Positions 1 to 64,000 of a stretch of DNA of 64,000 bases are shown here, piece after piece. The position numbers and the translations under genes were made by a program. How positions within the stretch are numbered: position 1 is the first letter of the stretch; each line of letters begins with the position of its first letter. The notes beneath the pieces are model-generated. The model did not search any database. It had not been told where the DNA came from and saw only the letters and a list, made by a program, of their open reading frames with translations. Source of the stretch: Serripes groenlandicus (lineage: Eukaryota; Mollusca; Bivalvia; Cardiida; Cardiidae); assembly GCA_031761405.1 (NCBI GenBank), contig JASEVX010000003.1, positions 111,302,579 through 111,366,578 of the forward strand, read 5' to 3'.

Positions 1-1120
1 TGAAGGGGCGATCTTTATTGGTGTTTGTGCATGAGAAGGCCGCATGGGGGCCTTTGCAATATCCACAGATATGTGGGAGGGAGCATTTATGGTTGTTGCA
101 CTTGCGGCTGTTGAAGCGCCAGCAGGTGTTTTCCAGAAACCGTTTTTGTCGGTTATTGTTCCGAAAGGGCTGGTTTTGGGGGCGGGAAGGTTGAGGGGCT
201 GGCTGGAAAGAAGTACAGGCCATAAGCCAGAATTCCGTGTGGACTCTGTCCCATGGAACGCGTACTGATTCCCTCAACATACGGAACTGATTGTCGTAGA
301 AGAGAAACGCCATGCCAGGGCGGCGTTGGGCTATATCTCTCACTATTTCCCCATACTTCATAAGTTGAGGGGTTGTTAAAGGGTGTTTTGTTGCGTAAAT
401 GGAACAGAAGCGTAGGAAGGCAGAAGTCCACGACTCAATTGACGTAATTTTTCTGGATTTGGAGGTAGGTGCTAAGCTTATGTTGGAATGTTTGTCCATT
501 TGCAGAGTGTATTGGGGTGTGGTTGTTGGTATGTTATTATTAGGTAATAACAGGGCCATATCAATGAATTTGTCTTTGCAAATTGCTTTTTGCAGTGATT
601 TTTTAATCTGCTGGTTAATTGGCGAGCTTATTGGTTCGGCAAATTGCCACGAATTACCTTGTTCCATTAAATTTGAGCAATGCTCGTTAATTACACTTGG
701 AAATGAAACGTCTTCTTCCTCTTCTGAATCAGAACTATCCGAACTGGAAGTGTCTGGTTGGATAAAATCTTGTTGCACGGTTGTGTTGTGTCTAAAGTTA
801 GTGTTTGTTGGTCTTGATGGTCTGGTGGAAGTGTTTTGTTGAAACAAATTTGGCTGCACAGCTGTGTTGTATCCAAAGTTAGTGGTTGGTCTTGAAGGTC
901 TTGTGGTTGTGTTTGGCGTATGAGGTATATGTTTGCTCCGTCTTGATGAGCCTATGATAGGTATTGGAATGCTTGTAGTAGCTTTATAACCTGGATTATG
1001 TTTAGCAACAAGAGGCGTACGAGTCTTCGATGGCCGTTCTGGTCTTTTCTTTTTTGGAGGCGAAGACATGTCCGTCCCTTGGTAGGAGGAGACCGTTTGT
1101 TGTCTGTTGCTGCGTTTCAT
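1..1120 (-). CDS. gag-like protein of a retroelement, N-terminal part, runs off the window
   Basis: Reading the minus strand from an ATG at 1120-1118, one frame stays open to the window edge: about 373 codons with no stop. The start is basic (PPKKKRPERPSK, a likely nuclear signal). A roughly 25-residue repeat follows twice (each with TRPSRPTN…NTxVQ), then an acidic Ser/Glu stretch (SSSDSSDSEEEEDVSF). A globular region contains LLPNNIP and a conserved-looking FYDNQFRMLRE…W..VHTEFWLMA block. Near the edge is a Cys/His-rich stretch, CWRFNSRKCNNHKCSLPHIC followed by GYCKGPHAAFSC, a CCCH/knuckle-like metal-binding module. This arrangement is common in the gag-like region of tyrosine-recombinase retroelements (DIRS/Ngaro) and related invertebrate elements; that assignment is inference. 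RT or recombinase domains would lie left of base 1. The lack of stops suggests a young copy. Confidence 0.75.
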   Translation of the reverse strand, partial: MKRSNRQQTVSSYQGTDMSSPPKKKRPERPSKTRTPLVAKHNPGYKATTSIPIPIIGSSRRSKHIPHTPNTTTRPSRPTTNFGYNTAVQPNLFQQNTSTRPSRPTNTNFRHNTTVQQDFIQPDTSSSDSSDSEEEEDVSFPSVINEHCSNLMEQGNSWQFAEPISSPINQQIKKSLQKAICKDKFIDMALLLPNNNIPTTTPQYTLQMDKHSNISLAPTSKSRKITSIESWTSAFLRFCSIYATKHPLTTPQLMKYGEIVRDIAQRRPGMAFLFYDNQFRMLRESVRVPWDRVHTEFWLMACTSFQPAPQPSRPQNQPFRNNNRQKRFLENTCWRFNSRKCNNHKCSLPHICGYCKGPHAAFSCTNTNKDRPF

Positions 1121-1254
1121 CTGAAAATGGGAGTGAATGTGATTAGAATGACTGTAATAGCCTAGTTATTCTACTGTAGTGATGGAGCCGTTGCGAGCTA
1201 TTCTCATAGAAACAAAGTTGAGCTCCACCAAACTATGCCATAATGTTTATATTA

Positions 1255-1830
1255 AGACATTTACTATTGAAAGTGCTGTGCACAATTCTTTCGGAACTGG
1301 TAGATACATCTCGCTCAGGGTATATGTCCAGAGAGATGTATAATAATTATAAGTAAAAATGCTGAAAATAATAAGGATATTACCCACGATATGGCCCATA
1401 GCCATGCAAAATGAGTGTAACTCGGTGAAATACAACACAGAGCACTGTGCATACCGATATAACCTCGTGAAGCATACCAAGTTGAAAACTGAGGAGCTAT
1501 TGGTTTCACACAGAGCGCTGTGGAACCAAATTACATGATAAGATACGGTACAGAGCGCTGTATCCCAGCTTAAAATGTAGCCAAAGGTAAAGGGCAGCAA
1601 AGTTTTAGTAAATGCCTAGTCACAGAGCGCTGTGATCTAGTAGAAAACCAAGGGCGCTGTGTAAAGGAATTACATGATAAGAGGCGGTACAGAGCGCTGT
1701 ATCCGAACTTAAGATGTAGCCACTGGTAAAGGGCAGCAAAGTGTTAGTAACCATTAGTCACAGAGCGCTGTGATATAGTAGGAAACAAAGGTAGGGCGCA
1801 AAGCACTGTGCCGAAAATACAAATGGGTGC
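1255..1830. repeat. spacer with ~139-bp repeats and recurring ACAGAGCGCTGT boxes
   Basis: Between the gag-like frame and the hydrolase frame. Blocks such as GTAGCC..TGGTAAAGGGCAGCAAAG recur about 139 bp apart (near 1576 and 1715). The dyad-like box (C/T)ACAGAGCGCTGT(G/A) or a close variant occurs near 1270, 1438, 1509, 1549, 1621, 1652, 1690, 1761 and 1802, alternating between CACAG..CTGTG and TACAG..CTGTA forms. No coding frame is supported. Confidence 0.7.
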
Positions 1831-2007
1831 GAGGTTACATAGAAACCAGGAATGAACCAACTTATGCATTGGAATCACGATTCAGCCATGGCCTAGTCTG
1901 GTTATTGAAAAAGTGGAAAGCATGCCAGTTGAAAACAGGCAAAAAACATTGCTATGTATATCATGGTTAGGAACCTTAAAAAGAGTTAATAATCTATAGT
2001 ACGTAGC

Positions 2008-3039
2008 TTATTCCAATGTAGGAGAACAGATGGATCGTCTCAGGATGGCGACGGTGGCTGCTCTCAAGTTAGCGATCAATTTCCTCTGACCCGACGCAGA
2101 CAGATGGCAGCCATCTCTATCGAAGACTTTTTCCTTTGCAGATGGTGACCAAAACCCCTTAAGTCTCCAGAGGTAGGTGCGCCCTTGGTTCAATTCCTGT
2201 AACCGTTCGGAAAGTTCAGCGTTGGTTTGGTCTACTCTGGTATTGAACCAGTCAATGTTTACGGGGTATCTCGTCCTTGAAGATGGGCAACGGTGGGTGA
2301 TAGACAGAACGACCACTTTCTTGATGCGTAAGGAGTCAAGCAAGAATTTCACTAGGTCCACAATATGACTTGCGAGATCCGAGGGAGACAACCAGGCATG
2401 ATATAAATCGTTCGTGCCTGCGAACAAAAATACAACGTCTGGATCGAAGTCTTCGATAACCTCGGTATTGTTCCGTAATCTGTGAACATCAGCTCCCGGA
2501 AATCCAGAGTATTGTATCATGGGTGGTCCGTCTAAGTTCCAAGAGAAGGTGCAGTCCTCGCTTGAACGTATAAAGTCCTTAAGTCTCCGAACAAAGGAAT
2601 GTCCAAACAGCTGAATTTTTCCGATGGGCGCGGCCATGTTTATGTGTGACGTCACCGATGTGTGTAGTGGTGTATCTGCGTCGAGTCCAAGGAAAATCAC
2701 GAAATTAGCACTGAAAACCGTGTCGCCAACCTGAAACGTATAGTCCGTACGTTGCTTTGTGTTTAGTTCCAAAGTAATGTGATAAAATCGAACCTTCAGA
2801 CGGATGAACACTTGTCCAAAACGTAAATAAATTTCCAAAGCGATGAAATGCGGTTCTCGATCCAAAGAGATAAGGTGAAGGCTGATGACCTCGTATTCCC
2901 ATTGGTCAATACTTGTCGGGATACTAGAAACTGCGGTTAATGGGGATCGAGAAACTAAAGTGTAACCTGCGGCTCTAGGAGCCAACTGGAGTAAACTCAA
3001 CAAATACATAAAAGATTTTATGTTTGCATAAAATGTCAT
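2008..3039 (-). CDS. SGNH/GDSL-type hydrolase-like protein, probably retroelement-encoded
   Basis: The minus-strand frame of 343 codons is open from 3039 to a stop at 2008. The recognisable domain starts at an internal ATG (2637-2635), giving 209 residues; the upstream part may be untranslated. The SGNH-family blocks are in order: block I GHSFVRRL (nucleophile Ser), block II Gly in YSGFPGADVH, block III FLFAGTNDLY (G-x-N-D) and block V DGCHLSASG (Asp-x-x-His). All catalytic positions are present. In this family the triad hydrolyses ester or acetyl groups; the substrate cannot be told. Some Ngaro-type tyrosine-recombinase retrotransposons and some LINEs carry such a hydrolase, and the gag-like frame just downstream on the same strand supports a mobile-element origin. 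A host esterase-like gene is the alternative. Confidence 0.7.
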   Translation of the reverse strand: MTFYANIKSFMYLLSLLQLAPRAAGYTLVSRSPLTAVSSIPTSIDQWEYEVISLHLISLDREPHFIALEIYLRFGQVFIRLKVRFYHITLELNTKQRTDYTFQVGDTVFSANFVIFLGLDADTPLHTSVTSHINMAAPIGKIQLFGHSFVRRLKDFIRSSEDCTFSWNLDGPPMIQYSGFPGADVHRLRNNTEVIEDFDPDVVFLFAGTNDLYHAWLSPSDLASHIVDLVKFLLDSLRIKKVVVLSITHRCPSSRTRYPVNIDWFNTRVDQTNAELSERLQELNQGRTYLWRLKGFWSPSAKEKVFDRDGCHLSASGQRKLIANLRAATVAILRRSICSPTLE

Positions 3040-5600
3040 TTAACTGTCCGGACGTTCATGTAGAATAAATGTCCAGATGCCTCTTCTGATAAAAGGACTT
3101 GCTCCAGTAGAATAACGCTAACACACCTTAACGTGATGCAAACACTGGAGATTAAGCGCGGCTCATGCGTGTATAAACAATTATCTTTTCATATTGTCTT
3201 CTCCCGTGTCATTCATTTATATTAGAGCTTATTCCGTCATTTGTAAACAAGAAGACATTTCATTGGCTTATCTGAACAAGCACATAACTTTTATAAAGCA
3301 ACTAATAGCTAAATCAAATTGTATTGTATTTATTTCAATTCAGATTATTGAAGCTGTAAAACAAATCGTGTCTAGTTATAGATATTGACACTAAGTTGGC
3401 GCACATATGACCCACAATACGCCCTTTGAGACTTTAATTACAAAAATGAAACATTGAGCACCACTCTACTTCCACTTCAATGCGATGTTTTCAATTAAGC
3501 ATTTTGTCGTTGCGGATTCTTTTTCGGTACTTGGTAATACGATCCGCTGTTGTGGCGTAGTAATCAAAATCACTTAGTTGGTCAAGTGGTGACAGTGTAT
3601 AAGTCGGGTTAAGTCACATGTTAACGCATAGATGGACGCAAAACTACATATGGTCTACGACACAGTCTCGACTGGCTTTTTCGCGAAAACTCTGTCTGTT
3701 TGAGATTGAAATACTGTGTTTTCGTGAATAACGCGGCAATTGTGTATCTTTTGAACGATACCCCGCTGTTGACCCTGCTGTTTACCGATTCTGGTAACGG
3801 TTTGTATGATGCATTACTATAACCGTTGATAATATGTTAATAGGCAAAGCCTAGATCGTGTGAAAGCAGTATCCATTTATTAAGCAGTGTGTGTCCGTCC
3901 CGCAACAAGAAACAGATTAATAGGCAAAATGCAGAAAGCTTAACAAAAAAATATATTGAAAAGAACCAAACTTATCATGTATTTAAGTTTGATTAGTACA
4001 TATCTGTTTTATCTTTTATAAGGTCAGGAGTGTTACAGACTGCAAGATTGCCAAGGATGTTGATGGAAAACAAGACTAGAAGGCATTGAAGAATGTTCTA
4101 ATTTCTTTTTACAAATGCAAGTTATTCGTAAACTAGTAATAAATATAATTGGAAACTGACTCTTACCAGCGTTGATTGATTGACTTGAGCATAACATCAT
4201 TTGCAATGGTATTTCAGTTCACCTAATATTTTCCCGTGGCTTTCTAGAAAAAGTACACCACACAACAATCGTCCAAGGCAACTGGCTACCTTTGCATGAT
4301 CTGGCTGATTGTATAATCTTGAGACAAAGATGAAAACACTATACATAAAATCTGAGCAAACTGTACCTTTTGACAAATATTTTTAAAAGTCCCATGTAAA
4401 AGGTGTTTTAATATTATGTGTCCATATAAGGGAAACGAGTTCAATTCTGTAGGATGAACAGAAATTCCCCATATATCATTCTTTAAACAATTTACCTGAT
4501 ATACTGCTTTAAATCCCTCAAGGAAAGACATAAAAAGGTTAAAGGCATTTAAAGCTAAATTGTTGAGGCATATGCAGCAGACAGCCACAAAGTTTCCAAT
4601 TTAATTCATTAATTAAACTTTGGCTTTCCTTTTTTTTTTATCTCAACATTGTCAAAGTCATCTGCTCCAGGTTTGATTTATGTTGGAAAGGTTTAAGATT
4701 AGCCCTTTTCCTGATGTAAATGACTTATTGGCCAAGAAAATACCACCCTGAGAGTGGTAGGCCGCGATGTCTGTGACTAATCTGAATACATTGTCAGAAT
4801 GGTTTAATTGCTCTAAAATGAACAATACTTTCACTTTGAACCATATCTCCTTGCTAGTTTTTAATTTGTAAAACATGAAACAGCATCAGGTTATTTGTTA
4901 ACAAGTACAAGTGTCAACAACTGAATAAGTTTACATGTATATGAAATATGTCGTTTGACACTATGGATAGTGAAGGATCCGATCAGACCTTGAAAATGAG
5001 CAGCTTCTGAGAGTCATCATTGTTGATCAAGTTCCCTTTCCTACTTGTTATTGCTCAATTATAAAAGCTTAAGAAAAGGGTACAGGGAGTAAATAACTGT
5101 TTTCATAACATTTGTTCACTAGAAGCCTGGATAATAATGCGATAGAAGTTTAAGTAAGATAACTCTGGTGATTCCCCAAAACATAACGGTTTCGTGAAAA
5201 AGAAATTTGGATTTGGCGGGGTCTCAAAAGGCCCGTGCCCGACTCCCCCACCCCACGACCCCATTGACCGGTGAAAGGCGGCGTCTGGTCGACCATCCAA
5301 TGTTTCTCGGAGGTTATACAAAGCCGGGTCATCGCATCATTAATCAGATGCCAGTCGCGCTCTTCACAGAAGGTAGCAAATTATCACACAATTGTCAGAG
5401 TAACAGTACTACAAGATGCCCTATAAAAGAAGGGAGGACTGAAGAAGAGGGAGAGGGCAGTACCCACAAGAGAGGGAGAGTGGCAGTTAATTGAATGAGA
5501 CCTCTCCACCAATGCACCAATAACTAAGTTGTAGAGGTAGCGTGCAAACGCAAACCTCTCCCTTAATCGTGCTGTACAGATGCCCACACGTACTGTGGAG
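3040..5600. other. no gene recognised
   Basis: AT-rich sequence with only short chance frames. At 4640-4700 there is a weak partial copy of the TTAA-ended MITE family (CAACATTGTCAAAGTCATCT, GTTGGAAAGGTTTAAG). The 5210-5500 stretch is more GC-rich than its surroundings but shows no domain I recognise. Confidence 0.5.
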
Positions 5601-6265
5601 GTATCAACGGCATTTTCCTTAGAATGGTTGTCTTAATGATATTTAAGTCAAGTTCGAATATGGGTCAACTCAGGTCAGAAACTAAGTCACTAGGCCAAAT
5701 TGAAGGGAAATCTTGTTAACATATTGGAGGCTGCATTTTTAACTTGAGCATGTTGTAACTGTACCAGAATGTTTGTCCTGATGATATGTAGGCCAAGTTT
5801 GAATATTGGTCATGTCTGTTAAAAAACTAGTTCACTAGGCCAAATTAAAGGAAAATCTTGTCAACACTGTAGAGGCCACGTTTTTTAAAATCTGGTCAGG
5901 ATGTTTATCTTAATGATATCTAGTCAATGTTCGAATAAGGGTCATATCAGGTAAACAAAAATAGGTCACTAGGCCAAATGAAGGAAAATCTTGATAACAC
6001 ACTTGATGTTGCATTTTGAATCTTTGTCAGAATTATTGTCTTGATGAGTTTTGCATATTTCAAACACTTTCTCCCAGTCTAGTACATGGTTTAGAGAACT
6101 ATTTCAACTTGATGGAATGTGATTTAACATTGACATATTTCACAATATAATAATGCAGAAACTTCAAAATATTCTGCCTAAACCTGCTGTCAAATTTCCT
6201 TTTGATTCTTCATGTCTTAAATGTGTATACTTGTCAGCTCTTGCACTCAGGTGAGCAATATAGTG
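5600..6265. repeat. ~143-bp tandem repeat (about 3 copies) with an element-like right end
   Basis: Units contain TTAATGATAT..A.GTCAA followed by GTTCGAATATGGGTCA, then CACTAGGCCAAAT and GGAAAATCTTG. Starts of the CAAGTTCGAAT block fall at 5649, 5794 and about 5935 (spacings 145 and 141). The right end, ACTCAGGTGAGCAATATAG (about 6247-6265), resembles the ends of the 166-bp-core elements at 39.7-47.1 kb. Confidence 0.75.
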
Positions 6266-7230
6266 CCAACAATGTCCTTCTGTTTTTAAATTAGCAGTTT
6301 AATAAAGTTTACTATTTTTGTCATGATCTTTCAACTTCTTGACAATAAATACATAAACATAAGCTGCAATTGTTATTTCCTTTCACATTTCCCCTACTTA
6401 TTCAACCTTCCAGCAGACATCAGGCCCTCAGCACTGCAGTGCTTTGATAGTACCACCTTTTCTATTGTATGGATTAGACAATTGCACACAGAAAAATGGA
6501 ATTCACAATAAATTACACAGAAAACAGATACATTTATGTGGTATTTCAGTAATATCAGAGGACAGAACAGTTATGTGAGGTCCCTAGTTGACATATAACT
6601 GACATTAATTATGAGCTGCCTTTAAATTTTTATAATATTGCATTTTCCGTTGAGAAACAGTTATCTTCATTTTTCAAAACAAAATGTATATATATATTTA
6701 TTCGAATAAAAAGTATTTTGAGTGTTTATTAAATTTAAAAAGAGATTGATCCTCTTTATTTCCAGGTTTTAATGTTCAGTTTGTTTTTACATTATTTTAG
6801 TTTGATATAGTAGTGTACATTGCGCTGTATCGTAGATGGAACTAAATCGGTGACCTTAAAAGGCTTTTTATTTTGCATTTGCTCTTCAATCGCCAAATAG
6901 TTTATTCAGCACGGCGAGGATAAACAAAATCAAATCAGTTCAGTTTTCTATTCAATGAGAAGAGTTCTATGGCATCATTGGTTGATGTGGTTTCAAGTAT
7001 GAAAATATTGCTGTTAATAGCTTTTGAATCTTTTGTAAATATAGTTTGAATACATACATGCAGAATATTTATAATATCCTAATGAAAATAATGTTGACAT
7101 TCTTAGTAACAAGTTTGTCCAAACTGATATTAGAGTTTGATCAATGGAGAACAAAAATGATGAATCTATCCTAAATTCAGCGTGTTGAAAGGAAATGTAT
7201 GTGTCTTACTAATGGCTCACATGTGACATC
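6266..7230. other. no gene recognised
   Basis: AT-rich sequence with a short TA run near 6690. I see no coding frame with recognisable content. Confidence 0.5.
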
Positions 7231-7666
7231 ATTCCTTTCAAACAATGAACTCATTTGAAGGCATGAAAGTGTTTTCCTCTGTATCAGGTTGGAGGATATA
7301 TGGCTTAAGACATTTGCTATGTATACCCAAAAAACAGGGTTGTAAATTAAATGCAATTAATTTAAAATTGAGTGTAATTTTGTTTGTTTGGTCAATAAAA
7401 CTGGATAGTCGAGGATATGAAATTTTAGCTGTTTTCTTGAATGGGGTTAACATTTGACAGGAGGGCTTCGGCTTCAAATGTGGTGTACATGATAACGACC
7501 GGACGATTCGGTCATGTTTTAGACTTTCCATCTTGATCTTGTAGATGCTTGTTATTGTTTTGTGTTTAACATCATGCGTCTAGAGTACGCATATTAAAAC
7601 TAATTATCATGGCTTCTTGTTAGTTTGATACATGGTGTCAGAATCGAATAAATCCTATGCCTAACA

Positions 7667-8245
7667 ATGGATGGAATGGGAAGTACAGCGCCTTGCATGA
7701 ATTGGGATGCACCAGACCTTGAATCGGCGTGGAAAAGATTCATACCGCACGCCAAATGTGTCTTTCAAGGGCCTTTGAAAAACAAGGAAGAGGAGGAAAA
7801 GTGTGCATATCTCATGATCTGGGTTGGAGGAAAAGGGAGGTCCATCAACGAAACGTGGACTCTCTCGGCAGAAGAGAAGAAAAAGCTGCAAACATATTAC
7901 GATAAATTTGAATCCCATGTGAAGCCCAAAACTAACATTGTGTATAAAAGATACAAATTTCAAAGCAGAGTACAAAATGAACATGAAACGTTTGACCAGT
8001 TTGTTACGGATCTGGAAACTCTGGAAAGAGACTGTGCCTATGAGAAAAGTGACGAAATGGTAAGAGATATGATATTTTTTGGGGTAAAGAGTCACACAGC
8101 TAGGGAACAGCTTATCTGTGCGGGGTCCGACCTTACCTTCACAAAGACAATTGATATTGTCAGATCGTATGAAATATCCAAGTTGCAGTCGCAGTTGATG
8201 AAAGTGCAAAGCGATACAGCTGTCAATGTGTTGACAAGGGCCTAA
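7667..8245 (+). pseudogene. Gag of the Mag-like Gypsy element
   Basis: The 192-codon frame starts with ATG 21 bp after the PBS and reads through a retrotransposon capsid-type region (AWKRFIPHAKCVFQGPLKNK, LQTYYDKFESHVKPKTN, ETFDQFVTDLETL, RDMIFFGVKS, REQLICAGSDLTF). This pattern is standard for Mag/K02A2.6-type Gag. The frame stops before the zinc knuckle; NDCPRCGKG at about 8290 and CKALGQTY…HFAAKC at 8340-8403 lie in shifted frames, and two knuckle cysteines are replaced by tyrosine. Gag would package the element RNA in the cytoplasm. This copy is broken. Confidence 0.85.
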
Positions 8246-8312
8246 GGAGCCAAACCAAGATTTAATCCTAGGTATAAGACATATTCAAACGACTGTCCAA
8301 GGTGCGGGAAAG

Positions 8313-8909
8313 GTGTCAGGACATGCTATAGATAAAAATTGCAAAGCTCTCGGACAGACCTATAACAAATATGAAAAACCAGATCACTTCGCAGCTAAAT
8401 GCAAAACAAACATGTATCGTGGACCTACAAAGCCGTCGAGAGGTCGTGAACGATCCAATCATCGTGTTAACCAAGTAGATCTCACTGACTCAGATTCGGA
8501 CTATGATGCTTTATATGTAGGAATGGTAATTGAACTAGCAGGAGAGACATATAACATGAACTCATTCAGCCAGGAATGGCTTGTAAAGGCCAAATTCAAA
8601 GAAACCGAAATAAAGTTACAACTTGACACTGGTGCAAGATGTAATGTCATTTCAATAAAAATTCTAGATACCGTGATAAAGAAGTGTGAATTAGCAAAAT
8701 CAAAGTTGATTTTGAGGTCTTACAGTGGGCATACACTGAAGTCATTAGGACAAATAACGATACCATTAACTGTCAAGGATAAGTTACATGATATGACATT
8801 TCAAGTGATATATAGTGATGCCGTGACAATCTTAGGAGCAGACACGTGCGTGAAATTAAACTTGGTTCAAAGAGTTAACGCTGAAATAAGTTCAAAGTCA
8901 ACGCCATAA
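8313..8909 (+). pseudogene. knuckle remnant plus aspartic protease
   Basis: This 198-codon frame carries the decayed zinc-knuckle end of Gag (CKALGQTYNKYEKPDHFAAKC), a basic linker, an acidic patch (DLTDSDSDYDAL) and a retropepsin-like domain with the catalytic triplet in LQLDTGARCNVIS and a later TILGADTC block, corresponding to the usual ILG-D flap-proximal motif. In an intact element this would be part of Gag-Pol and cleave the polyprotein. It ends at a stop just before the RT region. Confidence 0.8.
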
Positions 8910-8914
8910 GTCTT

Positions 8915-9740
8915 AAAAGAGAAATTTCCAGACATTTACACTGACTTAAGTTGTCTATCAGGGAAACATCACATCAGTATTGACACAAATGTAAGGAAAC
9001 ATACAGTGCATGCGCCAAGGAAAGTGCCAGTTGATTTGAAAGAAAAGGTTAAAACGGAACTAAAGTCTCTGGAAAAAGAAGATGTAACTATTTAGCAAAA
9101 TAAACCCATCGACTGGGTGAACTCTATGGTGATTGTAGTAAAACCAAGTGGTAAATTGAGGATTTGCATGGATCCGAAAGATTTAAACCAGGCCATCATC
9201 CTTTAAAGACTATTGAAGAAATATTACCATCAATTCCGGTTGCCAAAGTGTTTTCAAAGCTTAACGCTACTTCCGGGTGTTGGCAATGCACTATAAACAA
9301 AGCCAGTCATAAATTGTGTACATTTGATACCCCGTACGGGAGGTATAGCTTTACAAGATTACCATATGGAGTGAAATCAGCACCGGAAGTGTACCAGAAA
9401 ATCGTGTCGGACATGTTAGTCGATATAGATGGTGCAGAGGCAATAGTTGAATATATTTTTATTTAGGGTACTGACATGAAAGAGCATGATATGAGACCGA
9501 ATCAGGTTCTACAGCGAATAAGTGAAAATGAACTGAAATTGAACAAAGATAAATGTCAGTTTATGCAGAGTTTTGTGAGCTATGTAGGTCATGTATTATC
9601 TGCTGATGGCTTGAAACAAGATCCGGAAAAGGTCTGAGCAGTAAAGGAAATACCAAAGCCAGAAAATTAGAATTTGTCTCAGGAAAGTGCACCATGGCGT
9701 AGACTCCTTGAAAAGGATGTAGAATGACATTGGGAAAGGG
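8915..9740 (+). pseudogene. reverse transcriptase remnant (Mag-like Gypsy)
   Basis: Reading across several stops and frameshifts gives GKHHISIDTNVRKHTVHAPR, DWVNSMVIVVKPSGKLRICM, then the longest open part (9164-9466) with TIEEILPSIPVAKVFSKLNA, TFDTPYGRYSFTRLPYGVKS. KLNKDKCQFMQ and GLKQDPEKV occur after another stop. The catalytic YxDD box falls where the sequence reads EYIFI-stop, so the active site is lost. Confidence 0.85.
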
Positions 9741-9763
9741 AGCAAAATGGTGCATTTGAACAA

Positions 9764-10140
9764 TTGAAACAAGCTGAGATAACAGCTCCAGTGCTTCGGT
9801 ATTACGATCCTAACAAAGACTTGGTACTATCTGTGGACGCACCGTCAAAAAGGAATAGGTGCAGTATTGTTGCAAGAAAATCAATTATTGGTATACGGTT
9901 CACGAGCTCTAACATCGGCACAACAAAACCATGCACAAATCGTACGGTTGCACACAATTCCACCAAAACGTCTTTGGAAGACCAAGAAATATTGAATCAG
10001 ACCACAAGCCTCTTCAGGCCATATTCGGAAAGACATTACATCAAGCTCCGCCGCACTTGAACGTATTATGTTGGCATTACAGCAATATGACTTGTCAGTG
10101 ATATACAAACCTGTACGTGAAATGTATATAAATATCTTAG
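9764..10140 (+). pseudogene. RNase H remnant of the Mag-like Gypsy
   Basis: The start APVLRYYDPNKDLVLSVDA matches the beginning of Gypsy RNase H, whose Asp is part of the catalytic set. A frameshift then follows, and the text continues in another frame (VYGSRALTSAQQNHAQIVR). The end (LQQYDLSVIYKP near 10074) is the usual RNase H-integrase connection. Non-functional. Confidence 0.75.
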
Positions 10141-10256
10141 AATACCTTCCATTTTCAAAAGAGAAAATGAAGCAATTTCTAATTGAAATAGAGCATGACT
10201 CAGAAATGAGAAAGTTGAAAGAAACAGTTGTGGAGGGTTGGCCAGATGTTAAAAAT

Positions 10257-10455
10257 CAATTAGATATAGAATTTGTTTGTTTGTTTGTTTGGAGTTTAAC
10301 GCCGCTTTCAACAGCTTTGGTCATATCACGGCGGTCAGTGCACCTACCCATGTTTTCCTGGCTTTCCCACACCAGTACTTACACAACATTCTTTCGAAGC
10401 CACTGACTACTTTCTCACATAGATCAGAGGTGAGAGGCAACAATTAGATATAGAA
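10257..10455 (-). mobile_element. tRNA-type SINE fragment with 15-bp target-site duplication
   Basis: The 169 bp at 10272-10440 are flanked by identical CAATTAGATATAGAA copies (10257-10271 and 10441-10455). The insert begins with (TTTG)n, then GGAGTTTAACGCCGC, which is the reverse complement of the SINE tail GCGGCGTTAAAC seen in the plus-strand SINE at 20958-21210. CGTGATATGACC-type sequence follows. The SINE is in minus orientation with its tail at the left and has split the Gypsy element. Confidence 0.85.
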
Positions 10456-10479
10456 ATAAAACCACATGGGAACTTCAGA

Positions 10480-11347
10480 GATGAGATCGCGATAGTGAAC
10501 AACATGTTGTTCAAATCTCACAAGTTAATCGATCCAAAGTCACTGAGGTCAGAAATGTTGGAAAAAATCAATGAAGCACATCTTGGTAAGATAAAGTGTA
10601 AAAGTCGCGCAAGAGAAACATTATTTTGGCCAGGTATGTCTACACACATTCAGAACAAAGTTGCCACTTGTGAAACATGTGTTGAGAATCAAAAGTCAAA
10701 TCCAAAGGAACCAATGATAAAAACAGAATTGGCAGACAGACCATGATCGAACATCAGTGTTGACTTGTTTTACATCAAGGGAAATAACTATCTTCTGTCT
10801 GTTGATAATTTCAGTTCTTGGCCAGAAATAGCGAAATTGGATGATCTGTCGAGTGAAAATACAGTACTTTAAAAGCCAATTCTCAAGGTACGGTATTCCG
10901 GATGAAGTGTTTTCGGACAATGGTTCTCAGTTTTCGAGTTGCAGTTTCGCTGAATTTAGTCGTGATTAAGGTTTCGAGCACATTACAAGTTCACCTATAT
11001 ATCCACAGTCAAAAGGACAAGTTGAACAAACAATCAAAAACTTGCTTAAAAAGGTTAGTGATCCATATAAATCTATCATGATTTATTGAGACAGCATCAT
11101 CAGTGGATTAGGTAACTCATCAGCTCAGTTATTCTTGGGAAGGAGGCTTAAGATAACTTTACCAACAACTGCACCAATGGAGACAAAAACATCTCACAGT
11201 GAAATTGTGAATAAACGTTGTGTATTGCAGGACAAACAGAAACATTACTTTGACAAACGTGTTAGAGAACAGCCGAGTTTGAACAATGGGGAAAGAGTGG
11301 TTATGAAACGTCACCAAACGTCTCACGGAACCAGCAACCGTGGTTAA
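10480..11347 (+). pseudogene. integrase remnant of the Mag-like Gypsy
   Basis: The open stretch 10495-10746 carries the H2C2 zinc module (H..HLG, then ETCVENQ) and the flanking RARETLFWPGMS. It continues across a stop into the DDE core: ISVDLFYIKGNNYLLSVDNF (first Asp), then shifted frames with FSDNG and SPIYPQSKGQ. The final frame 11135-11347 (LFLGRRLK, QKHYFDKRVRE, NNGERVVM) is the usual integrase C-terminus before the 3' LTR. Confidence 0.85.
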
Positions 11348-11350
11348 CAG

Positions 11351-13014
11351 ACACCAATCGCCAAGATCATAATTTGTTCGTCATAACAACAATGGTGAGC
11401 TAATCTATAAATGAACAAACTAGACATTTAAAAATCGGAAAGTAATGATATTTACAGGGTCACTTTTGTTGGAGTTAAGCTAGTTTATGCGGACACGTTA
11501 AACAAATTGTTTTCAGGCATGTTAAAATTAAAAGGGTAAAGCACCAAATGTCAATCACATCTGTATTGGAGTATAAGAGCATGCAGCATTGTTCTATATG
11601 TTATAGTGTGTGTCTGTCTTATAACAGTGATCATGACTGACGATACTAGATGTTAAAAATGAAGTTTTCACTTACTCTAAAATGTTCTTTCTAACACCAC
11701 ACTAGGATTGCAAATATGTACAGACTTTTTATTGGCACACCATTACTAGTCATTCATATACATATAAAAAGTTTCATTGAAATATTAATACAAACATTTC
11801 CAGACGGACCGATTTATTACCGTAGACCATATAGGAACTACATGTATAGACTAGTGGAACAGGAATGCAATTCAACATAGTATACATCTTGCTTCAGTAA
11901 TGTTATATGCTTTATACAATAAATCTCCGTTTTGGATAAAGCAAGTATTATCTTTATTTATGAAAGCATATTCTATATGCAATGGAAACTCACTAGACAT
12001 ATGCGTAGACTGTTATAACGTGTGTTAAAACATACATTTGTATTTATGTGTTATACAATGGAATTTAATACTCATAGCAGTTGCCACCGGAGCTATGGGA
12101 GGCCAGGCGGCCCGAGCTTTCCCCGCTCATGGCGTTCATACTTTTGTGCCTTTGGGCAAGGTGCATTTCCTAGTTATGGAATGGTTTCTCACCTCTGGAT
12201 AATTGATAGGTGTTATATAGACGTAATAAAACCAATTAACTACTAAAACGGAGTAAATACAAATGAAATAAACAACCGATATTGTATAAACATCGTACAT
12301 GCAAACCGCCTGTAAGATGTAAACATCTGCCATGTTCATTATAATGTCAAAGCAGTGTGTTCAAAACTGTAATATTGAGAACAGAAATATTCTCACAATC
12401 TTTTAAAAGCTTGACTGCTCATAGAAAGCACAAGTTGCCAATACAAAAAAAGATGTTAATTGGTTTGTTTAAGCTTTAAGTTGCCACTTAAGTACTCATT
12501 TCTAAATTCAAATTTCATATAGAACTGTGAAGTAAACTGACATTGGTCAAATGTTCGATTTACACGAATAATAGTAATCCGTTCGTAGACAAATGAACAG
12601 TTCATGAAATTGATACTTTTTAGTCAAAATCTGTCTCAGAATGAAGCCAGTCATAAGTTGAGGTACTTTACGAAACATTATCATATACAATAACCTTAGG
12701 GTAAAAATAAAGTGTGCAGCTGACTCCGATGGACTTGAATATTTGCATGCAAAGACTATAGTCAAGTCGGTCATCAACACAGGTATGAGTTGTTTTTTAA
12801 ATTAACCTCTTAGTTATGGAACTGTAAACAATATCAGCAAAGCGGATATTGAGCAGTTTCTAACATTTTAATAATGATATTTACTGAAGGAAAAAGTTTA
12901 GCAAGTTTTATCATTTCTATGTTTAAGTAAATAATAAATAAACTAATTTTACCATTATATCCATTTATTATCACTTCTATTTAAACATTTTAAAACAAAA
13001 ACAGCAATTAATCC
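11351..13014. other. no gene recognised; possible 3' LTR of the Gypsy relic
   Basis: AT-rich. The Gypsy 3' LTR should begin near 11350-11460 but I cannot align it to the sequence before 7633. At 12094-12180 the text GTGCCTTTGGGCAAGGTGCA resembles the central segment shared by several SINEs here (GTGCCCTTGGACAAGGCACA), so a decayed SINE is possible. Confidence 0.4.
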
Positions 13015-14003
13015 ACATAATTCATGACGTTAAGTCCTGCTCGAACAATATCGGGTATGACCTCCATTAACAGCAATAGTGGAATTATGTTCCACCCTTC
13101 GTGTAACGCACGATCCAGGTCACGTACGTCGTTGACGTCATTACTTTCTCTGGTCTACAGCCCGGGGTAGTTCCACATATGTTCATTGCGCGAAAAGTCT
13201 TGAGATCTGGCAGGCTATTTTAGAACGGCGACGTTGTTCCGGTGAAGGACATCCTGTGTGTATATAACAGTATGTTGACGGGCATTAACTTGCTGAAACA
13301 GCGTCGCGTGATCTTCACACAGAAAAGGTATCACCACGGGCTCGACAATTTTATCGCAATATCGCAAATATCACACTGCATTGAGATTCCCAGCAATGGT
13401 AACAATTAGTCTTTCCATTTTGACAATTGCCCGCCCAAACTATAACACTACCGCCACCGTAACAATCACGCTTAATGACATTTTCAGGATCGTTTCTCTC
13501 AACCGTTCTTCTCCACATACTTCGTCGGCAAATGAAATGTTGAATCGAGATTCATCCGCTAAGAGAACGTTGTTCCACTGCGCTGATGAGTTCTTGCTCA
13601 TACGACACGAACCTGTCGATGCCTTAACGTTAACAATATGCCAACGTGAGAACGACTTCCATTACCTTGAGCCTCGTGCAGCCTTTTACGGATGATTCAA
13701 TCGAAAAACCTCGTACCAGTTGTATTCCTGAGGTGACAAGTTAACTTTCGGCTTGAAATGAACCGGTTACGTCTTGACGTCGTTACGATATAACTATCTT
13801 CTGTCGGCGTTGTTTTTACGCTGCCTACCGGAATTTGGTCTGTCCTTGACGTTTCCTGTCAACTGATACCGAACCATTAGACGGCTAATGGTAGATTCGT
13901 GTACACGAAATTGTCTGGCAACATATCTAGAACTCATACCGGCAGTCATCATTCCGACGGCAATATGACGTTGTTCTACCGTCATTCGTAGGCGGCTTCC
14001 CAT
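13015..14003 (-). pseudogene. Tc1/mariner-family transposase, degenerate
   Basis: The minus strand from ATG at 14003 starts with a helix-turn-helix domain typical of Tc1 transposases (AVGMMTAGMSSRYVARQFRV, ESTISRLMVRYQLTGNVKDR, PNSGRQRK). Past a stop, the catalytic part appears in several frames: QWNNVLLADESRFNISFADE (first Asp of the DDE/D triad), YGGGSVIVWAGN, ARQHTVIYTQDVLH (second Asp region) and a distorted PDLNPIEHLWD-like segment. The intact family cuts and pastes at TA sites. This copy has several frameshifts and stops. I did not identify its inverted repeats. Confidence 0.85.
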
Positions 14004-14371
14004 TGCGTAATGTTTATTATTTAGTTCGGTTTATATGGTTTTGGTAAAAATGAGATGGGAATATTTTGGTTTTGATCTTTTATACTGTACCGGTTTCGTG
14101 TTGCATGTGCTACCTACTGTTTGGAGATTTGGAAAACGTTTCACCCTAACAAATTTACCGAAGCATAATATTTAACTTACAACCTTTTCTCTGGATCGTG
14201 TTGGCTATTATTAATACAATTTATGTAGGTGTATTGTTATATATAAATAATTATAACAGTAATATTAATAACTTAATTCCTTCAGTATAGTTATCTATAT
14301 ATTTAAAGGCTTAAAACAACGCATACACTGTCTCATCTTGGGTTAATTTCGTTTTTACTGAAATGCCCATT

Positions 14372-14627
14372 TGTACGGTGTACCATTAGGGCCATCGTGC
14401 TATCGTGCACACGCGATACCACGACAGCACGATGACACGATGATGATGACACGATGACACGATGACACGAGGGTGATGGTACGATGAAACGATTGTGATG
14501 ACACGATAGCACGATGACGATGACGATGGCGCGATGACACGATGACACGTATCATCACCATCGTGTCATCGTGTCATCGTGTCATCGTGTGCACGATAGC
14601 ACGATGGCCCTAACGGTACACCGTACA
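14372..14627. mobile_element. foldback/MITE-like palindrome with an internal ACGATG microsatellite
   Basis: A left arm of 42 bases (14372-14413, TGTACGGTGTACCATTAGGG…) is mirrored by the right arm (14586-14627) with one mismatch. The roughly 170-bp centre is made of CGATGACA/CGATGATGA repeats that also partly pair. A TA flanks CGGTGTACC at each side, compatible with a TA target duplication. Confidence 0.8.
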
Positions 14628-15060
14628 TTTGTGCTTCTGGTGGCGAACTAAATTAACGCCAAAATACCTTTGGTTTTCTTACGTGGAATCTGCCGCAATC
14701 CAAATGGGCTGTTGAACCTAATATTCAATAGACTTCGTTGTTATCTCTTACATCTTAAACATTGTTACAACACGTTCATCCGTCATTTTTAAATAAACGG
14801 GGAAATATACACGTTTTATTCAATCTAAAAGTATTTTTTGACATTTTGTGTACGTGTAGTCTTACGTGCCGTTAATTGTAGTCAGGTCAACAAAGCATTT
14901 GCGAACAAGTACGACGCTAATAATTATGACCTGCGTGTCACAGGAAACTTAAGTTATCATCCCCTGACTGGAGCCCTCTCTCTTGTGAAACGATATGTAG
15001 CGTGATCACGCTCTCTTTGTACTATTCCAATATATATTTTATATTATATACTGGAGCATA
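14628..15060. other. no gene recognised
   Basis: Mixed AT-rich sequence with no supported frame or repeat. Confidence 0.5.
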
Positions 15061-15652
<592 letters not shown>

Positions 15653-15727
15653 ATAATGTAAATGATAACTGAACGGTAGCTAGCTGTAGTAAGCTTCTTG
15701 ATTGTAACACCATACAACATGAACAGG

Positions 15728-15928
15728 TCAATCCTTTCCAGCATACAACACATCTGCAGCAGACGACTTTGAAAATATCTTGGCGAAACATGAACAATGA
15801 AAGTTCAATTATTGAACAGAGATGAAAACGTGGTTATGAGCAATATCCCCTTTTTCCACTTTGATTTCAAAAAGTCATCCGTTGCATATGCGTCAGACAG
15901 CGTCTATATATATGTGAGGAAGGGTTAA
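15728..15928. mobile_element. TTAA-ended palindromic MITE, copy
   Basis: Left end CAATCCTTTCCAGC, then CTGCAGCAGACGACTTTGAA. The right half has AAAAAGTCATCCGTTGCATA, CGTCTATATATATGTGAGGA and AGGGTTAA. The central hairpin is decayed. Confidence 0.75.
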
Positions 15929-16057
15929 GCGTAGTTTAAAATACCTGACCTAATTTGTTATCGGTGTGTATATATATAACTATATACATTACGAAATTAG
16001 CTGTGATCATCTACATTTTGCTATGAAATACATTGACTTACCTTCAACAGCTATGAT

Positions 16058-16110
16058 CGCTACCTCGCGTCTGGTTGTCCTAAGACACCCCTTTTTTCCG
16101 CGCACAAGAA
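16058..16110 (+). other. short LINE-derived fragment
   Basis: CTGGTTGTCCTAAGACACCC is shared with 18877-18896, where it encodes the last residues of LINE ORF1 (AWLSYDT-like). The rest of this neighbourhood (to 16390) has no recognisable gene. Confidence 0.4.
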
Positions 16111-16393
16111 CAAAGAGACCCCCGCTATACAACAAACGTTACAAAACAATCCGATCTGCCAACACCTTAAACTTCCAGTATACATTGATTCGCCGCTCCA
16201 CTAACAAGCTTGTGTATATCGTTTGGAAAGATATGAACATGTTTGGCCAAACCGATCACCGAATGAGACCTTTCACAACTCGATAAGCTCATCTTTATGA
16301 AGTTCTCGGAACTATCGAGAAAGCAGCGCTCTTTCTTCTTCTCATAATAACGAAACAGCCAAATCAGATCCAATTTTCACATACTTAATGTAT

Positions 16394-16623
16394 CTTACCC
16401 ATTTCCCATATAAATCAAATTTGCAGAGGACGACTTTGAAAACATATAGGCAGAAGTAGGAACATATCTTAAAATGAAAGTTAACTCATCAAATAAAGTC
16501 AAAAATAAAGTGGCAAAATGAGAAATTGCTAATATTGAGCAATTTCTCGTTTTGACACACTACTTTCAAAAGTCGTCTGCTGCAGGTGTATTAAAATGCG
16601 TCCATATGTGGGAAAGGCTTAAT
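16394..16623. mobile_element. TTAA-ended palindromic MITE, copy
   Basis: Left TTACCCATTTCCCATATAAA and GCAGAGGACGACTTTGAAAA; centre GAAATTGCTAATATTGAGCA followed by ATTTCTC; right AAAAGTCGTCTGCTGCAGGT, TCCATATGTGGGAAAGGCTT then AA. Confidence 0.85.
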
Positions 16624-17396
16624 TAGATTCTTAATCTGAATTTGAAAATGTCTCCAAGGTCATGTGGGATTGTGTTTGTGTGAGGGGCGATTTGGTATTT
16701 GGGTTTTTACTCCGTTTCAATACTATTTCAGTTATGTCACGGCGGCAGACAGCTACTACGCATGCGCAGGTTCGAAACTTCGGCACCAGACATCTAACAC
16801 GTTTGTAGGATACTTTTGGAGTAATGCTCCACTATTCTCCAGCCAACCGACGACAACCGGTGATGTTTTCACCGACTAAACAACTGATGCTGTGCAACTA
16901 TTAGCATTAAAAGTGACTACTATTCCTTTTCAAAACCTCATTTTGGTTTAAGAACTGTTCAAGTGATATGGGAATAAAATTATCATTCGGAACCCACAAT
17001 CTTCAAGTCAAATATCAAAACAAATTCCTCTACGGCACTTTCAAGATCGGACGATGGGACGATACAGGAAAGACAGAGAAAAGAAAAAAAACCTGAGGCG
17101 ATATCAATCAACGAACATTCATTCACCTTAAAGTTGCAGACACTACAGATTCTAAAAACAGACCTAAAGACACTCATTTATTATAATATTGTTAATTAAT
17201 ATGGAATACTATGCCTATGTGTGTGTTATATTTCTCACCATACTTTGAATTTTGTGTTTAACGTCAACTCTTTATTTATCATGTTTTATTGTTTGTTAGA
17301 ATAATATTGTTGGTTTGGGGTTTAATGATTTTCCATGTTAGTTCCAACCTACAACTAGTGTTGGATATGTTTCCTTTTTTTTTCAAATGACATTAT
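16624..17396. other. no gene recognised; SINE-tail-like fragment
   Basis: At about 16712-16755, TTTCAATACTATTTCAGTTATGTCACGGCGG resembles a reverse-complement SINE 3' region (CCG..GATATAACTGAAA). The rest is unassigned. Confidence 0.4.
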
Positions 17397-17400
17397 GAGG

Positions 17401-17682
17401 TGTAGAATAATGGATATTATTCTTAGGACGAGGTGTCCACGTATATATGAAGTATCCTGAATGACATGTTACATCTTAATGTACTGACTGTCTACGATAT
17501 ACGTAACCACCCGTCAAGGATACACAGGTCACCGTTTATGTAAGAGTTAGGAAGGCTCTATATAAAGTTTGGAGCTACACTATTGTAGGCAGACCGGCAA
17601 TAGCCGTCGGCTCGCTATGCTGTCAGACTGTGTATTAAATATTTTATGAACTAAGCTGTGTGTTATGAGTTTTTATACGACA
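17401..17682 (+). mobile_element. LTR, first of two adjacent copies
   Basis: 282 bp beginning TGTAGAATAATGG and ending TTATACGACA (TG…CA). It contains a TATA-like CTATATAAAG (about 17557) and is preceded by GAGG. A nearly identical copy follows after three bases (GAG). No coding interior is present. The internal family is unknown. Confidence 0.75.
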
Positions 17683-17685
17683 GAG

Positions 17686-17960
17686 TGTAGAATAATGGAT
17701 ATTATTCTTAGGACGAGGTGTCCACGTATATATGAAGTATCCTGAATGACATGTTACATCCTAATGTACTGACTGTCCACGATATACGTAACCACCTGTT
17801 AATGATACACAGGTCACCGTTTATGTAAGAGTTAGGAAGGCTCTATATAAAGAGGGGAGTTACACTATTGTAGGCAGACCGGCAATGGCTCGCTATGCTG
17901 TCAGATTGTTTATTAAATATCTTATGAACTAAGCTGTATGTTTTGAGTTATTATACGACA
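17686..17960 (+). mobile_element. LTR, second adjacent copy
   Basis: 275 bp, same start and end as the first copy with scattered substitutions and a small gap near GGCAATGGCTCGC. It is followed by GAGG (17961-17964), matching the GAGG before the first copy, which looks like a 4-bp target duplication around the pair. Confidence 0.75.
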
Positions 17961-17964
17961 GAGG

Positions 17965-18760
17965 TCTTTTTAGAAAATGTACCTTGCCAAAGTGCATTCA
18001 AAAATGGCCGCTGTGCAGCTTCTTGTCGATCGAACCCGGGACACCCGATTCCAAAACCGTTCAAGGTAATGTAACACATAACTTGATTGACTTATATATA
18101 GTTTATCTGATGACTAACAGGATCAGAAATTGTCTTATTCTGTGTGTATCAATATATTGGCACCAACAAGAAGAAAGATGCAAGTCCAATACGATGACAT
18201 TTATAAAAGCGGAATTGAAGCTTGGAAAATATCGTTTAATGTAAAATAGAACAAATTACACAATAATAATTAAATGTTATTACTTTTTCAGCAGTATAAG
18301 TATATATTTTGACTAATATACCCAAACTGTGTAAATATTTGACATTGTCATATATTCATATATCTATTATTTATAGCCAATCGCATGTTTATTTGCCAAA
18401 TGCTTATAGAATCGGCCATATATTGGTGTTGTTGTTGTATAGGTAAATCCCCAATCTCGAATAGTGGCACTCCCAGCTATACCGCTGAGATAATAGTTCC
18501 AATATAACAGAAGCACTATAAAAGCACTTTAATTAAAAATAACTGTATATAAAACTTTTTAAACTTCAAAAAAACGTTAACACTGATTAGTTTATGCACA
18601 ATCTCTTTGTGTACATGTAGCTAGTTTTATGTATAAATATGGATTTGAGTCATGGTTGTAAATAGCTTGTTTCAACATAGTCTATAGAGTAAATGCGAAA
18701 ACTAGAAGTATCATCGCCAAATTCACATTATTGAGGAGAGGGAACTGGTCAGAACGCAAG
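17965..18760. other. no gene recognised
   Basis: AT-rich; no domain or clear repeat seen. Confidence 0.45.
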
Positions 18761-18779
18761 GTAGATAGCTTTAAGTGAA

Positions 18780-20300
18780 CAATTTCTACTTAAATGAACA
18801 ATGTTTCAAGGATATTTCGGACAAAAGGAGGAAACTGATACCAAAGCTAAAGGCCGCTAGGAGTGCTGGAGACCGCGCCTGGTTGTCCTAAGACACCCTT
18901 TACATCAACGGTACCGCTAAGAGATTACTGTTACTTACGCTGGATACGATCTCCGTACCCTATCATGGAATGTACAAGATTCATCGGCTTACAAGAAGGG
19001 CAATGATGATTTTACTGCATTAATCAATAACCATGATATTGTGTTTCTGTATGAAACTTGGCTAATTGCAAAAGTGATCTTCTTATAAATGGATGATATA
19101 CTTAGCAAAACTCTTTCGGTTAATTTCAACACCGTAAAGCCAAAAGATGTAGTTGGGGCATTGCCTAGTATTATAAAAAATAAACTAAATGACGGTATTA
19201 GTATTTTTGAAAACCACTGCGACACAATTAGTTGGGTTATATTATAGGGATAATACACATTTTAAGGGCGTCCGCAGATGTTCACGCCCGAGAAAATGTG
19301 TATTTTCGCTATTATTGCATAAAATAAAAGCAAACATCCAACATATAGTCCGCTGTAACGTTCAGTTGTACGATAACCGCCGATGAACATGACGCGATAA
19401 GGAGTGACACATGTGACGTCATAAAGTAAACAAGTTATGTTTTATATATCCACGAACCGGTCCTACATCAAGGTTGCCGTCGCTGACTCGAATGGTTTTG
19501 GATTATGTTATGCTCTTTAACTTTGAGTCTATTGCATGTTACCGATTACCGAGTTAAAGAAGCTGATGTTATTGTTAACCCAACAATTGCTCCTATTCTA
19601 GGGGAGATGGAGCGTCCATGTTTTGTATACTAACGGTGCCCGGGTAATGCATATGTAAAACATCTAACCGGTCTGAAACGGCACGTACGCGCGAGAATCG
19701 CTTTGTTTATACACGTTTTCTCGCCGTTTACGCCCGGTTTTTGCAATGTTTCTGTACCCCTTAAGCGGGCGTAAAACATAGATTTTATGCAATAATAGAC
19801 AATACATTCTTTAATCTTGAGCAGGATGTTTTCATCTATGGAACTTATATCTGGGTAGAAGATTCTCCAGCCTATATTTATTATCAATATGAACCTTTTT
19901 GATGTACTTGAAGCTGATGTAACATGTTCTAACGAGCTTGGTTCTGTATTTGTGGTCGGTGATCTGAATAGTCGGGTCAGTTCAAAACATGAGCATGTAA
20001 CTCATGATATATTTTCAGTTGATATTGATGATGTTGATTATTACTCTGACAAACCCCTAGGCCGGGCCTCCCCAGATAGTTCGGTAAATAGTCATGGTTG
20101 AAAACTTATTGATTTGTGTAAATCTACGGGTCTCCACATTCTTAAAGGTAGGCCTTTTGACACTCGTGATTTTACATTTTTTCCCATACAGGTGTGTCAT
20201 TATTTGATTACCTACTCGTACCAGAGCATCGTTTTTCCCAAGAGTAACGGGGTTTATACATGTCCGTGAACTGTATTTAGTGACCACCGTCCTCTAATGT
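18780..20300 (+). mobile_element. 5'-part copy of the L1-type LINE, interrupted
   Basis: The copy begins with the end of ORF1 (KLIPKLKAARSAG, AWLSYDTLYINGT in one frame) and continues into the apurinic-type endonuclease of ORF2 (TLSWNVQDSSAY, NNHDIVFLYETWL, then after an insertion IYGTYIWVEDSPAYIYYQ, FVVGDLNSRVSSKHE, KLIDLCKSTGLHI, SDHRPL). It aligns residue by residue with the copy at 23.6-24.6 kb. Multiple stops make it non-functional. It ends before the RT domain. Confidence 0.85.
19254..19815. mobile_element. insertion inside the LINE endonuclease, with internal inverted repeats
   Basis: The endonuclease reading breaks off after about 19250 and resumes at about 19818. Within the gap, CTATTATTGCATAAAAT (19309-19325) is mirrored by ATTTTATGCAATAATAG (19782-19798), and GGGCGT-type blocks occur near both ends. 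The exact ends and target duplication are uncertain (GGAT-like on both sides). Confidence 0.55.
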
Positions 20301-20334
20301 TTTCTTTGTTTTGCTGTTGAGATAAACCTGAGCA

Positions 20335-20545
20335 GGTAAATGAAAAGGGCATGACGACTACCTGGAACTCTTCTCAAGTTATATCTCGACGACAGTTCAC
20401 TTATTCGTGATCCCTGGGTAAACAAACCAGTACTAGGCTAGGTAATGTGCCTTGCTAAAGGGCACTCCATCATGACACCCGCAACTTAGGATCAAACCCG
20501 GATCCAAATGTCCGGCTCTTAACACCATGCCGAGGCGGTTTCCTC
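20335..20545 (-). mobile_element. tRNA-type SINE
   Basis: In reverse complement it reads GGCATGGTGTTAAGAGCCGG (A-box region), GGGTTTGATCCTAA (B-box-like), then GTGCCCTTTAGCAAGGCACA, TACTGGTTTGTTTACCCAGG and a GATATAACTTGA tail. The same segments occur in the SINEs at 27875 and 46345. Confidence 0.75.
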
Positions 20546-20629
20546 AAGGATGTTTCACTGAACTTTTCAGCGGTCAAAAGGATTATTTATTCATACTTTT
20601 GCGGTTTTATGAAATGCGATGAATTCCTA

Positions 20630-20770
20630 ACCGTACCGCAGTTGGTATAGCGACGCGGGCTGTCAATCTAGGGGTTGTGAGTTCCAACATTAGCTCGGCC
20701 AACATAATCTCCGACGTTTGACAACATTCACTGTCACAAGCGTCATTCTTCTTTCAACAATGGGCTCACA
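20630..20770 (+). mobile_element. decayed tRNA-type SINE head
   Basis: CCGCAGTTGGTATAGCGACG followed by GGGGTTGTGAGTTCCAAC looks like mutated A and B boxes. The rest is too diverged to place. Confidence 0.45.
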
Positions 20771-20854
20771 GTCTCATGTTACCATCACTTGTTTAATGCT
20801 CTCCAATAATATAAATAAATCATTATTATAGAGATTCTTCATAATTTTGCAAAG

Positions 20855-20898
20855 ATATTTTTGAAGCCGTCTGCTGCATGTTGGTTTGAGAGGGTTAA
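20855..20898. mobile_element. TTAA-ended MITE, right-end fragment
   Basis: GAAGCCGTCTGCTGCATGTT followed by GAGAGGGTTAAC. Confidence 0.6.
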
Positions 20899-20957
20899 CT
20901 CCTGTAACCGGATCCCGTGGTAAGAAGCCAGTGGCTCTTGAGAAGTTTTGTTTCGCG

Positions 20958-21210
20958 GAGACCGCCTTGTTGGTTAAGTGGTCTCGGGTAGGGGAGGTCG
21001 CGGGTTCGAACCCCGATCGGGTCATACCAAAGACTTTACAAATGGTAATAATGGCTGACTTCCTTGGCGCTCAGTGTTTTGGGGTTAGCATTACGACTGA
21101 CTCGCTGGTATTAGGATAAATATACCAGTACTACTTGTAACTAACCTAGGAAACGTCGTGATATAACTGAAAAAACGTTGAAAGCGGCGTTAAACACCAA
21201 GCAATCAATA
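20958..21210 (+). mobile_element. tRNA-derived SINE with intact A and B boxes
   Basis: The A box TGGTTAAGTGG lies at 20971-20981 and a perfect B box GGTTCGAACCC at 21003-21013, about 30 bp apart as in RNA polymerase III promoters. A body follows with ATACCAGTACTACTTGTAAC, CGTCGTGATATAACTGAAAA and the tail GTTGAAAGCGGCGTTAAACA then CCAAGCAATCAAT. The tail is the conserved mollusc-type SINE 3' end. Because of the body and tail this is not a tRNA gene. Confidence 0.85.
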
Positions 21211-21574
21211 CATTTGGCTTACCTAATATATATGCTATATATGTAGTTATTTCTTTCCAACTGTATTCAATAAGTTTACTTTCGGTCATAAAGAGTTTAC
21301 ATATTTGCACCAAAATGTGTTCAACGTTGTTTGTTGCATCATATTTGATGTATGGGGGAAAGTTCATCTTATCATACTATACCTTTGATGTTATATTTGT
21401 TAACATATATTGTAACTCATTTGCATATACGGATTTGAAGGATTTCGATAATTCTCTAGTCCTGTTCATTTTACACCAATGAGCTCAAATGGTTTACGTT
21501 GTAAGTTGGCCAGTTGTCTAGGAGTAATCCTGTATGTATAGAATACTAGTGCGCAAAACTTATGATTACACAAG

Positions 21575-21712
21575 GTTAGGTGAACCGGGCCTCGTTATAT
21601 AACTAAAATATGTTAAAAGGGCGCTAATCCACAGTCAATCAATCAACCAATCTATCAATCAAACATTCAATCAATCAATTAGTCAATTAATCAATCGATC
21701 GATTAAACCAGA
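21575..21712 (+). mobile_element. SINE tail plus (AATC)n run
   Basis: TAGGTGAACCGGGCCTCGTT, ATATAACTAAAATATG, TTAAAAGGGCGCTAATCCAC, then a run of CAATCAAT repeats to 21712. Confidence 0.6.
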
Positions 21713-22999
21713 AAATTAACATGTCATTTTCAATATTTTGACGAGATTTACTTGATATTTCACGATTAACATTTCACTATTTTCTGTTCGGATAAATATA
21801 AATCAAATTTAATATTGCCTCATTCTCTGAATTTAGTCTAGTTATCCAAATATAGTTAAACGATACAGCAGATCACTGTTTAACAAAGTTTTCGACAAGG
21901 AGAAACAAGACGAATGTTTTTGTAAACAGACAGGGTGTCAATATTTTGAACAAGAAGGTCAAATGTCCTTTTATTTTAAACAAGAAGGCCAAGATTTGCC
22001 CATATTGCTAACCTGGCTTCCATAGTTTATAATAAAAGGTTATCAATAGCAGAAAGGGTCAATTTTGACGCAGGGATTAGACGTTTTCTATGCTACGATC
22101 TGTGTGATATTCAGCATGTGAAGTTTAGTCATGAAATGACAAGTTTTGTTCTGAAACCATTTGCTTTACAGTTTGCTTAACATTGACTGCAACTATAATG
22201 TGTCACACAAGCTAACGTTTTTTAATTTTACCAATAATCGGTTTTAAATCTGCTCTAACTAGATCAATTAGATAAAAGAAAGCATAGGTGCTGAAATATT
22301 AACAGATATTAACTTAAGGTGTAATGCCTCTAGTTATAAGTTAAGTGTGACACTTTGGTAGGAGAGGGGAGGTCTTTTCTCCTTCCAGTTTAGCAACAGT
22401 ATGAAAACGAAAACGGGAGTATATAAACAAAATATACAAAGTAATTTTAACAAGTTTAAAGATACATATATTATCAAAATTGAGCATTTATGAACTTAAA
22501 AGAAAAAGTTTACATGTATAGTCAACATATAGCAAGAATACAATGGTCTGAATGAACAAGCTGTATGGGGAGGGACGTTTTAAGTTTAGAAATACAACAT
22601 AATTTTATAAATAGGCAAACACATCCCCCGAAACTTTTGTTTGGGCTTTGGTGATTGGGTCGTCAGGGTCGTAAACCAAACAATTAAAAAAGCGTAGCCC
22701 AGGAAGTTGGGGAAAAGTGAACTTTTTTTTATGAGCTCGTCAGGGCCGTTAACCTACCTATTAAAAAAGCGTAGCATAGGAAGTTGGAGAAATTATTAAA
22801 TACAAATCAAATGTGTCTAAAGTTTTGTAATAACGGTTGAAGAAATACGTATTTTGTTTCCTAATATTTCTTAAATCAGTTAATATATAATTTATTGATT
22901 CATAAAGGTTGTTTTTTTCAAACATATTACAGTGTTTTTCTTTACAATAATAAGATTGGTTGCTCCCTGTTCGATTTCGCAACCCCATGGTACAAAATA
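21713..22999. other. no gene recognised; short direct repeat
   Basis: A ~95-bp-spaced duplication at 22660-22795 shares TCGTCAGGG.CGT, then ATTAAAAAAGCGTAGC..AGGAAGTTGGGGA. Otherwise AT-rich sequence without coding signs. Confidence 0.5.
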
Positions 23000-23062
23000 A
23001 AAAGCTTCAAAGCTTCAACGCATGGTCAATAAAGCCACTATTTAAATAAACAACCAAGTCTC

Positions 23063-23790
23063 ATGGCTTTCCCTCTTTTGCGCTCAGATCTTCGGGTAAC
23101 AATTAGGACTGTTTTCAGGATAACAAGTAACTTACCCATGAAACGCCATGATAAAAGGTTAGACAAACTGGACTCACTTGAACAAAAGATCAGTAGTTTT
23201 GAACAAGAGCTTAAAGCTTTGAAAATCCATGTATATGAAAATATGAAAATAACGGAGGAAAAGGTGACAAAGGTGCAGGATAGGGTTGATTCTATGGATT
23301 TTTCACTTGGATTAGCAAATGAGCAGTTGTCTACAAAAAGAAAAGGGTGTCATGAAGGACCAACTATTGTATGTCCAATCACAATCCATGCGGAACAACC
23401 TATTATTCTCAAACATAACGGAATCTGAAGGAGAGAGTCCTGTCGATTCAGAACAGATTTTGCGAGATTTCATCATTGAAAAACTTAAAATGGCTCAAGA
23501 TATGGTAAACCAAATTAAGTTTGAAAGGGTACACAGAATGGGTCAAAAGCAAGATCAACCTGCATATTCTCGTATGATAGTTGCCAAGTTCTGTAATTAC
23601 AAAGACAGAGAAATTCGTCAAATCTAAGGAGCACCAATTACTATATTTCCGAGCAGTTTCCGAAGGAAATTGTGGCACGTAGAAAGAGCCTCATCCCCCA
23701 GTTAAAAGCCGCAAAGCAGCAGGGTAAATCGGCATGGTTGAGTTATGATAGGCTGTATATAAATGGGAGACCAGATTCTTTTTAGCGTTG
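23063..23790 (+). pseudogene. LINE ORF1, L1-type RNA-binding protein
   Basis: In the first frame (about 23138-23340) there is a long coiled coil (RLDKLDSLEQKISSFEQELK, NMKITEEKVTKVQDRVDSMD). A frameshift near 23345 then leads to the RRM-type core (SMRNNLLFSNI, LRDFIIEKLKM, IKFERVHRMGQ, AKFCNYKDREIRQI) and a C-terminal domain (EQFPKEIVARRKSLIPQLKA, SAWLSYDRLYING). Coiled coil, RRM and CTD in this order are the layout of L1 ORF1p, which trimerises and binds the element RNA. Confidence 0.8.
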
Positions 23791-23794
23791 CGCC

Positions 23795-26710
23795 GAGGAC
23801 GAACTAAATGTACTATCTTGGAACGTACATGGTCTTAGCGATAAACTCTCAGTCAGTGATTTTCGTAAGAAACTCGAAGCTAATGACATTGTTTTTTTGT
23901 ATGAGATATGGGCAAAATCAAATACAAAATTAGACATATAGGCTATAAAAGCTATAACTTTTACAGGAAATCGCAAAATAGGCGTGCTCGTAAAAAAAGT
24001 GGGGGTATTGCCGTATTTGTCCGCCAATCTGTGCGTGGGTAAAAATCGTTAAATCACATTTTGACACAATTGTATGGCTAAAAACTGATAAGGACATATA
24101 CATCGCTGCAGTATATTTATGGGTAGAAAACTCGCCGTACTATAGCGTTGTGGATGTCGATTTATTTCAAACTCTACAGGAGGACATTGAGTTTTTTTAG
24201 GAAAAGGGAAGTATTTTTATATGCGGCGACCTTAACGCACGAGTTGGTAATGGGTCAAAATGTGATAACATTGTTTGTGATTATAATTTGGACATTGATA
24301 AAACTGGTTATATTGTTGATGAACCACTTTACCGTCGTTCGATGGATACAGTCAGTAACTCACATGGGCTTAAACTTCTCGATTCATGTAAATCGACTGG
24401 CATACGCATTGCTAACGGAAGATTTTATTCCGACCACGGGGTGGGTACCTATACATATGCTAGTAAGCTTGGTTCAAGCGTTATTGATTATCTTCTGCTT
24501 GGTGAATGCGATTTTAATTTGATAAGCGGTTTTGAGATTGGTTCTTTTTGTGAATGGTCAGATCACGCGCCTCTCGTTTTCAAAATTGAATGTCATCCAC
24601 CCGCAACAAAGAACGATAATTCTGGCAATGTTATACACAGCATAAAGTGGGATAATGAGTAACGTAATGAATTTCGAAGTAAGCTGATCTCCCAATTGCC
24701 ATCATTTAATAAGGTTATAGACTGTATCCATGAAACGTGTAGTAAGGATGATGTTAATAAGTGTGTTTTAAATTTTTCTAATGTTATTAACAATGTTGCA
24801 CGCCCTTTATTTAGTAAATCTGTATATAGGTCGAATGATAATGGTATTTCGAATGATCTGAACATAAAGAAGGCCGAATGGTTTGATTTGGATTGCAAAA
24901 ATGCAAAACAAATTTACGTTAAATCCTTAAGTAAATATAATGGCTGTAAAAGTAATATAAATAGGGAAGAAATGTGCCATAATAAGAAAGTGTACAAACA
25001 ATTGATAAACAAACGGAAAAGGGCTTTTATTTACAGAAAGGTTAAGAAAATAGAAAACATGAAACACTCAAATCCAAAATATTTTTAGAAACTTTTTAGC
25101 AGTAAGAAGAAAACAAAAAGTTCTGACATAGGCCTAGAAGAATTTTACAAATATTTTTCTACTCTAAAGAAAATTTAGGGCAGTCACAGAACCAAATAGC
25201 CGAAGAATTTTGTGCAGATTATGATTTTGATTTTACCAAATGCAGATTTGAAGAATTGGGCAAGCCCATAACTTGTGCTGAAATTGAGCATGTAGTAAGT
25301 CAACTAAAGAAAAATAAATCATACGGTAGCGAAATTAAGGGTAAGATCTTGTAGTGATTATTCAGATTTTTTTTAATGTGCTGTAGGATTGAAACAAGGG
25401 GAGGTAATTTCGCCAATAATGTTTTCCCTTTTTCTTGAAGACTTAGAACTTGTCCTGAATGACCGTGCTAACTCTGGACTTACTATTGACGACATTTCTT
25501 TCATTTTGATGTTGTTTGCAGATGATATGGTAATCCTTAGTAACAGTCCTGAAGATCTCCAAAATAGCCTAAACTTGTTGGGAAGTTATTGTGATAATTG
25601 GGGCTTATCAGTAAATGTAGATAAGTCAAAAGTTATGGTATTTAGGAAAAGAGGTGGGGTAAGGGCTAACGAATCATGGACTTTTAAGGGGCAAGATATT
25701 GAATTAGTGAATGATTTTAACTATCTGGGGTGTGTTTTTAACTACACCGGCTCTTGTCTGTTACACAATAATTTTATTGTAGGTAAAGGAATTAAAGCAC
25801 TTAATACTCTTATGGTAAATGTAAGGAAATACAATATGAAAGTAAATACGTTATGTCAGCTTTTTGACTCCTTCGTTGGGGCCACATTAAATTATGGATG
25901 TGAAACAACAGGCTTTTCAAAGTCCAAGCAAATAGAGCGAGTCCATCTTAAATGTTTAAAACAAGTTTTACATGTTAAACAATCAACCAGCTCTATGGGT
26001 ATATATGGGGAGATTGGAAGATATCCATTATACATAGCCAGATATTATAGAATAATAAAATATTGGTGCAAAATTATTACAACAGATAATGTGATCATTA
26101 GTCGATTATACCAAATAATGCTTACAGATTGTTTAAAAGGTTGTAACAATTGGGCAAAAAATATTAAGAATATCTTAGACACAGCTGGGTTATCTTATGC
26201 TTGGGAAAACCAATCTATTATTAACTATAAAACATTTCCTGGAATCGCTAAACAGAGGTTAATTAATATTTTCACACAAGGATGGTCATCTAATTTAAAT
26301 AGTAGCTGTTCACTGAGAACATATAAATTACTTAAAAATACGTTTGACTGTGAACAATATTTGAATGTTTTACCCAGTAATCTATTCATGCATCTTGCCA
26401 GACTACGCCTACCGTCTCATAATTTGAGAGTAGAATCTGGTCGATATACTTCACAAAGGATTGATTATGAACAAAGATATTGTAATTTCTGCCGTGAAAA
26501 GATATTGAGGATGAATACCACTTTGTCTTAATATGTCCTGTATACTCGAAAATTCGAACGAAATTCATTAAACCTTATTACAGAGTTAAGCCATCTGTAA
26601 ATAAATTCATAGATTTATTAAAAACGGATAAAACGGTTACGTTACTGAACTTGGCCAAATATTTACGTGAAGCTTTTGTACAAAGGATAAGCTTAGTCAA
26701 TACCACCTGA
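23795..26710 (+). pseudogene. LINE ORF2, endonuclease-reverse transcriptase
   Basis: The APE-type endonuclease begins LNVLSWNVHGLSDK (23800) and, after frameshifts, continues with FICGDLNARVGNG, RSMDTVSNSHGLKLLDSC, SSVIDYLLLGE and WSDHAPL (catalytic SDH). A linker follows (24696-25088). RT starts with LKKNKSYGSE (about 25310) and resumes at GLKQGEVISPIMFSLFLEDL, so the fingers region between them is deleted. Palm box LFADDMVI is at about 25512-25535. The C-terminal Cys/His motif (YCNFC…DEYHFVLICPVY) lies across a final frameshift at about 26510 and the protein ends at 26710. Confidence 0.85.
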
Positions 26711-27485
26711 AGATCTAGATCTAACATGCGATATGCCATGAAAATTCAACATGTTTCTTATCATTTGTATGTACGTGTTAGTATACATTAGATACATAGG
26801 TCTTTATAAATATACACATATATTTCTTACATTTTCAGATATGTTCAACCTCATTTGTATATTGATAGGATATATTTGTACAGAATCAGCATTGTGCACA
26901 TAGTTGTCTTGACTTGAACTTTGTATTATATAGTTTATCATCATATGTATGTAACTAGAAACTTTGTAAAGTTTACGTTACTGAATAAATAAATCTTGAA
27001 TCTGAATCTGATATACATGTAACTGAAAAATTATTGAATACGACGTTAAACGCAAATACAAACAATAAAACAGATAAACAATCAATGTATTATGCAATAT
27101 TTCATGAATCGCTTTTTGTTTCGACTGACTCAGAACCGAAAGGAGAGACAGAATTATTAAAAAATGACTAGAATTCCCACTCTCAGCCAACATATTGGAG
27201 AGAATTGGCCAAAAAGGTCTGAAACAGGGTAGAACAAGTAGGACAAAAAAACAAATTTACCCTTGCCTTCAAATATAACCAAACAAAGACGCAGGCGGTT
27301 AGTCTGAAATTAAAGAGTTGCTTAGATTTTCAAAACAATTGGCGACTGGTTGATGCAGTCAGATGTCGCATGTTTCCAGCAATCTTAGAAGCGAAAGTTG
27401 GTATTAATATTTTCCTCTAATTTCACCTCTATCCACTCTTCTGTATAAAAGAGTACAGATTCACTATGTAAAACAGATATCGTAT

Positions 27486-27716
27486 GAATTGTTAACTCTT
27501 TCCCACTTGTAGACGCATTATGACACAATAGCAGCAGACGTCTTTTGAAAACATTGTGGCCAAAGGAGAAATTGCTCATGATTAGCAATTTCTCTTTTAG
27601 CCACAATTTTTTCAACATTATGTAACAACTAAACTATCTTTTATGGAGGTTTATCAGGTTTTTGTCACCATATTTTCAAAGTAGTCTGCTGCATATTTGT
27701 TGTAAGTGGGAAAAGA
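27486..27716. mobile_element. TTAA-ended palindromic MITE, copy with both ends
   Basis: Left end TTAACTCTTTCCCACTTGTA (27492), GCAGCAGACGTCTTTTGAAA, centre GGAGAAATTGCTCATGATTA then GCAATTTCTC, right TCAAAGTAGTCTGCTGCATA and GTAAGTGGGAAAAG. It carries an extra ~50 bp between hairpin and right end. Confidence 0.85.
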
Positions 27717-27874
27717 AAAACAGATGGACTCTCTCAGGACATTGTCAATTGAGCAGCGTGTGTCAAGTATAGGTCCTGCACATATGTACTGTGATGACTC
27801 AGCTGAGCCTGTACGTACGCACACACTGAACGAAGTTGTCATTTTCCGTTTGCATGACGAATAAACCCAGCTTC

Positions 27875-28090
27875 CGGGTCCGAATGGTTAACGTCGTTTA
27901 GCTTCGGGAATTTGGAGCATTGCGTCCCGTGATCGATCCTCAGTTTGCGGCGATCATGTTGGTGTGCCCTTGGACAAGGCACATTGCCGAGCCTAATACT
28001 GGTTTGTTTACCCAGAAATCATGTCAGATTAAACTGTCAAATTGATATAACTGAACTAATGTTGAAAAAGACGTAAAATCCCCACAGATG
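27875..28090 (+). mobile_element. tRNA-type SINE
   Basis: GAATGGTTAACGTCGTTTAG (A-box region), GTGATCGATCCTCAG (B-box-like), then GTGTGCCCTTGGACAAGGCA, TACTGGTTTGTTTACCCAG and GATATAACTGAACT followed by GTTGAAAAAGACGTAAAATC. Confidence 0.8.
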
Positions 28091-28234
28091 CACCTGCTTA
28101 CTGTGGAGACCCATATCAGCCTGTACACACACACACAGTCCAAACGGAGTCTTCACTATCAGTTTGCGTGCCGAATAGACCAAGATGTAATTGCTTACAA
28201 AAACAAGTAGACATTAGGTCACACGTGTGTAACT

Positions 28235-28465
28235 TCCGTAACCTGCCTCGGATGCGGGTGGTCGCGGGTTCGATCCCCCGCCGGGTCATACAAAATAGTT
28301 TAAAAGTGGCAGTAATGGCTTTCCTACCTTGTCATTTAGGGTTGTGCGATGAGCAATACGACTGACCGGCTTGTGTCAGAATAAATCGACAAGAAGTACT
28401 TGTAACTTACCCTGGAAACACCGTGATATAACTGACAGTTGTTGAAAAGCACTAAACAAACTACC
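28235..28465 (+). mobile_element. tRNA-type SINE
   Basis: B box GGTTCGATCCC at 28267-28277 is followed by GCCGGGTCATACAAA…, ATACGACTGACCGGCTTGTG and CCGTGATATAACTGACAGTT then GTTGAAAAGCACTAAACAAA. The body matches the SINE at 20958. The A box (about 28240) is diverged. Confidence 0.75.
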
Positions 28466-28561
28466 GTGACCGTTCTTATAATCCCATTTCGGTAAATCAA
28501 TTAACATCTAGACAAACATATGGAAAATCTTTAAAAAATAAAATGTTGAACAGTTATTAAA

Positions 28562-28696
28562 TAGAGTTGAAAACATTGTGGCAACTTGAGATAATGCTCT
28601 GGATGAGCAATTTCTCCTTTTGCCATAGTATTTTTTAAAAAAAGTCGTCAGCTGCAGATGCGTCGAAATGCGTCTACAAGTAGAAAAAGGTTAAAA
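28562..28696. mobile_element. TTAA-ended palindromic MITE, right two-thirds
   Basis: TTGAAAACATTGTGGCAACT, GATGAGCAATTTCTCCTTTT then GCCATAG, AAAGTCGTCAGCTGCAGATG, CGTCGAAATGCGTCTACAAG and AGAAAAAGGTTAA. Confidence 0.8.
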
Positions 28697-30050
28697 TGTC
28701 AATAGAGACTCCAAAATGAGCAGCGATTTGCGAAAATTAACCGTAATGCATTTGCGGTTAGTGAAGTTACATATCAGCCAACGCATTCTCGCAGTTTGAT
28801 GTTGTTCTATATCATTCGCAAATTAATCGAAGAACGTCTGGAAAGCAGTGTCCATTTGGATCCAGTATCAGGGATAGGTAGGACGGTGCCTTTTCTCCAT
28901 ACACTTAGGTTGTTTGTCAAAGGGCACCGCTCTAATAAACTTGCCTCCTCAGTCGACAAGGAATGTAATTGCACTTCCGTGTCGTGTAATTTATTTATGA
29001 GCGCAATGGGACTGCATTTCAAGGATTTTGTAAAGGAGCTGGCGATATTGTGCCGTTTCCGTAGGCTCGTCTTTCCTAATCAGACGTGCATTTGCTTGTT
29101 GCGTCTAAAATAAAGAAGTATATCATACACTGAACTTGAAATTTGACATTCCATTTTTGTCCTTGTTGACTGATCATATTTCTTCTATAACAAAGCGAGA
29201 TTGAATTATGAGATTGTATGGTCCTACAGGATTATAAGAAATCAAAATAACGCAGTTCATGAAGAAAGACCAGAGATAACCTATTCCTAGTATGCATATG
29301 ATATATTCATAAGGCGCATTACATGGCATCCACAATATTAGATCAAAATGTTGCTTTAAAATAAAGTTTTCAAATAAAAAAAAATCTCCTAATAAAAGAT
29401 AAAGATAATAAAGATTTCTATTGAACTCGAAATATACCATCACCCTGGGAGATTCCTTATACTAGACACGTGTATCGCTGAAGTGCTCTTAGGCATTTGT
29501 GTCTTTGCTAATGGAATGTCTATACGTCAGATACATCTTCCGGACCAGATGTTACTTTTCGATTGATTTGTTTTATTGAGGTTTTATTTGGTTTACAGCA
29601 TTATTTTAGTTATATCTCGGCGACTGTACATATCACGGAAGATACTGAACAGCTTGCCTTTTACTCCTAATTGTCCGTTTATATTTACTCTATGAATTGC
29701 ATTTTTCATGTCGATAAACGCATACTTAAACGTTACTGATCAAAATCGAAATTGGGAATGGAAATAATTTCATTTTGTTCTGAAAACAGTGTCCGTCTCC
29801 GATTTAAAACACCCGTAAAGATCTTTGCTAAACAGCTAATAAGGGTTATTCCAGGGTAATTATTTACATCAACGGGACTGTTTTCCTAATGTAGAGGGAT
29901 AATGATTCCCTTAGCCCACTTATCAAGGTAACAACCTAAATTAAATATTGTATTAAAAAGATCGATCGAGTGTGATGTCGTATTGCAAGCAGTACCAGAC
30001 TCCCCTATTTACACCACATTGTGTATTGTATGAGCATTTTTTGGGAAAAA
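28697..30050. other. no gene recognised; SINE-tail fragment
   Basis: At 29575-29640, TTTTAGTTATATCTCGGCGA resembles a reverse-complement SINE tail. Frames at 28796-29113 show no recognisable domain. Confidence 0.4.
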
Positions 30051-30059
30051 ACAGCAATG

Positions 30060-33000
30060 CACTGCATACATTTTGGATACACTCCTATCAAACATTTCTC
30101 ATTTCGACCTTTGACCTGTAAGTGTGACCTTGACCTTTGAGGTACATGCTTGTATCTTGTGTGCCACATTTCACCTCATCATGGTGAACATGTGTGCCCA
30201 GTAACTTGTGAATTATATGATGCATGATTTCTCATTTCGATCTTTGACCTCTAAGTGTGACCTTAAACTTTGAGGTACACAGGCCCGTGTCTGGTGTGCA
30301 ACATGTCACCGCATCATGGTAAACATGTGTGCCCAGTAACCTGGGAATCCTATGATGCATGGTTGAGATGTGAGCCGGAAAGGTACAGTCCTATCCAACA
30401 GTTCTCATTTTGACATTTAACCTCTAAGTGTGACCTTGACCTTTGAGGTACGGGCTTTCTTCTTGTGTGCCACATGTCACTTCATCATGGTGAACATGTG
30501 TGCCCAGTAACTTGGAAACTATATGATGCACGGATTCTCATTTCGACCTTTGACCTCTAAGTGTGACCTTGACCTTTGAGGTAGAGGCCTGTGTCTTGTT
30601 TGCGACACGTCACCTCATCCTGATGAACATGTGTGCCCAGTAATTTAGGAATCGTATGAAGCATAGTTGAAATATGAGCTGGACAAGGTACAATCCTATC
30701 AAACGTTACTCATTTTTACCTTTGAACTCTAAGTGTTACCTTGACCTTTTAGGGACAGGCCTGGTCGTTTGTGCGTCATGTCAACTCATCATGGTGAACA
30801 TGTGTGGGTTGTTACTTGGGAATCCTAGGATGCATGGTTGATATGCGGGCCGGACAAGGTAGTCCTATCAAACAGTACTCATTTTGACCTTTGACCTCTA
30901 ATTGTGACCTTCATATTTGCGGTACAGGCCTGCATCTTGAGCGCGAAACGTCGCCTCGTCATGAACGTTTGTGCCAAACTTCCTGGAAATCCTATGATGG
31001 ATGGTTAAGATGCGGGCAGGACAAGGTTGGGAATCCTATGATGCATGGTTGAGATGTGATCCGGACAAGGTACAGACCTATCAAAAAGTACACATTTTGT
31101 TATTTGACCTCCGAAGTGTGACTATGACCTTTTCAGCTACAGGCCTTGGTCTTGTGCGCGAAACGCCATCTTATCATGATGGACACGTGTGTCTTGTAAC
31201 TTGGGAATCATATGATGCATGGTTGAGATGCGGGCCGGACAAGGTACATTTCTATCAAACAGTACTCATTTTGACGTTTGACCTGTAAGTGTGACCTTGA
31301 CCTTAGCGTGAAATTGTCCTTTGAGGTAGAGGCTTGTGTTTGTGTGCCACATAATACCTCATCATGGTGAACATGTGTGTCCAATAAGTTGGGAATCCTA
31401 TGATGCATGGTTGAGATGTGAGACGGACAAGGTACAGTCATATCCAACAGTAATCATTTTGACCTTTAACCTCTAAGTAGGACCTTGACCTTTGAGGTAC
31501 AGGCTTGTTTTTTTTTCGTGGGAAACGTCACTTCATCCTGGTTAACATTTGTGCCCAGTAACTAATTAATCCTATGGTGCATGGTTTAGATGTAGCCGGA
31601 CAAGGTACAATCCTATCAAACAGTACTCAGTTTGACCTTTGACCTTTCAGGTAAAGGCCTGGGTCTTGTGTGCGACACGTCACCTCATCCTGATGAACAT
31701 GTGTGCCAAGTAATTTAGGAATCGTATGAAGCATAGTTGAAATATGAGCTGGACAAGGTACAATCCTATCAAACGTTACTCATTTTTACCTTTGAACTCT
31801 AAGTGTGACCTTGACCTTTTAGGTACAGGCCTGGTCGTTTGTGCGTCATGTCAACTCATCATGGTGAACATGTGTGCTTTGTTACTTGGGAATCCTAGGA
31901 TGCATGGTTGATATGCGGGCCGGACAAGGTAGTCCTATCAAACAGTACTCATTTTGACCTTTGACCTCTAATTGTGACCTTCATATTTGCGGTACAGGCC
32001 TGGATCTTGAGCGCGAAACGTCGCCTCGTCATGAACGTTTGTGCCAAACTTCCTGGAAATCCTATGATGGATGGTTAAGATGCGGGCAGGACAAGGTTGG
32101 GAATCCTATGATGCATGGTTGAGGTGTGATACGGACAAGGTACAGACCTATCAAAAAGTACACATTTTGTTATTTGACCTCCGAAGTGTGACTATGACCT
32201 TTTGAGCTACAGGCCTTGGTCTTGTGCGCGAAACGCCGTCTTATCATGATGAACATGTGTGTCTTGTAACTTGGGAATCATATGATGCATGGTTGAGATA
32301 CGGGCCGGACAAGGTACATTTCTATCAAACAGTACTCATTTCGACGTTTGACCTCTAAGTGTGACCTTGACCTTAGCGTGAAATTGTCCTTTGAGGTAGA
32401 GGCTTGTGTTTGTGTGCCACATATTAACTCATCATGGTGAACATGTGTGTCCAATAAGTGGGGAATCCTATGATGCATGGTTGAGATGTGAGACGGACAA
32501 GGTACAGTCATATCCAACAGTAATCATTTTGACATTTAACCTCTAAGTAGGACCTTGACCTTTGAGGTACAGGCTTGTTTTTTTTCGTGGGAAACGTCAC
32601 TTCAGGTAAAGGCCTGGGTCGTGTGCGCGACACTCCACCTCATCATGGTGGACACGTCTGACAAGTAACTTTGGAATCCTATGATGCATGGTTGAGATGC
32701 GGACCGGACAAGGTACAGTCCTATTAAACAGTACTCATTTTGACCTTTTACCTCTAAGTGTGACCTTGACATTTGAGGTAAAGGGCTGGGTCTTGGGCGC
32801 GATACGCTGCCTTATCATGGTTAATGTTTGTTCCTAGTTTCTTGGAAATCCTATCATGGATTGTTAAGATACGTGAGCCGGACAAGGTAGTCCTATCCAC
32901 AGTACTCATTTTGACGTTTGACCTCTAAGTTTGACATTGACCTTTGAGGTAAAGGCTTGTATCTTGTGTGCCACATGTCACTCATCGTGGTGTACATGAA

Positions 33001-36000
33001 TGCTCAGTAACTTGGGAATTCTATGATGCATGGTTTCTCATTTCGACATTTGATCTCTAAGTGTTACCTTTACCTTTGATGTACAGGCCTGTGTCTTGTG
33101 TGCGACGCGCAAACTCATCATGGTGAACATGTGTGCCTAGTAACTTGGGAAATCCTAGGATGCATGGTTGAGATGTGGGCCGGACAAGGTGGTCCTATCA
33201 AACAGTACTCATTTTGACCTGTGACTTCTAAGTGTGACCTTCATATTTGCGGTACGGGCCTGGGTCTTAAGCACGACACGACGCCTCAACAAGTACGTTT
33301 GTGCCAAACTTCCTGGAAATGATTAAGATGCGGGTCGAACAAGGTTGGGACATTTTGACATTTAACCTCTAAGAGTGACCTTGACCTTTTGAGGTGCATG
33401 CGTGGGTCTTGTACGCAACAGGCAACCTCATCGTGGTGACCACGTGTGCCTAGTAACTTATGAATCCTATGATGCACGGTTGAGATACGGGACGGAAAAG
33501 GTACAGTCCTATCAAACAGTACTCATTTTGACCTTTGACCTCTAAGTGTGACCTTGACCTTTGAGGTACAGGCCTATGTCTTGTGCGCCACATGTCACCT
33601 CATCATGGTGAGCATGTGTGCCCAGTTACTTGGGAATTATATGATGCGCGTATTCTCATTTCGACATTTGACCTCTAAGTTTGACCTTGACCTTTGAGTT
33701 AGAGTCATTCATATCACCGCACCATGGTTAATGACCTTGACAATTGATGTAAAAGCCTGGGTCTTGAGCGCGATACGCCGCCTTTTCATGGGTAATGTTT
33801 GTGCCAAATTTCTTGGAAATCCTGTCATGGATGATTAAGATGTGAGCCGGACAAGGTAGTCCTATCCAATAGTACTCATTTTGACTTTTGACCTATAAGT
33901 TTAACATTGACCTTTGAGGTACAGGCTTGCATCTTGTGTGCCACATGTCAACTCATCATGGTGTACATGTGTGCACAGTAACTTGGGAATTCTATGATGC
34001 ATGGTTTCTCATATCGACATTTGATCTCTAAGTGTTACCTTTACCATTGAGGTAGAGGCCTGTGTCTTGTGTTCGACAAGCCAACTCATCATAGTGAACA
34101 TGCGTGCCTATAGTAACTTGGGAATCCTAGGATGCATGGTTGAGATGCAGGCCGGACAAGGTGGTCCTATCAAACAGTACTCATTTTGACCTGTGACTTC
34201 TAAGTGTGACCTTCATGTGTTTGCAGTACAGGCCTGGGTCTTAAGCGCGACCACGTCGCCTCAACAAGAGTGTTTTTGTACCAAACTTCCTGGAAATGAT
34301 TAAGATGCGGGCCGGACAAGGTTGGGACATTTTGACATTTGACCTCTAAGTGTTACCTTGACCTTTTGAGGTACAGGCCTGGGACTTGTACTCGGCACGC
34401 CACCACATCATGGTGACCACGTGTGCCTAGTAACTTGTGAATGCTATGATGCATGGTTGAGATGCGGGACGGACAAGGTACAGTCATATCAAACAGTACT
34501 CATTTTGACCCTTGACCTTTAAGTGTGATCTTGACCTTTGAGGTACAGGCCTGTGTCTTGAGTGCCACATGTCACCACATCATGGTGAGCATGTGTGCCC
34601 AGTTACTTTGGACTTATATGATGCACGGATTTTCATTTCGACTTTTGACCTCTAAGTTTGACCTTGACCTTTGAGGTAGAAGCCTGTGTCTTGTGTCATA
34701 CATATCACCTCATCATGATTAACATTTATGCCCAGGCCTATGTCTTGTGCGCCACATGTCACCTCATCATGGTGAGCATGTGTGCCCAGTTACTTGGGAA
34801 TTGTATGATGCACGGATTCTCATTTCGACCTTTGACCTCTAAGTTTGACCTTGACCTTTGAGGTAGAGGCCAGTGTTTTGTGCCATACATATCACCTCAT
34901 CATGGTTAACATGTGTGCCCAGTAACTCGGGAATCCTATAATGCATGGTTGAGATGTGAGCCGGACAAGATATAGTCCTATAAAACAGTACCTATTTTGT
35001 CATTTGACCTCTAAGTGTGACCTTCAACATTGAGATACAGGCCTGGGTCTTGTGCGCGACAGGCCAAGTAACCATGTTGAACATGTGTGGCTAGTAACTT
35101 GGGAATCCTATGATGCATGGTTGAGATGCAAGCCGGACAGGGTACATTCCTATCAAACAGTACTCTTTCTGACCTTTGACCTCTGAGTATGACCTTGATA
35201 TTTGAGGTACAGGCATAGGTCTTGAGAGCAAGACGCCACATCCTCATTGTCATGGTTTGTGCCAAGTCTCTGGGAAATCCTATGATGAATGTTTAAGATG
35301 CGGGCCGTACAAGGTACAGTTCTCAAAGAGTACTCATTTTGATATTTTACCTCTAAGTGTGACCCTGACATTTGAGGTACAGGCATGGGTCTTATGCGCA
35401 AGACACCGCCTTATCTTGGTGAACGTTTGTGCTAAGGTTCTTGGAAATCATATGATGGATGGTCCAGATGTGAGTCGGACAAGAGGTAGTCCTATCAAAA
35501 AGGAATCATTTTGGCCTTGACCTTTAAGTGTGACCTTGACCTTTGAGGTACAGACCTGTGTCTTGCGCGCCACATGTCACCTCATCATGTGAACATATGT
35601 GCCCAGTAAGTTGGGAATTGTATGATGCATGGTTTCTCGTTTCGACATTTGACCTCCAAGGTACAGGCCACATGTCACCTCATCATGATGACCATGACCT
35701 TGCCCTTTGAGGTTCAGACCTTGCTCTTGTGTGCGACACGCCAACTCATCATTGTGAACATGTGCGCCAAGTAACTTGAGAATCCTATGATGTATGGTTG
35801 AGATGCGGGCCGGACAAGGTAGTCCTATCGAACAGTACTAATTTTGACCTCGGACCTCTAAGTATGACCTTGACATTTGAGGTTCAGGCCCCGGTCTTGT
35901 ACGAGACACGCCGCCTCATCATAGTGAACGTTTGTTCCAAGTTTCTTGGAAAGCCTAAGATGTATGGTTAAGATGCGGGCCGGACAAGATACAGTCCTAT

Positions 36001-36170
36001 TAAACAGTACTCCTTTTGACCTTTGACGTCTAAGTATGACCGTGACGTTTGAGGTACAGGCCTGATCTTGTGCACGATACGCCGCCTCAGTATGGTGAGC
36101 GTTTTTTCCAAGCTTCTTGGAAATTCTATAATGGATGGTTAAGATGCGGTCCGGACAAGGTTAGGTGGGA
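30060..36170. repeat. ~6.1-kb tandem array of ~175-bp units
   Basis: About 35 diverged units. Each contains TGACCTTTGACCTCTAAGTG then TGACCTTGACCTTTGAGGTA, AGGCCTGTGTCTTGTG, CACCTCATCATGGTGAACAT, CCCAGTAACTTGGGAATCCT, ATGATGCATGGTTGAGATG and CGGGCCGGACAAGGTA. Some units lack the segment from GTTGAGATG to the next TGACC. Two larger duplications are visible (see findings). Short frames inside are repeat artefacts. Confidence 0.95.
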
Positions 36171-36260
36171 CTGACGGACTGACGGACTGACAGACTGACA
36201 GACAGAATTGACCAAACCTATAGTTCACAAACCGGTCTCTGACCGGTAGGGGACTTATAC
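36171..36260. repeat. right boundary of the array with a hairpin
   Basis: (GACTGACG)n-type run GGACTGACGGACTGACGGAC… is followed by CCAAACC…AAACCGGTCTCTGACCGGT then AGGGGACTTAT. ACCGGT/ACCGGT form a short hairpin. Such an end next to a tandem core resembles pearl/Helentron-like elements; this is inference. Confidence 0.6.
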
Positions 36261-36432
36261 TGTCAATTAAAAATGTATTCAGCCAAATAAAGGTTGCGGA
36301 TAACATGTTCCACCTCCTGTATTAAAATACATGCAGGCTGATCTAATTTCTCAAAATTTGAAACATCACCAAAACAGCGATTTCGTAAAAGAAACATTCG
36401 ACATTTAAATCAGATAACCTGCTGAATCTCTT

Positions 36433-36760
36433 TTAATAAATTAGAGAAATCACTGAAAAAGGAATTAATAGAAATGTTATTGCATTGCATATCTTTCGAA
36501 GAAATAGATTCCAAAAATCCCGAGTTTTTTTATGTTTAAGTTTTTCAATTGATTTGTATTTCTGTCGGAAATATGCACTTTTCTTTTTCCGAATTATAGT
36601 TTTATACAATCCTTTCTGCTCAAGCATTAAACCTCTGTTTTCAACAGAATTAAATAACTGAAAGTTATGCAATGCATGTCTATACAGTTGCTTTGAATTA
36701 TTGCATGCATTATGAAACCATACAGATTCCTTTGAAATTACTTGTATTGGTAAACCTTAC
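36433..36760 (-). pseudogene. LINE ORF2 fragment, antisense
   Basis: The minus strand reads SVWFHNACNNSKQLYRHALH, MLEQKGLYKTIIRKKKSAYF, KLKHKKTRDFWNLFL. This matches the linker region between endonuclease and RT of the LINE at 24.88-25.09 kb (EWFDLDCKNAKQIY, YKQLINKRKRAFIYRKVKKI). Only this piece is present. Confidence 0.75.
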
Positions 36761-37259
36761 GTTGTGAGAGAATAAAGGGTAGGTAATTCCTCGGACAGTT
36801 TCTACATATACCTTCTAAAGTTGAATTCATCTTAATTTAGGGGTTTTGAATTAAGGATTAAATTATTAAGAACTAATTTGTTTCAATTTTGATCCTGAGC
36901 ATAGTTTTTTCCCCACACGTGGATAATTAAGTTTACCTAGGTTTTCCTGGAGTACCGCTCAAAATTCAAAACGCAAGATATTTATAAATATCTACATGAT
37001 TTCATATTCTGAATAATACAGTATAATGGGTTGAAGTAATACGTATACAATGATGAGAACGACGTGATGAAGAGACGTGCAATCTGTTTGTTCTGTCTTT
37101 CAAAATATTGCAGATCATTGACCTTCAGGTTGTGGGCTTCAAACCAAAATGAACAATTTAATCCAAGGAATATTCAAAATATACAAAAATGATTTGTTGA
37201 CGAACAAGACGGTTCAATCCAAATTCGAAATCGAAAGCAATATATATGTATATAAATCA
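36761..37259. other. no gene recognised
   Basis: AT-rich sequence without a supported feature. Confidence 0.45.
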
Positions 37260-37400
37260 CTGTAGCTATATAAAGCAAAATAGCGTCTGGTGGCCATTTT
37301 TTTTCGATCGATCAATATAGCTTGAGGATTCTTATAGAGAGTCGGTCACCCAAGAACAATTTCTACAAAATTATTTGCAAATCGGACAGATCCCAGTGAA
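37260..37400. repeat. diverged 166-bp core unit
   Basis: GCAAAATAGCGTCTGGTGGC, then GATCAATATAGCTTGAGGAT and GGTCACCCAAGAACAATTTC, TACAAAATTATTTGCAAATC match the 166-bp unit of the 39.7-47.1 kb elements. Confidence 0.75.
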
Positions 37401-37404
37401 CCAT

Positions 37405-38215
37405 TCTACGTTATCTGAACGTGACGGAGACGTTTTCTGACGTCTCCAGCTAACAAGTGCTGAAGACGTTGCCGTCACCCTTTTTTGTTACATTTATTCG
37501 ACGTATCGGTTTAGTTTTCTGAACGTGTTGAGGACTATTAGAAAACCTTTAAAATGCTTTGCCAATACCTGCAATGTACACGTCTTTAGGACGATGGTAA
37601 GACGTTTTCCAAGATAAAACGTGCTTAAAACGTTGCCGTCACCCTTTTTTGTTACATTTCTTCGACGTATCGGTTTAGTTTTCTGAACGTGTTGAAGACT
37701 GCTAGAAAACCTTTAAAATGCTTTGCCAAGACCTGCAATGTACACGTCTTTAGGACGATCGTAAGACGTTTTCCCAGATAACACGTGCTGAAGACGTTGC
37801 CGTCACCCAAACTTGTTACATTTCGTCGACGTATCGGTTCAGTTTTCTGAACGTGTTGAAGACTGCTAAAAAACCTTTAAATGGCTTTGCCAAGACCTGT
37901 AATGTACACGTCTTTAGGACGATCGTAAGACGTTTTCCCAGATAACACGTGCTGAAAACGTTGCCGTCACCCAAAAATGTTACATATCGTCGACGTATCG
38001 GTTTAGTTTTCTGAACGTGTTGAAGACTGCTAAAAAACCTTTAAATGACTTTGCCAAGACCTGCAATGTACACGTCTCTAGGACGATCTTAAGACGTTTC
38101 CCAGCTAACACGTGCTAAAGACTGCTAGAAAACCTTTCAAAGGCTTTGCCAATACCTGCAATGTACACGTCTTTAAAAGGTTCTTAAAACGTTTCCCTTA
38201 TAGTAACGTTTTGCA
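37405..38215. repeat. 164-bp tandem repeat, ~4.7 copies
   Basis: GCCGTCACCC occurs at 37471, 37635, 37799 and 37963, exactly 164 bp apart. Units include GAACGTGTTGAAGACTGCTA, CCTTTAAAATGCTTTGCCAA, GACCTGCAATGTACACGTCT and GGACGATCGTAAGACGTTTT. The last copy is shortened. Confidence 0.95.
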
Positions 38216-38334
38216 AAACGCATCAATACGTTTGCAAGACAGAATGAAAAGAAGACAGAAACCCCCTGAAGACGTTTTACAGTAGTGCTTAAAAGGTTTT
38301 AATGACAAAGCGAAGACATGTATATAATGAACCT

Positions 38335-38900
38335 TTTATTTTCTTTAAAATTTCGATATCCAAAAAAAACTATAAACTGAAAACTCAAGTTTCAAACTTG
38401 ACCTAGATATCACTAAGACAAACATTCTGACAAAAGTTTCAACATGCTCCATCCAAAAATATAGCTTCAAGAGTGTTAACAAGATTTTGCTTAAATTTGA
38501 CCTGGTGACCTAGTTTTTGACTGGACATGACCAAGTTTTGAACATTGCCTAGATATCACTAAGAAAAAACATTCTGACAAAGTTTCAACATGCTCAAGTA
38601 AAAAATGTGGCTTCCAGAGTGTTAACAAGAATTTCCTTAAATTTGACCTTGTGACCATGCTTTTAACCGGATATGACCCAGTTTCGAACATGACCTAGAT
38701 ATCACTAAGACAAACATTCTGGCATAGCTTCAACATGCATAATCTAAAAAAATAGCTTCCAGAGTGTTATCAAGGTTTTCCACCAATTTGACCTAATGAC
38801 CTAGTTTTTGACCGGACATAACCCAGTTTCGAACTTGACCTACATATCACTTAGACAAACATTCTGACAAAATTTCAACATGCCCAATTCAAAAGTATAG
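38335..38900. repeat. 146-bp tandem repeat, ~3.7 copies
   Basis: CCTAGATATCACTAAGACAA recurs at about 38402, 38548, 38694 and 38839. Units also share GACAAAGTTTCAACATGCTC, GCTTCCAGAGTGTTAACAAG and GACCTAGTTTTTGACCGGAC. The minus-strand short frames are artefacts. Confidence 0.9.
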
Positions 38901-39175
38901 CTTCTATAGTGTAAACAATTTGACCCAGCATGTAATGTTTATAAATGAGAATGTCATCAAGACACATGAGCATGTAATGTTTATAAATAAGAATGTCATG
39001 AAGACCCATAGCATTTTGGGGGATATTCCCTTCCATAGAAAAGTGCCATTTTTCAATTGGATTGAAATCGTGTAGGAAATGGAGCATTATGTTATGACCA
39101 AGTGTTCTTTTTCCTACAAATATTTCAATAATCATCAGTAAAACAGTTTCTGTGGAGGACAGGGTAAAGTTGTAA
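38901..39175. other. no gene recognised
   Basis: Contains a ~60-bp duplication (CATGTAATGTTTATAAATGA at about 38928 and CATGTAATGTTTATAAATAA at about 38970). Confidence 0.5.
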
Positions 39176-39390
39176 TCACTCGTTTATTTCTTCATTGTCA
39201 CTGGATGAGGATGAAGTTACATCGAGTTCGAATTGTTCAATTTTTGGAGTGCCAAATGAAGACGCCAGTTTGATCTTTTTGGCTTTATAAGCTGCACCAC
39301 CCTTTAGCCCGCTTGACCGCTTCAGTACATCACTGGCCCTTGACCTTAGACTGCATTCAGTTTCCTGTGGCGTTTTCCTTCGCAATACAC
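39176..39390 (-). CDS. candidate terminal exon of an unknown gene
   Basis: On the minus strand a good acceptor (TTTCCTTATTTTTGTAACAG) ends at 39391. The following frame is open for 71 codons to a TGA at 39176: basic start (LRRKTPQETECSLRSRASDV), a basic patch (AAYKAKKIKL) and an acidic Ser-rich end (SSSSSDNEEINE). Unlike most frames here it is hydrophilic with a balanced composition. No domain is recognised. Upstream exons would lie to the right; a link to the exon at 62.4 kb cannot be shown. Confidence 0.45.
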
Positions 39391-39697
39391 CTGTTACAAA
39401 AATAAGGAAATGATAATTAAAATGACAGGCATCCTTCGAGAATCGAAAACAATGCTTACACAGATCAGCCTCCGCGTTGTCAATGTCTGATCAGGGTCTA
39501 AACTGTTTGAGATAGTATTGGATGAAATTATCTTTACCAGCGTTAAATATTGTAAACCCTGATCAGGCGTCGCGTTCACAACGTGGTCGCTGGGCTTAGT
39601 CTACATATTTTGCAAAGCCTGAAGATCGCAAGCCAACTAATACAATTATCAGAAAGTTTAACGTTAAAGTTATTTTAAGGCTTAAATCCCATAAACA

Positions 39698-40925
39698 AGA
39701 GGGCCATGATGGCCCTGGATCGCTCACCTGATTTTTGATTTTTTCACTTTAGCAATATAAGCCCCCCCCCCCTGGTAGTTTCCTACACTGGCTTGGCTTG
39801 AAGAAATCCACTTTAGCCATATAAGGCAAAATAGCCACGCCCCCTGGCGGCCATGTTTTTTAACCAATCAACATGGCTTCAAGGAATCTGATAGAAGGTC
39901 ACCCAAGGAACATTTCTACAAAATTATTTGAAAATCGGCCAGACACTTTTGGAGGAGAAGATTTTTTATGTTTTCACCATAGCCATATAAGGCAAAATAG
40001 CCCCCCCCCCTGGCGGCCATGTTTTTCGACCAATCAACATGGCTTCAAGGAATCTGATAGAAGGTCACCCAAGGAACATTTCTACAAAATTATTTGAAAA
40101 TCGGCCTGACAATTTTGGAGGAGAAGATTTTTTAAGTTTTCACTATAGCCATATAAGTCAAAATAGCCCCACCCCCTGGCGGCCATGTTTTTCAACCAAT
40201 CAACATAACTTGAAGGAATCTGATAGAGGGTCACCCAAGGAAAATTTCTACAAAATTATTTGAAAATCGACCAGACACTTTTGGAGGAGAAGATTTTTTA
40301 AGTTTTCACTATAGCCATATAAGGCAAAATAGCCCCACCCCCTGGCGGCCATGTTTTTCAACCAATTAACATAACTTGAAGGAATCTGATAGAGGGTCAC
40401 CCAAGGAACATTTCTACAAAATTATTTGAAAATCGGCCAGACACTTTTGGAGTAGAAGATTTATTAAGTTTTCACTATAGCCATATAAGGCAAAAGAGCC
40501 CCACCCCCTGTTGGCCATGTTTTTCGACCAATCAACATGGCTTCAAGGAATCTATTAGAGGGTCACCCAGGAAACATTTCTACAAAATTATTCGAAAATC
40601 GGCCTGACACTTTTGGAGGAGAAGATTTTTTAAGTTTTCACTATAGCCATAACAGGCTAAATAGCACCCCCTCCCCTGGTGGCCAAGTTTTCACTATTTT
40701 TTTTTCATTTTGTTGCCATGGAAACCAGAATTCTGCATGGATACCAACAATTTGATGGAATTCTGGTGAGGCCATTGTGAGGATTCTTCATGTGAAGTTT
40801 CAGCCCAATTGACCCACTAGTTACTGAGGAGAAGAAGTTGACGCACGACGGCCGACGCACGACGGACGCCGGACAAAAGGCGATCACAATAACTCACCTT
40901 GAGCAAAGCTCAGATGAGCTAAAAA
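39698..40925. mobile_element. tandem-core element 1 (pearl/Helentron-like architecture)
   Basis: Left end ACAAGAGGGCCATGATGGCC then CTGGATCGCTCACCTGA. Five to six 166-bp core units follow (CTATAGCCATATAAGGCAAA, CCCCTGGCGGCCATGTTTTT, CAACATGGCTTCAAGGAATC, GGTCACCCAAGGAACATTTC, GAGGAGAAGATTTTTTAAG), with unit landmarks at 39873, 40039, 40205, 40371 and 40537. A unique right segment (GTTGCCATGGAAACCAGAAT) precedes the end CGATCACAATAACTCACCTT with the hairpin CTCACCTTGAGCAAAGCTCA. Tandem cores with a 3' hairpin are known in bivalve pearl/Helentron elements; the family assignment is inference. Confidence 0.7.
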
Positions 40926-41214
40926 CAATTACATGAAAGTTACATTTAAATTGCAGAAAACAATTTAAAATCAAATGGCACTGGAAGTTAACTACTTGTA
41001 TTGTTCTGTTCAAGACAGTGTTGTATAATTGCTGCTGTTATTTGATATACATATATATATTACAAACAAACACTTTCAAGACAAGCATTAATCTTTGTAC
41101 ATGACATCTAAAGTACAGGCATAATGATCGCTATTCAATTGTTATATCACAAACTCCAGATTATCCTAAACATTTACTAATGTTGCCACTGGTGTTTAAA
41201 GAGATATTTACTAA
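40926..41214. other. no gene recognised
   Basis: AT-rich spacer between two repeat elements. Confidence 0.5.
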
Positions 41215-41615
41215 CAAGAGGCCCATGCTCTACTGGCATGGATATTGAAGGTGTTATTGTGACAATCAAAAATAAAGAATTGTATTTTGTTAACCAGCTA
41301 TATTATAACAATTTTGACAATTTCAAGGTCCGTAATCCAGTCATGCATAAGCGGATCTGGCTGGTTTAGGAAAGGAACCAAGCTCTTATGGATTTCTAAC
41401 AACTGTATAAGTTTGATTGAGATACAATAAAAAATAAAGATTGTATTTTGTTAACAAGCTCTGTTATAGCAATTTTGACAATTTTAAGGGCCATAATTCA
41501 GTCATGCATGGGCAGTTCTGGCTGGTTTTCGAAAGGAACCGAGCTCTGATGGATATCTAACTACTGTATAAGTTTGGTGAGATACAATAAACATGGCCCT
41601 CGCTCATCTTGTTGT
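41215..41615. repeat. ~161-bp repeat, 2 copies, with element-like left end
   Basis: ACAAGAGGCCCATG resembles the left end of the 39698 element. Two units follow with TTGTATTTTGTTAAC.AGCT, AACAATTTTGACAATTT, CAGTCATGCAT and GGAAAGGAACC.AGCTCT, ending GATACAATAAACATGGCCCT. Confidence 0.75.
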
Positions 41616-42749
41616 TTTTTTCATTTTAGCCATATAAGCCCTGCCCCCCTGGTAGTTTCCTACACTGGCTTGACTTGAAGACATCTGATAGAGGGCACCA
41701 TAGGAACATTTCTAGTAAATCTTTTGAAAATCGGCCAGACACTTTCGGAGGAGAAGATTTTTTAAGTTTTCACTTTAGCCATATAAGGCAAAATAATCCC
41801 GCCCCCTGGCGGCCATGTTTTTCAACCAATCAACATGGCTTGAAGGAATCTGATAGAGGGTCAGCCAAGGAACATTTCTTCAAAATTATTTGAAAATCGG
41901 CCTGACACTTTTGGAGGAAAAGATTTTTTAAGTTTTCAATATAGCCATACAAGGCAAAATAGCCCCGCCCCCTGGAGGCCATGTTTTTTGACCAATCAAC
42001 ATGGCTTCAAGGAATCAGATAGAGGGTCACCCAAGGAACATTTCTACAAAATTATTTGAAAACGCCCTGACACTTTTGGAGAAGAAGATTTTTTAAGTTT
42101 TCACTATAGTCATATAACGCAAAAAGCCCCGCCCTCCAGGCGGCCATGTTTTTTGACCAATCAACATGGCATGAAGGAATCTAATAGAGGGTCATCCAAA
42201 GAACATTTCTACAAAATAATTTGAAAATCGGCCTGACTCTTTCGGAGGAGAAGATTTTTTAAGTTTTCACAAAGACCTAATAACACAAAGATATGAAACG
42301 ATCTAATAGATAAAGAACAAATCTCGAGAAGGTTACACTTCTCAACGCGACAGACCATGTGACCAGCGAGATTACGCGAGATTCCAATAACCGAATCGGC
42401 AGCCATTTGCAATTTGAAAACAATGGATAATTAATTGATAACTCCTCAACAAATGTAAAGATTGATGACTGAAAGACATTAATTGGTAAGTAGTTTACGT
42501 TTATAAATCATTTATATCAGGTGATGTTAATTTGATAATAAACATTAATTTTCTAACACAATGGTAAGAAAATTGCGGTCGGTGGTTAGTGGGTGGGGTA
42601 TAATTAAATATAATTGAGCTTTCAGTTAAGTAGAATGTGTTTTTTCCTCGGTGCTGACATGAATAAATTATTCTTTTTGTTTTATCTCTTGATGTCGTGA
42701 ACGGTTTTTATAAAATCGGCTTCTATTTGCTTTCATAATCGTATTTTGT

Positions 42750-43710
42750 CTGAACTGGATTGTCTTTTTTGAAATTTTCTCTCATTGATTTAAAATTTTG
42801 TAATATCAATTTTCAAATATTTGCTTATAACTTCTTCGTTAGTCACCGGATTGATTTAATTGTGGTAATATTCTTTTCCAGTAACTTTTTTCTATTGAGT
42901 TAGCTTAAAACAAAAAATTGCAAAAAATTGAAACAATGATTTTCTGTGTTTTAAACAGTATTTAAGATTCCCTTTTGTATAGTGGATCTCGGTATGATCA
43001 ATTGGTACAAAACAATGATGCTTCTAAGATATTAGTTTACAGCTCTTATACATGCTAATAATAACCCAAAACATAAAATTCCAAATCTTACATCCCATCA
43101 TCAGTGCTTAAGCCATGAATTTTTAAAGTTTTATTTATTTTTCTCATGTTTTGTATGCTATTAAGTTCTGAACTGGATTCTGTCTTTTTTCTCTCATTGA
43201 TTTAAAATTTTGTAATATCAATTTTCAAATATTTGCTTATAACTTCTTCGTTAGTCACCGGATTGATTTAATTGTGGTAATATTCTTTTCCAGTAACTTT
43301 TTTCTATTGAGTAAGCTTAAAACAAAAAATTGAAACAATGATTTTCTGTGTTTTAAACAGGATTTAACATTCCCTTTTGAATAGTGGATCTCGGTATGAT
43401 GAATTGGTACAAAACATTGATGCTTCTAAGATTTTAGTTTACGGCTCTTAAATTATAAATGCTAAGTAACCCAAAACATAAATTCCAATTCTTACATCCC
43501 ACCATCAGTGCTTACTTAAGACATGATTTTTAAATATTTTATTTAGTTTCTAATTATTGTGTATGTTGAAAAGTACTGAATTTGATTCTGTCTTTTTTTC
43601 TCTCATTTATTATAAATTTTGTAATAACTACATTGATATTTGTTTTAAACTCCTTTGTAAGTCACAAGATTAATTAATTTGTGGTAATTTTCTTTTCAGG
43701 GAAAAAGCAG
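42750..43710. repeat. ~410-bp tandem repeat, 2.3 copies
   Basis: CTCATTGATTTAAAATTTTG then TAATATCAATTTTCAAATAT begins at 42781, 43193 and (diverged) 43602. Shared text includes CTTCGTTAGTCACCGGATTG and AATATTCTTTTCCAGTAACT. It lies inside the 4-kb transposon. Confidence 0.9.
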
Positions 43711-43861
43711 AAGAGAAAACATAAACAGAGATGGCATGGACAATGACCCCTTTACCAAAGATAAAGCGAAAAACTGTTGGAATTGGATTTTCAACACCTT
43801 GTTTTCAAATTTTTGAAAACATCTAGAATGTATATAATTTAAAGTAATGTATAATCAATCA

Positions 43862-43993
43862 AAAGAGTTGAAAAGGTCGTGACAAAAGAGGGAATTGGTT
43901 CCCTTGAGCAATTTCTTCTGTTGCAACAATGTTTTCTAACGTCAACTACCGCAGAGTTTTTAGAAAGAGTCTATATATGGGAAAGGATTAACA
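43862..43993. mobile_element. TTAA-ended palindromic MITE, copy
   Basis: GAAAAGGTCGTGACAAAAGA, TTGAGCAATTTCTTCTGTTG, then CAACTACCGCAGAG, TCTATATATGGGAAAGGATT AA. Confidence 0.75.
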
Positions 43994-46237
43994 ATGTTAA
44001 ATATATTTTACATGAATACCATGATCAAATCTAATTTATAATTGATGATTTTTTTTTTCGTGTTGTTTAATATCTATTATCACACTTAATAAACGATGCA
44101 TTATGTGAGACAATCAACTATCAAAGATTGCAAACTATATAACAAAATAAAATGTATGCTGTCAGTTGTTTGAAAAAAGATTTACTTTGATATGGTAAAC
44201 TTTTCATCTTTGGATATAATTGTTTTATTTAGCAATGAGACGAAGGGTTATGTATTAAAAATAGTTCTGTTTGCCATTAAAAAGTGCAATCATGATGTTG
44301 CAATTTCGTTTGAAAGCCTTTGATGTCAAATTACATATGGTCAATCAGTGGCGTACTAGTGTTAATCCCCAATAAGCACAATGTGTACAAACCCCAGTGT
44401 CATACTGTCGTGTTTACTTAGAGATATACCACAGTCAACTGTTTTGTTTTATAACAGGCTTTACCCTTTTTCTCAGTCCTTTAATCCTTTCATAGTAGTG
44501 AAAGTGGAAATGGGAAATTTGCACATTTTAGTAGTTTTTGTTCTGTGTATTAATAATAAAATATATTGTTATTCTCTCCTTTCAATTATGAACAAAATGT
44601 ATAGCAGTAACACATAGATTAATGTTTGTTCTAAATTTAATCATTTAAATGATAGTATAAAGAAATCAGGCAAAGACCATAACTTGTATGTCAGGCATTT
44701 ACCAAAAGGAAGGACTGTAGAGAAATGGCCAGAATTGTTCCACTTTGGGTGTAATGAAACAGATCAAATTGAGATGACGTTGAAAACCTTTACTCCAAAC
44801 TATGAAAACTCTTTACAACTGAAAGAACAATTATTGAATAAAATTAAAACAATGTGACAACAGGCGATAATGGGCTAATTATAGGCAATTTATCCTTTTG
44901 CCAAATTGTTATCAAAGTAAGTCTGCTGCAGAGGTGTTATAAAGTGTCTGTATGTGGGAAAGGGTAACTTAAACAGCCATTTTAAATACATTGTGAGAAG
45001 GAGGGAAATTGTAGGAAAATTAGTGACTTCATTCATCTAGAAATTATTTTCATTTTTTTAAGTGCATAATATGATTATACAGTTGTATTTACAACGTTCA
45101 TACCATACATAAGTGTTTGGCTGCATCTTTGTAATTATATTAAATGTTTGTTATTAAACAATTTACTACTTTAAATTTGTGTTGTTGGATGTCTCCTGAT
45201 ATCAGATCACATATGCACATATATGATCAATGATAACCATTGATTAATTATTTGGTATTTCACACCGCTTTCAACAATTTTTCAGTTATACCACTGTTAC
45301 CTGGGTACTTAACCATGTACTGTCGGGACATTTAAGTACATTTAATAGCCGTTGAATTGATCCGTTTATTAAAATATTAAGTTTCCAAAGTGCTATTAAA
45401 GACAAAAATACGTAGAAGTATTGTTATTATGTACTTTGATGTAATATACGGTTGCTGATAAATTACATGGAGGTGGTATAACGAATCAGAGACAAACAAC
45501 ATAGTTATGAATGGTCTCATATGTTTTATTTCTTTTATCTAGTGGATTGATTCGAAAAGATTAAATGAAAGACGGACAGACAAACTGATTTCACCTAGGA
45601 ACATGCATATACAATATGGGGAAATTCTTAAATTCAACAAATACAAAAGCGTTCCATAAATATTTCTTAATTTGACGGATAGCCCCTTGTATTAACAGCA
45701 AGAAATCTAGATTATGTTTCATCTTATAGTCCTGATTTTTGAAATTAACGAAAATACATGACCAATCAAGTGAATTGAAAACGAAAGTAGATCGAGTGAA
45801 ACTCTATGAACGAAGTATAAATAGTCATTTACATTTGGATCGCAAATAGTCCGGGCAAAGCTTATTTTACTAAGATGACGTGAATTATCAAATAATAGTG
45901 TCAGATATCATTAGTCTTTGTCTGCCGATACAAGTTACAATGTAATAAAAACAAACTATTAAATATAAGTTAAATACTTTTTATTGTTCATATAAAATAT
46001 TAATAATTTTCAACAAAGTCTTAATAGTACAATTATAACTAGGTCTTTGGTTTTCAACCACATTTCTATAATTCTTTTCTTCTCGAGGTGATTGCTTATT
46101 TAACAAGCGATGTTTTATAAAGCGCCTGTTAATCATCACAGCGAGATTAAAATATTTAAAGCGTCTCTGCGAGATCTCGCTCAAATCTCACGCACCTGTT
46201 TTTCTGTCACGTTGCTTTGCGAGATTTGGGATCGATG
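43994..46237. other. interior of the 4-kb transposon, no gene
   Basis: AT-rich. It contains a further MITE copy (44845-44970) and a reverse-complement SINE-tail fragment at 45255-45315 (TTTCACACCGCTTTCAACAA, TTTCAGTTATACCACTG). No transposase-like frame was seen. Confidence 0.5.
44845..44970. mobile_element. TTAA-ended palindromic MITE, copy
   Basis: AATGTGACAACAGGCGATAA, GGCAATTTATCCTTTTGCCA, AAGTAAGTCTGCTGCAGAGG, TGTCTGTATGTGGGAAAGGG. Confidence 0.75.
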
Positions 46238-46330
46238 CATATCTTTGTGTTATTAGGTCTTTGGTTTTCACTATAGCCATAACAGGCTAAATAGCACCCC
46301 CTCCCCTGGTGGCCATGTTTTTGCGCCAAT

Positions 46331-46521
46331 CAACATGGCTTAGAATGAATGTATATTGTTTTATGGCGCATCGACAGCTAAGGTCATTTAGCGCGCAATT
46401 AAATTTAAATATTCATGATCTCTGGGTGAACATACCAGTACTAGGCTAGAAAATTCCCCTGTTTCGAAATCCCCGACGCTAACCACTCGACCACAGCGGA
46501 TTCCTAACAACATGGCTTAGA
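46331..46521 (-). mobile_element. tRNA-type SINE with 14-bp target duplication
   Basis: CAACATGGCTTAGA flanks the insert at 46331-46344 and 46508-46521. In reverse complement the 163-bp insert starts GGAATCCGCTGTGGTCGAGT then GGTTAGCGTCGGGG (A-box region), GATTTCGAAACAGGGG (B-box-like), then CTAGCCTAGTACTGGTATGT and TCACCCAGAGATCATGAATA. The target is a 166-bp core unit. Confidence 0.85.
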
Positions 46522-47394
46522 GGAAAAATAATTGGAAAATCGGCCCGACACTTTCAGGAGAAGATTTTTTAAGTTTTCACTATAGCCATATAGGGCAAAA
46601 TAGCCCAGCCCCCTGGCGGCCATGTTTTTTGACTAATCAATATGGCTTGAAGGAATCTGATAGAGGATCACCCAAAGAACATTTCAACAAAATTATTTGA
46701 AAATCCGCCCGACACTTTTGGAGAAGGAAGATTTTTTAAGTTTTCACTATATAGTCATATAAGGCAAAATAGCCCCGCCCCCCTGGCGGCCATGTTTTTT
46801 GACCGATCAACATGGCTTCAAGGAATCTGATAGAGGGTCACCCAAAGAACATTTCTACAAAATAATTTCAAAATTTTCCAAACAGTTTGGGAGAATAAGA
46901 ATTTTGAAGTTTTTTTTCGTTTCGTTGCCATGGAAACCAGAATTCTGCATGGATCCTAAAGATTTGAAGGAATTCTGATGGGGCCATTGAGAGGATATTT
47001 CCTGTGAAGTTCCAGCCCAATTGACCCACTGGTTACTGAGAAAAAGAAGTAGACAGACGACGGACGACGGACAAAAGGTGATCACAATAGCTCACCTTGA
47101 GCAAAGCTCAGGTGAGCTTAAAAAATGAAATATAGAGCTCACTTTAGTTGAATAGTTAGGTTCCAAACGTTTTTAATTCCTTGAACTTTTTAATTACACA
47201 TGAATATCTGACCTGCAACAATAAAAATTATACCAATATATGTTCTTTTTTATAGCAGATCATGTAAGTTTAACCCTCCACAAGCTATGTTTAGACTAAT
47301 CCAAAAGGAAAGGATCTGATGAAAAATATGAACATATAGCTAAAAGAAAAATGCCATTTTAGAATAATTATATTGAGAACAGTGTATGAAATGA

Positions 47395-47436
47395 AGCACT
47401 CGCTAAAAGGCGCTTGTGTGGTGGAAAGGGTTAATT
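47395..47436. mobile_element. TTAA-ended MITE, right-end fragment
   Basis: AAGCACTCGCTAAAAGGCGC then GTGGTGGAAAGGGTTAA. Confidence 0.55.
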
Positions 47437-47997
47437 GTAGATATTTGACACATGAACTTATGTTTGTATGTTAATTTGGTAGTCTGGTTCCCTGCGTACT
47501 GTAAGAACCATGACTTGTGACTGTTTGTTATAAAACATCACAGGTCATGATTATTAACCTTCCTTTTTCATCTGATTTATTAATTCATTCAATATGCAAT
47601 TTCATGTTTGTTCCTGCATTAGTAAAGTCGTCATTTCATTGTATATTGTCATTATGAATCATTGAATAACTAGTCATTAACATAAGTTTACCTCTTAAGT
47701 CCTTCCATTACAATGTTGAAGACGTTGTCATTTCTTAGTCTAAATCCGATGTTTGTAAAACTCCATTTAATGTTTATTCCGTCTGAGTTTATCACTTAGA
47801 TGTGTAGAAAAGTTATTTAGATGTTACTATGCACATAATACGAAAAAAAAACATGAATGGTTTTTTTCGCTTATAGTTAACAGGTGTAAGATTTTTTTTT
47901 TTTTTTTTTTTTTTCAATAACCCATGAAGCTTTTTGAAATGAAACTGGAAAAATCCATGGGGGCCGCCATTTTGGTTATGTATAAAAAGCAGACGTA

Positions 47998-48220
47998 AAA
48001 CACAGATTGAAAATTATTGTCGGCTTTTTAATCATTGTTTTTTAAATCGGCATTTTGGATATGTATAAAATGAGCAGAAAAACACGGATTGAAAATTATT
48101 GTCGTCTTTTTAATCATTTTTTTTTAAATCGATTTTTGAGTATGTAAAAAATGAGACGATAAACACGGATTGAACATTATTGTCGTCTTTTTAATCCTTT
48201 TTTTTTTTAAATCGATATTT
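47998..48220. repeat. ~81-bp tandem repeat, 3 copies
   Basis: Each unit has AAACAC.GATTGAA.ATTATT then GTCG.CTTTTTAATC, a T run, AAATCG and TATGTA.AAAATGAG. Confidence 0.85.
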
Positions 48221-48527
48221 AAGATCATTTAAGTGCTGTGTTATGTGGGAATTTACATTTGTACGAAAAGTTAAAAATAAATGGAACTCTGTAAGAAATA
48301 TGTTTTCCCGTTTGTCAAAAAATCGACAGCATTAACCTTCTACGCCCGAATCTAAATTTTGACTGTATCGTAGCCAAAGAAGGACGTGACGTCATTTCCG
48401 TTACACTTCATCTTAGCGTAACGTCAATGGAGCGATGTCGTTTCCCGCAAAAAATGTGGTATCAACATGAAAGACCCAAAATTCCTATGCATGAGCTATT
48501 GACTCACTCATTCAAAGTATAATTATT

Positions 48528-48653
48528 TATCAAACATTGTGGCAAAAGCATAACTTTCTCATAAGGAGCAATTGTTCTTTTGGCGACAATCTTTTCCTAA
48601 ATCGTCTGTTGCAAAGGCCTCAGAAACCATCTCTAATAGGGAAATGGTTTAGC
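48528..48653. mobile_element. TTAA-type palindromic MITE, copy inside the LTR-only segment
   Basis: AACATTGTGGCAAAAGCATA, AGGAGCAATTGTTCTTTTGG then CGACAATCTTTTC, AAATCGTCTGTTGCAAAGGC, CATCTCTAATAGGGAAATGG. The terminal TTAA is decayed. Confidence 0.7.
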
Positions 48654-49667
48654 AGAAATGTGACCATTTACATCATTTGTTCCAGTCATATTGACTGGTT
48701 GAAAAAGGCAGTCGCCAAGTGGCATCAGAAAAGGGCTGATCTATTTGCTTCTTTACCATAATGCAGGTGATCGATTTAGGATCATCTTGGCCCTCATGTT
48801 TTAACCTCGTTCATTATAAATGTATTCCTTGATTTGCTGAAAGTCTTTACTTTATTATTTTCTGTTCGTAATAATAGACGACAGCAATATGAATTCCAAA
48901 TATGTTTTGATAATGCAAGAAACATGACATTAACATTATTATTGTCTAGTCAATTACTCATAAATCCCTTTTTATGGCCAAAGTATGCTCTTAAATTTTT
49001 GTTTATAATTATCTTACGTTTTTTTCGTAAATAGGTAGTACCTATAGATATATTAGTTGATGATAATTCATGATGACCGCGTATTTTGTGGAAACATTGC
49101 CTGAATTTGGCTGTCACATTGTAAGCGTACATTTTGGAAACTTTCAGTTGTTGTTGTTGTTGTTGTTGTTTCCTGAAGGTCGTTTTAGAATTAGCCCCAA
49201 ATGCATTAGCAACTTCCAAAAGTCATTTTGTGTGCATAATTTAGTCAACCTATTTATATCTATTGTAAATCTTGTACAGAGAGTATCTATTTAATTGAGT
49301 ATTTGACTTTGTGTTGTTTCGTCTGGGCACTATTTGTTCAGGATGGATCAGGCGGAAGGAATGTCCGATCCTGACATCCTGAGTTACTAGATTATTTGTT
49401 TAATCAGTTAATTACCGTAGATTCGCTCCATGTGCCATTTGAGACTGACATAAGCATCATTTCTGTGTACTGTTATTTTGTGAACTATATTTGTGTAATT
49501 AATATTGGTCATTTTTCCACGCTGTCAGCCTGTTTACACCATTTTACTATAGAGCGCATGAATTTACGATAGAAAATACTACGAGTTTCTGATTGGTCTG
49601 CTTCCATCCTGAGCGCATCCTGACGAGATTTGATTGGTTGAATCTGTTTGTTGTCAGGATGGAACAT

Positions 49668-49675
49668 TATAAATA
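49668..49675 (+). promoter_or_regulatory. LTR TATA box
   Basis: TATAAATA lies about 140 bp before the LTR end and is conserved in the 3' LTR. It would place the transcript start near 49695-49705, upstream of the donor at 49768. Confidence 0.6.
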
Positions 49676-49763
49676 GAGGTGTAAACAGTCAGCAGCAGCG
49701 GCATTATTTGATCAATGAAACTTTGAACTTCTCAACAATTACAACTATTAAAACTTGAACTTA

Positions 49764-49773
49764 AAAGGTAAGA
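49764..49773 (+). promoter_or_regulatory. candidate splice donor in the LTR leader
   Basis: AAAG|GTAAGA (exon end 49767) fits the donor consensus and is unchanged in the 3' LTR near 58264. It could pair with the acceptor at 55241 to make an mRNA for the third frame. Confidence 0.6.
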
Positions 49774-49813
49774 CTTCGGAGTTGTTTTATGTAGGAAAAA
49801 CGCTTCTTACAAT

Positions 49814-49825
49814 TGGTGTCAGAAC
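49814..49825 (+). other. primer-binding site (tRNA-Leu type)
   Basis: TGGTGTCAGAAC starts two bases after the 5' LTR. It complements the 3' end of a tRNA-Leu (CCA plus GTTCTGACA-like acceptor stem). Confidence 0.75.
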
Positions 49826-49916
49826 TTAAGGATCATATATTTTGATCTTTGCAACCTTGCCTGGATTTTTAAAGCAGAAAACTTTTTTTTTACACAAGTT
49901 TCGTTGACTTATTATA

Positions 49917-51080
49917 ATGGCCGACTCACCAGATCCAGAAGTGACATTCAACCACCCCATTGAGAGTAATGAAACTGAAACTACATTAGAAAATCCAGAA
50001 ATACAGCCCCGAGATATATCTTCATCAGAACAGTCTGAATGTTCTGATCAGGAGACAGATTTTTACACATCAAATTACAAAACAAACTCACAGAACACAT
50101 ACCCCAGTGATAGAAGCAGACGACACATCCGATTTAGAACCCCGGACACACATTCCTCAGCAAATCAAACCAATAATGGAATACTTCATAGACACACATC
50201 TCAACATACATTCAGACCCTCTTCTATTACACATACAGTGAAACCCGAACATTATAATGGTGAAGAAGGTTTTGAACTGTATTTATCATACTTTGAGGAC
50301 TGCTCAGAGCTCTCTGGGTGGGATGATAGTACAAAGGTACTGATGCTTGCTACAAGTTTAAGAGGTGCTGCCCGAACTTATTACATGAGTCTAACTGAGT
50401 TTGAGAGGCGACACTATAGTCAGCTTGTTGAAAGACTAAGCTGTAGGTTTGGTGTCACCAAGCATCAGAGTAAGTGGTTGAGCAAGTTGGAGTTCAGAAA
50501 GCGCCAGAGGAATGAAAGCATCGCAGCTTTAGGCGACGATCTCCGTCAGCTTGCTCAGAAAGCCTATTCTGATCTAGATACCAGAGCACAAGAAAAACTT
50601 GCTCTCAACCAGCTGTACAAGCTCCTTCCCCTTGAAATGAAATGTAGATGTATAGATAATGACTGCCAGACAGTTAATAGTGCAGTAGCAGTGATTGAAC
50701 GCTATGAGTCTATTCTGGGAGAAAACAGTGCGCCTGTCCGTTCAGTAGATATGAATCCCTCTGGCAGCCAGAATCAGAGCACCGACAGCACCTTTGTTCT
50801 TCAGGCATTGGAAGGTGGCAAATCCCGCCTTGAGCAATTAAAGAAAAACTGCTACAAAACTGTCTTTTCTAGTGAAACTAATCGCACTAAAAGACCTTTA
50901 AACAAAAATTGCTTCCATTGTAACTCCCCAGATCATTTCATTAGAAACTGTCCGTACAGAACACCGCAAAACACTAACACACATAATGACAATCATCCAC
51001 ACAGGTCGTACAATACTGCTACTTCTGCTAGTAGTAACCATGGTAACCACCAGGAAAACTTTCAGCAGTCGACATTGTAG
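49917..51080 (+). CDS. gag: Gag of the Gypsy element
   Basis: 387 residues from ATG 49917, 92 bp after the PBS. The N-terminus is acidic and Ser/Thr-rich. The capsid region spans about residues 105-260 (YNGEEGFELYLSYFEDCSEL, LMLATSLRGAARTYY, QLVERLSCRFGV, SKLEFRKRQRNESIAALGDD, NQLYKLLPLEMKCRCID). One zinc knuckle follows near residue 330, CFHCNSPDHFIRNC (CX2CX4HX4C), as in retroviral nucleocapsid. The tail is His/Asn/Ser-rich. The frame is intact. It would assemble particles around the genomic RNA. Pol follows in the -1 frame, with the frames overlapping at the end of gag, so frameshifting is expected. Confidence 0.93.
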   Translation: MADSPDPEVTFNHPIESNETETTLENPEIQPRDISSSEQSECSDQETDFYTSNYKTNSQNTYPSDRSRRHIRFRTPDTHSSANQTNNGILHRHTSQHTFRPSSITHTVKPEHYNGEEGFELYLSYFEDCSELSGWDDSTKVLMLATSLRGAARTYYMSLTEFERRHYSQLVERLSCRFGVTKHQSKWLSKLEFRKRQRNESIAALGDDLRQLAQKAYSDLDTRAQEKLALNQLYKLLPLEMKCRCIDNDCQTVNSAVAVIERYESILGENSAPVRSVDMNPSGSQNQSTDSTFVLQALEGGKSRLEQLKKNCYKTVFSSETNRTKRPLNKNCFHCNSPDHFIRNCPYRTPQNTNTHNDNHPHRSYNTATSASSNHGNHQENFQQSTL

Positions 51081-54000
51081 GCCAGCAGTCGACTGCCAAC
51101 AATACATCAGGGCCTACTACACTACAATTAGAAAAGGAAAATGTTCATTCAGCAAGAGCAGGTACAGCATTTAATGTACATGACAATGGCTTTTATATAA
51201 CTGGTAAACTTAACTCTACATCTGCAAATTTCTTGATTGACTGCGGAGCAACCGCTTCATTGATATCAACCAGATAATTTGCTGAAATTAAGGACAAAAG
51301 TCCTTTGAGGAAAATTGAATATACACTTCAAGATGTAAATGGAAATGATATGACAGTCTATGGCTCAGCAGACATACTGGTCAGACTTGGTAGTGAAAAC
51401 TTTGATTTGCCATTCATAGTCTGTGATCTTCATATGGATGGATTGTTGGGCCAAGATTTCCTCAAGGAACATGTAGAGAGCATTAGCTATAGACAGTCTT
51501 GTCTTATTATCCAAGATAAACAAATTCCTCTCTGGACTGGTGGTGAATCAGTTCATGTGTGTCGTGTTGAAGTTAAAGAGACTGTGCAACTACCCCCTAA
51601 ATCAAGGATGTGGCTTTCTGTAAATGTACCTCAGGCAGAATATTTGTCTAAAAATGGTTTTATTGAGCCTTCCCTGGATGTAATGGCAAAGAAAGAGGTC
51701 ATTGTAATGGGAGGCATATTGGATCTTAGCACAGATAACCACATAGTAAATGTTATTAACTATGGGGAGGAGTGTGTTACTTTAAATGCAAACATGAAAC
51801 TTGGAACATGCGAGTCATTCTATGAGCAAGATAAGCAACCCGTCAGGCATGTTGCACAAGTGTCTGAAACATCAGCCAGCGACCTGCCATCACATTTGCA
51901 TGATCTTTTTGAACGAAGTACATCAAATGGCAATGCACATGAGAAACAAAGAATCTCTGAACTATTGACAAAATACCAGTACATTTTCTCAAAGTCTTCC
52001 GAAGACATAGGTCATACTGACCTGGTCACTCATAAAATCAACACGGGAAATTCAGCACCAGTCCGTCAACCCCCGAGACGGCTTCCCTTCGGAAAACGTC
52101 AAATTGAAAAAGATGAAGTTGAGAAAATGCTTAATCGTAGAATCATTGAGCCATCTTCAAGTGCATGGGCTTCACCAGTCGTACTGGTCACGAAAAAAGA
52201 TGGCACACCTCGGTTTTGTGTCGACTATCGAAAGGTCAATGATCTCACAGTTAAAGACGCGTACCCGCTTCCCCGTGTCGATGACTGTCTGGACTCTCTT
52301 TCGGGTGCAAAGTATTTCAGTTCTCTCGATTTGAATTCAGGGTATTGGCAAGTTGGCATGTCAAAAAGGGACCGAGACAAGACTGCATTCGCGACAAGTA
52401 TGGGTCTCTATCAATTCACAGTCATGAGTTTTGGACTTTCAAATGCTCCATCGACGTTTGAAAGACTCATGGAAAATGTATTGAGAGGTCTGCAATGGGA
52501 AGAATGTCTTCTCTATATAGATGACATAATCATCCCCTCTGAAACAATTGACCAGGGTTTGATTCGCTTAGAGCATATTTTTAAACGCCTCCAGAGTGCA
52601 AACCTTAAATTAAAACCATCAAAATGTTCGCTTTTTCAAACTTCTGTCAAATTTTTAGGGCACATAGTTTCAGAATCTGGTATTTCAACAGATCCAGCAA
52701 AAGTTGAGGCTGTTCAAAACTGGCCTATTCCAAAAAATGCTAAGGAAGTAAGAAGTTTTCTTGGTTTGTGTTCTTACTATAGACGTTTTGTTGGCAATTT
52801 TGCACAAATTGCGAAACCTCTTCACATAATTGCTGAAAAATCAAACAAATTCACATGGTCTCCTGAATGTGAAAAGGCATTCAATCAACTGAAGAAAGCC
52901 CTCACAACATCACCAATTTTAAGCTATCCAAAACCCAATGAACCGTTCATTTTGGATACGGATGCTTCAGATTAAGCAACCGGTGCGGTTCTGTCCCAGA
53001 TTCAAGATGGTAAAGAGACTGTCATAGCTTATCAAAGCAAAACTCTCAACAAACATGAGGTCTCTTACTGTGTTACACGGAAAGAGTTTTTAGCCGTTAT
53101 AAACGCTCTAAAATTCTTCCATTCTTACCTATATGGTCAGAATGTATTACTACGTACAGACAATGCAGCTGTTTCGTGGATGAAAAATTTGAAGAATCCA
53201 ACTGGCCAAGTAGCCAGATGGCTTCAAGAACTTGCTACCTACAACATGACAGTTAAGCACAGACCGGGTGCACAACATAGAAATGCAGATGCCCTTTCAC
53301 GAAAACCCTGCACTAGTTGCAGGAATCAACAACAGCAAAATAGTTCGGTCGAGATCTGCTCTGATGCTGAAACTGACCCATCACCCCCCAGCACACCTAT
53401 TTTAGTTCCCGACTGTACAAGAGCTATAACAAGAAGCCAAAACAATAGCACCTTAATACAAAAAGACGCATTGCTTCCTGGTTGGTCACATGCTGATATC
53501 AGGAAGAATCAGTTAGCTGATCCTGATCTACACTTCATCATAACAACAATTGAACAAGCTAACACGAGACCTCAATGGTTTTCAGTTTCAGATAAATCCA
53601 CTACTGTGAAGTCACTGTGGAAATCATGGGAAAGATTATCAATACAGAATGGCATGTTATTTCGCACTTGGATAGAAGATGAAAATTCAACATGCAAGCA
53701 ACTGATTGTCCCCCTTTCTATGCGAAATGATGTCATGTATTTCTTCCATGATATTCCCTCGTCTGGCCATCTTTGTACTGACAAGATGCTTGGGAAGCTA
53801 AAAAATGTCTTTTACTGGCCAGCAATGAAAAGTTCCGTTGAAAAATACTGTAAATCATGCCATGCATGTGCAGCTAGAAAACATCAGAAACCTGCGCATG
53901 CTCCCCTTGGTTCTAAGCCTGTGTTAGAACCTATGGAGAAGTGCTCAATTGACATTTTTGGCCCATTGCCAAGAACATCAAGAGGTAACAAATACATACT

Positions 54001-54856
54001 AGTCATGACCGATCTCTTCTCCAAATGGACAGAAGCCATTCCACTGCCAAACCAAGAGGCAGAAACAATAACCAGAGCTTTCGTCAATGAGTTTGTTTGC
54101 CGTTTTGGAGTGCCCATGCAGTTGCACTCTGATCAGGGGCGAAATTTTGAAAGTAAACTATTTGGTAGTATGTGTGAACATCTTCACATTTATAAGACCA
54201 GAGCTTCCCCTCTACGACCACAGTCAAATGGCTGTGTAGAAAGATTTAATCGTACACTGGCTTCTATGTTGACCATGTATTGCGAATCCGATCAAAGTAC
54301 ATGGGATGAATTTCTGCCCCAAGTCATGATGGCTTATAGATCATCCATTCATGCAAGTACTGGCAAGACTCCAAACAGGATGGTTTTTGGAAGAGAAGTT
54401 ATCCTACCATTGCAAGCCTGTACTGGGATACCTCCATCTTCCATTAACCAGTCTGCTTCAGACTTTGACACATATGTGGATGAGCTGAAGTATCGCCTTA
54501 CAAAGGCTCATGATTTAGCAAGACAAACCCTAAAGAAAAAGTCAAATTACCAAAAACGTCATTATGATAGGACAGCTAAGTCCAGGTCTTTCAGTATTGG
54601 CCAAGCTGTCTGGTTACACGACCCCAGTAGACGTCCCAATATTTGTAGTAAGTTGTCGTCAAAATGGAAAGGTCCATACATCATCACGAAAAAGCTTGAT
54701 GATATTATATATCTTGTTAAAAAGTCTAAGAAATCCCCAGCAAAAGCCTTACATATTGACCGTCTCAGAGTATATGAAGGAAAGGAAATACCATCATGGT
54801 TGTCAACATTTAGAACAGCTATGATGAAAGATATGTCTGAATCTAACTGCCAGTAG
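51081..54856 (+). pseudogene. pol: Pol of the Gypsy element (protease-RT-RNase H-integrase), two nonsense codons
   Basis: One reading frame from the end of gag to 54856, broken only by TAA at about 51275 and TAA at 52973. Protease: FLIDCGATASLIS (about 51233) and LLGQDFLKEH. RT: FCVDYRKVND, YPLPRVDDCLDSLSGAKYFS, YQFTVMSFGLSNAP, LLYIDDIII (catalytic YIDD at about 52515), KFLGHIVSESG, SFLGLCSYYRRF. RNase H: FILDTDASD then TGAVLSQIQDG and LLRTDNAAVSWM. Integrase: HHCC zinc module around GHLCTDKML…CKSCHAC, DDE core in CSIDIFGPL, HSDQGRNFES and GCVERFNR, GPY/F-type module at KWKGPYII. The first stop cuts the protease just after its active site; the second cuts RNase H. Confidence 0.93.
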
Positions 54857-55243
54857 AGCATCTCATAATACAACGAGATTAGTGTGAAATGAGTGTTGCT
54901 TTGCGGAAAATGAATTGTGTGAATATCATTGTGAGAACATTGGATGTTCAATGTAGGTTCAGATGAAGGAGAAGGTTCATCTGTGGAAAAGGCGCGCGCA
55001 TTTAGCAGATCTGCAACCCCTGTTGACTGATGTGGTCTGATCAACCAACAGTCAGTTAATATAGAATATGTCTAATGATTTGGGGCAGTTCATTAGTTCG
55101 CGAAGCAGCCCGTTTCATCAAAGTTAAGTCATCTCAAGATAAGTCTGTATTTGCATCTAGTGAACAGTGTGGGCAGTTTGGATTCAACATGATCAGCAGA
55201 AAGATTGATATTTCATGAATCTAACTTCCTTTCAATTTCAGCC
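54857..55243 (+). other. pol-ORF3 spacer with splice acceptor
   Basis: About 385 bp of noncoding sequence. It ends with CTAACTTCCTTTCAATTTCA then G (AG at 55240-55241), a pyrimidine-rich 3' splice site just two bases before the ATG of the next frame. Confidence 0.6.
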
Positions 55244-56923
55244 ATGAAATCCAAAATAGCTAGCTTCAACTGTGACAAATGTCCATCAACATTCAACTCC
55301 AGGAAAGATCTACTTGCACATAGTTCAACAGCAAACCACAACCCAATAAGATTCATTTGTGTATGGTGCAGTACCAAAGAGTCAACGGAGTTCAGGAGGG
55401 CAAGTGATATGAAGTACCATGTTAAAACCCAGCATGCTCTGGTATATGAAAATCTACCAAAAGACTTGTTCAGTACAGCAGCCTGCTTTTACTTTTCACC
55501 TGTGCCTGAACAGTACATGAAGTTTCACGACCCTACACCTTCTTACAGCCACATTTCAACTCTTGCCATGGAAGCCGTGGCACGTTGGAGTGAAGGTAGA
55601 CCTCGCTCCCTCACTCAGTGGAAGGAAGGATGGAAGTTGGCAGAGATCACTTCAACGTCTCTGCCAAAGCCTACATCATCCGATGTCAACAACAACAAAA
55701 GAGCAGCCCCCTCATCAGAGCTGACCAGCGTGAAGATAAGCCCTGATGATATTAATGCACTTTTTTTATTTAATGACATCACCTATATGGCAAAACTTGA
55801 CCTCACAATCTGCACTAATCTTAAGTCAATGTCGTCATTAAACAGGAGGGCTATAACTCTGCCAACACAAGAAACCTTATGTCCCGGCAGCTGGCACCTC
55901 TGTACCGATGCTTGTGTGCGGAAAGAAGCTGCTCAGTTGCTTGGGGTGGAATCCCAATTTATCCTCAACATCTTACAAAGGAAAGAAACGGCTTTCAAAA
56001 TCATTAGGCCCGAGCTTGAGTCGGACTTTAACAAGGAAGTCAGTTGCATTTCCGCAATTATGGTTCCTTGCAACACAAACAGCTCTGTAGGACGTCATGG
56101 TAACACCAGCCCCTTGAAACAAACATCTGATGTCACAGTATCTGCTTTTTCTTCCTTGTCTTCTTCTTCTTCTTCTTATTGTTCGTCTCCTCACAACTCC
56201 TTTAGATCACCTTCTCCTATTGCTTTGGAAGAAGCCCAGGAGGAGTACAACCCCGAGAAACCAGAGATCATCCCCATGAATGAATTAACATCAAATCTGC
56301 CTTTATCAACTTATCAGCCGTGTACCACGTCACTTAAAGAAACTGCCACTTTAACACCAGCTTCTTCAATGCCCATTACCTCAGTGCCACCTGTTACATG
56401 TACAGAGCCATCTTCTTCAACACCTGCCACCCCAACGACCCAAAGTTTAGCACTAGAAATAATTTCAGCCGGATGTATGCCACTTCTGCCGCCCGCCCGA
56501 AGGGATTGGTCCCAAGTCCCTGATGAATCTGTTGTTCTTGTACATGGACAGCTCAATTGGCCTCCCAAAGGATGGAAAAATATGACCCCTGACCGAAAGC
56601 TTCTCTGTGTAGAGTTTGCAGCTATGATCTTGTCTGATCGGGGATTGAACCTAAATATGGAGAGGGATTTGTTGTTAGGTTTCAACAACCATCTAATTCT
56701 CCAGGGCACCCCAGTCAGACAAGATAACCCTTCGAGCAAGTCCAGGTACTATAATTATCAGACGCTGAGGGAGATCGCAAATGGAACCAGTCCTTATCCA
56801 CCATCCATTCAGAGGAGTCTGGTATATAATTACTCCACCCTTCAAAGATGTCTTTCTGCCGGTACTCTACAGAAGTTGGCACACATACCCCTAAGAATGA
56901 ATGCTTCCCCATTACCAAAGTGA
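55244..56923 (+). CDS. third ORF of the Gypsy element: protein with two C2H2-type zinc fingers
   Basis: 559 residues from ATG 55244 (AGCC-ATG context, purine at -3) to TGA 56923; the frame is open slightly further upstream, but splicing would start the exon at 55242. Finger 1: C10-X2-C13-X12-H26-X5-H32 with F17 and L23 in canonical places. Finger 2: C39-X2-C42-X16-H59-X4-H64. A middle Ser/Thr/Pro-rich region (about residues 290-420, including a Ser run) looks disordered. The last ~140 residues look folded (VLVHGQLNWPPKGWKNMTPD, LLCVEFAAMILSDRG, YNYQTLREIANGT, LVYNYSTLQRCL). There is no signal peptide or membrane segment, so it is not an envelope protein. It lies between pol and the polypurine tract, inside the LTR bounds, same strand. 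I recognise no known family for the C-terminus. A captured host zinc-finger gene or a nucleic-acid-binding accessory protein are both possible. Confidence 0.85.
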   Translation: MKSKIASFNCDKCPSTFNSRKDLLAHSSTANHNPIRFICVWCSTKESTEFRRASDMKYHVKTQHALVYENLPKDLFSTAACFYFSPVPEQYMKFHDPTPSYSHISTLAMEAVARWSEGRPRSLTQWKEGWKLAEITSTSLPKPTSSDVNNNKRAAPSSELTSVKISPDDINALFLFNDITYMAKLDLTICTNLKSMSSLNRRAITLPTQETLCPGSWHLCTDACVRKEAAQLLGVESQFILNILQRKETAFKIIRPELESDFNKEVSCISAIMVPCNTNSSVGRHGNTSPLKQTSDVTVSAFSSLSSSSSSYCSSPHNSFRSPSPIALEEAQEEYNPEKPEIIPMNELTSNLPLSTYQPCTTSLKETATLTPASSMPITSVPPVTCTEPSSSTPATPTTQSLALEIISAGCMPLLPPARRDWSQVPDESVVLVHGQLNWPPKGWKNMTPDRKLLCVEFAAMILSDRGLNLNMERDLLLGFNNHLILQGTPVRQDNPSSKSRYYNYQTLREIANGTSPYPPSIQRSLVYNYSTLQRCLSAGTLQKLAHIPLRMNASPLPK

Positions 56924-57193
56924 AATTTAATGAAATATTCAATTTATGATGATTGTCATTAACTTAAGTAAGATAATTAATTGATTTAGTATCAATGTGT
57001 TAATTTCTGACCAAGAGACTTATGAACAGTGTACCAGTGAACAACGGATAGGTTGGACTATGCCTTATTTATATGAAAAAAATGTCAAGACATTGAGACG
57101 GAGGATCTAGTTTACTAATTTCACGTTAATTTATATAGAATACTGCTCAAGTTACCACAGTGCGTCTCAAACTTCAGGAGAAGTTTATTTCTT
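56924..57193 (+). other. noncoding 3' region of the Gypsy element
   Basis: AT-rich sequence between the third frame and the polypurine tract; no frame supported. Confidence 0.6.
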
Positions 57194-57207
57194 TAAGGAG
57201 GGGCAAG
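57194..57207 (+). other. polypurine tract
   Basis: AAGGAGGGGCAAG lies directly before the 3' LTR start TGTAAGAACC and would prime plus-strand DNA synthesis. Confidence 0.75.
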
Positions 57208-58308
57208 TGTAAGAACCATGACTTGTGATTGTTTGTTATAAAACATCACAGGTCATGATTATTAACCTTCCTTTTTCATCTGATTTATTAATTCATTCAA
57301 TATGCAATTTCATGTTTGTTCCTGCATTAGTAAAGTCGTCATTTCATTGTATATTGTCATTATGAATCATTGAATAACTAGTCATTAACATAAGTTTACC
57401 TCTTAAGTCCTTCCATTACAATGTTGAAGACGTTGTCATTTCTTAGTCTAAATCCGATGCTTGTAAAACTCCATTTAATGTTTATTCCGTCTGAGTTTAT
57501 CACTTAGATGTGTAGAAATGTTATTTAGATGTCACTATGCACATAATAGTTGATGATAATTCATGATGACCGCGTAGTTTGTGGAAACATTGCCTGAATT
57601 TGGCTGTCACATTGTAAGCGTACATTTTGGAAACTTTCAGTTGTTGTTGTTGTTGTTGTTGTTGTTTCCTGAAGGTCGTTTTAGAATTAGCCCCAAATGC
57701 ATTAGCAACTTCCAAAATGTTATTTTGTGTGCATAATTTAGTCAACCTATTTATATCTATTGTAAATCTTGTACAGAGAGTATCTATTTAATTGAGTATT
57801 TGACTTTGTGTTGTTTCGTCTGGGCACTATTTGTTCAGGATGGATCAGGCGGAAGGAATGTCCGATCCTGACATCCTGATTTACTAGATTATTTGTTTAA
57901 TCAGTTAATTACCGTAGATTCGCTCCATGTGCCATTTGAGACTGACATAAGCATCATTTCTGTGTACTGTTATTTTGTGAACTATATTTGTGTAATTAAT
58001 ATTGGTCATTTTTCCACGCTGTCAGCCTGTTTACACCATTTTACTATAGAGCGCATGAATTTACGATAGAAAATACTACGAGTTTCTGATTGGTCTGCTT
58101 CCATCCTGAGCGCATCCTGACGAGATTTGATTGGTTGAATCTGTTTGTTGTCAGGATGGAACATTATAAATAGAGGTGTAAACAGTCAGCAGCAGCGGCA
58201 TTATTTGATCAATGAAACTTTGAACTTCTCAACAATTACAACTATTAAAACTTGAACTTAAAAGGTAAGACTTCGGAGTTGTTTTATGTAGGAAAAACGC
58301 TTCTTACA
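57208..58308 (+). repeat. 3' LTR
   Basis: 1101 bp, TGTAAGAA…TTCTTACA (8-bp perfect inverted ends), with a (GTT)n run near 57645, TATAAATA and the AAAGGTAAGA donor as in the 5' LTR. Followed by GTAC. Confidence 0.93.
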
Positions 58309-58974
58309 GTACTATATGACAAATACTACGTCAGGCACACCACAAACATGGCGGAGCCCAGTGTATCCGATAAGACAAATATAGCCAAGAGTAACTCCTA
58401 TACCCTGTAGGGCACACTTTTTAAAATTTAAACTTGCACTTATATTTGTGTATGTTAAAAGAAAATATCTTCATTTTGTCCCTCTTTCGTAGGTTTAAGA
58501 TATAATTCCTCAATTTATTTACTTATCAAGTAGCTACATTTCGGATGGTGTTATGTATTTCGGATACACATAAGAGTATATTCTGTTTCGAGATAGTATC
58601 TGTCAATGTATTAAGGGGTGGCTACGTAAAACATTGAATATAAATATCATTTCGTTTTATACCTTGAAGTGGCTTACTTGGGTATTTACAATTTGATATA
58701 ATTTTGGGTTTTTTAGGTTATTTCTGATGCAATTACCAAATACAATCAGCTTTGTTCAACACATATACAAACACTTAAGACTCTGCAACAAGATACATTG
58801 AAAAAGTTATTTGCAGGTTACGATTGCCTCTGTTGCTTACCAACTGGATTAACTATGTGCATGCTAGCTGCAGATTTCGTTAACCGTTGGTGGTGTTTTC
58901 AAACAGTTTGGACACAGATCAGGCCAAGAAAACAAGGGGCCTGATCTGAGATCCAAACTGTTTGACACTCGGTT

Positions 58975-59060
58975 TCTATCTAAGCAAATATTTGGAACAG
59001 AAATATATTTTTCAAAAATGTTGCAGACGACAGTTTAGCAGACTTGCAAAGAGTTAAAAT
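58975..59060. mobile_element. MITE-like fragment
   Basis: AAAAATGTTGCAGACGACAG resembles the inner half of the TTAA-ended family. It borders the full copy at 59061. Confidence 0.4.
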
Positions 59061-59293
59061 GAACTCTTTCCCTCATACAAATCTACAGCAGACGACTGAA
59101 CATATTTTGTAAAACAAATAAAAAATATCTATAATTGAATTTGAATGGGTAACATTATGACTAAAAGTGGAAAACATAGTGGCAAATGGATAAATCGTTT
59201 GTTTTAAGTAATTTCTTCTTTTGTCACCATGTTTTCAAAAAGCTGTCTGCTGCAGAGGCGTCAGAAAGCGCATATATGATTGAAAGGGTTTAT
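59061..59293. mobile_element. TTAA-ended palindromic MITE, copy
   Basis: TGAACTCTTTCCCTCATACA, CTACAGCAGACGACTGAACA, central TAAGTAATTTCTTCTTTTGT, right AAAAAGCTGTCTGCTGCAGA, CGTCAGAAAGCGCATATATG, TGAAAGGGTTTA. Confidence 0.8.
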
Positions 59294-59336
59294 AAACCAT
59301 AAAAGTTAATGATATTCGGTGTTATCGATAACCGGA

Positions 59337-59540
59337 TCTGTTGCAGACGACTTTGAACATATTTTGTAAAAAAAACACGAAAATCTCTATAATTGAATTT
59401 GAATGGACTAAAAGTGGAAAACATAGTGGTAAAAGGATAAATTGCTTGTTTTAAGTAATTTCTTCTTTTGTCACTATGTTTTCAAAAAGCTGACTGCCGA
59501 AGAGGCGTCAGAAAGCGCCTATATGATTGAAAGGGTTAAT
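59337..59540. mobile_element. TTAA-ended palindromic MITE, near-duplicate of the previous copy
   Basis: It shares with 59090-59290 long identical tracts (ATAATTGAATTTGAATGG, GTTTTAAGTAATTTCTTCTT), ending GAAAGGGTTAATAAACCATA. The shared flank (TAAACCATAA..TTAATGATAT) shows that a ~260-bp segment was duplicated in tandem, not that two insertions occurred. Confidence 0.8.
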
Positions 59541-59616
59541 AAACCATAACATTTAATGATATTCTGTGTTATTGATAACCTGACCTGTTGCAGACAGAAT
59601 TGCCAACACTAACAAT

Positions 59617-60061
59617 CTAAAGCTCATAAAATAACAGAGTTTTGTGTTTTTCAATCCATAATGTAAAATCATCGAAGTTAAGTTTCACCACAGGACTTTT
59701 CGGCTCTTTTTTAAATGAACTATGCCTTCCAGGAGTTTCAAGGAATGGTCTTTCTTGTCTCAAGTTTTTCATAATTTTCATTTCATCTTCAACAGACGAA
59801 AGCGTTTTATGCTTCTGAGCCCACTTCATTACTGCCGTTTCCTTGTCAGTTATTGGTTACCTCGTCCCAAAAAAAAGCACCACTTCGCTTCAATCGCCAA
59901 AGAATTGTCAGTGATATTGGAGCACATTGCACGCAAATGTCCCTTGAATAGTCGTACAAGATGTTCCATTTGTAAGTCTGCTGGTATAACTGTCTTACCA
60001 GTGTTTACAAAAAGACCATAACATGTTTCAGCTGCTTTCTGATCACTGAGAAGGGCTATTG
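59617..60061 (-). pseudogene. DUF6589-like protein fragment, frameshifted
   Basis: On the minus strand one frame reads LLSDQKAAETCYGLFVNTGK, VIPADLQMEHLVRLFKGHLR, AMCSNITDNSLAIEAKWC (about 60055-59850). After a break at a T8 homopolymer (about 59865-59875), another frame continues MKWAQKHKTLSSVEDEMKIM, LETPGRHSSFKKEPKSPVVK, LNFDDFTLWIEKHK to a stop at 59617. The …DL.MEHL.R..K..l pattern and the PGRHHxxF..…..LNFDDFTxWI end resemble the C-terminal half of invertebrate DUF6589 proteins; this is from memory of the family's appearance. It lies inside the split DNA transposon, so it may be cargo or a captured gene piece. Confidence 0.45.
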
Positions 60062-60502
60062 ATTGTGAATGAAGCTTTCATTTATTTGACTAAATAATAT
60101 GTATTCTTGCAAAAAAATACAAATATGTTGCTTCTATACACTTTTCTTTTCATTTACTCCTATTTTTTAAACCTAGTTTTATGCCATGTGGTCAACATAT
60201 AGGTTATGCGAAATTAAAGGTAACGTTTATCCGAAATTACAAGGCATCCGAAATACGTCTACTTAACGAATGCATTAAATTCAACGGTTAGCATTAAAAG
60301 CAATAAAATATGAAGTTACCAATGACTTCTTTGTTATAATATTCACACGAAAAAACTACTGCTATGAAAGTGCCCAGCAGACAACATTGACTTTAACCGT
60401 AATACAATGGTCCTGTGGGAGCCGCCATTGTTCTAGTATGCCTGACCCGTAACATAGTGTAACATAGTGGTAGGGACAGGTAAGCCAGACTAGTTAATTT
60501 GG

Positions 60503-61055
60503 GTGAACAACATTTTCTGTCAGGGAATACAATTGAACTCGGACTAATCCTTAACTTTAATAATACTACTTTTGTTAATGGTTTCAGCCTTGAAAACTAC
60601 ATATTTTAATTTATATTCATATTAATTAATTAGTAAGACTGTATTACGACGAGTCTTTATGAAATATATTTGGCAAAGCTTCGTCATAGCTCTATTAATT
60701 ACATTAAAGATCCGTCATTTGCAGATTTAAACCGCTTTTGAAGATTCAAAGTAACTTTGTTGTGGGCTCAAGATAACTGATAAGAGAAATACATAATAAA
60801 ACAATCTATTTTTTCTCAACCAAACCTAATACCGGGGTAACTCATTATAATCATCATGGCCAGTACCTGGTTATAATTTAGTTATCATACCATCAAGTGT
60901 TGTAAAGCAACCTGGCCTTTAACTTCTATATATAATATAACTCAACGGGAGCTCTGAAACTTGACACACAAGTTTTATTTCATCTAATCCTGTTTAATAC
61001 TACTGTTTATATGCTCTGAATATAAAGTTGTATTTAACAGGGGTATATTTAAAAA
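60503..61055. other. no gene recognised
   Basis: AT-rich; nothing supported. Confidence 0.45.
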
Positions 61056-61059
61056 TTTA

Positions 61060-61170
61060 ATACTTTCTGGTGCCTCTGCAGCAGACAGCTTTTTGAAAAC
61101 AGTGACAAAACAAGAAATTGCAAAAAACATGCAATTTCTCTTTTTGCCACAATGTTTTTCCACTTTTTGT
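61060..61170. mobile_element. TTAA-ended palindromic MITE, left half and hairpin
   Basis: TACTTTCTGGTGCCTCTGCA, GCAGACAGCTTTTTGAAAAC, GAAATTGCAAAAAACATGCA then ATTTCTCTTTTTGCCACAAT. Confidence 0.75.
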
Positions 61171-62109
61171 CATAGGTTACCCATTCAATTATAGAGAATT
61201 TTATTCGGCTCGGGTGATCTAAAACGTATACCTTATGTTTCTATCAAGTATCTACTCATGTATATCAGTGGAAAAATGAATACTGCATTATTACTGCATT
61301 ATTTGACGTGGAAATGAATAACATGTCATTATAAACTCACAATATATATAATATCAGATTTAATTTAGTGTTTGATTAGAACTGTTTGTTTCGTTTTTAA
61401 TGGGTTTAAAGACGCTTGCTTCGATAGTATTTCAGTCAATTTGCTATGCCCAGCTAATTACTGGCATAGGAAGACCAAAGAAGCCAACATGTTCCTTCAG
61501 TCACAAGCGGGCACATAGGTAGAACCACCCACCAACTATAAGTCAGCCGGAAGACTTCCCCATATTAAAATCTGAACCAACCCAGACCAGGATCCAACCC
61601 ACAAACAGTGGTGAAAGGCTATGGGGTTGTGAATAAAAGACTGTAACAGAGAGTGGCGAGGGGCTTAGGTAGTGGTTGTGAGTCGAGGACTGTAACATAC
61701 ATTGGTTGGGGCTTATTAAGTGGTTGTGAGTCGAAAACTGTTTCAGACATTGATGAGGGGCTTAGTAAGTGTTTGTGAATTGAAGACTGTAACCAGTTTG
61801 CAATATATACCCTGATTAGAACTGATTTCTCACTCACGACTCATTTGAGGAAATTATTTCAAGTTTATCCATCTTATAAAGACAGAAACTGACACTTATT
61901 GCAACCCTGCAACAAATTGTCGTGTGCTCATACTCTCGTCTATTGCAACTATAAAGTCCATCCTATTACATTGACAATATGCGAAACAATTGGAGCATAG
62001 TCAACCAGCTTGGATCTGGATCAGACACTGAGTAACTCGGTGATGATCTGGATCCAAGTTTTTTGCCAAAATACCCATCATTAATGTAGTTGTGACTTGC
62101 GAGATAAGG
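61171..62109. other. no gene recognised; possible second SINE-like family
   Basis: 61428-61630 reads GTCAATTTGCTATGCCCAGC, GGCATAGGAAGACCAAAGAA and AGGATCCAACCCACAAACAG, which could be a reverse-complement tRNA-type repeat. A ~64-bp repeat lies at 61650-61800 (GAGGGGCTTAG.TAGTG.TTGT and GACTGTAAC), three copies. Confidence 0.4.
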
Positions 62110-62110
62110 G

Positions 62111-62331
62111 TTAACTCTTTCCCTCATATAAACGCTTTCTGACGCCTCTGCAGCTGACGGATTTTTGAAAACAGTGACAAATAAAAAATTGCACAAAACG
62201 TGCAATTTCTCCTTTTGCCACAATGTTTTCCACTTTTAGTCATAGCTTATTCATTCAATTATAGAGATTTTCCACTTTTTGACAAAATTTGTTCAAAGTC
62301 GTCTGCTGCATAATTGGTGTAGGAGGGAAAG
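62111..62331. mobile_element. TTAA-ended palindromic MITE, copy with both ends
   Basis: TTAACTCTTTCCCTCATATA, CGCTTTCTGACGCCTCTGCA, hairpin AATTGCACAAAACGTGCAAT then TTCTCCTTTTGCCACAATGT, right TCAAAGTCGTCTGCTGCATA, TAGGAGGGAAAG. Confidence 0.85.
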
Positions 62332-62371
62332 TACACACCAGAAATCATTCAACAATCTCTTTAATACTTAC

Positions 62372-62590
62372 CAGGGCCTTTCGTTTCGTAGAGTTACTCT
62401 CCAATTCCTCCTCCAACTTCCAAAAGTCTTCAAAGGTGTGTACTGGAAGGTCGACACAGAACTGCCGTGCAATGTCCAATTCTTCATTTGATGAGCGTCC
62501 AAATTCCTCAATCCTAGTTAGTGATCCGTCCTTACACCATTCAGATGTAGATGTCTTTGACTTTTTGGCCATTTTAACAACTGTATTCAT
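62372..62590 (-). CDS. candidate host-gene exon (DUF4806-like)
   Basis: On the minus strand an acceptor CACCTTCTCATGTGTTTCAG ends at 62591. The exon of 219 bp (73 codons, phase 0) runs to a strong donor CCTG|GTAAGTATT at 62372/62371. It encodes a Lys/Ser-rich start (KMAKKSKTSTSEWCKDGSLT) and LDIARQFCVDLPVHTFEDFW, KLEEELESNSTKRKAL. The segment lP(v/l)xTxEdfxxLEeeL…R.aLv resembles the start of DUF4806 domains in invertebrate proteins (family recall, not a search). Partner exons are not identified in the window. Confidence 0.55.
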
Positions 62591-62604
62591 CTGAAACACA
62601 TGAG

Positions 62605-62680
62605 AAGGTGAACTGGCCGCCGTGATATGACTAAGAAATTGTTAAAAATGGCGTTAAATCCCAATCAATCAATTCAGTTA
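62605..62680 (+). mobile_element. SINE tail fragment
   Basis: GCCGTGATATGACTAAGAAA, TTGTTAAAAATGGCGTTAAA, TCCCAATCAATCAATTCAG. Confidence 0.65.
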
Positions 62681-62784
62681 TTGAGAATGCTGAAATTGAT
62701 TTGTTCTGCTTCATAATTTAACATTTCTAAATATTTACTGCATCTATATACTAGTTTGTACATATTTGTTCTTATTATATCTTC

Positions 62785-62984
62785 CAACATATAAACAACT
62801 TTTGAAAACATTGTGACAAAAGAGAAAATTACTTAAAACAAGCAAATTCTCCTTTTTCCACAATTATAAATGATTTCAACTTTCTACAATAATTACTTTA
62901 CCACAATTTAAGAGCTTTTCAATTATTTGTCCTATGGTTTTTAAAAAACATCTGCTGCAGATTTGTCCTATGTGGGAAAACTAA
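62785..62984. mobile_element. TTAA-ended palindromic MITE, copy
   Basis: AACTTTTGAAAACATTGTGA, GAGAAAATTACTTAAAACAA then GCAAATTCTCCTTTTTCCAC, right ACATCTGCTGCAGATTTGTC, CTATGTGGGAAAA. Confidence 0.75.
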
Positions 62985-63094
62985 GTGTCATTCAAATTAA
63001 CAATATTAATAGTACAAGAAAGCAGTGACAGACTAGTTACATTTCTATTTGAAAGATTTCAGTCCAAAATGTTTGTTCATACTTGTTCTTGTTA

Positions 63095-63195
63095 TTATAT
63101 GTTCACACATACAGACAACTTTTGAAACTGTGACAAATGGGGAAATTACTTGAAACAAGCAACTTCTCCTTTTGCAACAATGATTTCAACTGTTT
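63095..63195. mobile_element. TTAA-ended palindromic MITE, central part
   Basis: CAACTTTTGAAACTGTGACA, GGGGAAATTACTTGAAACAA then GCAACTTCTCCTTTTGCAAC. Confidence 0.65.
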
Positions 63196-64000
63196 ACATT
63201 ACTCATTGTTCATAATTAAACATTATGTAAATGTCTACTGCACTAATTTGTGCATGTACATACTTGTTCTTATTTCATGTCTCCTGTTGATAGCATTTAA
63301 CCATAACTTTCTACATGTCTGCCTTAGGTAATCTATGAAATTTAAGTCCTGTATGTTTCTCTGTATCTCTATTGCAACAACCAACGACAATGCATTTTTC
63401 CCCATATTGTTTACGAAAAAACAAACAGAATACACTGATAGAAGCTGAGGGCCAGGCTTTTTTTAGTAACGGAAAAACCCCGGAAGAGACTTTAATAAAT
63501 TCTTCTGTGTTTTTTTTCTCACTTTTAGTTTATCCATTTTTTTTGTCTTTATAGATAACTTTATTGCTCGAAATACCCGACAAGGGTTATGGCAAAACAT
63601 ACATTGGTGCCATATTTCAGTCGAAAAGTTAACTAGCTACATATAGCAAAGAAAAAACATTTTGGTGCCATATCATCTTACATGGAACTAAACTCTGAAA
63701 ACAGTAACAAAAGAGCACATTACTCGTAAGACAGCCTACTTTAGCAACTCATGTGAATAAACTGCTAAAGTTATGGCTGAAAAATAGAAATGTCCGTTGT
63801 GAACATAATAATAAAACATAATTTTTCTATGGAACATTCATCAATACAATAGATCTACAAAGTACAATAGTATTTAACTCATATTTAAGGATTAATATAT
63901 ATATATTATATTATATACTCAATGATAACATGCGTTTTGTCTACTGAGCAATATCGCCTAGTGTGCGGTTGCGCTTAGTGACGTCACTACAAAACTAGCA
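63196..64000. other. no gene recognised
   Basis: AT-rich. A faint MITE-like piece lies at 63697-63725 (CTGAAAACAGTAACAAAAGA). Nothing else is supported. Confidence 0.45.

What the first reader, a model, noticed from the sequence alone, without database searches (positions are those of the whole stretch)
55244..56923. Intact zinc-finger third ORF in a Ty3/Gypsy element, with splice signals for its own mRNA
Gypsy elements normally carry gag-pol, sometimes an envelope. Here a 559-residue soluble protein with two C2H2-type fingers, a disordered middle and an unknown folded C-terminus occupies the envelope position and has stayed open while pol decayed. A donor in the LTR leader (49768) and an acceptor two bases before its ATG (55241) imitate envelope-style splicing. 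This may be an undescribed accessory or regulatory protein of a mollusc Gypsy lineage, or a captured host gene.
Basis: partly seen in the sequence, partly recalled or inferred. Interest (0 to 1): 0.88.

Follow-up and report, generated by a model that had tools for sequence, protein, structure and literature searches.

The report
Retrotransposon with its own zinc-finger gene
A jumping element in a bivalve-like genome carries, besides its usual genes, a third gene for a zinc-finger protein that is kept by selection, appears to be made from its own spliced message, and may act on the element's own promoter.

Summary
[quoted passage not shown] the element's best donor lies inside the LTR. The element is a young Ty3/Gypsy insertion (LTRs 7 mismatches in 1095, TSD GTAC); 'decayed' pol means two in-frame stops. 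New evidence comes from the window's own 1.76-Gb genome: in 15 of 15 ORF3-like stretches fetched, Gypsy RT lies upstream on the same strand, in two families, A (window) and B (gag about 43%, RT about 62%, ORF3 about 34% identical). ORF3 shows purifying selection in both (dN/dS 0.30-0.51 and 0.05-0.15; open copies only). Six database relatives share both fingers and a C-terminal motif. Both families' LTRs carry dispersed short sites upstream of TATA: six TCAGGAT in A, seven CCAGCAT in B, in a similar layout with a changed core. Leading reading: a nuclear, element-encoded DNA-binding regulator co-evolving with its promoter sites; an RNA-export factor like CERV of Cer1 is the main rival. Splicing and binding were not measured; relatives without ORF3 could not be searched.

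The parts
47496..47499 (.). target-site duplication GTAC, 5' side (other copy 58309-58312)
   Evidence: read
47500..49811 (+). 5' LTR (TG...CA), interrupted by a 1215-base insertion at 47839-49053
   Evidence: alignment with the 3' LTR
49338..49660 (+). six TCAGGAT sites in U3 of the 5' LTR (49338+, 49368-, 49376-, 49606-, 49617-, 49654+)
49668..49673 (+). TATA box of the 5' LTR (TATAAA)
49768..49769 (+). predicted splice donor AAG|GTAAGA, inside the LTR; best of 384 GTs
49814..49824 (+). primer-binding site TGGTGTCAGAA (tRNA-Leu type, recalled)
   Evidence: sequence
49917..51080 (+). gag, 387 aa, CCHC knuckle
51047..54856 (+). pol frame (-1 relative to gag): PR (by eye), RT, RNase H, IN; two in-frame TAA stops at 51275 and 52973
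55221..55241 (+). branch-point-like CTAAC and splice acceptor TTTCAG
   Evidence: the acceptor is kept in the 4 further family-A copies
55244..56923 (+). ORF3: two C2H2-type fingers (residues 10-32, 39-64), WKEGW block (126-130), predicted folded domain (about 158-246), S/T/P-rich linker, conserved C-terminal region with GCMPLLPPARRDW (410-422)
57195..57207 (+). polypurine tract next to the 3' LTR
   Evidence: sequence
57208..58308 (+). 3' LTR, 1101 bases
   Evidence: read
57835..58157 (+). six TCAGGAT sites in U3 of the 3' LTR (57835+, 57865-, 57873-, 58103-, 58114-, 58151+), in two groups upstream of TATA 58165

Best explanation
ORF3 is a genuine, selectively kept third protein of a Ty3/Gypsy lineage in this (probably bivalve) genome. 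It is translated from a subgenomic mRNA made by splicing the LTR donor at 49768 to the acceptor at 55241. The protein enters the nucleus and uses its two zinc fingers to bind arrays of 7-8-base sites in U3 of its own LTR (TCAGGATG in family A, GCCAGCATC in family B), where it activates transcription or removes host silencing. Protein and sites co-evolve, so each family answers to its own regulator. Shown: the ORF, its position in two families, purifying selection among open copies, conserved zinc ligands, site arrays beyond shuffled expectation. Inferred: splicing, nuclear location, binding of these sites by ORF3, and the direction of the effect.
For: RT upstream of ORF3 in 15 of 15 stretches fetched, IN in 14 of 15. 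ORF3 dN/dS 0.30-0.51 in A, 0.05-0.15 in B; excess of synonymous changes P 1.7e-4 (window vs L010), 5.8e-3 and 8.9e-2 (other A pairs), 3.8e-5 to 1.2e-3 (three of six B pairs). Both zinc-ligand patterns in 13 of 13 sequences, of which 7 are near-copies within families A and B. NLS-like basic motifs in 6 of 6 database relatives and 4 of 4 family-B proteins. No transmembrane segment. Site arrays: 0 of 400 shuffles reach the A score (9.7) or the B score (11.9). Layout from TATA: A -329, -300, -292, -62, -51, -13; B -523, -316, -278, -267, -70, -26, -14; cores share CAG-N-AT; the A LTR has 0 CCAGCAT, the B LTR 1 TCAGGAT.
Against: No binding, expression or splicing data. The A proteins have no NLS-like motif (0 of 3). 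The layout match is P 0.0007 one way, 0.12 the other, 0.009 for both together, 0.043 under circular shift; the core match P 0.048. The motif search was post hoc; by plain counts the top 8-mer and 7-mer are reached in 5 and 21 of 500 shuffles; at least 12 of 104 control stretches of the window score higher than the A LTR, 10 of those 12 over tandem arrays. LTRs of Gypsy relatives without ORF3 were not examined, so the arrays may be bound by host factors. B dN/dS rests on 4 of 11 B stretches, those with a long open frame. Only one finger is recognised by Pfam, weakly.
Confidence: 0.45

Rival explanations
1. ORF3 works like CERV of Cer1 (or retroviral Rev): a nuclear protein from a spliced mRNA that carries the unspliced genomic RNA out of the nucleus, using its fingers on RNA.
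For: Cer1 is a Gypsy/Ty3 element with a non-Env ORF in the env position, spliced with a TTTCAG acceptor, needed for gRNA export (PMC10309623, abstract and passages). The element here has the same anatomy, and an element that splices must export unspliced RNA.
Against: No sequence comparison with CERV was made. The pol-ORF3 spacer and the 3' spacer do not fold clearly better than shuffles (z -1.68, 6 of 100 as good; z +0.34, 124 of 200). It does not explain the U3 arrays.
Confidence: 0.25
2. ORF3 is a replication or virion accessory protein (extra nucleic-acid chaperone, nuclear import of the pre-integration complex, or target-site choice).
For: Selection and position; NLS-like motifs in relatives and family B.
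Against: A separate spliced message would give it other amounts and timing than gag-pol (inference); no interaction data.
Confidence: 0.15
3. ORF3 is a captured host gene fragment carried as a passenger.
For: Codon use differs from gag+pol (P 0.009).
Against: RT differs from gag+IN just as much (P 0.009). ORF3 is in two divergent families under purifying selection. No significant Pfam, NCBIfam or PDB sequence relative beyond weak C2H2 matches.
Confidence: 0.08
4. ORF3 is a diverged envelope protein.
For: Position and splice anatomy.
Against: No hydrophobic stretch in any of 7 proteins (best 19-residue Kyte-Doolittle mean 1.09 here, at most 1.56 in relatives) and N-terminal zinc fingers.
Confidence: 0.02

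Closest known systems
CERV of Cer1 (Ty3/Gypsy, C. elegans; PMC10309623, abstract and passages read)
   Same: third, non-Env ORF between pol and 3' LTR; spliced mRNA; TTTCAG acceptor; nuclear regulator
   Different: here two C2H2-type fingers and a separate ATG in family A; the five-exon CERV shares peptides with Gag; sequence homology not tested
Additional ORFs of plant LTR elements (Retand, Bagy2, and Grande from a reference title; PMC7264820, passages read)
   Same: extra gene in the 3' internal region, sometimes nuclear or spliced
   Different: plants; 'zinc finger' and 'C2H2' do not occur in the main text of that review
VANC anti-silencing proteins of VANDAL DNA transposons (PMC5735166, PMC10398659; abstract starts in a search listing only)
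   Same: element-encoded, sequence-specific protein acting on non-coding parts of its own family
   Different: DNA transposons of Arabidopsis; binding and anti-silencing are not shown for ORF3
Troyka LTR retrotransposons (PMC12440569, first two of five parts read)
   Same: LTR elements widespread in bivalves
   Different: CG...CG ends, 3-bp TSD, LTRs of 100-400 bp, mostly a single Gag-Pol protein
Steamer and C-clade Gypsy elements of bivalves (PMC8905726, passages read)
   Same: bivalve Ty3/Gypsy
   Different: the terms 'third ORF', 'zinc finger', 'C2H2' and 'envelope' do not occur in that main text; the clade of the window's RT was not determined

Membership tests
Ty3/Gypsy (Metaviridae) | pol order PR-RT-RNase H-IN | tested here: met
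   Pfam RVT_1 5e-34, RT_RNaseH_2 4e-12, H2C2 2e-18, rve 3e-16 in order; PR seen by eye only, and a Spuma_A9PTase match of 20.6 bits lies just under its cut-off of 21
Ty3/Gypsy (Metaviridae) | TG...CA LTRs and 4-6 bp TSD | tested here: met
   1101-base 3' LTR, TSD GTAC
Ty3/Gypsy (Metaviridae) | CCHC knuckle in Gag | tested here: inconclusive
   zf-CCHC 18.2 bits, cut-off 20.8; pattern visible and aligned with relatives
Troyka | 3-bp TSD and CG...CG ends | tested here: not met
   4-bp TSD, TG...CA
env-bearing Gypsy (errantivirus type) | transmembrane envelope protein | tested here: not met
   no hydrophobic segment
C2H2 zinc-finger proteins | C-C-H-H ligands conserved | tested here: met
   both patterns in 13 of 13 sequences
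C2H2 zinc-finger proteins | Pfam gathering score reached | tested here: not met
   17.3 bits against 27, and 16.6 against 25.2
CERV-type accessory protein | spliced mRNA | not testable with these tools
   signals only
CERV-type accessory protein | required for export of genomic RNA | not testable with these tools
   none
CERV-type accessory protein | sequence homology to CERV | not tested
   no CERV sequence was compared
VANC-like regulator | binds short repeated motifs in its own family's non-coding DNA | tested here: inconclusive
   family-specific arrays exist; binding not shown

The most novel reading that the evidence does not exclude
An animal LTR retrotransposon lineage encodes its own two-finger transcription factor that recognises arrays of family-specific sites in its own LTR. 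Protein and sites have changed together between two families in one genome, giving each family a private on-switch or anti-silencing key: an animal, LTR-retrotransposon counterpart of the plant VANC system.
Probability: 0.35. Interest if true: 0.88.

Novelty: new variant of a known kind. Interest (0 to 1): 0.72.

Why it matters
Third ORFs in env position of Gypsy elements are known, but no C2H2-type ORF3 in an animal Gypsy turned up in the listings of the ten library searches made (some listings were cut, e.g. 15 of 352 papers and 20 of 37), and no Pfam or NCBIfam model covers the family beyond weak C2H2 matches. If ORF3 reads the arrays in its own LTR, it makes directly testable how an animal retrotransposon escapes host control by its own regulator, and how protein and site co-evolve between element families in one genome.

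Tried and rejected

Tried as a link: contig lengths of the 120 listed (of 148) gag relatives contain none of the six lengths of the ORF3 relatives' contigs. So the elements, if any, that hold P0001-P0006 are unknown. The protein database gave 148 gag relatives but only 6 ORF3 relatives, all at most 35% identical, whereas gag relatives reach 68% over 42% of the length: ORF3 may be patchy or fast-evolving outside this genome. This result speaks against a universally kept ORF3 in the gag lineage.

Rejected: 'ORF3 stayed open while pol decayed' as evidence. Codon use as evidence of foreign origin (RT differs as much). Family-B ORF3 first exon: several in-phase donor/acceptor pairs exist, including one inside gag; left unresolved.

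Full report
1. Anatomy. The element spans 47500-58308 with TSD GTAC on both sides. The 5' LTR (47500-49811) differs from the 3' LTR (57208-58308) by 7 mismatches in 1095 aligned bases, two small indels (3 and 1 base) and a 1215-base insertion at 47839-49053 (that script was given ends one base off, which adds slips at the alignment ends). TATA is at 49668 and ATTAAA at 49747, so the donor at 49768 lies in the LTR near the R/U5 boundary (inferred). gag is 49917-51080; pol is in the -1 frame from 51047 to 54856 with two in-frame TAA (51275, 52973); ORF3 follows at 55244-56923. Pfam identifies RT, RNase H, H2C2 and rve.

2. Chance and splice signals. An open frame of 559 codons is not chance (2e-13 or less). 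The donor is the best of 384 GTs; the acceptor is third of 515 AGs and the only good one in 54700-55300, two bases from the ATG. Two other AGs in the element, inside pol and inside ORF3, score higher.

3. ORF3 family. The search of about 5.8 billion proteins gave six relatives, E 6e-37 to 9e-26, 24-35% identical in the matched part; only the 7992 candidates sharing most words were scored. Both fingers, W-[KR]-E-G-W and GCMPL-x-PPARR-x-W are present in 7 of 7. Relatives are 35-48% identical to each other and 25-28% to the window. All six have an NLS-like basic motif by a simple pattern, the window's protein has none. The AlphaFold model is poor overall (mean pLDDT 43.7) but the middle domain alone reaches 78.7, with no convincing fold match.

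4. Host. Among the 120 gag relatives listed (of 148), all that bear an animal name are bivalves: Mytilus coruscus, M. edulis, M. galloprovincialis, Pinctada imbricata, Dreissena polymorpha, Potamilus streckersoni; two more are labelled Candidatus Thiodiazotropha MAGs. The window lies in a 1.76-Gb genome without a name.

5. Copies in the same genome. The ORF3 search of the own genome gave 57 matching stretches, the window's included. I fetched 15 stretches chosen from them (two of them the arms of one inverted pair). RT upstream of the ORF3-like sequence on the same strand: 15 of 15; IN upstream: 14 of 15 (L012 has an internal deletion); at least half of gag upstream: 12 of 15 (not L009, L016, L023). 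Four of the 15 are family A (ORF3 94-96% identical to the window), eleven are family B (by tblastn gag 42-51% in ten, RT 61-64% with one 80% segment in L016, IN 48-56% in ten, ORF3 pieces 26-41%; ORF3 34-35% over the aligned length). Four further, decayed places were looked at later: pol pieces upstream in three, none found in the fourth; two of them are old copies of A and B by their LTRs. The other rows were not fetched with flanks. The acceptor and its two-base distance to the ATG are the same in all four further A copies; the LTR donor is present in the two whose stretch covers it (L010, L011). LTR identity: L010 1084 of 1084; L012 99.5% over 1306 and family-B copy L015 1362 of 1362: both families moved recently.

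6. Selection. NG86, family A: window-L010 ORF3 21 synonymous and 21 nonsynonymous changes, dN/dS 0.30; window-L011 0.42; L010-L011 0.51; L009, L010 and L023 have identical ORF3. Family B: 0.05-0.15 over the six pairs of L014, L015, L016, L017. These four were taken because their frame is open over more than 700 codons; among the other B stretches ORF3 frames are shorter or broken, so the B value describes the kept copies, 4 of 11. For comparison gag in A 0.19-0.57, RT in A 0.16-0.38 apart from one near-identical pair (1.33), IN in A 0.23 against the window; in B gag pairs run from 0 to 0.98 and RT pairs from 0 to 0.79 on few changes. Between A and B synonymous sites are saturated; dN is 0.32 (RT), 0.42 (IN), 0.51 (gag), 0.76 (ORF3): ORF3 is the fastest of the four but kept. 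One-sided binomial tests with a neutral synonymous fraction of about 0.24 (typed in) give P 1.7e-4, 5.8e-3 and 8.9e-2 in A and 3.4e-4, 3.8e-5 and 1.2e-3 for three of the six B pairs; the pairs are not independent.

7. Sites in the LTR. U3 of A has six TCAGGAT (five as TCAGGATG); the internal region has one, the rest of the 64 kb outside the element nine. U3 of B has seven CCAGCAT (six as GCCAGCAT). No shuffle of 400 reaches either score. In the simpler count test the most frequent 8-mer reached five copies in 5 of 500 shuffles and the 7-mer six in 21 of 500. At least 12 of 104 control stretches of the window score higher than the A LTR; 10 of those 12 overlap tandem arrays. The LTR sites are dispersed and in both orientations, but each family has closely spaced pairs. 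The positions relative to TATA resemble each other between families although the LTRs do not align (only 11-base matches); P 0.0007 to 0.12 depending on the test, core similarity P 0.048. A decayed B copy keeps six CCAGCAT sites, a decayed A copy two TCAGGAT sites.

8. Mechanism. A protein with two C2H2-type fingers could read 6-8 bases, the length of the repeated core (general knowledge). The core differs between families in all sites together, which is expected if an element-encoded reader changed too. Splicing would supply the protein separately from gag-pol, as with regulators of complex retroviruses (general knowledge). The NLS-like motifs of B and the relatives place it in the nucleus by inference. 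RNA export as in Cer1 CERV remains possible and both roles could coexist. In family B no ATG precedes finger 1 in frame before a stop, so its start would have to come from an upstream exon; an acceptor lies 59 bases before the first matched codon, but the first exon is not settled.

9. Known or new. The term 'zinc finger' does not occur in the main text of two mollusc surveys (PMC6238403, PMC8905726) or of the annelid survey PMC8556966 (passages seen). Repbase entries and most subscription journals could not be searched, so 'undescribed' means not found in the listings of the ten searches named under why it matters.

10. Verdict. A real, selected third gene of a Gypsy lineage: about 0.95. Own spliced mRNA in family A: about 0.8. 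Nuclear regulator of its own LTR: about 0.45.

Noticed in passing
window 47839-49053: A 1215-base insertion inside the 5' LTR, absent from the 3' LTR, with about three 81-base tandem units (47968-48206); it arrived after the element. Its kind was not identified.
   Followed up: partly
window 2008-3039 (-): ORF with a GDSL/SGNH hydrolase domain (Pfam E 4e-9), perhaps a mobile-element or domesticated ORF.
   Followed up: no
window 7667-8909: Two open frames, the second with a weak aspartyl-protease match (E 0.002), looking like gag/PR of another LTR element.
   Followed up: no
window 25389-26531: Reverse transcriptase fragment (RVT_1 E 1e-15), apparently of a LINE.
   Followed up: no
window 30094-36159, 37446-42270 and 46525-46913: Diverged tandem arrays with units of about 95-320 bases; 30-36 kb is GC-richer than its surroundings.
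   Followed up: no
G000:C1:243795184-243806764 (L009, L023): Two family-A copies with identical ORF3 lie head to head in an inverted arrangement with truncated 5' parts.
   Followed up: no
L012 (G000:C825): Family-B copy with an internal deletion that joins the RT frame to ORF3 in one open frame (1185 aa listed), LTRs 99.5% identical; a possible non-autonomous derivative.
   Followed up: partly
L014 and L017 leaders: In L014 the end of the LTR plus primer-binding site is present twice; in L017 the first ATGs after TATA form ATGATG with a short open frame.
   Followed up: no
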